Part shown: positions 1 through 32,051 of the stretch, piece by piece
Layout of the letters: every line of letters begins with the position of its first letter
Numbering within the stretch: position 1 is the first letter of the stretch
NCBI GenBank assembly: GCA_028280565.1
Contig: JANQLQ010000008.1
Location: forward strand, 1 to 32,051
Direction of reading: 5' to 3'
DNA length: 32,051 nucleotides
DNA from: Fulvivirga sp.
Lineage (GTDB): Bacteria; Bacteroidota; Bacteroidia; Cytophagales; Cyclobacteriaceae
Program-made: the position numbers and the translations under genes
The notes under the pieces: model-generated
Told to the model about the DNA's origin: nothing
The model's input: only the letters and a program-made list of their open reading frames with translations
The model's database searches: none

Positions 1-90
1 CGATTAAACAACACGAGCCGTATGAGCCGAGAGGCTCACGTACGGTTCTGTGAGAGGCTTAGGGGTGAAACTCCCCTTTGCCTACTCGGC
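1..90 (+). mobile_element. Group II intron, 3' end only (domains V and VI)
   Basis: Positions 15-48 form a 34-nt domain V hairpin: GAGCCGTATGAGCC pairs across a GAGA (GNRA) tetraloop with the strand ending GTACGGTTC, which is the typical bacterial sequence. Positions 52-87 form domain VI. GAG 52-54 pairs with CTC 85-87, AGGC 55-58 with GCCT 80-83, and AGGGG 61-65 with CCCCT 73-77. A84 is left unpaired at the place expected for the branch-point adenosine. The 3' splice junction is therefore near 90, although the last bases read GGC rather than the usual GAC. The catalytic core and reverse transcriptase ORF would lie left of the window. The intron is on the plus strand, opposite to the operon ending at 238. 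Confidence 0.85.
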
Positions 91-237
91 GGTCTTCTCC
101 GTTTTCCCTGTGGTTAAACCATGGATTACTTGGTAATTAAACTCAAAACTCACGTTAAATTAAGCTCATCCTGTACCCGGTACGTCATTTGAGGATTAGC
201 TACCTTTATTCACAGGCCGAAATATGACAAAACCGGT

Positions 238-1293
238 TTAACTCTCCATCAGCGTCCCTTCAAATGCATGTGTTAGTAGGCCCGTTATTCCTTCTTTGGT
301 AATGGGGGCAGGGTTGTCATAAGGTTTGGCCATAACAGCATCCACGGCTTCGTCGATCGAATGGCGTTTAAAACCGATGCTCTCTAGCGTGGTAGGGCCC
401 CCGGCCCGGGCTGCAAGGTCCTTTAAGGCATGGGCAGGATCTTCGCCTAGAACCTGCCGGAAGTCTTCTTGGATTGAAGACGTTAAGTGGGGCCATTGGT
501 AAGACAATACATAGGATTGAAGCACCGTATGCACCCGGGCGTGATCCAGGCCGAATGTGCCGCCCAGCACATGGGCTACTTTATGGTGCAGCGACATGGA
601 CACCTCACACAGGCTTTTCCCTGCTAGGTAGGCGCCAAAAAGGATATTTTCATTCGCTTCGTGGGTCAATGCCTCGTTCCGGGCGATTTCCTGCAATCCT
701 TTTTTCAATTTTTCTATTCCCAATAATGAGTGGTGCCGCGTGATAGGGTTCCCGGTAGGAGAGTAGATAGCCTCCATTAAATGGGCCATAGCGTTCATAG
801 CGCTAGTGACGGCCAGTGGCTTGGGCATGGTAAGGGTAAGACTGGGATCATAGATCACGACCCGCGGTAATACCCAATCCGATCGTCCCGTGGTTTTGCC
901 TCCCTCGGTGGTGATGCCCCAAATGTTCGTTTGCTCCGATCCCGCGAAGGTGGTGGGAACGGCTACAATGGGCAGATGGGTCTCCCGGGCCAAGGCTTTT
1001 GCCAAACCCACGGAAGAACCTCCGCCGATTGACACCAATACACCGGGGTTTTCCTTCTCCAAGGTTTCCTGGGCTTCTTTTACCAGTGTCTCGGGGACAT
1101 GTTGGATCACGTTGGAAATATGAACTACGCTGCCAGCCGGCCTAGCGGCTTTTAACGGCTCTACTTGCGGCTTGAGCCGGTCCTCGGCAATCAAAAGGAC
1201 CTTTTTGAAATTTTTAACTATTTCGTCTAAAATGGAGATTTTACCATCGCCAAAGTAGACCTGGTTGGGGAAAGACCGATACTCAAAATCCAT
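238..1293 (-). CDS. Maleylacetate reductase (iron-type alcohol dehydrogenase family)
   Basis: 351 aa, the normal length for MacA/TfdF/PcpE-type maleylacetate reductases. It reduces maleylacetate to 3-oxoadipate with NAD(P)H in the cytoplasm, the step after hydroxyquinol ring cleavage. The N-terminal half is a dinucleotide-binding domain with GGGSSVG at residues 90-96 and PTTFAGSEQT at 113-122, both typical of the family. The helical C-terminal half carries SAMNAMAHLMEA (164-175) and a histidine-rich HHKVAHVLGG stretch. ATG 1293 lies four bases after the IclR stop codon, so it is the last gene of the leftward operon. The dioxygenase and thiolase of the same pathway in the same operon support maleylacetate reductase over a generic Fe-alcohol dehydrogenase. 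Confidence 0.9.
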   Translation of the reverse strand: MDFEYRSFPNQVYFGDGKISILDEIVKNFKKVLLIAEDRLKPQVEPLKAARPAGSVVHISNVIQHVPETLVKEAQETLEKENPGVLVSIGGGSSVGLAKALARETHLPIVAVPTTFAGSEQTNIWGITTEGGKTTGRSDWVLPRVVIYDPSLTLTMPKPLAVTSAMNAMAHLMEAIYSPTGNPITRHHSLLGIEKLKKGLQEIARNEALTHEANENILFGAYLAGKSLCEVSMSLHHKVAHVLGGTFGLDHARVHTVLQSYVLSYQWPHLTSSIQEDFRQVLGEDPAHALKDLAARAGGPTTLESIGFKRHSIDEAVDAVMAKPYDNPAPITKEGITGLLTHAFEGTLMES

Positions 1294-1297
1294 AATC

Positions 1298-2074
1298 TTA
1301 AAGCTGGTGAAGAGCGTTTTCTATTTTTGATACTGTTTCTTTCAAAGCGGGTAAAAATCTTTCTATCATTTCTTCTTTGCTTACCCTGCTGGCGTGACCG
1401 CTGATGTTAATAGCGGCTAATATTTTCCCGTTCTTATCTCTCAGGGCATGGGCGATAGATCGGATGCCGATCTCTAATTCTTGGTCAGAAAGCGCCCAGC
1501 TCCTCGCCTTTACCAGGTGCACACGTTCGGTGAATTTTAGCTTATCCACTAGTGTGTAAGGCGTAAAGGCTTCAAAGTCAAGCTCCTCTATGTACCTTTC
1601 CATTTCTCCGGGGGCCATCCCGGCAATTAGCACGCGTCCCATAGAGGTGGCATGAACAGGGAGGCGGGTGCCAATACCCAGGGCGATCGTCATGATCCGT
1701 TTGGTCTGTACCCGCGCCACATATACAATGTCCTTACCCTCGAGCACAGACATAGAGCAGGATTCGTTCACTATGTCGGCTAAATCTTCCATGTAAGGCT
1801 GAGCTAGCTCTTGGAAGGAAAGTGAGGATAAGTACGAATACCCCAGGCAAAGTACTTTTGGGGTGAGTTTAAAAAGCTTACCGTCGGCACAAGACACGTA
1901 TCCTAAGTATTCTAAGGTGAGTAATATCCTGCGAGCGTTGGCCCGGGTCAGGTCTACGGCTTTAGCCACCTGGGTCAGGGTGAGCTCTGGATGGTCACGG
2001 TCAAATACGGCAATCACTTTTAAGCCTTTTTCTAAGGATTGAATAAAATCTGATTTTTTTATAGCTGTCGACAT
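1298..2074 (-). CDS. IclR-family transcriptional regulator (PcaR/PobR-like)
   Basis: 258 aa, two domains. Residues about 10-72 are a winged helix-turn-helix (LTLTQVAKAVDLTRANARRI is the HTH). Residues 85-255 are the IclR effector-binding domain, including GTRLPVHATSMGRVLIAG (about 135-152), a signature shared with the PcaR/PcaU/PobR regulators of aromatic-acid pathways. It sits inside the operon, 10 nt after the thiolase stop and 4 nt before the maleylacetate reductase start, so it is co-transcribed with the genes it probably controls. Family knowledge suggests a pathway intermediate such as 3-oxoadipate or hydroxyquinol as effector; that is inference. A likely target is the 99-bp divergent intergenic region at 4172-4270. 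Confidence 0.87.
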   Translation of the reverse strand: MSTAIKKSDFIQSLEKGLKVIAVFDRDHPELTLTQVAKAVDLTRANARRILLTLEYLGYVSCADGKLFKLTPKVLCLGYSYLSSLSFQELAQPYMEDLADIVNESCSMSVLEGKDIVYVARVQTKRIMTIALGIGTRLPVHATSMGRVLIAGMAPGEMERYIEELDFEAFTPYTLVDKLKFTERVHLVKARSWALSDQELEIGIRSIAHALRDKNGKILAAINISGHASRVSKEEMIERFLPALKETVSKIENALHQL

Positions 2075-2084
2075 GCAGCAAAGA

Positions 2085-3299
2085 TCAGGTATTCGCTATA
2101 TTTTCAATAATCGTAGCATATCCCTGGCCTACACCTACACACAGGGTGCAAAGCGCATAGCGCAGACCTTTCTCCTTTAGCTCTAGGGCGGCAGTTTGTA
2201 GGATCCTGGCCCCGGACATGCCTAAGGGATGTCCCAGGGCGATGGCCCCACCGTTGGGATTGATCCTCGGGTCATCATCCGGCAGCCCCCAAGAGCGGAT
2301 ACAAGCCAAACATTGAGCGGCAAAAGCTTCATTGAGCTCAATGATATCCATATCATCGAAGGTCAACCCCGCTTTTTTCAAGGCTCTATGAGAAGCCTCT
2401 ACCGGGCCTATGCCCATAATGCGGGGTTCTACCCCTACCACCTGTGAAGCTACCACCCTGGCCATGGGAGTTAGTTGATATTTCTTTACGGCGTTTTCCG
2501 AAGCGATGAGTACCGCCGCGGCACCATCGTTCAGGCTCGAGGCATTCCCTGCCGTGACAGAACCGTTGGAGCGAAAAGCCGGCTTTAACGCTGCCAGCGC
2601 CTCCATGGTAGTTTGGGGGCGGATGGGTTCGTCTTCGTCGAATACCTCGGCAGGACCTTTCCGCCGGGGGATCTCTACGGGGGTGATCTCCTTGGCCAGC
2701 CGCCCGCGTTCCCGGGCGTTTGCTGCTTTTCGTTGGCTATGGTAAGCAAAAAGGTCCTGGTCTTCCCGGCTGATGGTTTGCTGGTCCACTATATTTTCAG
2801 CAGTTTCTCCCATGGCGTGTGTGCCGTATTTTTCTTTCATCTTCGGGTTAACAAAGCGCCACCCAAAGCTGCTGTCGTATAATTTTGCATCGTTTCCGAA
2901 AGGCTTGGCGGATTTGGACATAACCCACGGCCCCCGGGTCATATGTTCTACTCCCCCGGAGATAAATAGGTCCCCGTCCCCTGCTTTGATGGCCCGGTTC
3001 GCGTGGATAATCGCAGACATCCCGGATGAGCACAGGCGGTTGATGGTTTCCCCGGGTACATTTACCGGCAGTCCTGCCAGCAATGCAGCCATCCGGGCTA
3101 CGTTCCTGTTATCTTCTCCTGCTTGGTTATGACACCCCAAGATCACATCGTCAATTTGATGCGGATCTATCGCAGGGTTCCTTTGGAGCAGTCTTTCCAT
3201 GACCAAAGCGGCCAGGTCATCGGTACGGACTTCCGAGAGGCCTCCCCTGAATTTGGCAATAGGGGTGCGTATAGCGTCTATGATATAAGCCTCTTTCAT
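2085..3299 (-). CDS. pcaF: 3-oxoadipyl-CoA thiolase (acetyl-CoA acyltransferase)
   Basis: 404 aa thiolase of normal length. The acyl-accepting cysteine is C90 in NRLCSSGMSA. The base residues are H357 (GHPLGMSGAR) and C387 (TLCVGVGQG). NEAFA, shared by all thiolases, is also present. It cleaves 3-oxoadipyl-CoA with CoA to succinyl-CoA and acetyl-CoA, the last step of the 3-oxoadipate pathway. The closest family by motif and context is PcaF/PaaJ; sequence alone cannot fully exclude a beta-oxidation thiolase, but the operon makes PcaF the best reading. ATG 3297-3299 overlaps the dioxygenase TGA in an ATGA junction, suggesting translational coupling. Confidence 0.87.
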   Translation of the reverse strand: MKEAYIIDAIRTPIAKFRGGLSEVRTDDLAALVMERLLQRNPAIDPHQIDDVILGCHNQAGEDNRNVARMAALLAGLPVNVPGETINRLCSSGMSAIIHANRAIKAGDGDLFISGGVEHMTRGPWVMSKSAKPFGNDAKLYDSSFGWRFVNPKMKEKYGTHAMGETAENIVDQQTISREDQDLFAYHSQRKAANARERGRLAKEITPVEIPRRKGPAEVFDEDEPIRPQTTMEALAALKPAFRSNGSVTAGNASSLNDGAAAVLIASENAVKKYQLTPMARVVASQVVGVEPRIMGIGPVEASHRALKKAGLTFDDMDIIELNEAFAAQCLACIRSWGLPDDDPRINPNGGAIALGHPLGMSGARILQTAALELKEKGLRYALCTLCVGVGQGYATIIENIANT

Positions 3300-4171
3300 G
3301 ATAAGGTTTTCTTTTGGGCCAGTACGAAATCATGCTGCACATCATAAAATGGGCCAGTGACCTGCCATTTCTTGGCGTCGCCGGGATTTTCGTTCTGCTT
3401 GAAGTCAAGGATCAACGACTCCTTGACACCGAATACGGCATCTGAGTCCAGGTATTCATCGCCCTCCACGAAAAGATGTGTGATCAAGGGCTCGTAGCCG
3501 TCAGCTTCGATCCAAAAATGGATATGTGCCGGCCGCATCGGGTGCCGGCCGGTAGCATTCAGTAGCTCGCCTACCGGGCCGTCTGTAGGAACAGGGTATG
3601 GGGCAGGTTTGATCGTCCTAAACCAAAAAGATCCATCCTCTTGCGTGGTAAAGATCCCCCTTAGGTTCATTTCGGGTTGGTTTTTATCCTGGATATCGTA
3701 AGCGCCAATGTCGTCAGATTGCCATACATCGATGACCGCCCCGGCTACAGGGCGCTGGTTTTCATCCAATATCTTCCCGTGTACTACGGTGGGCTCCCCC
3801 CGGCTGGCTTCTTCACCCGTGGCAATGTTAGCACCCATCTCATAATGACGGGCCTTGGCGTGGAACGGGCCGGTAACCGTGGTCTCTGTGGTTTGCCCGC
3901 CATGACGATGGTTAATCGCATCCACCAGCATAGAAACTCCCAAAACATCGGAAAGCAGGATGAATTCTTGCCGTGTATCGCTGCTAGTGTGCCCTGTCCT
4001 GGTCAGGAAATCAATGGCATATGCCCACTCTTTTTCCGTAGGTTCCAAGTCCCTAATGAAAGCATGCAGGTGCTTAATAAGCTTTGAGACAATCTCATTT
4101 GTCCGGTCGTCTTCGCTATTCAATCGGGCAAGTACGACCTCCGTTAGGTTTTCTTCTGTCAGATTTCTCAT
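3296..4171 (-). CDS. Hydroxyquinol 1,2-dioxygenase (intradiol ring-cleaving)
   Basis: 291 aa from ATG 4169-4171. An upstream in-frame TTG at 4195 would add eight residues, but the ATG begins the conserved N-terminus MRNLTEENLTE. The N-terminal catechol-dioxygenase dimerisation domain (about 8-95) includes LGVSMLVDAINHR, typical of hydroxyquinol rather than catechol dioxygenases. The catalytic beta-sandwich supplies the non-heme Fe(III) ligands Y158 (GAYDIQ), Y192 (APYPVP), H216 and H218 (RPAHIHFW), with R213 alongside. It opens 1,2,4-trihydroxybenzene between C1 and C2 to give maleylacetate. It is first in the leftward operon, followed by thiolase, regulator and maleylacetate reductase, which fits this substrate assignment. 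A catechol or chlorocatechol dioxygenase is the main alternative. Confidence 0.88.
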   Translation of the reverse strand: MRNLTEENLTEVVLARLNSEDDRTNEIVSKLIKHLHAFIRDLEPTEKEWAYAIDFLTRTGHTSSDTRQEFILLSDVLGVSMLVDAINHRHGGQTTETTVTGPFHAKARHYEMGANIATGEEASRGEPTVVHGKILDENQRPVAGAVIDVWQSDDIGAYDIQDKNQPEMNLRGIFTTQEDGSFWFRTIKPAPYPVPTDGPVGELLNATGRHPMRPAHIHFWIEADGYEPLITHLFVEGDEYLDSDAVFGVKESLILDFKQNENPGDAKKWQVTGPFYDVQHDFVLAQKKTLS

Positions 4172-4270
4172 GTTGATTCTTTTTAAGACCAACAATTTTT
4201 AATTTATTTTGTTTGTATATAAAACAAAAGTACGAAATAAAAACTTATTTTCACCCCAAACCCTTTTACA
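4172..4270. promoter_or_regulatory. Divergent promoter/operator region of the hydroxyquinol locus
   Basis: This 99-bp AT-rich gap separates the two divergent halves of the pathway and must hold both promoters. It contains a perfect inverted repeat: TTTTGTTT at 4207-4214 and AAACAAAA at 4222-4229, around the 7-nt spacer GTATATA. IclR proteins bind palindromes in such divergent regions, so it is a reasonable operator candidate. No clean Bacteroidota -7/-33 pair was found on either strand, so the promoters themselves are not placed. Confidence 0.5.
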
Positions 4271-6022
4271 ATGGATCCTAAATATGAAACCGATGTATTG
4301 ATTGTCGGCAGTGGACCGGCAGGCTCGTCCGCTTCGGCTTTGCTAAGTTCGTATGGCATTCGAAATGTTGTGGCTACCAAATACAACTGGTTAGCCAATA
4401 CCCCACGCGCCCATATTACCAACCAGCGCACGATGGAAGTTTTTCGAGATCTTGGGATCGAAGACGAAGTCAAAGAAAAAGCGGTCCCCCAGGATTGGAT
4501 GGGCAATAATCTGTTTTGTACCAGCATAGCCGGTGAGGAATTGGGACGGCTGCATTCCTGGGGTACACATCCGAAGCGTTGGGCGGATTATACCTTGGCC
4601 AGCCCCACTACTATGTGTGATATTCCCCAAGACCTGGTGGAGCCCATTTTGGTAGGGGCCGGTGCTCGAAGAGGCTCGAAGTACCAATTTGACAAAGAAT
4701 ACCTCGGGCTGGAACAAGATGATAAAGGAGTTACTGCCTTGATCAAAGACCGGCTGTCCGGGGAGGAGTTCAAAGTGAGAGCCCAATACCTTATTGGAGC
4801 AGACGGGGGTAACAGTAAGGTGGCGCAGGACATTGATCTACCCTACCAAGGACAAATGGGGGTAGGGGGCAGCATGAACATTGTATGCAAAATGGACCTT
4901 TCCAAATACGTAGCGCACAGACCGAGTGTGCTGTATTGGGTAGTGCAGCCCGGCTCAGATGTGGGGGGCATAGGCATGGGACTGGTACGTATGGTGAGGC
5001 CATGGAACAAATGGTTGATCGTTTGGGGGTATGATATCAACGATGGCGCCCCGGATGTAAGCGATGCGATGGCCAAGGACATCGTGCATAATCTCGTGGG
5101 GGATGCCACTATCCCCATAGAAATTGAATCTACCTCTACTTGGACGGTCAACCACTGTTATGCCACTACGATACAGTCCGGCCGTGTTTTTTGTATGGGA
5201 GACGCTATTCACCGCCACCCGCCGTCGAACGGCCTGGGGTCCAATACTTCTATCCAGGATGCCTTTAACCTGGCCTGGAAGCTGGCCCTGGTCCTTAAAG
5301 GCCAGGCCGCTCCCTCGCTGCTGGACTCGTACCAGGCCGAAAGAGCGCCTATCGCGGAGCAGGTGGTGAACAGGGCCAATAAAAGCATCGCAGAATTCGC
5401 CCCCATCTTTGATGCGTTGGGCTTGACGGATACCTCCGATCCCAAACAAATGAAGGCTAATATGGCCAAACGAAAAGAAGTAACCCCGGCGGCAGGGCAA
5501 CAGCGTGAAGCGTTAAGGAAGTCGATTCTTTTTAAATCTTACGAATTTAACTGTCACGGGGTGGAGATGAACCAGCGGTATGTATCCGGGGCGATTATTC
5601 CTGACGGCACGCCCGAACCGGCTTACACGCGTGATGCAGAGCTATATTACCAAGCTACCACCTGGCCGGGCGCTCGCCTTCCGCACGTTTGGCTCGGGGA
5701 TAACGGGCATAAAATCTCAACCCTAGACCTGGCCGGAAGAGGGAAATTCACCTTATTCACCGGCATAGGCGGGGAGTTGTGGATAGAGGTGGCCCGAGCG
5801 TTGGGCGAAGCGTTGGGAATGGATATTCGCACAGTTCAAATAGGCCCGGGCAGGGATTATACGGACTTGTACGGCGAGTGGGCGGAGGCCCGGGAGGTGC
5901 AGGATACCGGGTGCCTCTTGATACGCCCGGATTTCCATGTCGCCTACCGGTCCAAATCGGTCACGTCTTCTGCTAAAGACGATCTTGAGCAAGCGCTTTT
6001 AAAAATTTTGGGAAAATTGTAA
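4271..6022 (+). CDS. TfdB-like FAD-dependent phenol hydroxylase (aromatic monooxygenase)
   Basis: 583 aa class A flavoprotein hydroxylase. FAD-binding motifs are GSGPAG at 13-18, the DG motif around ADGG 177-180, and the GD motif at 310-311 followed by [20 protein letters not shown] (314-333), a stretch I recognise from 2,4-dichlorophenol 6-monooxygenase (TfdB) and related phenol hydroxylases. Residues after about 400 form the thioredoxin-like C-terminal domain of the phenol hydroxylase group. It uses NAD(P)H and O2 to hydroxylate a phenol ortho to the hydroxyl. Since the neighbours handle hydroxyquinol, the likely substrate is a dihydroxybenzene such as resorcinol, or a phenol convertible to one; this is inference. 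It starts the rightward operon, 12 bp before the CoA-transferase. Confidence 0.85.
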
Positions 6023-6033
6023 ATGGACCGATC

Positions 6034-7380
6034 ATGAAAAATGTTCCTGTAATCACTTTGAAAGAAGCTGTCCGTAAAATTAAGGATGGGGACGTATTGC
6101 TTTGCGGTGGGTTTGGAATGACCGGTAACCCGGTACATCTATTGAATACCTTGGCGGAGACGGGTACGAAAGACCTCACATACATTGGAAATAATGTGGG
6201 AGAGCCCGGGCTGGGAGGAGGCCGGCTGCTATACAATGGTCAGCTTAAAAAAATGATCGGCTCCTACTTTACCAGCAACCCAGACGCGGTGAAAGCGGCC
6301 CAGCAAGGACAGGTTTCCTATGAACTGTTACCGCAAGGGACACTGGGAGAAGCGATCCGTGCCGGGGGCATGGGGATCGGGGGGTTTTACACTCCTACGG
6401 CAGCCGGTACCGTATTGTCCGAAGGCGCCGAGGTAAAGATTATCAATGGGGTCGACCAGGTCTTTGTTAAAGGCATACGGGGTAATGTAGCTTTGATCAG
6501 GGCTTGGAAAGCAGATACTGCGGGTAACCTTGTTTATCGCATGACCGAGCAGAATTTCAATACGGCCATGGCCACCGCCGCGGATCTGGTGATTGCCGAA
6601 GTGGAAGAGATCGTGCCCGTAGGCGAGCTGGACCCTGACCATGTCCATACCCAGGGATGTTTCGTGGATTACCTGGTACAGGCTACCCTCTGTGAAAGTG
6701 ATCTAGGCTCTTCTGCCTCCGTAAAGGGAAGCTTGAAAAAGGTAGATGAAGCCAGGCAGAATATTGCTAAGAGGGCTTTAAAAGAACTCCATACCGGGGA
6801 TATCGTGAACCTCGGCATTGGTATTCCTACGTTGGTAGCGGACCTCATCGGGCCCCGGGATGGCGTGATCCTCCACACGGAAAACGGCATGCTGGGGGTG
6901 GGACCAGAACCGCCGGATGGCTCCGGGGCCTTGGTCAACCCCGTGAATGCCGGCAAGATCCCCGTGACCCCCTTGCCCGGGGCGAGTTACTTTGATTCCG
7001 CCACATCGTTTGGTATGATACGCGGCGGACATGTGGATGTGGCCATTATGGGAGGCTTGCAGGTAGATGCACAGGGAAATTTGGCCAACTGGGCCGTCCC
7101 GGGAAAGCCTTTATTAGGAGTGGGAGGGGCGATGGACCTGGCCTCTGGAGCGAAAAAGCTGGTCATTACTATGCTTCATACCAATCGTGATGGCTCTTCC
7201 AAGATCGTAGAGTCCTGTTCGCTGCCGCTTACGGCGGTAGGTGTGGTAGACATGGTCATTACGGATTTAGGGGTTTTTGAGTTCAAAGAGGGGCAGCTTA
7301 CGTTAATCGAACTGATGCCTGGGGTGAGTGTGGAGGAGGTTAAGGAGTGTACGGATGCTCAATATGTTGTGGGGGTTTGA
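6034..7380 (+). CDS. 3-oxoacid (3-oxoadipate) CoA-transferase, fused A and B subunits
   Basis: 448 aa, with the two subunits of a SCOT/PcaIJ-type enzyme in one chain. The A part (about 5-225) has the glycine-rich [10 protein letters not shown] near residue 24. The B part (about 240-445) has [10 protein letters not shown] at 261-270 and the catalytic glutamate in TENGMLGVG (E283), which forms the glutamyl-CoA thioester. It would move CoA from succinyl-CoA to 3-oxoadipate, giving the thiolase substrate. PcaI and PcaJ are usually separate, so the fusion is notable. By sequence alone acetoacetate could be the substrate; pathway context favours 3-oxoadipate. The last ~56 nt of the gene are copied 163 bp downstream by a tandem duplication. 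Confidence 0.85.
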
Positions 7381-7650
7381 GAGTATGACATTAAGGATTT
7401 GGCATTGATGGCGGTTTTGTGGCTTGTTGGCCGGGTTACAAACCCTGGTGATCATTAAAAAGGCACAAGTTACAAACTTGCGCCAGTTGAGTGTGGAGGA
7501 AGTTAAGGAGTGTACGGATGCTCAATATGTTGTGGGGGTTTGAGAGTATGACATTAAGGATTTGGCATTGATGGTGGTTTTGTTGCTTGTTGGCCGGGTT
7601 ATAAACCCTGGTGATCATTAAAAAGGCACAAGTTACAAACTTGCGCCAGT
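7325..7650 (+). repeat. 163-bp tandem duplication with REP-like hairpins
   Basis: Unit 1 (7325-7487) and unit 2 (7488-7650) are adjacent direct repeats with a constant 163-nt offset and about four substitutions by eye. Each unit holds the last codons of the CoA-transferase, including its stop, then two short hairpins: GGGTTACAAACCC (changed to a T in copy 2) and CAAGTTACAAACTTG. The second copy of the gene end has no start and is non-functional. Confidence 0.9.
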
Positions 7651-7855
7651 TGAGGGTTGGATCGATATGGGATTTATCGAAGGATGGTGGTTTTTGCTAC
7701 CTGGTGGCCGGGTTAGAAATCCTAGTGATGATAAAGAAGGCACAATTTGCAAGCTTGCATAAATGCAAAATTATGTGGATTGGGGCAGGTTCTTTTGACT
7801 GTTTTAGGTTGTGAAACGGTTCTAATTGTATGCTTCTAAACTGGCTGGTACTGGG
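7651..7855 (+). repeat. Diverged third REP-like unit and remaining intergenic DNA
   Basis: About 7690-7761 resembles the 3' half of the upstream units (GGCCGGGTTAGAAATCC, then AAGAAGGCACAATTTGCAAG) but with several mismatches that weaken both hairpins. The rest, up to the AraC stop at 7856, shows no gene or clear terminator. Together with the duplication, 7381-7855 is a repeat-filled gap. Confidence 0.6.
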
Positions 7856-8839
7856 TCATACCCAAATAGCTCTTTTTGTGCTGAACTTATTTCGGTACTC
7901 TACGGGAGTAAGCCCGGTTATTTTCCTGAATACACTTCGGAAGGCTTTCGTGTCTGAGTATCCTACGTCGTACATCACCTCGTTGACTGTTTTGCCCTTT
8001 GTTTCTAATCCTTTTTTAGCCGCTTCGATCTTTACCCGTTGGATGTACTCTGCCGCGGTATTGTGTGTGGCCTTTTTAAATCTTCTTTCCAAGCTTCTCC
8101 TGGCAATGGCAAATCGGTCGCAAATGCCATCGACGGTTAATTTCTGCTGGTAGTTATTCTCTATAAACAGCTGGATGTCTTTTATGCTTTCGTCTTTATG
8201 CTCACTTTGTCCTTGGAACATAATGAAGGGAGATTGACTGTTCCGGTCAATTTCAATAGCGAAATACTTGGCCGCTAAGACGGCCATTTCGCGGTTGGTG
8301 TACTTTTCTATAATATAAAGTAATAGGTTCCACAGTGAATTAGCCCCTCCACTGGAGTAAATGCCATTCTCATCGGTGATCACCTTATCATCCTCGAGCT
8401 CCACCTGGGGGAACATCTCCCGGAACTGGTCTGCAAATATCCAATGCGTGGAGCATCTCTTCCCATTTAATAAGCCCGTAGAAGCGAGGAAAAATGCGCC
8501 TGCACAAAGGCTGGCTACCTCTGCTCCTTGATGGTGCTGCTTGATGATCCAAGGAATAAAATTCTTGTTGGCCTCCAATGCCTCCTTCATGTTTCCAATA
8601 AGGGCAGGAAGAAAGACCAGGTCCGTCTTTTCTACGTGATCTATCAAATCATTTACATGTACTGTATAGGTTCCCTCATGAAGCTTTACTTCTTTGGTCA
8701 ATCCTAAAAGCTGTACATCAAAAAGGGCAGCCTTACCACTACTGGCGAGGAATTGATTGACGGCCTGGAATAAGTAGCGAGGGTCTTCAATACTTGAAAG
8801 AACAGCATAATTGGGGACGAGGATGGAGATATGTTTCAT
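7856..8839 (-). CDS. GlxA-type AraC transcriptional regulator (DJ-1/PfpI-like N-terminus), copy 1
   Basis: 327 aa. Residues 1-185 form a class I glutamine amidotransferase/DJ-1-like domain, with the elbow cysteine C112 in ASLCAGAFFLAS and STHW at 130-133. Residues about 232-318 form the double HTH of AraC proteins (RRSLERRFKKAT and VMYDVGYSDTKAFRSVFRK). These domains normally bind a ligand and do not act as enzymes. It is divergent from the small-enzyme operon that starts at 9080 and so is the natural candidate to regulate it. Its C-terminal half is nearly identical to the paralogue at 11228-12249. Confidence 0.9.
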   Translation of the reverse strand: MKHISILVPNYAVLSSIEDPRYLFQAVNQFLASSGKAALFDVQLLGLTKEVKLHEGTYTVHVNDLIDHVEKTDLVFLPALIGNMKEALEANKNFIPWIIKQHHQGAEVASLCAGAFFLASTGLLNGKRCSTHWIFADQFREMFPQVELEDDKVITDENGIYSSGGANSLWNLLLYIIEKYTNREMAVLAAKYFAIEIDRNSQSPFIMFQGQSEHKDESIKDIQLFIENNYQQKLTVDGICDRFAIARRSLERRFKKATHNTAAEYIQRVKIEAAKKGLETKGKTVNEVMYDVGYSDTKAFRSVFRKITGLTPVEYRNKFSTKRAIWV

Positions 8840-8948
8840 AAACTAAAACTACAAATTAAAGATGGCGGGATCAACCCCCTAATTCGACGCCTTTGGCTCT
8901 AACATCCGCTTAACAGATACTTTAGCTTTGTGTACGCTTATAATCGAG

Positions 8949-9050
8949 TGCCGTTAAGTTTAGGCTAACGCTCATCCCTAAAGCCCCTAAAGGGGCACCA
9001 ACAGAACGGTGGATTGCACCTTTAGGGGTACGATGGGTATGCTGAACTGA
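8949..9050 (+). repeat. Dispersed intergenic repeat, copy A
   Basis: The sequence from TGCCGTTAAG (8949-8958) through a perfect CCCCT-AA-AGGGG palindrome near 8985-8996 and on to GGGGTACGATGGG is shared with 12545-12616 on the opposite strand, with substitutions and a shorter middle in that copy. It fills most of the 240-bp gap between the divergent AraC gene and the VOC gene, so it may overlap their promoters. No protein is encoded. Confidence 0.65.
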
Positions 9051-9079
9051 ATGGCGTTAACTTATGAATCAAACCTATC

Positions 9080-9499
9080 ATGACACAGGGCTTATGGATC
9101 AATCTACCGGTCAAGGAACTGGGGAAATCAAAGGAATTTTTCAAGGCAATGGGCTTCAAATTCAATGAACAGTTTGGCGGTGACAGTAAAGAATCTGCCT
9201 GCCTCGAAGTGGGTGAGAAGCCCAATGTAATTATGCTTTTTGCGGATTCTACGTTCGAAAATTTGGCAGGAAATCAAATCGCTGATACTCAAATCGGCAC
9301 CGAGGTATTGCTTTCCATTGACGCAAGATCAAGGCAGGAGGTAGATGAAATGGCAAGCAAAGCAGAGGCTGCCGGGGGGACGACCTACGCTGCCCCTAGT
9401 GAAATTGACGGATGGATGTACGGTTGTGGCTTTACAGACCTTGACGGTCACCGGTGGAATGTGCTCTACATGGATATGGACAAAATCCCTAATCGTTAA
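9080..9499 (+). CDS. VOC-family protein (glyoxalase/bleomycin-resistance fold)
   Basis: 139 aa, the usual size of a single-chain vicinal-oxygen-chelate protein with two beta-alpha-beta-beta-beta modules. The first starts LWINLPVKELGKSKEFFKAM and the second ends in FTDLDGHRWNVLYMD, where glyoxalase-fold proteins place a metal ligand. The substrate cannot be read from sequence; relatives are annotated as lactoylglutathione-lyase-like or extradiol-dioxygenase-like. It is first in a four-gene operon (gaps of 11, 32 and 25 nt) of small cytosolic proteins. Confidence 0.85.
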   Translation: MTQGLWINLPVKELGKSKEFFKAMGFKFNEQFGGDSKESACLEVGEKPNVIMLFADSTFENLAGNQIADTQIGTEVLLSIDARSRQEVDEMASKAEAAGGTTYAAPSEIDGWMYGCGFTDLDGHRWNVLYMDMDKIPNR

Positions 9500-9510
9500 A
9501 AAGATAAAAA

Positions 9511-10068
9511 ATGAGAAAACTCAAACTACAGCTACAGACCTCTATCGATGGGTTCATTGGCGGGCCTAACGGGGAAATGGATTGGATGGTGTGGGACTGG
9601 GATGACCAGCTAAAGAAGTATGTAAGTGAACTGTTAGATTCTATTGATTGCATCCTTCTTGGCCGAAAACTGGCGGAAGGCTTTATCCCGCATTGGACAG
9701 GAGTAGCCTCGGACCCGAAGAACCCCGAAGTTGAAGCCGGTAAAATATTTACCCAGCTTCCCAAAGTGGTATTCACCCGGACCCTTGACCACTCTCCATG
9801 GGATAATACAACCCTAGCCAAAGGAGATCTTACGGAAGAAGTGAAAGCCATAAAGGAGCAGGAGGGAAGGGACTTATATGCCTGTGGTGGCGCAGAATTT
9901 GTCTCCAATTTAATTGGGGAGAACCTCATAGACGAATATTATTTGTTCGTCAATCCTTCCGCGATAGGGAACGGGATGTCCGTATTCCGGCAAAGAACGG
10001 GTTTACAATTTGCAGCTGCCCGATCTTTTCCGTGTGGCATCACTGTTCTCAAATACGAGTCTAAATAA
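9511..10068 (+). CDS. RibD C-terminal / dihydrofolate-reductase-like family protein
   Basis: 185 aa covering one DHFR-like NAD(P)H-binding domain. Features are the N-terminal strand KLQLQTSIDGFIGGPNGEMD (4-23), a central ILLGRKLAEGF segment, and the C-terminal YACGGAEFVSNLIGENLIDE where RibD_C proteins bind the nucleotide. Such stand-alone proteins resemble the YyaP/YwjB group and their substrates are mostly unknown. It has no deaminase domain, so it is not a full RibD. ATG follows an AT-rich leader 11 nt after the VOC stop. Confidence 0.85.
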   Translation: MRKLKLQLQTSIDGFIGGPNGEMDWMVWDWDDQLKKYVSELLDSIDCILLGRKLAEGFIPHWTGVASDPKNPEVEAGKIFTQLPKVVFTRTLDHSPWDNTTLAKGDLTEEVKAIKEQEGRDLYACGGAEFVSNLIGENLIDEYYLFVNPSAIGNGMSVFRQRTGLQFAAARSFPCGITVLKYESK

Positions 10069-10100
10069 TTTCAACCAGAGAATAAGAAAATAAAAAGATC

Positions 10101-10478
10101 ATGACAAAGATTACCATTCAACCCAGTTGTGAAAACGCACCAAGAAAGTCATTTCTCAAAGATTTTAACGTGGCTTTTGCTACGGGAAATGCAGGTTTCA
10201 TTATCGATCAAGTCCACGAAGATATCACCTGGGTGATCCATGGAGATAAGATGATCCGAGGAAAGGACCAGTTTGCCCAGGAAGTGAATCTAATGAAAGA
10301 GTACATAGCCGATGAACTGGTCATCCACAACATTATTACGCACGGCAGGGAAGCGGCTTTGAATGGTGAAATGAAGATGGGAGGTGAAACGTATGTCTTT
10401 TGCGACGTGTACCGATTCCTCGACACCCGGAACAATGTAATTAAGGAAATGAATTCCTATGTAATAAAAATCAAATGA
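10101..10478 (+). CDS. SnoaL/NTF2-like small protein
   Basis: 125 aa with the outline of the cone-shaped NTF2-like fold: an N-terminal helix (FLKDFNVAFATGNAGFI), the sequence VHEDITWVIHGDKMIRGKDQ where such proteins line the pocket, then beta strands ending YVFCDVYRFLD. Members act as isomerases, hydrolases or ligand-binding proteins; no catalytic assignment is possible here. It is the third gene of the 9080-10944 operon. Confidence 0.75.
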   Translation: MTKITIQPSCENAPRKSFLKDFNVAFATGNAGFIIDQVHEDITWVIHGDKMIRGKDQFAQEVNLMKEYIADELVIHNIITHGREAALNGEMKMGGETYVFCDVYRFLDTRNNVIKEMNSYVIKIK

Positions 10479-10503
10479 TCAATAATTTTAAATTACCAAC
10501 ACT

Positions 10504-10944
10504 ATGGCATCAGTAAGCACTTATTTGAATTTCTCTCGCAATACCGAGGAAGCATTCACCTTTTACAAGTCCGTCTTTGGCGGGGAGTTTTTCGGGGATG
10601 GGATCATGCGGTTCAGAGATATGCCCCCACAGGAGGGTATGCCTCCTTTGTCGGAGGAAGACCAAGACCTGGTGGTGCATGTGGAACTCAAAATTTTGGG
10701 TGGGCACAGTCTTATGGGTTCTGACTCACCTTGGGATATGGGCTTCAATCTCAGCCAAGGTAACAATGTACACATTAACCTGCAAGTGGATACCCGGGCT
10801 GAAACCGACCGACTGTTCCATGCCCTTTCACAGGATGGTGAGGTTACCATGCCCATGGAGGACCAATTTTGGGGCGATTATTTTGGCAGTTGCGTCGATA
10901 AGTTTGGTGTGCAGTGGATGTTTAACTGTCCTGAAAAGGCTTAA
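10504..10944 (+). CDS. PhnB-like VOC-family protein
   Basis: 146 aa. The N-terminus (VSTYLNFSRNTEEAFTFYKS, 3-22) and the C-terminal FWGDYFGSCVDKFGVQWMFN match the PhnB/3-demethylubiquinone methyltransferase-like subgroup of VOC proteins. The function of this subgroup is generally unknown, and the methyltransferase name in databases is a legacy label. It closes the four-gene operon. The two VOC proteins in this operon differ and are not recent duplicates. Confidence 0.82.
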   Translation: MASVSTYLNFSRNTEEAFTFYKSVFGGEFFGDGIMRFRDMPPQEGMPPLSEEDQDLVVHVELKILGGHSLMGSDSPWDMGFNLSQGNNVHINLQVDTRAETDRLFHALSQDGEVTMPMEDQFWGDYFGSCVDKFGVQWMFNCPEKA

Positions 10945-11227
10945 TTTAACGTGATTTTGGGCTAAATAAACCATCCTAAAATAACTCATTTCAATGCAAA
11001 GTATTGAAACCAGCTTTTAACTGCAGAGGGTGCAGTGAATACCAAGCGAACCCAGGGTAATTTCCATCGCTCTCGGCGGCCCAACCAGTTTTCTCCGCGG
11101 TTAGACAGTTGACTACGCAGCAATTAAACCCCAAACTCTCGTTAGTTTAAAGAGAGTTTGGGCATAAGCCAAGGCGATGGCCCCGCTTTTGGTATTGTTG
11201 TTGAATTGTCTAAGTAAAAGCCCAAGA
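10945..11227. other. Intergenic region with an 11-bp perfect hairpin
   Basis: This lies between the convergent PhnB-like gene and the second AraC gene. CCCAAACTCTC (11130-11140) and GAGAGTTTGGG (11152-11162) form a perfect 11-bp stem with an 11-nt loop. There is no clear T-run on either side, so a bidirectional terminator is possible but not shown. The left arm shares the AACTC(A/T)CG core found near 147 and 31325. Confidence 0.6.
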
Positions 11228-12249
11228 TCAGGCATAATAGGCCCTTTCTTTGCTGGTCATCTCTTCACTGGGATAAGCTATCTCCCGGTTATACTTATTA
11301 CGGTAGGCTACCGGGGTGATACCCGTATGCTTTTTGAAGATATTTCTAAACGCTTTTGTGTCGCTATAGCCTACGTCATACATGACCTCGTTCACAGTTT
11401 TTCTCCCCGTTTCCAACCCTTTTTTAGCGGCTTCAATTTTTACCCGTTGAATGTACTCCACAACGGTATTAGAGGTGGCATACTTGAACCTTCGCTCAAA
11501 TGAACGTCTGCCCACGCCCAGTTGCTCGCACAATTCCTGCACGGCAATTCTCTCTTTGAAATGCTCTTCGATGTATTGCTGGGCCTTTAGTATTTGCTCA
11601 TCCTCATGTTCTTTTTGGCCTACAAATATTCGGAATTGGGATTGGTTCGACCGGTCATAGTCGATCATGAAAGCTTTAGAAGCCGCGACGGCCAATTCCT
11701 TTCCCGCGTATTTTTCGATAAGGTAAATGATCAAGTTCGTGAAGGAAAAGGCGCCGCCACTGGTGTACACCCCATTTGCCTCTACTACGATTCGTTCATC
11801 CACCAGTTCGGCCGAGGGGAATTGATGCTGAAAACGGTCAGCACCTTCCCAATGGGTAGAGCACGCTCTTCCGTTTAACAAACCGATAGAGGCCAGGAAG
11901 AACGAACCATAACACATACTGGCAATATCGGCTCCTTTATTGTATTGTTTTAATACCCAATCCGCTGCGTCCTCGTTGATCTTTTTGTTATGTATGGCAT
12001 CCCCAAAAATGGCGGGAATGAACACTACACCTGTTTTCTCTATATCCTTCATCATCGCATCGGGGTGCACGGTAAAAAGCCCGGTTGATTGAGTGGTCGC
12101 TTTTTCTGTTCCTACCAACTGAACATGGAAGACAGGTTCCCTGCCTACCTGCTGGCAATACAAATTCACCCAGTTCAATATTTGATGAGTAGCCTCTTGT
12201 TGATGACACTAAAATGTCCTTGGGGGATCAAAATGGATACGTGCTTCAT
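11228..12249 (-). pseudogene. GlxA-type AraC regulator, copy 2, with a 1-nt frameshift near its start
   Basis: The long frame (11228-12178) has the DJ-1-like domain with cysteine in SMCYGSFFLAS, STHW, and the AraC double HTH. It lacks an ATG and would have to start at TTG. Upstream, ATG 12247-12249 opens a second frame reading MKHVSILIPQGHFSVINK before a TGA at 12175-12177. This is the N-terminus expected for the family and matches copy 1 (MKHISILVPN). One missing base near AACAAGAGG, about 12195-12200, would join the frames as VINKEATHQILNWVNLY. So either the gene has a one-base deletion or the sequence has an error there. A shortened protein from the TTG would lack the first beta strand of the amidotransferase-like domain. 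Confidence 0.8.
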
Positions 12250-12865
12250 ACTTTAAAGCTACCCATCTAGCCTGTCGTAATCAACCCCCACGGGATGACA
12301 TGTTCATACAATTTTTTAATGGTAAAAGATTACCGACTAGCATTGAAACTTTATTTTAAACATCGGTTCAATTTAAAATCATAGTAGCTTAGGCTTAAAA
12401 CCAGCTTTTGAATACTTTCACCGTCTTTACACTGGGGAGTAGCTTCCGTTCTACGATAAAGTAGACCCCGGATCTCCCCATGAGCCCTCTCACCACCACC
12501 GGACCGGAATGACGGTCATTTTTAATCGAGTCCAGGTTTTAATTAAGTCAAGCCTCCCCATCGTACGTACCCCTTTAGAGGTCAAGGGGTGAGCGTAGGC
12601 CTTATCTTAACGGCATTGATCTATGAATAGGCTTTGTAAGACAGTAGCAAAGAAAATTGGCAAAGTTGCCGACCAATAAGATAGCTTATTTCCATTTTAG
12701 TAAAAGCTGGTTGTTTTAAAACTTAAGCAAGAATTATTTAGGAATAAGAAGTACTAGGGAAGTTTCAGGTAGTAGTTTGCCGGAAAAACGTATCAATAAA
12801 TTTTAACAATTCCTTAAATACCAGGTCCTTTCATGAATATTCAAAATGGACGTATTTCGTTTTAA
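12250..12865. other. 616-bp intergenic region upstream of the ECF sigma gene
   Basis: No credible ORF is present. It contains the inverted copy B of the dispersed repeat (12545-12616) and a short ATGAC-G-GTCAT palindrome followed by a T-run near 12512-12527. An AT-rich leader of about 200 bp precedes the sigma gene. A TTTG (12776-12779) and TAAATTTT (12797-12804) resemble Bacteroidota -33/-7 boxes, but the 17-nt gap is shorter than the usual 19-21, so I do not call a promoter. Confidence 0.5.
12545..12616 (-). repeat. Dispersed intergenic repeat, copy B (inverted relative to 8949-9050)
   Basis: Read on the minus strand it begins ATGCCGTTAAG, passes through TACGCTCACCCC and CTAAAGGGGTACG, and ends TACGATGGGGAGG. 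These blocks match copy A in the same order. The two copies therefore face each other and bracket the small-enzyme operon and the second AraC gene. Confidence 0.6.
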
Positions 12866-13444
12866 ATGAATTCCAAAAGCGGGCAAAATTTCTCAGATCA
12901 AAAGCTAATTGAGCAGGTTTCCAAGGGAAATGAGTTAGCATTTGATCACTTCTATAACAAGTATTGGGATTCACTTTTCATTTCGGCCTACGTGATCCTC
13001 AAAGATGTGGAGGCCTGTAAGGATATTGTCCAGGATGTTTTCCTAAACGTTTGGGAGAGATCTAATCTCAATAAAATTGATAATATCGAGGCGTATTTGC
13101 ACCAATCTGTAAAATTCAAAGTTTTAATGGCTTTGAGAAAAGGAAAAGTTTCAGACAAGCACCTGCAGACCCTTCAAGAATTGATTGCTAACACCACGGA
13201 AGAACAGCTTGATTATGAAGATCTCCATGAAACGATCGAGAGTTCTATCAAATCCCTTCCGGCGAAATGCCAGGAAGTGTTCCGGTTAAGCAGGATAGAA
13301 CATCTTTCTAATAACCAAATAGCAGAGAGACTCAGTATTTCTGTTAGAACCGTAGAAACGCATATTAGCAACGCACTGCGCCAGATCCGATCCAATCTTG
13401 ATTCTTCGGCAGCCTCCTTGATCCTTTTTATCCTCTTGAAGTAG
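12866..13444 (+). CDS. RNA polymerase ECF sigma factor (FecI-like)
   Basis: 192 aa, the normal ECF size. Sigma region 2 spans about 24-92 (FDHFYNKYWDSLFISAYVIL, then ACKDIVQDVFLNVWE). Region 4 spans about 128-182, with the HTH in LSNNQIAERLSISVRTVETH. It belongs to the Bacteroidota ECF group paired with FecR-type anti-sigma factors and SusC receptors. The partner FecR starts 95 bp downstream and SusC/SusD follow. Expected behaviour: substrate contact at SusC is relayed through the STN domain to FecR, freeing this sigma to transcribe the locus. Confidence 0.93.
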   Translation: MNSKSGQNFSDQKLIEQVSKGNELAFDHFYNKYWDSLFISAYVILKDVEACKDIVQDVFLNVWERSNLNKIDNIEAYLHQSVKFKVLMALRKGKVSDKHLQTLQELIANTTEEQLDYEDLHETIESSIKSLPAKCQEVFRLSRIEHLSNNQIAERLSISVRTVETHISNALRQIRSNLDSSAASLILFILLK

Positions 13445-13539
13445 TGGATTTGTGATCTCTATTTTATCCCAGTATTAAATTCAAATAATATGTCATTTTA
13501 GCTTACGTGGTTGGTAGCGGTTAAGCAACATCCAAGTAT

Positions 13540-14526
13540 ATGCAAAGAATGACCAAACACGAATTTCAAGAGCTGCTGGACCGTTACTTTAATGGCATTG
13601 TTTCCGAACAGGAGAAGCAACTCGTTGAAAACTTTTACAAAAAGCTCCAAAAAACGGGGGAAGGGTGGAATTCTTTTAGCGACGAAGAAAAGAATGATCT
13701 GAGAATAGAAATTTATAATTCCATTCAAAAGAAAAAACTCGCCCCCGCTAAAAGTGATAAGCCCAAAACGGGTAAATGGATGTGGAGAGTAGCAGCTTCT
13801 GTTATTGTTGCTTTGGGGATTGGGGTAGCTTATCATTTGCAAGTACGGTCGCCAGGGTCCGAACTAAAATACATCACCAAATCTACCAGTAAGGGGCAGA
13901 AAGCCACCATCCTATTAAATGATGGTTCCGTTGTTCGTTTGAACTCGTTGAGTTCAATCAAGTACCCGGGAACATTTCCTGGAACGCTAAGGGAAGTCGA
14001 ACTCCGTGGCGAGGCTTTCTTCGACGTAAAAAAAGATACCGATAGACCTTTTTCGGTCACGTCACATGATATTCAAACTACGGTGCTTGGAACCTCTTTC
14101 AACGTTCATGCCTATGACTCCTCCTCCGTTTCGGTGGCACTGGTTACAGGCAAAGTAAAAGTAAGGTCCATCGCTGAAGCATCGGCTTTCAATACATCAG
14201 AGGTGTACCTCAGCCCGGGAGAAAGTGCATTATACGACGGTAAGTCGGGAGACATTAAAATCGGTCCATTTGATAAAAAGGAACTCATAGCTTGGAAAGA
14301 TGGGATCATTTACCTGTCTGATGCTAGCTATGAACGGGTGTTTGATCAACTCGCCAGCTGGTATGGAGTGGAGTTTCAATTTGCCAATGAGCCAGCTGAA
14401 AAGTGGGAAGTATCCGGTGAGTTTAAAGATATGAGCCTGGAGCTCGTGTTGAATACCATTGGTTATTCAAAAGGATTTGAGTTCCAGGTCCGGGACGATA
14501 TAGTAACTGTGAAATTCGAAAACTAA
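13540..14526 (+). CDS. FecR-family anti-sigma factor, inner membrane
   Basis: 328 aa. A cytoplasmic N-terminal segment (1-78) that would bind the sigma factor is followed by one transmembrane helix at about 80-98 (WMWRVAASVIVALGIGVAY). The periplasmic FecR domain spans about 113-215 (GQKATILLNDGSVVRLN, GEAFFDVKKD). The C-terminal domain at about 255-326 (YLSDASYERVFDQLASWYGV) is the DUF4974 region that contacts the STN domain of the receptor. Length and layout are standard for Bacteroidota FecR proteins, and position between ECF sigma and SusC fits. Confidence 0.93.
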   Translation: MQRMTKHEFQELLDRYFNGIVSEQEKQLVENFYKKLQKTGEGWNSFSDEEKNDLRIEIYNSIQKKKLAPAKSDKPKTGKWMWRVAASVIVALGIGVAYHLQVRSPGSELKYITKSTSKGQKATILLNDGSVVRLNSLSSIKYPGTFPGTLREVELRGEAFFDVKKDTDRPFSVTSHDIQTTVLGTSFNVHAYDSSSVSVALVTGKVKVRSIAEASAFNTSEVYLSPGESALYDGKSGDIKIGPFDKKELIAWKDGIIYLSDASYERVFDQLASWYGVEFQFANEPAEKWEVSGEFKDMSLELVLNTIGYSKGFEFQVRDDIVTVKFEN

Positions 14527-14693
14527 AAAACTTGTAAGGCCTATGATGAGATAACTGACTAAATAAAGAAACCCCGAAGTACCAAGTCGTTTGGCAGCGC
14601 TGAATACCTCGGGATCACAATTTGAACTAAATCAAATCATTCCAAAGATAGGAATCGAGACTTTTTATGCTTTGGAATCAACTAAAAATCTAA

Positions 14694-17600
14694 ATGAAAC
14701 CAAGATCTTTTAATCATTTAATATACTTAATGAAACTTAGCGTTGGTCAACTTTTACTGATTGCACTGGCGTGTGACCTGGCTTTCGCAACTGGCCTTAA
14801 AGGCCAGGCAGAGAATGTATTTGATGTGAAATTCGAGATGTCTGTTAAAGGCAGATCAATTCATGATGTGTTCGAAGAAATTGAATCAAAAACAGATTTC
14901 AGGTTCTTTTTCGAGAAAAAAGTTCTAAAAGGCAGACCTAAAGTCACTTTTGAAGAAAAGACGTTAGGAGATGCTTTGAATTCGATCAGTGAGCAAGCCA
15001 GGTTAAATTTTCGCCAGGTAAATGAAGTCATCGCGGTAACAGAACCTAAAAGTGACAAGGACAAGAAACCTGTTGAAGTCCTTCTTTATGATAAAAACCT
15101 GCAGGGAAGAGTAATGGATGCTGAAACTGGTGAGCCTCTCATAGGCGCTACGGTGCAGGTAAAAGGAACGTCTATGGGTACGATCACCGATGCAAAGGGC
15201 AACTTCCGGCTCTCCGTACCCGATGATGCGGAGACTTTGGTGATCTCCTATATCGGGTTTGAGACGCAGGAAGTAAGCATAGCTAACCAAACAACTTTCA
15301 ATGTTTCTCTCAAACAGAACACGTCATTTTTAGGCGAGGTGGTCGTTACCGGGCAGGGAGCGGGAATTAATGAAAACCGAATTTCAAATAAGGTAGAGGT
15401 AATAAAAGCCGAAGAGCTGGAAAATATTCCCTCGCAGCGTATCGACCAGCTACTTTCAGCCAAACTTCCCAACGCCCAAATAAGTTTGACCGGGGGCCAG
15501 GCCGGCGCTACTTCTTTGATCCGTGCACGCGGTGTAAACTCGGCTTTTTTGAATTCTACCCCCATATTCTACATAGACGGGGTAAGGATGGATAACCTGA
15601 ACACCCGGGGTACTTTGGGAGGAGGGAATGCCCAAAGAGCTGCCATTAGTTCAATTGCCGATATCCCAATGGATAATATTGAACGCATAGAGTTTATCAA
15701 TGGAGGTGCGGCTACTACATTGTATGGGGCTGACGCAGCCAATGGAGTCATTCAAATTTTTACAAAAAAGGGAGGTGCTTCTTCCAAGACCGACATCACC
15801 TTTGAGGTACAAACCGGCATTGAAACTCCAACGACCGATTTCCTTCATTTTGAAAGGTCAGAAGATCTACTGTTTCAAAATGGATTTTACCAAAAATATC
15901 ACCTAGGGATCAATGGCGGTAACGAGGACTTTGGATACAGTTTTTCCGGTAATTTCTTTGACAATGAAGGGTCCCAGTTTGCTGATAACAATGCCAATAG
16001 AAAAATAGACTTTAGTACCGGGTTTCGCGCAAAGCTGGGAGAAAAAGTGGATTACAACAGCTCTTTCATTTTTGTCAATAACCAATTCAATAGAAACCGA
16101 AATGGCAACCAGGGGGGGTATACGGGACTTTGGTTTGCGGAAAGTGGTTCCTCTACTTTAGTCGGTTTCAATAATAGGTTAGATGAACTCACCGATGCCG
16201 AGTTTGACGAGATAAAGGCTTATGCTCACAGGGCAGAGGAGTTGCAGGACAATGAGATCAATGTCAACCGTTTTATTACCTCCCAGTCCTTCAAGTACAC
16301 GCCGATAAACAACTTGGAATTGAAATTTACCGGTGGTATTGATTATCGTTTGCAAACCGAGCAAACCATTATCACCAATGAGTACCTTTCACACACTACG
16401 CAAAACGAAGTAAACGATGAGGGAAGCATTACCAATGTAGACCGGGATTACTTTGGGATCACGTTGGAGTTTACAGGCCAGTACAAATGGTTTGCCGGGG
16501 ACTTTTCTTTTATCTCTACTGCGGGGGGACAACTGTTTCGCAATGAAGATCGCCAGGTCGAATTTGTAGGAACGAACATTAGGGATGGAGCCCAGGTTAT
16601 AAGCGATGCCGCAATTAGGAACAGTGATGAGTTTTTAATTGAAGTTCTGAACTATGGTATTTATGTTCAGCAAAACATCGGGTACCAGGACAAAGTTTTC
16701 CTGGACTTAGGAGTTCGTGGAGACAGAAACCCCGCTTTTGGAGATAATATCGGTACCCAATACTACCCTAAGGTGGGTCTATCTTACTTAGCCAGTGATG
16801 AACCTTTTTTACAAGGTGTAGACTGGTTAAATTCATTACGGATCCGGGGTAACTATGGACTGGCGGGGAACTTACCGCCGGCATTTGTAAACGAAAGAAC
16901 GATCACTTTCACCGGCTTCCAGGGTGAACAGGCGGCATTTTTTGCTAATCCCGGTAACGATGATCTCAAACCGGAGCAGACCACAACCATTGAAGCAGGA
17001 ATAGACGTGGCTATGTTCAATAATCGCGTCAGCTTTTCGGTTTCAAGGTATAATGCTACAACACAAGATGCACTTTTTTTCGTACCACCGACACCGTCTA
17101 CCGGTTTTGATCAAAGTCAATTGTCTAATGTAGGTGAGATTGAAAACAAAGGGTGGGAGATAAGCGTAAATGTGGAGCCCATTAGGACAGATCAAAGTTC
17201 GTTACGATTTAACTTTTCGGTAAACACCTTGGATAACGAGGTGGTGAGCTCCGGCGGCACAGCGCCTTTCAATATCAATGGCTTTAGTGCCCGTACCATC
17301 CAGACCGTGGTGGAAGAAGGGTTCCCAGTAGGGTATTTGAGAGGAAACCTAGGCGTTTTTGGTGAAAATGGTGTTTTTGAAAGCACTACCCCAAATTCTT
17401 TTCTCGGGACAACCCTCCCCGACCTGTATGGTAACATGGGACTGGCTTTCGATTATGGAAACTTCTCTTTATTTGCCAATGCCAGTTACCAGCAGGGCGC
17501 TTACGCCCATAGTTTTGACCAGCAGTTCAGGTTTTTATACCAAGCTTCAGAGGATATAATACCAGCGGCTGAAATTGAAGCTAACGGGAGATCAAATTGG

Positions 17601-17885
17601 TTGAATTTTACCAATGAGTTCATAGAGAAAACGGACTTTATAAAGGTTCGCGATATCGGCGTGAATTATACTATAACGCCCGGCTCAAGTGCTATTTTCA
17701 ATAGGATAACCATAGGAGCTAATGTTGTGAACCCGTTAAACTTCGCGTCTTCGTCATTTGATCCCGAGGCTACGCAAAGTGGGGCGGCCCAAGGACAAGG
17801 AGGTGCTTCCACAGGCGGAATTTCATATGCCGTGTATTCGGCACCCAGGCAATTCTTGACAACAGTTAGGATCAACTTTAAATAA
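14694..17885 (+). CDS. SusC/RagA-family TonB-dependent receptor with STN signalling domain
   Basis: 1063 aa. A signal peptide is followed by an STN domain (about 48-115: MSVKGRSIHDVFEEIESKTD), the part that signals to FecR. A carboxypeptidase-regulatory-like domain (about 136-208: GRVMDAETGEPLIGATVQVK) comes next, then the plug (about 218-360, including GADAANGVIQIFTKKG) and a 22-strand-type barrel ending in a terminal aromatic (INFK). The presence of STN agrees with the upstream ECF/FecR pair. It would form the outer-membrane pore closed by the SusD lipoprotein encoded 21 bp downstream. The substrate is not readable from sequence. Confidence 0.95.
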   Translation: MKPRSFNHLIYLMKLSVGQLLLIALACDLAFATGLKGQAENVFDVKFEMSVKGRSIHDVFEEIESKTDFRFFFEKKVLKGRPKVTFEEKTLGDALNSISEQARLNFRQVNEVIAVTEPKSDKDKKPVEVLLYDKNLQGRVMDAETGEPLIGATVQVKGTSMGTITDAKGNFRLSVPDDAETLVISYIGFETQEVSIANQTTFNVSLKQNTSFLGEVVVTGQGAGINENRISNKVEVIKAEELENIPSQRIDQLLSAKLPNAQISLTGGQAGATSLIRARGVNSAFLNSTPIFYIDGVRMDNLNTRGTLGGGNAQRAAISSIADIPMDNIERIEFINGGAATTLYGADAANGVIQIFTKKGGASSKTDITFEVQTGIETPTTDFLHFERSEDLLFQNGFYQKYHLGINGGNEDFGYSFSGNFFDNEGSQFADNNANRKIDFSTGFRAKLGEKVDYNSSFIFVNNQFNRNRNGNQGGYTGLWFAESGSSTLVGFNNRLDELTDAEFDEIKAYAHRAEELQDNEINVNRFITSQSFKYTPINNLELKFTGGIDYRLQTEQTIITNEYLSHTTQNEVNDEGSITNVDRDYFGITLEFTGQYKWFAGDFSFISTAGGQLFRNEDRQVEFVGTNIRDGAQVISDAAIRNSDEFLIEVLNYGIYVQQNIGYQDKVFLDLGVRGDRNPAFGDNIGTQYYPKVGLSYLASDEPFLQGVDWLNSLRIRGNYGLAGNLPPAFVNERTITFTGFQGEQAAFFANPGNDDLKPEQTTTIEAGIDVAMFNNRVSFSVSRYNATTQDALFFVPPTPSTGFDQSQLSNVGEIENKGWEISVNVEPIRTDQSSLRFNFSVNTLDNEVVSSGGTAPFNINGFSARTIQTVVEEGFPVGYLRGNLGVFGENGVFESTTPNSFLGTTLPDLYGNMGLAFDYGNFSLFANASYQQGAYAHSFDQQFRFLYQASEDIIPAAEIEANGRSNWLNFTNEFIEKTDFIKVRDIGVNYTITPGSSAIFNRITIGANVVNPLNFASSSFDPEATQSGAAQGQGGASTGGISYAVYSAPRQFLTTVRINFK

Positions 17886-17906
17886 CGTTTAAAAACTCGC
17901 ACTAAA

Positions 17907-19313
17907 ATGAAACTAAGAAATATACTTCCGGTTTTTTCCCTTATGATCTTTGGGGCTTGTGTTGAAAATCCGAATGTGACCGAAGAGATTTTCTTGGACA
18001 CGCCGGGGCCGTCTAAAAGTTGGGTGACGGGGCTTAGGGGTCAGCTGGCGTCCACAATGAGTACGATTTTGATCAATACGGAAATGATCTCCGATAATTA
18101 TTTCAATAACAGTACGCTTTACAGTAAAGTGTTCGATGCGCCGGTGGTGGATTTTACCGATTTGGATGTGAACATTTTGCAACGGGAAGTGGGACGGTTG
18201 CGTGAAATGGCCGACTATGGATTAGAGACCGTTGCCCCAGCCGATCCAAGCATCGAGGCTGAAGACCTGGCCTACATGCATTTTTGCAGGGGGTTTGCCC
18301 TGCTGCTGGCCGGCGAAAACTTTACCGGGCTTCCCATCGATGCCCTCGGTGAGGTGGTGGGCTGGCAAACCCTGTTAGAAACGGCTATAGAGGAATTTGA
18401 CCTGGCCATTGCTGAATCTTCAGATGCCGAAGCCATTGATGCCTATCAACTTTTGAAGGCTAGGACCTATTACAAATTAGGAGATTTAGCCAATACAAGA
18501 AATCTTGCCAATACACTTGTAGGCGACACATCATTACTTTTCATGGCAGGTTTTGATGGGGAGAACGGCTTTGGAAATCAATTACAGGGTGCCTTATTTC
18601 CTATCGGGCCTAATCAATCCTTTGAACCCTTGCCGAGGCTGGACTTCTTGGATCCGAAATATTTTAATCGAGGAACAGCGGCAACTGACCAACGACCCGT
18701 GGCCCTGGCGAAGGCTGAGGAGGCCTATTTGATCATGATGGAAGTTTTATTGGCGGAAAATAACTTGGATGATGCACAAGCCATGGGAGTTGCCTTATTG
18801 GATGTCGTCGAAGGCAGGTCCACGGAATTATTGGATGACAGTGGTGAGACCAGGATCGGTCCCAATAGGTCAGGGTATCCCACAACTGCGGTACGAATAC
18901 GGGAAGATGAAAATTCGACGTTTAAAGAGGGGTATGTGCTAGACCGCAGAACCGATGAGATCACAACCTTTACTGTTTCGGGTACAAGGGTAACAAGGGA
19001 CGAAATTAACGCCACCACTACTGTCGACGAACTATTGTACCTGGTATACAGGTTACGCCAGGAGGTTTTTATAAGTGAAGGAAGAAGAAGCAGTGATTTG
19101 GGGATTCGTTTTCCTGTATCTGAAACAGAACAATTAAACAATCCCAATGTGGGCGACGCCTTTATCCAGCCGGTACTCCCAATGTTTATTCCATTAAATG
19201 GGGGAATGGATGCTTTTACTGTCGATGAAGCCGGCGACGTCACGATGTTATTTGATATGAACAAGGTAATTGTTGATAATAAAACTTCTGAAGACATTGT
19301 TCCGTTCATGTAA
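17907..19313 (+). CDS. SusD/RagB-like substrate-binding outer-membrane lipoprotein
   Basis: 468 aa. The lipoprotein signal MKLRNILPVFSLMIFGAC has its lipid cysteine at C18. The body is alpha-helical and TPR-rich as in SusD proteins, with AEDLAYMHFCRGFALLLAGENF near 115-135 corresponding to the SusD motif where the partner SusC docks, and C-terminal RRSSDLGIRFPV as in RagB/SusD C-termini. It is shorter and more diverged than glycan-binding SusD proteins (often 500-600 aa). Its 3' end overlaps the phosphodiesterase frame by 44 nt. Confidence 0.88.
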   Translation: MKLRNILPVFSLMIFGACVENPNVTEEIFLDTPGPSKSWVTGLRGQLASTMSTILINTEMISDNYFNNSTLYSKVFDAPVVDFTDLDVNILQREVGRLREMADYGLETVAPADPSIEAEDLAYMHFCRGFALLLAGENFTGLPIDALGEVVGWQTLLETAIEEFDLAIAESSDAEAIDAYQLLKARTYYKLGDLANTRNLANTLVGDTSLLFMAGFDGENGFGNQLQGALFPIGPNQSFEPLPRLDFLDPKYFNRGTAATDQRPVALAKAEEAYLIMMEVLLAENNLDDAQAMGVALLDVVEGRSTELLDDSGETRIGPNRSGYPTTAVRIREDENSTFKEGYVLDRRTDEITTFTVSGTRVTRDEINATTTVDELLYLVYRLRQEVFISEGRRSSDLGIRFPVSETEQLNNPNVGDAFIQPVLPMFIPLNGGMDAFTVDEAGDVTMLFDMNKVIVDNKTSEDIVPFM

Positions 19314-20646
19314 ACTTTTGCTGCTGTTAGGGGTGGTTTTTTGCCAATCCCTAACAGCACAAGAGTATCCCAAACATGTCGTGGTGATCAGCATTGACGG
19401 ATTCAGGCCCGAGTTCTACACGGAGGCGTCCATGCCTACCCCCCACCTGCAGGAGATGTACGCCCAAGGAGTGGGGGCTAAGGAGGTAACGGGGGTTTTT
19501 CCTACGGTCACCTATCCTTCCCATACCACTTTAATTACCGGGACTACCCCGAGAGAGCATGGGATCTATTACAATACCGAAATAGAAGAAGATGGCTCTG
19601 CCGGGAGCTGGGTCTATGATTTTAAAGAGATCAAAAGTAAGACCCTTTGGCAGGCCGCTAAAGAAAAGGGGTTGACCACCGCTTCGGTTTCCTGGCCGGT
19701 TTCTGTAAATGCAGAGTATATCGATTATAACATCCCGGAGTTCTGGTCTTTTAAAAACCCCATGGACCGTAGGGGGGCAACATCCGAAAAAGCCAATCCG
19801 AAAGGCTTGTTTGAAGAGGTGGTCAAAAATGCTACGGGTACTTTAGAGATCAATGATTACAACCTTAGCTCATTGAGCATGGACCAAAATTTGGCGCGCA
19901 TCGCCGGGTATCTTTTAAGGAAGTATAAACCTAACCTATTGACGATCCACCTACCCAATACCGATGGTGCCCAGCACCGCGAAGGTAGGGAAGGGCTGTT
20001 GGTTAGAAAAGCTATTGCCGGGGCGGACAATGCCGTAGGCATTATTCGCGATGCCTTGCAAAAGGCAGGGATAGAAAAAGAAACTACCATTATCGTTACC
20101 GGGGACCATGGTTTTGTAGATGTACATACCGTAGTATCACCGAATATCCTTTTGTTCCAGCATGGGATGCATGATCCAAAGAACGGCAAACCCAAGGCTT
20201 TTTTCTTTGCGTCTGGGGGCGCTGCTTTTTTGCACTTAAGGGATGAAAATGACAAAAAAGCCCTACTGCAAATTCAGCAAATGCTTTCAGCATTACCCTT
20301 GGAAGTACGAAGTGCTTTCGAGATCGTTGACGAAGGCCAAATTGCAGTACGTGGAGGTGATCCAAGAGTAAAATTGGCATTGACGGCAAAAAAAGGATAC
20401 CGCTTTGATAATCGTACAGAAGGAGACCTCATGACGTATAAAAAAGGAGGAACGCATGGGTATTACCCAAACTTTTACGACATCGCTACTGGCTTCGTGG
20501 GCTATGGAAAAGGGATGCAGGAAGGCCTGGCCATTGAAAAAATGCTGCTGGAAGATGTGGCTAAGATTGTAGCGGAATTACTGCAAATAGAATTGGACCA
20601 GGGCCCTGGGTTTTATCACAGCACTTTAAAAGAAGAAAGTGAATAG
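19270..20646 (+). CDS. Secreted type I phosphodiesterase / nucleotide pyrophosphatase (ENPP-like)
   Basis: 458 aa from TTG 19270, which gives a good signal peptide (KLLKTLFRSC, then LLLLLGVVF, then SLTAQ) and has AAGG a few bases upstream. No ATG is available near the N-terminus, and the start overlaps the SusD end by 44 nt. It belongs to the alkaline-phosphatase superfamily. Metal and nucleophile residues are visible: D43 (SIDGFRPEFY), nucleophile T81 in FPTVTYPSH, D232 and H236 (NTDGAQH), D279/H280 (TGDHGF) and H396 (GTHGYYP). It hydrolyses phosphodiesters or nucleotide pyrophosphates, probably in the periplasm. Its overlap with SusD suggests that the SusCD pair imports a phosphodiester-containing compound or its product. 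Confidence 0.87.
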   Translation: MLIIKLLKTLFRSCKLLLLLGVVFCQSLTAQEYPKHVVVISIDGFRPEFYTEASMPTPHLQEMYAQGVGAKEVTGVFPTVTYPSHTTLITGTTPREHGIYYNTEIEEDGSAGSWVYDFKEIKSKTLWQAAKEKGLTTASVSWPVSVNAEYIDYNIPEFWSFKNPMDRRGATSEKANPKGLFEEVVKNATGTLEINDYNLSSLSMDQNLARIAGYLLRKYKPNLLTIHLPNTDGAQHREGREGLLVRKAIAGADNAVGIIRDALQKAGIEKETTIIVTGDHGFVDVHTVVSPNILLFQHGMHDPKNGKPKAFFFASGGAAFLHLRDENDKKALLQIQQMLSALPLEVRSAFEIVDEGQIAVRGGDPRVKLALTAKKGYRFDNRTEGDLMTYKKGGTHGYYPNFYDIATGFVGYGKGMQEGLAIEKMLLEDVAKIVAELLQIELDQGPGFYHSTLKEESE

Positions 20647-20731
20647 GACTATTTATGCGTAATCTACGAATGAGGAGGTCATAGCCCCCTCTCTTGTAGA
20701 TCGCATAATGATCAGAGAGGATCATTATACA
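20647..20731 (+). other. Hairpins downstream of the phosphodiesterase gene
   Basis: ATAATGATC (20705-20713) and GATCATTAT (20720-20728) form a perfect 9-bp stem with a 6-nt loop AGAGAG. An alternative stem pairs CCTCTCT (about 20691) with AGAGAGG (20714-20720). The two are mutually exclusive. There is no T-run, so terminator function is only possible. Confidence 0.5.
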
Positions 20732-21046
20732 GGGCGTCCTTGAAAATTAGCTTTGATAGAAGAATGTTTAACCCTGGCAAATTAGGCTACATTTTCAAGA
20801 TGTTTCGGGCAATGCCAGCCTGTAAATGAGCATTTTAAGCGGGGTTTTGTGGTTCTAAGCCTGGTTTTCATTTTCTTTTGCACGCCAAAAGGAAACGAAA
20901 CAAAAGAAAAGGGCGCCAGCAACCAAGCCCATTTTACCCGCTAAACGCACAACTCAGCCCCTATAGGCCGCTTGCCCACGGGCCTCAAATGGGCCGCGCT
21001 GTTCCTGGACGTCTCCCCTCCATACGCCACTTTAATTTTTAATGAT
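20732..21046 (+). repeat. ~315-bp dispersed repeat, copy 1
   Basis: It aligns end to end with 31507-31822 in the same orientation, at roughly 80% identity by eye, with the best-conserved block around the GGGCGCCAGCAACCAAGCCC core. A conserved stem pairs TTTTCTTTTG (20871-20880) with CAAAAGAAAA (20901-20910), enclosing CCAAAAGG. No reading frame is conserved between copies, so it is non-coding. With the hairpins before it, it fills the 20647-21091 gap. Confidence 0.85.
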
Positions 21047-21091
21047 GCCCTCATCATTAATAAATGACTCATTCGTGTAAAGAAATAAAAG

Positions 21092-21676
21092 CTATTTATC
21101 CTTAGGTGCCGATGGGCCGGTTTTACTATTCTCATACAGCTCTATGGCCTTTAAATAATTTACAGCACCCTTCATGGTTAAGTCATGGATGAATCCATTA
21201 AGTTCTGGGTGATGGATATTGACCCAACTGACTAAAGAGTCTATTTCTTTTTGCCATAGCTCCCAATCCGCACCCATGCAATCAAGAGATTCAAATTTGG
21301 CTAGTTTTCCAGCCTTAAACGAGATTTTGTGTTTGCAGGTCAAGGGGTTATTTTTCAGGAATTCAAAGCGCAAAGAGTTTACCTCTACTGTAGCAATTAG
21401 CTGGTCACCTAATTCCTCTAATTCCAATAGCTTATAAGTGGGTTGAAAAACGGAATCCCATTTAAAATGTTCGTAATAGCTTTCAGCAGAATATGGCATG
21501 ATATAATCCCCCGAGATAATAGTGATGCTGTCAGTTATCAAGGCTTTTACCTGGTCGTAGTCGGAATTGTTGAAGGCGTTATAATACTTTGTGACGTTTT
21601 CGGCAGGGTCCGTTCTTTTGCTGCAACTCAAGGTGAGTAATAAGATAATAGGTACTTGAAGAAGTAATCTTTTCAT
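21092..21676 (-). CDS. Small lipoprotein, NTF2/SnoaL-like, function unknown
   Basis: 194 aa. The N-terminus MKRLLLQVPIILLLTLSC is a lipoprotein signal with the lipid cysteine at C18. The following VTKYYNAFNNSDYDQVKALI resembles the first helices of NTF2-like proteins (polyketide-cyclase/DUF4440 group), and length fits one such domain plus a helical tail. I do not recognise a specific family. It is a single minus-strand gene with no clear operon partner; the SDR gene upstream ends with its own terminator. Confidence 0.75.
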   Translation of the reverse strand: MKRLLLQVPIILLLTLSCSKRTDPAENVTKYYNAFNNSDYDQVKALITDSITIISGDYIMPYSAESYYEHFKWDSVFQPTYKLLELEELGDQLIATVEVNSLRFEFLKNNPLTCKHKISFKAGKLAKFESLDCMGADWELWQKEIDSLVSWVNIHHPELNGFIHDLTMKGAVNYLKAIELYENSKTGPSAPKDK

Positions 21677-21750
21677 CAGCTGGTTTTTAAACTACAACCC
21701 GTGGCAGATTATGGGTACTTAGCTCTAAATTAGGTTTCTGTATCAACAAT

Positions 21751-21784
21751 AAAAACGGTTCAAGATTATTTTCGAACCGTTTTT
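21751..21784 (-). terminator. Intrinsic terminator of the SDR gene
   Basis: AAAAACGGTTC (21751-21761) and GAACCGTTTTT (21774-21784) form a perfect 11-bp stem with a 12-nt loop. It lies 26 bp past the SDR stop and, read on the minus strand, ends in a T-run. The flanking A and T tracts would let it work in both directions. Confidence 0.8.
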
Positions 21785-21809
21785 ACTTATACACTTTATG
21801 GCCTGCTTT

Positions 21810-22556
21810 TTAATTCCTACCTGCTAAGACACCACCATCCGTATCCCAAATTGCACCGGTCACCCATGATGCTTGTTCCGAAAGGAGAAATAGAATGCAG
21901 TTAGCAATGTCTGCTGGTGTACCATTTCGACCAATGGGGTGAAAACCATTAAGCCCGTCCAACGCTTTTTCAGCTTCCTCTTTTCCTCCGAAAACCCCAT
22001 GATAGACAGGGGTGTTTACCACGGCCGGTGATACGGCATTGACCCGGATATTATGATCGGCTAATTCCATGGCCAAATGTTGTGTAAGACTGTGAAGCCC
22101 GGCTTTTTGCATGGAGTACGCAGAAGAAGGCGTAGCTTTTACCGCTTGCTTTGCCCACATTGAACCTACGTTCACAATGGCACCTCCGCCGGCTTCTTTC
22201 ATCTTTTTAGCTACGGCTTGTGTGAGGAAGAAAAATCCCCTATTCAGATCGAGGTAAGAGTTATAATCTCCCAGTGTATGCTCTAAAAAGGGCTTAGGGG
22301 CAAATATTCCTGATGAATTGACCAAAAAGTCAATCTTATTCAAAGCATTTAGATCCCCTATGAAACCGGCCACCTCACTTTCTGAAGTTATATCAATTTG
22401 GTGTTTCACTAAATTCTCTTGGTCCGGGAACTTATCCGTACTTCTCCCAACAATATGAACAATCGCTCCTTCCCCTAATAATTGTTCGGCTGTTTTTCTC
22501 CCGATTCCACTGGTGCCTCCTATAATGATGGCTACTTTGTTTTTGAAATTTTCCAT
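21810..22556 (-). CDS. Short-chain dehydrogenase/reductase (SDR family)
   Basis: 248 aa classical SDR. The cofactor motif is GGTSGIG at 13-19, NSSG (usually NNAG) is at 80-83, and the catalytic triad is S132, Y147 and K151 (YSMQK). The C-terminus [12 protein letters not shown] matches the usual SDR ending. It oxidises or reduces an alcohol/carbonyl with NAD(P); the substrate is unknown. A TetR-type operator lies 23-41 bp upstream of its ATG and the TetR gene is the next gene upstream, so repression by that regulator is likely. Confidence 0.92.
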
Positions 22557-22578
22557 GTTATTTGTTTTAGAGTTGAAA

Positions 22579-22597
22579 AGACAGACAAGTCTGTCTG
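22579..22597. promoter_or_regulatory. TetR operator upstream of the SDR gene
   Basis: An 18-bp perfect inverted repeat, AGACAGAC-AA-GTCTGTCT, occupies 22579-22596. The 17-mer ACAGACAAGTCTGTCTG at 22581-22597 recurs exactly at 23206-23222 upstream of the TetR gene. Position just upstream of the SDR start fits a repressor site. Confidence 0.8.
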
Positions 22598-22613
22598 TTG
22601 GTTTTAAATTTTT

Positions 22614-23177
22614 TTACTTAATAATGAGCGAACATAAGTCCTTTGCTTCTTTTATAGGCCAATCCGACCCATGCAAATAACTCTCTGCTACCGCGCTTTC
22701 ATACAACAGATATATGCGGTTAGCCAGTGTCTTTTTCTGACTCGTATTTAAATCTTTCACATTGTCATCAACCAGGTCAGTTATCCATTGAATGAAAACG
22801 TTCTTTTGCCGTTGTATTTCCGCCCTGATCTTTACATTTTCTTTCGGGATCTCAGAAACGGTTTTAATGCACCAGCAACCACTAAAATCTTTATCCTTGA
22901 AGAAGGATAGCAGGAAATCAAAAATGGCAATCAGCTGGGGTTTACCTTTGGGTTTGGATGTACAAAAGACCTTAATATCCTCTAAAAATGTTGTATTCTT
23001 GAATTGCAAATAGGAAAGACAGATATCTTCCTTCGACTTGAAATGACTGTAAAGCGTTGCTTTCGCGATTCCCGATTCAGAAATAATTTCGTTAATGCCC
23101 GTTGAATTATACCCATTCCTGTAAAATAGGAGCGAGGCAGTTTCAATGATCCGTTGTCTTATTCCTGTGTGCTTCAC
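22614..23177 (-). CDS. TetR-family transcriptional repressor
   Basis: 187 aa from GTG 23175-23177 (read as Met: MKHTGIRQRIIETA). A longer TTG start at 23213 would put the first codons inside the operator palindrome, so I reject it. The N-terminal HTH domain spans about 7-52 (INEIISESGIAKATLYSHFKSK). The C-terminal ligand-binding domain (about 70-185) resembles the AcrR/TetR_C group and includes the C-W-C motif GCWCIKT. The identical 17-bp site before this gene and the SDR gene indicates autoregulation and control of SDR. The ligand is unknown. Confidence 0.88.
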   Translation of the reverse strand: MKHTGIRQRIIETASLLFYRNGYNSTGINEIISESGIAKATLYSHFKSKEDICLSYLQFKNTTFLEDIKVFCTSKPKGKPQLIAIFDFLLSFFKDKDFSGCWCIKTVSEIPKENVKIRAEIQRQKNVFIQWITDLVDDNVKDLNTSQKKTLANRIYLLYESAVAESYLHGSDWPIKEAKDLCSLIIK

Positions 23178-23205
23178 GTTGTAAATATAAACGAATACCA
23201 ATAAA

Positions 23206-23222
23206 ACAGACAAGTCTGTCTG
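23206..23222. promoter_or_regulatory. TetR operator upstream of its own gene
   Basis: The 17-mer ACAGACAAGTCTGTCTG is identical to 22581-22597. Its symmetric core is ACAGAC-AA-GTCTGT at 23206-23219. It lies 29 bp upstream of the GTG start, where it would block transcription of tetR. Confidence 0.8.
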
Positions 23223-23575
23223 CTTTTTTAAATCTAGACTTAAGGCTCAACGACTCAATACTCACGACTCAATACTATGGAGTGGTACCAGTCATTGGGT
23301 CACTTCTTTCATAAACACCCTTATTTTTTCGATGATCTTCTCCCTATTTCAATGATGCCCTTCTTAAAGTCGGCATTAGGCAAAGTGCAATCGGCAACCC
23401 TATAATTTTTTTGCCTACTTCCTTTTGCCTATTGCTTACGGATCGACACCTCGAACCTAGCTGATCCTGTACACCGTTGGACCTCCTAGGCTTGAATGGG
23501 TTAGGGGAAAAAGTTGCGTATGGCTGCCTATTGGCGTTGTGAAGGATAAATTTGATTAAAAAAAACAGCTTATAA
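23223..23575. other. Intergenic region without a gene
   Basis: It contains two direct copies of CGACTCAATACT 14 bp apart (23251 and 23265), and runs of TTGCCTA/TTGCCTT-like sequence near 23410-23440. No ORF or structured RNA was recognised. Confidence 0.5.
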
Positions 23576-23606
23576 TTGCTTCGTGCTCGTATAACGTTTA
23601 TATTTA
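23576..23606 (+). promoter_or_regulatory. Candidate Bacteroidota-type promoter for the nag locus
   Basis: TTG at 23576-23578 and TATATTTA at 23599-23606 are separated by 20 nt, close to the Bacteroidota consensus (TTTG, 19-21 nt, TAnnTTTG). The predicted start of transcription, about 23613, leaves a 30-nt leader before ATG 23642. Confidence 0.5.
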
Positions 23607-23641
23607 GGCAAATATCTAGAGAACAAAACCTTTAGCATGAA

Positions 23642-25567
23642 ATGGTAGTAACAGAACCTATTCGAGATGCAACAGCCTCCATGTTGGAGCGGTTGCCGGT
23701 GACTATTGTGAGAAGTAGCACGCAGGCCTGTAAGCAGGTGGCTTCGGAGATTGCTGCCCTGGTGAAAAGGAAACAACAAGATAACGAAACAGCAGTACTA
23801 GGATTAGCCACCGGTGATTCGCCAAAAGAAGTGTACCGGGAATTGGTAAGGCTACACCGGGAAGAGGGTCTCAGTTTCAAAAACGTGGTGACCTTTAACT
23901 TGGACGAATACTACCCCATGTCTAAAGCATCAAAGCTGAGCTATCACTTTTTCATGCATCACCATCTTTTTGACCATATCGATATTCCCCCGGAAAATGT
24001 CAATATCCCGGATGGTGAAATGGAGGAAGAGAAGGTCAGTGATTTTTGCAGTTATTACGAGCAGAGAATTGATGCCTATGGAGGATTGGACGTCCAACTG
24101 TTGGGTATAGGGCGGACAGGGCACATTGGGTTTAACGAGCCCGGCTCACACGAAGAGTCTTTGACGAGGCTGGTGAAGCTGCATCCCATAACCATCATGG
24201 ATGCTACCCGCGAATTTTTAAGGGAGGAACTCGTACCGCGCAGGGCTATCACCATGGGGATCAAAAGCATTATGAAAGCTCGCCAGGTGTACCTGCTGGC
24301 CTGGGGTGAAAAAAAGGCCCCCATCATAAAAGAGTCGGTAGAAGGGCCTATCTCCGAGGAGATACCCGCTACTTTTTTACAACATCACCCGGAGATTAAA
24401 GTGATAATCGATGATGATGCTTCACAAGATCTCACCCGTATTAGGTGGCCATGGGTTGTATCCGTGGTGAAATGGGAGGATCAACTTGCCAAGAGCGCGG
24501 TCATTTGGTTAAGCGAGCATCTTAGTAAACCTATATTAAAACTAACGGAAAAAGATTACCGGAAGAATGGCTTAGGCGACCTGTTGGCTTATGCAGGAGA
24601 TTCCCAGCGGCTGAATGTCAAAGTGTTCAATACCATTCAACACACCATAACCGGGTGGCCGGGAGGTAAGCCTAATACCGATGACAGCTCCCGGCCCGAA
24701 AGAGCTCTTCCCGGGAAGAAAAGAGTGATCCTATTTAGTCCCCACCCCGACGATGACGTGATCTCAATGGGAGGGACCTTCCTGCGGCTGGTAGAGCAAG
24801 GACACGATGTACATGTAGCTTACCAGACTTCAGGCAATATTGCGGTTTACGATGACGACGCACGGCGCTTCAGTCAATTTGCCAATGACCTTGCTGTAAG
24901 CCTAGGCGACAAGAGCGGGTTGTTTACAGGGGCTTATGACGAGGTGCTCAAAACGATCAGCACCAAAAAAGAGGATGTTCCGGATTCGGACTTGGTACGA
25001 TTGATCAAAGGCTTGATCAGGAAAGGAGAGGCCGCTGCCGGCGCCAGGTTCGTTGGGCTGGACGAAGATCACATTCACTTTCTTAACTTACCCTTTTACG
25101 AAACAGGGCTTTCGCAAAAGAAAGAGGTTGGGGACAAGGATATTCATATTTTGAAAGAGCTCCTCGAAGAGGTAAAGCCCCACCAAGTATTTGCTGCCGG
25201 AGATTTGAGAGACCCCCACGGAACGCATAAAGTGTGTTTTGATGCCATTGTAGAAGGGCTCAGGCAGTTGAAAGACGAGGCGTGGGTAAAAGACTGTTGG
25301 CTGTGGATGTACCGCGGGGCATGGCACGAATGGCCTTTACATGAAATTGAAATGGCAGTGCCTTTGAGTCCCGAAGATCTACGAAAAAAAAGACTGGCCA
25401 TCTTCAAACATCAATCACAAAAAGACACCCCGGTATTTCCCGGGGACGACTCCCGGGAATTTTGGCAGCGATCCGAGGATCGGAACCGGGCAACGGCAAA
25501 GGCCTATGACAAACTTGGTTTCACAGAATATGAAGCCATAGAGGCCTTTGTACGGTATGAGTATTAA
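23642..25567 (+). CDS. nagB: NagB-like glucosamine-6-phosphate deaminase fused to a PIG-L deacetylase domain
   Basis: 641 aa, about 2.5 times a plain NagB. Residues about 15-300 are the NagB/isomerase domain, with D88 in TFNLDEYYP and GIGRTGHIGFNEPGS at 155-169 (H161, E166). Residues about 358-640 are a PIG-L/LmbE domain with the zinc motif HPDD at 368-371 and DPHGTH further on. NagB converts glucosamine-6-P to fructose-6-P and ammonia; PIG-L enzymes remove N-acetyl groups, so the chain could deacetylate and deaminate an N-acetylhexosamine phosphate. T159 stands where E. coli NagB has the ring-opening Asp141, so activity on the standard substrate is uncertain. The gene starts the amino-sugar locus. 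Confidence 0.88.
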   Translation: MVVTEPIRDATASMLERLPVTIVRSSTQACKQVASEIAALVKRKQQDNETAVLGLATGDSPKEVYRELVRLHREEGLSFKNVVTFNLDEYYPMSKASKLSYHFFMHHHLFDHIDIPPENVNIPDGEMEEEKVSDFCSYYEQRIDAYGGLDVQLLGIGRTGHIGFNEPGSHEESLTRLVKLHPITIMDATREFLREELVPRRAITMGIKSIMKARQVYLLAWGEKKAPIIKESVEGPISEEIPATFLQHHPEIKVIIDDDASQDLTRIRWPWVVSVVKWEDQLAKSAVIWLSEHLSKPILKLTEKDYRKNGLGDLLAYAGDSQRLNVKVFNTIQHTITGWPGGKPNTDDSSRPERALPGKKRVILFSPHPDDDVISMGGTFLRLVEQGHDVHVAYQTSGNIAVYDDDARRFSQFANDLAVSLGDKSGLFTGAYDEVLKTISTKKEDVPDSDLVRLIKGLIRKGEAAAGARFVGLDEDHIHFLNLPFYETGLSQKKEVGDKDIHILKELLEEVKPHQVFAAGDLRDPHGTHKVCFDAIVEGLRQLKDEAWVKDCWLWMYRGAWHEWPLHEIEMAVPLSPEDLRKKRLAIFKHQSQKDTPVFPGDDSREFWQRSEDRNRATAKAYDKLGFTEYEAIEAFVRYEY

Positions 25568-25632
25568 TGAATTGAGGAGTGTTCCAGGCAAAATTCATAT
25601 TGGTTTAGGTTTGTTAAATGCTGTCTCCTCGC

Positions 25633-25676
25633 AAAGAATGAAATGCCGGTCGAAATGAAATCGGCATTCATTCTTT
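25633..25676 (+). terminator. Stem-loop between the NagB-like gene and the symporter
   Basis: AAAGAATGAAATGCCG (25633-25648) pairs with CGGCATTCATTCTTT (25662-25676) with one bulged A and a 13-nt loop, followed by GTTTTCTT. It probably terminates or attenuates transcription before the symporter, which starts 23 bp later. Confidence 0.65.
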
Positions 25677-25698
25677 GTTTTCTTAAAAATTTCTGATT

Positions 25699-27501
25699 AT
25701 GATTTTAGAATCCATAGATTGGGTGATCATCGCTGTTTTTTTTGTAATCGTGCTGGGTATAGGCTGGGTAGCTTCGCGTACAGCCGGCAGGAGTACCAAT
25801 GATTATTTTCTTGGCGGAAGGACTATGCCTTGGTGGCTCCTTGGGGTATCTATGGTGGCCTGCACCTTTTCTGCCGATACCCCTAACCTGGTGACCGGCA
25901 TGGTCAGGGAGGATGGGGTGGCAAAAAACTGGGCATGGTGGGCTTTTCTCATTACAGGCATGGTGACCGTCTTCATCTATGCTAAGCTCTGGAGGAGGTC
26001 CAACGTAATGACGGACCTGGAGTTTTATGAGCTCAGGTACAGCGGCAAGGCAGCTTCATTCTTACGAGGATTCCGTTCTCTATACCTTGGGATCTTCTTC
26101 AATTGCCTTATTATGGGAACAGTTACCTTGGCTGCCATCAAAATAGGCGCTGTAATGCTCGGGCTATCTCCGCTCACCACGGTCCTGGCTGCATCTGCCG
26201 GGGTGGTGATCTATGCTTCATTAGGAGGGATCAAAGGAGTGATCTGGGCGGACTTCTTTCAGTACGGTATCGCTATGGCAGGGGCGGTTTATGCTGCGGT
26301 AGTAGCTGTAAACCAACCCGAGGTAGGAGGGCTGTCACAGCTGCTTGCACACGCTGACGTACAGGATAAGCTGACGGTGGTGCCGGACTTCACCGATACT
26401 TCCAGCCTGGTCACTTTGTTGATCATCCCAGTGGCCGTGCAGTGGTGGGCCGTATGGTATCCCGGCGCTGAACCGGGGGGAGGAGGCTACATTGCACAGC
26501 GGATGCTTTCGGCGAAGGATGAAAAGAACGCCGTAGGGGCAACTTTGTTTTTCAATTTCGCTCATTATGCGCTAAGGCCTTGGCCCTGGATCGTGGTGGC
26601 CTTGGCTTCCATCGTAGTATTTCCTGACCTCGAATCTATCCAAAAAGAATTTCCCGGGATCACGGAACAGTATTTGGGCCATGACGTAGCCTACCCGGCC
26701 ATGCTTTCAAGACTTTCGCCGGGATGGTTAGGGCTGGTGGTCGCTTCATTAATAGCGGCCTACATGTCCACCATCGGTACCCATCTCAACTGGGGTTCAT
26801 CCTACGTGGTCAATGACTTCTACAGGCGTTTTGTTAAACCAGGAGCCTCCGAAAAGGAACTGGTGTTAGTGGGGCGATTATCGACCATTACGCTTATGGT
26901 GATCACCGCGATTTTTTCTTTGACCCTATTGGAGAATGCAACCCAAGCCTTTGACATCTTGTTGCTATCAGGTGCCGGGTCCGGGGCCATTTATTTGTTG
27001 CGATGGTTCTGGTGGCGTATCAACGCATGGACAGAAATTGTAGCCATGATCGTAGCCACCATCAATGCCGTGGTATTGGTCCTCTGGGTGCCGGACGATG
27101 CCCTCGCCAACGGTGTGGTGGATGTGTTTACTACGAAACTCCTATTGGCAGTCGTCATTACTACTGTGGCGTGGGTGACTACGGTATTTGTAGCGCCTAA
27201 AGAATATCTTGAAACGCTTAAGAAGTTTTACAGGCTGACCCACCCCGGTGGGCCCGGATGGAAAAAGATCATCGAGCTTGCCGACTTACAGAACGACCCG
27301 ATAGCGACTAAAGGCAAAGCCTGGGATCTACCACACGGTGTTGTATGTGTATTGTTAGGATGCCTCAGTATTTATAGTGCGTTGTTTTCTATTGGTAGTT
27401 TTGTATATGGCAATATACAACCGGGGATTTGGTTGGCATTGCTATTTACGGTCTCTGTCTACCTGCTTTTAAGAGTTTCGGCTAAGCTTAACATAGAATA
27501 A
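25699..27501 (+). CDS. Sodium:solute symporter (SSS family), probable amino-sugar/sugar importer
   Basis: 600 aa integral membrane protein with many hydrophobic helices, starting MILESIDWVIIAVFFVIVLG. The SSS core is visible: STNDYFLGGRTMPWWLLGVS (33-52), the glycine-rich ASLGGIKGVIWADFFQYGIA segment, and VASLIAAYMSTIGTHLNWGSSY. It imports a solute with Na+ across the inner membrane. The substrate is not determined by sequence; the flanking NagB-like, kinase and nucleotidyltransferase genes point to an N-acetylhexosamine or related sugar. It lies 8 nt before the nucleotidyltransferase, so these are co-transcribed. Confidence 0.9.
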   Translation: MILESIDWVIIAVFFVIVLGIGWVASRTAGRSTNDYFLGGRTMPWWLLGVSMVACTFSADTPNLVTGMVREDGVAKNWAWWAFLITGMVTVFIYAKLWRRSNVMTDLEFYELRYSGKAASFLRGFRSLYLGIFFNCLIMGTVTLAAIKIGAVMLGLSPLTTVLAASAGVVIYASLGGIKGVIWADFFQYGIAMAGAVYAAVVAVNQPEVGGLSQLLAHADVQDKLTVVPDFTDTSSLVTLLIIPVAVQWWAVWYPGAEPGGGGYIAQRMLSAKDEKNAVGATLFFNFAHYALRPWPWIVVALASIVVFPDLESIQKEFPGITEQYLGHDVAYPAMLSRLSPGWLGLVVASLIAAYMSTIGTHLNWGSSYVVNDFYRRFVKPGASEKELVLVGRLSTITLMVITAIFSLTLLENATQAFDILLLSGAGSGAIYLLRWFWWRINAWTEIVAMIVATINAVVLVLWVPDDALANGVVDVFTTKLLLAVVITTVAWVTTVFVAPKEYLETLKKFYRLTHPGGPGWKKIIELADLQNDPIATKGKAWDLPHGVVCVLLGCLSIYSALFSIGSFVYGNIQPGIWLALLFTVSVYLLLRVSAKLNIE

Positions 27502-27508
27502 AAATTCG

Positions 27509-28426
27509 ATGGAGAAAAATATGAAACGTCCTTCCCTGGTAGTGTTGGCGGCAGGGCTCGGCAGTCGCTACGGTGGCCTTAAACAGATCGATCAATTTGG
27601 GCCTAGTGGAGAGACGCTTGTAGATTACGCCTTGTATGATGCTTTGAAAGCCGGGTTTCAAAAAGTGGTTTTTGTGATCAGGAAAAGCATGGAAGCCGAA
27701 TTCCACCAGGTTTTTGTGGCTAACATTTCGAAGCAGGCCGAATTTCATTATGTATTCCAGGAGTTGGATACGCTTCCGGCGGGCTTGACGGTTCCACAAG
27801 GGAGAGAGAAACCCTGGGGTACGGCGCATGCCGCCTGGACGGCCAACGAGGTAGTAAAAGAACCGTTCGTAATTGTCAATGCCGATGATTACTATGGCCG
27901 TACCAGTCTAAAAGGGATCCATGATCATTTGCTCGGTATCAATGATGACGAGCTGTATGCCTGCCTGGTGGGCTATGTGCTAAAAAATACGCTCTCCGAT
28001 CATGGCAGGGTCTCAAGAGGGATTTGTGAAGTAGATGATCAAGGGTTCCTAAAGAGTATCGTAGAAAGGACCGATATCTATAAAGGAGGCCATACAACAG
28101 CCTATTATGAAGAAAATGGCGTGCAAATTCCTTTGACCGGCCTGGAAACGGTTTCTATGAATTTGATGGGATTCTCCCCAAAAGTTTTCGACTTGATGGA
28201 ACAGGGGTTTTTACAATTTTTCGAAAACAATAAGCACGATCTTAAGGCGGAATATTACATCCCAACCGTCTTGGATTATGTTAGGAGTTCGGGAATAAAA
28301 GTGCCGGTACTTAAAACAGACAACGTGTGGTTTGGTGTCACTTATAAAGACGACAAACCCGGGGTCGTTAAAAGGATAAGCGACCTGGTGGAGTCCGGGG
28401 TTTATCCTCATCAACTTTGGAACTAA
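27509..28426 (+). CDS. Sugar-1-phosphate nucleotidyltransferase
   Basis: 305 aa GT-A-fold NTP transferase. The nucleotide-binding signature is VVLAAGLGSRYGGLKQ (11-26), KPWGTAHA at 101-108 contacts the base, and NADDYYG (124-130) holds the metal-binding aspartates. It would attach a nucleoside monophosphate to a sugar-1-phosphate. ATG 27509 and an in-frame ATG 27521 are both possible; the second has GGAG at a good distance and starts MKRPSLVVLAAG, so it may be the real start. Its stop abuts the kinase ATG (TAAATG), indicating tight coupling with the enzyme that would supply its substrate. Confidence 0.85.
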   Translation: MEKNMKRPSLVVLAAGLGSRYGGLKQIDQFGPSGETLVDYALYDALKAGFQKVVFVIRKSMEAEFHQVFVANISKQAEFHYVFQELDTLPAGLTVPQGREKPWGTAHAAWTANEVVKEPFVIVNADDYYGRTSLKGIHDHLLGINDDELYACLVGYVLKNTLSDHGRVSRGICEVDDQGFLKSIVERTDIYKGGHTTAYYEENGVQIPLTGLETVSMNLMGFSPKVFDLMEQGFLQFFENNKHDLKAEYYIPTVLDYVRSSGIKVPVLKTDNVWFGVTYKDDKPGVVKRISDLVESGVYPHQLWN

Positions 28427-29524
28427 ATGAATATTGACCAGGTCATCCAACATTTTGCCATCGAGGGATCGATGGCTAATGCTCAACCTTACGGGGGTGG
28501 GCATATCAATGATACCTACCATGTGGTTAACAGCGATCCTGCAGCACCTGCTTACTTGCTGCAAAAGATCAACCATAAAGTTTTCGGGCAGGTAGAGGGC
28601 TTGATGCACAATATAGCCTTCGTCACGTCCCATATCCGCAAAAAGTTACTAAGTAAGCGAGATCCCGGTATCCACGAAAAGGTCCTTACCCTCATCCATA
28701 CGAAGGAAGGTAAGTGGTTTTATCAACATGGAGAAGAGTATTGGAGAGTGTTTAGGTTTATGAAAAACTTACGATCCTACGACCATCCCGAGACCACGGC
28801 ACAAGTATATGAGGGGGCAAAAGCTTTTGGGCAGTTTCTCAGTGATCTGACCGATTTCTCCAGTGATCAGTTATGTATCACCATTCCCCGCTTTCACGAC
28901 CTTGAGTACAGGCTTCAGCAGTTCTCACAGGCATTGGAAGTATCTCACACAGGGCGCAAGGGGCAGGCGATCGATCAAATAAAGTTTGTGAAAGATACGG
29001 CCGGCGAACTGCTCGTTTTACAGGACTTGGTCCGTAAGGGGAGGGTACCCTTAAGGGTGACACACAATGACACTAAATTCAATAATGTGTTGCTGGATGA
29101 AAAGGACAAAGGCAAATGTGTGATAGACCTGGACACGGTAATGCCAGGTTTGGTCCATTATGATTTTGGAGATGGAATAAGAACAGGCAGCGTAACTTGT
29201 GAGGAAGACGAAGCTGACCTCTCCATAGTAGATGTAGATATAGCAAAGTACGAGGCTTACACGGAGGGCTATTTAGACGCGACACGTGAGGTGCTTACCC
29301 CTTCAGAGCTGGAATCCCTTCACATTTCTGCTCCATTTATGGCCTTTATCATGGGGGTGAGGTTTCTTACGGATTATTTGGCAGGCGATGTGTACTATAA
29401 GATCGATTCCCCCGGTCACAACCTCCAAAGGGCAAAGTGCCAGTTGCATTTGAGTAAAGTAATGCTTGATCGTAAGAAGGAAATCGCAGAGCTTATTCAA
29501 CGTCACTACGAGGTCCCAAAATGA
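28427..29524 (+). CDS. NahK-like anomeric N-acetylhexosamine kinase (aminoglycoside phosphotransferase fold)
   Basis: 365 aa, close in length to N-acetylhexosamine 1-kinase NahK of bifidobacteria. Kinase features are the glycine-rich loop GGGHINDTY (23-31), the Brenner-type catalytic motif THNDTKFNN (212-220, with D215 as base) and the metal-binding D in VIDLDTVMPG (232-241), followed by HYDFGD. It would phosphorylate an N-acetylhexosamine at C1, feeding the adjacent nucleotidyltransferase to make a UDP- or other NDP-sugar. The assignment rests on family and context; a different small-molecule kinase is possible. It is the last gene of the symporter operon. Confidence 0.82.
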   Translation: MNIDQVIQHFAIEGSMANAQPYGGGHINDTYHVVNSDPAAPAYLLQKINHKVFGQVEGLMHNIAFVTSHIRKKLLSKRDPGIHEKVLTLIHTKEGKWFYQHGEEYWRVFRFMKNLRSYDHPETTAQVYEGAKAFGQFLSDLTDFSSDQLCITIPRFHDLEYRLQQFSQALEVSHTGRKGQAIDQIKFVKDTAGELLVLQDLVRKGRVPLRVTHNDTKFNNVLLDEKDKGKCVIDLDTVMPGLVHYDFGDGIRTGSVTCEEDEADLSIVDVDIAKYEAYTEGYLDATREVLTPSELESLHISAPFMAFIMGVRFLTDYLAGDVYYKIDSPGHNLQRAKCQLHLSKVMLDRKKEIAELIQRHYEVPK

Positions 29525-29815
29525 CAAGACGAGGTTGATACTGGCAATAATGAAAATCTCTTCTTTGCGTAATTTTGTGTAGGAATTCGCGAAAGCCCCT
29601 AGTTTAAAGATGTTCGCACTTAAAAATAAGAGATAAAACATGCCGGCTTAACCGGCAAGAATTGAACTGGATCAAGGAAAAGACGTGCATCAATATGACT
29701 ACGGACACCTTGATGACATGAGACTTGGAGAACAATGATTATGTTAAGAATTATCGAAAAGGGTAGCCAAGCGCACCGGCGATCTTAGAGGCATTACATC
29801 AAGAATACCCACTGT
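29525..29815. other. Intergenic region before the LacI-type gene
   Basis: TGCCGG (29641-29646) and CCGGCA (29652-29657) form a 6-bp hairpin with a 5-nt loop, without a T-run. No gene, clear promoter or clear terminator was recognised in this 291-bp stretch. Confidence 0.45.
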
Positions 29816-30865
29816 ATGAAGAAAAAATACACCATGAGCGAAGTAGCGAAGAAACTCAATCTTTCGCGGGGCACGGTAGACCGGGTGATCCATGGTCGCG
29901 AAGGTGTTTCTGAGGCGACTAGGAAAAGAGTAAAGGACTTTTTGCAGGAAGTTGATTTTAAACCCAATGCTATTGCGCGTTCCCTAAAAGAAAACAGGAC
30001 ATATGGAATTCATGTACTAATCCCCTCCACCGAAAATGATAGTTATTGGGAAAGTGCCAAAAAAGGAGTCCAAGCCGCCGAAAAAGGTTTTGCGGATTTC
30101 GCATTATCTACGGAAATCCAATTTTATGATCATAATGACCCAAAAAGCTTTCAAACTCTCTGTGAGAAGACCCTAGGCGAAAAACCGGATGGTGTACTGT
30201 TAGCGCCTCTATTTTACCGGGAATCAATTGGATTCTTGCAAGACTGTATCCGTTTAAAAATCCCCTCTATCACATTTAACTCCTTCATCGAGAACTCACT
30301 GTCCTTTATCGGCCAGGACCTGTTTAACAGTGGAAGGGTAGGAGCTGATCTCCTTACCCGGATCACCAATAAGGATGGTAAGCTTTTGGTTATACATGTG
30401 GACGAAGACCCCAGTAACTCTTCGCACATGATGCAGAAAGAGCAAGGGTTTAAGGATTATTTCGCCGAGAAGGAAAAACAGCGCTATCCGTTTGAAACCA
30501 TAAGTATCAATTTCCAGCAGCAATCGAGCGTAGAACTGCTTAAGGGGGAACTTTTGAGGGATAAAGATGTGGCTGGCGTATTTGTTTCAACCTCTAAGGC
30601 CTACAGGGTTGCTTCTTTACTCGAAGCGCTCGGGTTAGGGGAGATCCCCCTGGTCGGATATGACCTGGTGGAAGAGAATATCGAGTTTTTGAAAAAAAGG
30701 CGAATTGATTTTCTTATTAATCAAAATCCTTTTCAGCAGGCATACTTTGGGATCACCTACTTGTTTGATTATATCCTATTCGGGAAAAACCCTCCCAAGA
30801 AGAAGTTGTTGCCGATTGACATTGTATCCGTTGAAAACTATCAAAGCTATGTGGAGGCCAGCTAG
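29816..30865 (+). CDS. LacI-family transcriptional regulator
   Basis: 349 aa. The N-terminal LacI HTH spans about 5-55 (YTMSEVAKKLNLSRGTVDRV, then PNAIARSLKENRT as hinge). The C-terminal type I periplasmic-binding-protein domain spans about 62-345. The recognition helix reads GTVDRVIHGR rather than the common TVSRVLNG. This DR variant is seen in LacI proteins whose effector domain is related to sugar-binding proteins. It lies just after the amino-sugar operon in the same direction and probably controls it in response to its sugar, which is inference from position. No operator palindrome was identified. Confidence 0.9.
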   Translation: MKKKYTMSEVAKKLNLSRGTVDRVIHGREGVSEATRKRVKDFLQEVDFKPNAIARSLKENRTYGIHVLIPSTENDSYWESAKKGVQAAEKGFADFALSTEIQFYDHNDPKSFQTLCEKTLGEKPDGVLLAPLFYRESIGFLQDCIRLKIPSITFNSFIENSLSFIGQDLFNSGRVGADLLTRITNKDGKLLVIHVDEDPSNSSHMMQKEQGFKDYFAEKEKQRYPFETISINFQQQSSVELLKGELLRDKDVAGVFVSTSKAYRVASLLEALGLGEIPLVGYDLVEENIEFLKKRRIDFLINQNPFQQAYFGITYLFDYILFGKNPPKKKLLPIDIVSVENYQSYVEAS

Positions 30866-31506
30866 GTTGACACTCACCAGTTCTAATTTAATGCGAGTTT
30901 CGGTAGTAAAAATCTTAAAAAAACAGGTACTTATCGTCACTGCGAGTGGTACCATTTTCGCAAAAATGCTTGGAGTGGAGATGACAGGCAAAAAAACGGA
31001 TCGTCATGGCGATACTGGCGATGTTCGTGCAGGGGCTACGAAGCCATCCCCTCCAGGAGATATACCGCATAGATTTTGCTATCGCTTCTCGAGCAGGGGA
31101 TGGCTTCACTGCTAGCCCTCCAAACCAGCGCTGGGTTCGCAATGACGATAAGAACAAGGTTGTCATAGGTAGCCTTTTTTACAGGCAAAGGGGTAGGAAA
31201 AGGCGTGGCAGTCCCTATGTTTGAGGGGGTTACCGCGGCTTTTCAACGCCAAAATCCTCTCGAAAGCCTCGCAAAGACGTTTTTTTTCCTTTTTAGATCC
31301 ATTTTCAACATAGGCCTCAACCCAAACTCACGCTAATTTAGAAGTTTTCTGTTTCCAAAAATTGCCGTTAAAGTGTTAAACAACCTGGACCCGATAAAAA
31401 AATGACCGTTACCTAGTGCTCATTTAGCGCAACGTAATGCGTACTCATCGAGGCAATAGGATTTGTAATCCGGGCGTTTTCGTTGGTGCCTCATGATCCT
31501 ATAAAA
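30866..31506. other. Gene-free region with repeats
   Basis: It contains the MITE-like element (30930-31152), an AACTCACGCTAATTTAG motif at 31325-31341, and a small GGATT-TGT-AATCC hairpin near 31468-31480 that resembles the REP-like hairpins near 7435. Nothing else was recognised, and no ORF here is supported. Confidence 0.5.
30930..31152. mobile_element. MITE-like palindromic element (223 bp)
   Basis: Terminal inverted repeats CTTATCGTCACTGCGA (30930-30945) and TCGCAATGACGATAAG (31137-31152) match at 15 of 16 positions. An inner pair, GAAGCCATCCCCT (31040-31052) and AGGGGATGGCTTC (31095-31107), is perfect over 13 bp. The element has no transposase. The CGTCAT(T)GCGA ends resemble a widespread class of bacterial palindromic repeats. 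Two short ORFs crossing it are artefacts of the repeat. Confidence 0.7.
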
Positions 31507-31822
31507 GGGTGCCCTTGAAAATTAGCGTTGATAGTAAAACGTTTATTTTTGGAAAATCAGGCCGCATTTTAAAAATATTTCGGATAATGTGAACCTGTAA
31601 ATGAGCAGTTTAAGCGTGGTTTTGTAGTTCTAAGCCCGGTTTTCATTTTCTTTTGCGCGCCCAAAAGAAAACGAAACAAAGGAAAAGGGCGCCAGCAACC
31701 AAGCCCATTTTCCCCTCGAAACGCGCTATCCAGCCGCTATAAGCCGCTAACCCACGAGCCTCAAATGTGCCGCGCTGTTCCTGGATGTCCTCCCTCGATA
31801 CGCCACTTGAATTTTCAATGAT
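31507..31822 (+). repeat. ~315-bp dispersed repeat, copy 2
   Basis: Same order of blocks as 20732-21046: CCTTGAAAATTAGC, ACCTGTAAATGAGCA, TTTTCATTTTCTTTTG, the GGGCGCCAGCAACCAAGCCC core, and CCGCGCTGTTCCTGGA. Differences are scattered substitutions plus a few single-base indels. No ORF is conserved between the two copies. Confidence 0.85.
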
Positions 31823-32051
31823 ACTCTAAGACTACTTTATCACATTCAGTTATTGACAAACAGGTATTTAGCGATAAATCAATCCTTGAGATATCCTCGT
31901 TAAAAACGAAAAAAACCTTCTTTATCGTCATTCCTGCCGGCCTTGTAGGGTGAGCGATGCGTGAGAGCAGGAATCTGCTGTGTCGTTGAACTTGAACCTT
32001 TTTTTGAGTGTACTGGGTTTTCGTTTCACGACTTCGCAGATTCCTTGTCAC
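31823..32051. repeat. Palindromic intergenic repeat at the window edge (partial)
   Basis: ATTCCTGC (31930-31937) pairs with GCAGGAAT (31967-31974), and GGAATCTG (31970-31977) with CAGATTCC (32037-32044), giving alternative stems. The CGTCATTCCTGC start is reminiscent of dispersed palindromes in many bacterial genomes. The unit may continue past the window. No supported gene is present. Confidence 0.45.

Follow-up and report, generated by a model that had tools for sequence, protein, structure and literature searches.

The resorcinol locus of Corynebacterium glutamicum is one of the closest known systems to the gene cluster described here, which comes from a phylum, the Bacteroidota, best known for polysaccharide breakdown. 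RolR, the regulator of the C. glutamicum resorcinol genes, is described as a TetR-type protein (PMC3086911). Compared with that locus, the present one belongs to a member of the Bacteroidota, carries the CoA transferase and the thiolase in the same cluster and has an IclR-type regulator. The Bacteroidota host deduced in the first-pass annotation was correct: the genome belongs to the same family as Marivirga genomes bearing the same cluster. The window (the whole stretch of DNA analysed, 32,051 nucleotides) corresponded to one entire contig, C30, with the following features:

13..90, plus strand: group II intron (3' end), lying at the edge of the contig (RF00029, 59.6 bits)
238..1293, minus strand: putative maleylacetate reductase (MAR), Fe-ADH superfamily, 351 aa (PF25137/PF00465)
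1298..2074, minus strand: IclR-family regulator, PcaR/PcaU/PobR subfamily, 258 aa (TIGR02431 pcaR_pcaU)
2085..3299, minus strand: 3-oxoadipyl-CoA thiolase PcaF, 404 aa (TIGR02430, an equivalog; 618.8 bits, cut-off 597)
3296..4171, minus strand: putative hydroxyquinol 1,2-dioxygenase (HQDO), from PDB relatives and tree; the ORF extends to a TTG at 4195
4211..4225, no strand assigned: predicted operator GTTTGTATATAAAAC (GTTY-N7-RAAC), a conserved pattern in the divergent gaps
4225..4232, minus strand: predicted -7 element TACTTTTG of the HQDO operon (consensus TANNTTTG/TAHHTTTG)
4271..6022, plus strand: single-component FAD monooxygenase of the TfdB/HbpA type (FMO), 583 aa (PF01494 and PF21274)
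6034..7380, plus strand: fused 3-oxoadipate (3-oxoacid) CoA transferase, A+B, 448 aa (TIGR02429 and TIGR02428)
7325..7650, plus strand: tandem duplication of 163 bp (159/163 identical), beginning within the 3' end of the CoA-transferase gene

All six genes of 238-7380 had intact reading frames and were arranged as two divergent operons: MAR-IclR-PcaF-HQDO (minus strand) and FMO-CoA transferase (plus strand). The dioxygenase stop and the thiolase start shared an ATGA (3296-3299), and the spacers were 10 nt (thiolase/IclR), 4 nt (IclR/MAR) and 11 nt (FMO/CoA transferase), so that the two divergent operons with ATGA and 4-12 nt junctions reported previously were confirmed from the coordinates of the six genes. 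For HQDO, the ATG at 4171 was a likelier start than the TTG at 4195 (ORF 3296-4195). The description of the pathway as “self-contained” was too strong, as no transporter was present among the six genes and the contig was cut beside MAR. The contig opens inside the 3' end of the group II intron, and consequently the stretch beyond MAR was not covered by it; scoring 150 of 512 candidates gave at least 24 group II intron matches (E ≤ 0.001) across the genome, of which 23 exceeded the cut-off.

Computation directly showed which genes are present, that their frames are intact, how they are placed in families and that synteny and the site are conserved; judged from sequence in this way, the six genes probably form an inducible cassette for the catabolism of phenols of the resorcinol and/or hydroquinone type.

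Enzymes of the predicted route

The dioxygenase, the monooxygenase and the reductase of the window missed the NCBIfam cut-off, and were named via solved relatives and trees. The trees were quick searches with SH-aLRT support only, from which rows were dropped if the match was shorter than 160 residues (HQDO), 400 residues (FMO) or 200 residues (MAR, PcaF, CoA transferase); the database proteins were hand-picked from the 120 matches listed in each case (7 for HQDO, 12 for FMO and 9 for CoA transferase).

HQDO had the N-terminal and catalytic intradiol domains (PF04444 and PF00775). Intradiol dioxygenases hold their iron by two Tyr and two His ligands, and the Tyr and His motifs were located and align with those of 1tmx. 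Its best PDB relatives (8r2x, 3n9t and 1tmx) scored 243-273 bits, versus 133 or less for catechol/chlorocatechol enzymes. In the tree it grouped with the solved hydroxyquinol enzymes, the catechol and chlorocatechol rows being outside (split SH-aLRT 93, with a program warning of long outgroup branches). These scores and this placement support a hydroxyquinol-type dioxygenase, as first annotated; a catechol-type enzyme was ruled out by the same bit scores and tree. Two other intradiol dioxygenases located beside a CoA transferase and PcaF (genomes G478 and G043, 32-33%) fell with the outgroup.

The four best PDB matches of MAR (3jzd, 3iv7, 3w5s and 3hl0) scored 201-237 bits, and the next Fe-ADH 79 bits; 3w5s and 3hl0 are named maleylacetate reductase, and the top two, 3jzd and 3iv7, were deposited under general dehydrogenase names. 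No PF25137 match other than MAR turned up in the genome at E ≤ 0.001, and MAR formed one clade (support 100) with the other cluster MARs, 12 in total. In its own tree, the window PcaF shared a clade of five rows (support 98) with PcaFs from the clusters of Marivirga sericea and genus g55. Phylogenies placing the reductase and the thiolase in unrelated families, which were to count against the pathway, were looked for and were not found in the MAR PDB matches or the MAR and PcaF trees. The CoA transferase scored above the cut-offs of TIGR02428 (291 bits vs. 243.55) and TIGR02429 (214.7 bits vs. 128.5); the window row was not resolved in its tree.

FMO combined FAD_binding_3 with a ring-hydroxylase C-terminal domain, and was similar over its full length to TfdB/HbpA-type hydroxylases. 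The former label “phenol hydroxylase” was replaced by TfdB/HbpA type: the best solved relatives were 2-hydroxybiphenyl monooxygenase (HbpA, 675 bits) and 2,4-dichlorophenol monooxygenase (TfdB 6u0p, 529 bits), whereas the classical phenol hydroxylases 1foh and 1pn0 scored only 69-74 bits. A natural FMO-HQDO fusion, P0239 (halves 68% and 52% identical to the window FMO and HQDO; one half included in the FMO tree and the other in the HQDO tree), supports a shared pathway for both enzymes.

As claimed initially, there was one candidate enzyme for each putative step from a dihydroxybenzene to acetyl-CoA and succinyl-CoA. FMO would hydroxylate its substrate ortho to the phenolic OH to give hydroxyquinol; HQDO, by family, would open the ring between vicinal hydroxyls, giving maleylacetate; MAR would convert this to 3-oxoadipate, the fused CoA transferase would form 3-oxoadipyl-CoA, and PcaF would yield acetyl-CoA and succinyl-CoA. 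The FMO substrate is not fixed by sequence, and hydroxyquinol formation is a prediction; for hydroquinone hydroxylases, a free ortho position is given as the sole requirement in a review (PMC3727088).

Regulator and candidate operator

The regulator scored 314.9 bits against TIGR02431 pcaR_pcaU (cut-off 284.75), in agreement with its earlier designation as PcaR-like. GTTY-N7-RAAC was present in 9 of the 10 loci in which an IclR gene was seen (the exception being G163), in G217 (L053), whose contig ends before the IclR position, and in neither of the two loci lacking IclR. Shuffling the divergent gaps of the 10 IclR loci and G217 (11 gaps x 2000) gave a mean of 0.23 and a maximum of 2 gaps with the pattern vs. 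10 of 11 observed, for a pattern fixed after viewing the sequences and loci that share ancestry. A -7 element directed at HQDO, following the Bacteroidota consensus TANNTTTG/TAHHTTTG (PMC6847099), was found in 9 of the 11 gaps and abutted the operator site in 7; in the window, the last G of TACTTTTG was the first base of the predicted operator GTTTGTATATAAAAC.

GTTY-N7-RAAC had the outer arms and spacing in common with the PcaU and C. glutamicum PcaR sites, but not the inner CG of the published PcaR-type GTNCG-N5-6-CGNAC sites; it is predicted to be a new operator candidate beside a Bacteroidota -7 element. Bound at this site over the HQDO operon start, the PcaR-like regulator would repress the operon and its own gene, and would be released when a pathway intermediate is present.

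Occurrence among relatives and origin

The conserved-synteny check suggested in the first-pass annotation was run, and revealed syntenic clusters in several genera rather than one isolated case. The divergent FMO/HQDO pair was observed in 12/12 family loci examined, including those of Marivirga and Chryseotalea, with dioxygenase identity of at least 55%; because of this recurrence, the divergent arrangement is more than chance. MAR was present in all 11 sister loci whose contig reaches that far (in two of them, the gene is truncated where the contig stops) and IclR in 9 of these 11; a CoA transferase was located near FMO in 10/12 sister loci, and PcaF was present in 4/12 and absent from 8/12. 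IclR, CoA transferase and PcaF were all lacking in G075 and G078.

At E ≤ 1e-40, HQDO matches were detected in 14 of the 390 genomes of the family, the own genome among them; the cluster is rare in the family, yet conserved across several genera. At the same threshold, the 14 other genomes of the same genus that were searched gave no match, a patchy occurrence that fits transfer or loss; no second hydroxyquinol-type case was found in a phylum draw of 395 genomes. Sixteen genomes matched among 58 relatives searched at E ≤ 0.001, with identities of at least 69% only in the own genome and G016; the remaining matches were weak or other intradiol enzymes.

The cassette looks like a mosaic, because the lower enzymes are Bacteroidota-like, FMO has alphaproteobacterial relatives, HQDO has Chloroflexota relatives and MAR is distant. 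The window CoA transferase and PcaF resembled Bacteroidota beta-ketoadipate enzymes, and fused CoA transferases at 69-72% were also found on Deinococcus plasmids. FMO was 69-78% identical to the 17 Bacteroidota rows of its clade; its nearest non-Bacteroidota relatives were alphaproteobacterial (two groups, 60-62% and 66-70%), and those of HQDO were Chloroflexota MAGs. MAR was 34-41% identical to the proteobacterial MARs compared, in a comparison covering plasmid records, two loci and some named proteins. The GC content of the six genes was 0.47-0.54 (0.447 for window positions 7801-32051). Recent transfer was left undecided by base composition, since a nearby gene reached 0.505 and the FMO-HQDO part was likewise slightly GC-richer than the whole stretch in 7 of 8 sister loci measured (exception L057).

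Alternative readings, second locus and known systems

It is improbable that the cassette mainly removes toxic hydroquinones/hydroxyquinol arising from other reactions, with little growth benefit. A hydrolase of the phospholipase/carboxylesterase type and two proteins of the VOC superfamily flank the cluster in Marivirga sericea, and in Martelella VOC and phospholipase genes adjoin FMO and MAR; such pairs resemble quinone-response mhq genes. Near the window cluster, however, no VOC proteins other than small ones (139 and 146 aa) appeared among the proteins scanned, and a block with its own PcaF could take carbon to acetyl-CoA and succinyl-CoA.

Degradation of chlorinated phenols instead of resorcinol/hydroquinone, FMO being a chlorophenol hydroxylase and HQDO acting on 6-chlorohydroxyquinol, was considered quite improbable. 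FMO was 58-59% identical to two pJP4 TfdB-type enzymes, but the clade formed by the window FMO and those of its relatives that are paired with HQDO did not include them (HbpA as outgroup); 6-chlorohydroxyquinol-1,2-dioxygenase is the name of the top solved relative of HQDO, and relatives from Chryseotalea and Microscillaceae bear public names in line with this, but automatic names are no tests. The cycloisomerase and dienelactone hydrolase of the chlorocatechol (modified ortho) pathway were absent among the six window genes, although a second, chlorocatechol-like locus was present in the genome. An HbpA-like conversion of 2-substituted phenols into substituted catechols, with HQDO nearby incidentally, is very improbable: HbpA, although the top-scoring solved FMO relative, was just 49% identical and lay outside the clade, FMO and HQDO were adjacent in every family locus examined and fused in P0239, and no extradiol enzyme was recognised among the window proteins scanned.

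The second locus (contig C223) contained another TfdB-type FMO, a chlorocatechol-type dioxygenase, a muconate/chloromuconate cycloisomerase and, in the place of the expected dienelactone hydrolase, a lactonase-like hydrolase with an MBL fold. It had no maleylacetate reductase of its own, the window MAR being the only one found in the genome. A two-locus phenol and chlorophenol economy, in which the window cassette and C223 would meet at maleylacetate and share MAR, CoA transferase and PcaF, would be new to Bacteroidota; we offer it tentatively, as a rather doubtful suggestion.

The predicted resorcinol/hydroquinone cassette extends a classic branch of aromatic degradation to Bacteroidota. Its candidate regulator-site pair with a Bacteroidota promoter is testable, and in named strains, Marivirga sericea DSM 4125 for example, growth on resorcinol/hydroquinone can be examined directly. 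No characterised Bacteroidota hydroxyquinol case was found in open-access literature text, which agrees with the absence of one noted beforehand.

Plasmids of four alphaproteobacteria paired window-type FMO with an intradiol dioxygenase and MAR. In Rhizobium johnstonii pRL12, Agrobacterium vitis pAt and Martelella sp. AD-3, FMO (60-62%), MAR (34-37%) and an intradiol dioxygenase (best copy 48-55% to the window HQDO) were near each other, but with adjoining LysR regulators and ABC transporter genes, and CoA transferase/thiolase were not annotated in the stretches examined. Roseicitreum had FMO and dioxygenase without an annotated MAR, and Skermanella dioxygenase and MAR without such an FMO. The pJP4 tfd modules were alike in their TfdB-type FMO (58-59%) and MAR (35-36%), but chlorocatechol dioxygenase, cycloisomerase and dienelactone hydrolase replace HQDO and the regulators are LysR-type. 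The beta-ketoadipate (pca) operon on a Hymenobacter monticola plasmid shared the fused CoA transferase (73%) and PcaF (69%), but starts from protocatechuate, with HQDO, MAR and TfdB-type FMO not annotated in the stretch. Hydroxyquinol degradation itself is familiar from other bacteria, and the novelty lies in the conserved though rare version carried by this Bacteroidota group.

The putative hydroxyquinol cluster and its enzymes

Six genes, all with intact reading frames, were found at 238-7380 in two divergent groups:

238-7380, minus-strand group: predicted hydroxyquinol 1,2-dioxygenase (HQDO), 3-oxoadipyl-CoA thiolase (PcaF), IclR-type regulator and predicted maleylacetate reductase of the Fe-ADH type (MAR)
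238-7380, plus-strand group: flavin monooxygenase (FMO) and fused CoA transferase

The genes and junctions (ATGA shared by two genes at 3296-3299, and spacings of 4, 10 and 11 nt) were as described in the first-pass annotation, and its reading of the cluster as a putative hydroxyquinol pathway was well supported by the sequence, except for the label “phenol hydroxylase”, which was corrected: the monooxygenase matched classical phenol hydroxylases at 69-74 bits vs. 675 bits for HbpA. Three proteins exceeded curated cut-offs: PcaF, the regulator as a member of PcaR/PcaU/PobR, and the CoA transferase with both its 3-oxoacid A and B parts. The dioxygenase, monooxygenase and reductase did not reach NCBIfam cut-offs, and their naming therefore needed other evidence.

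HQDO, for which the ATG at 4171 was the likelier start, matched the solved structures 8r2x (named 6-chlorohydroxyquinol-1,2-dioxygenase), 3n9t (PnpC) and 1tmx (hydroxyquinol 1,2-dioxygenase) at 273, 261 and 243 bits respectively, vs. at most 133 bits for catechol and chlorocatechol enzymes. In a 43-row tree it fell within a clade of 18 Bacteroidota and Chloroflexota rows (SH-aLRT 95), nested in the group containing 8r2x and 1tmx. A catechol/chlorocatechol grouping was rejected: two catechol-type Bacteroidota rows, the two pJP4 chlorocatechol rows and the second dioxygenase of the same genome branched outside, a split with a support of 93 that carried a program warning on long outgroup branches.

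FMO was a single-component FAD enzyme, with HbpA and a TfdB (529 bits) as its top solved relatives. Identity increased from 49% for HbpA to 58-59% for two pJP4 enzymes, 60-62% for alphaproteobacterial plasmid FMOs, 66-70% for a second alphaproteobacterial group (Labrys, Inquilinus, Acidisoma and others) and 69-78% for 17 Bacteroidota rows. In the 35-row tree, these 17 rows and the window FMO formed one clade (98) beside the second alphaproteobacterial group; the pJP4 enzymes, HbpA (outgroup) and a 57% paralogue on another contig, C223, fell outside. An 893-aa metagenome protein, P0239, combined in one chain an FMO part (68% over 576 aa) and an intradiol dioxygenase part (52% over 286 aa, both with respect to the window proteins); being a single sequence on one 3,022-base contig, it was taken as supporting evidence only.

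The four best solved relatives of MAR scored 201-237 bits, two of them named maleylacetate reductases, and the next Fe-ADH 79 bits; the 12 cluster reductases, including that of the window, grouped together with a support of 100, their clade having a long branch. PcaF and the CoA transferase resembled, in their sequences, Bacteroidota beta-ketoadipate enzymes (69% and 73% identity respectively to those of the Hymenobacter monticola pca operon). Among the 120 CoA-transferase matches listed, those named by organism are Bacteroidota; fused CoA transferases at 69-72% were also present on Deinococcus plasmids, which counts against a strict phylum label, and the CoA-transferase tree did not resolve the placement of the window row.

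Distribution in Cyclobacteriaceae and the second locus

Dioxygenase matches (E <= 1e-40) were present in 14 of 390 family genomes, this one included, and in 8 of 84 genera; the 14 further genomes from its genus had none. At the same threshold, a draw of 395 genomes from the phylum returned this genome, one 33% catechol-type match and nothing else. A named scan gave five loci; the three from Bacteroidota, which belong to Marivirga arenosa, M. sericea and one MAG, are also counted among the 13 other survey genomes. In 12 of these 13 loci the dioxygenase was at least 55% identical, and the divergent FMO adjoined it in all 12. MAR was found in 11/11 loci whose contig extended to its position (truncated there in two of them) and the IclR-type regulator in 9 of these 11; the CoA transferase was found in 10/12 (once about 1.3 kb from FMO) and PcaF in 4/12. 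Two loci (G075 and G078) had FMO, HQDO and MAR alone, with FMOs close to that of Belliella pelovolcani, and in G016 the dioxygenase was interrupted by a run of N. The thirteenth locus (G072) was a 39% dioxygenase on a 5.4-kb contig with no other cluster gene. The cluster is conserved but rare within one Cytophagales family.

The hydroxyquinol pathway is itself a known branch, as outlined in PMC3727088. Open-access literature on hydroxyquinol and Bacteroidetes contained no characterised Bacteroidota pathway, judged by title and the start of the abstract; prior work elsewhere is possible. In the portions available, the contributor is likely to be Pseudomonas according to PMC12116535; PMC9420511 suggests that Alicycliphilus degrades hydroxyquinol fully and that hydroquinone might be cleaved by extradiol dioxygenases up-regulated in MAGs of Bacteroidetes and Chitinophagaceae; and no Bacteroidota example is named in PMC6366072 or PMC3086911. 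The Marivirga genus paper (PMC11225308) does not mention catechol, dioxygenase, hydroxyquinol, phenol or xenobiotic, and has “aromatic” once, within a gene-count table.

A chlorocatechol-like locus was found elsewhere in the genome:

C223 (L060:232-6532): five genes, encoding a sigma-54-type regulator, a muconate/chloromuconate cycloisomerase (TIGR02534, over cut-off), a chlorocatechol-type dioxygenase (best model TIGR02465, under its cut-off), an MBL-fold lactonase-like protein and a second TfdB-type monooxygenase (the FMO paralogue)

Muconolactone isomerase had no match in the genome, and the dienelactone-hydrolase family had eight over cut-off, one of them strong (contig C211). No other genome among 380 of the family had the C223 dioxygenase at E <= 1e-30; the five remaining matches were HQDO genes of Marivirga (30%). 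A putative lower route common to C223 and the window cassette, through the window's MAR, is possible; that the two loci operate together by sharing this reductase, the sole PF25137 match found in the genome, was considered improbable.

A predicted operator in the divergent gap

Two elements were predicted between FMO and HQDO:

4211-4225: predicted operator, GTTY-N7-RAAC, 15 bp
4225-4232, towards HQDO (minus-strand group): predicted -7 element, TANNTTTG consensus

GTTY-N7-RAAC, a new prediction, was present in the gap of 10 of 11 loci with the IclR gene seen or the contig cut before it: 9 of 10 with the gene seen (the exception being G163) and G217, whose contig stops before its place. Both loci lacking the regulator also lacked the pattern (0/2). 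After dinucleotide shuffling of these 11 gaps it appeared in a mean of 0.23 loci and never in more than 2 (2000 trials), and lineage representatives had it in 4/5 vs. at most 2 across 5000 shuffles; these numbers overstate independence, since the pattern was set post hoc, with an eye to PcaR-type sites, and the loci are related by descent. It occurred twice more within the 32-kb window. Its outer arms and spacing equal those of the PcaU and C. glutamicum PcaR sites as presented in part of PMC8222616, but the pattern lacks their inner CG.

An TANNTTTG element, the Bacteroidota -7 consensus in the relevant part of PMC6847099, was directed at HQDO in 9/11 gaps, its last G being the first base of GTTY-N7-RAAC in 7; in the window, the gap showed no element of this kind facing FMO. 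With this G at -5, as in that source, the predicted site would span -5 to +10, which would be the place of a repressor.

Surroundings and plasmid relatives

The window is equal in length to its contig, C30 (32,051 bases). Two features were noted at the ends of the cluster:

13-90: group II intron 3' end, at the contig edge on the MAR side
7325-7650: tandem duplication of 163 bp (159/163 identical), covering the last CoA-transferase codons and the sequence behind them

The intron end is one of at least 24 such matches genome-wide, and 10 of these lie no more than 153 bases from the start of a contig. Further along (7856-12178), two AraC-type regulators, one with a DJ-1/PfpI domain by Pfam (7856-8839) and one similar to FtrA (11228-12178), flanked small VOC, RibD-C and SnoaL-like genes; at 23642-25567, a PIG-L deacetylase domain was fused to a glucosamine-6-phosphate isomerase domain. 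In Marivirga sericea (L031:5672-6649 and 14120-15717) the cluster was flanked by two VOC-superfamily proteins and a phospholipase/carboxylesterase-type hydrolase, and in Martelella sp. AD-3 (L065) VOC and phospholipase genes were likewise beside FMO and MAR.

None of the six cluster genes encoded a transporter; in three rhizobial relatives ABC transporter genes sit between dioxygenase/MAR and FMO. Among the other plasmid stretches, FMO, MAR and dioxygenase were all present in Martelella, Roseicitreum had FMO and dioxygenase without an annotated MAR, and Skermanella had dioxygenase and MAR but no FMO of this type; in an Ensifer record lacking annotation, all three were found by translated search.
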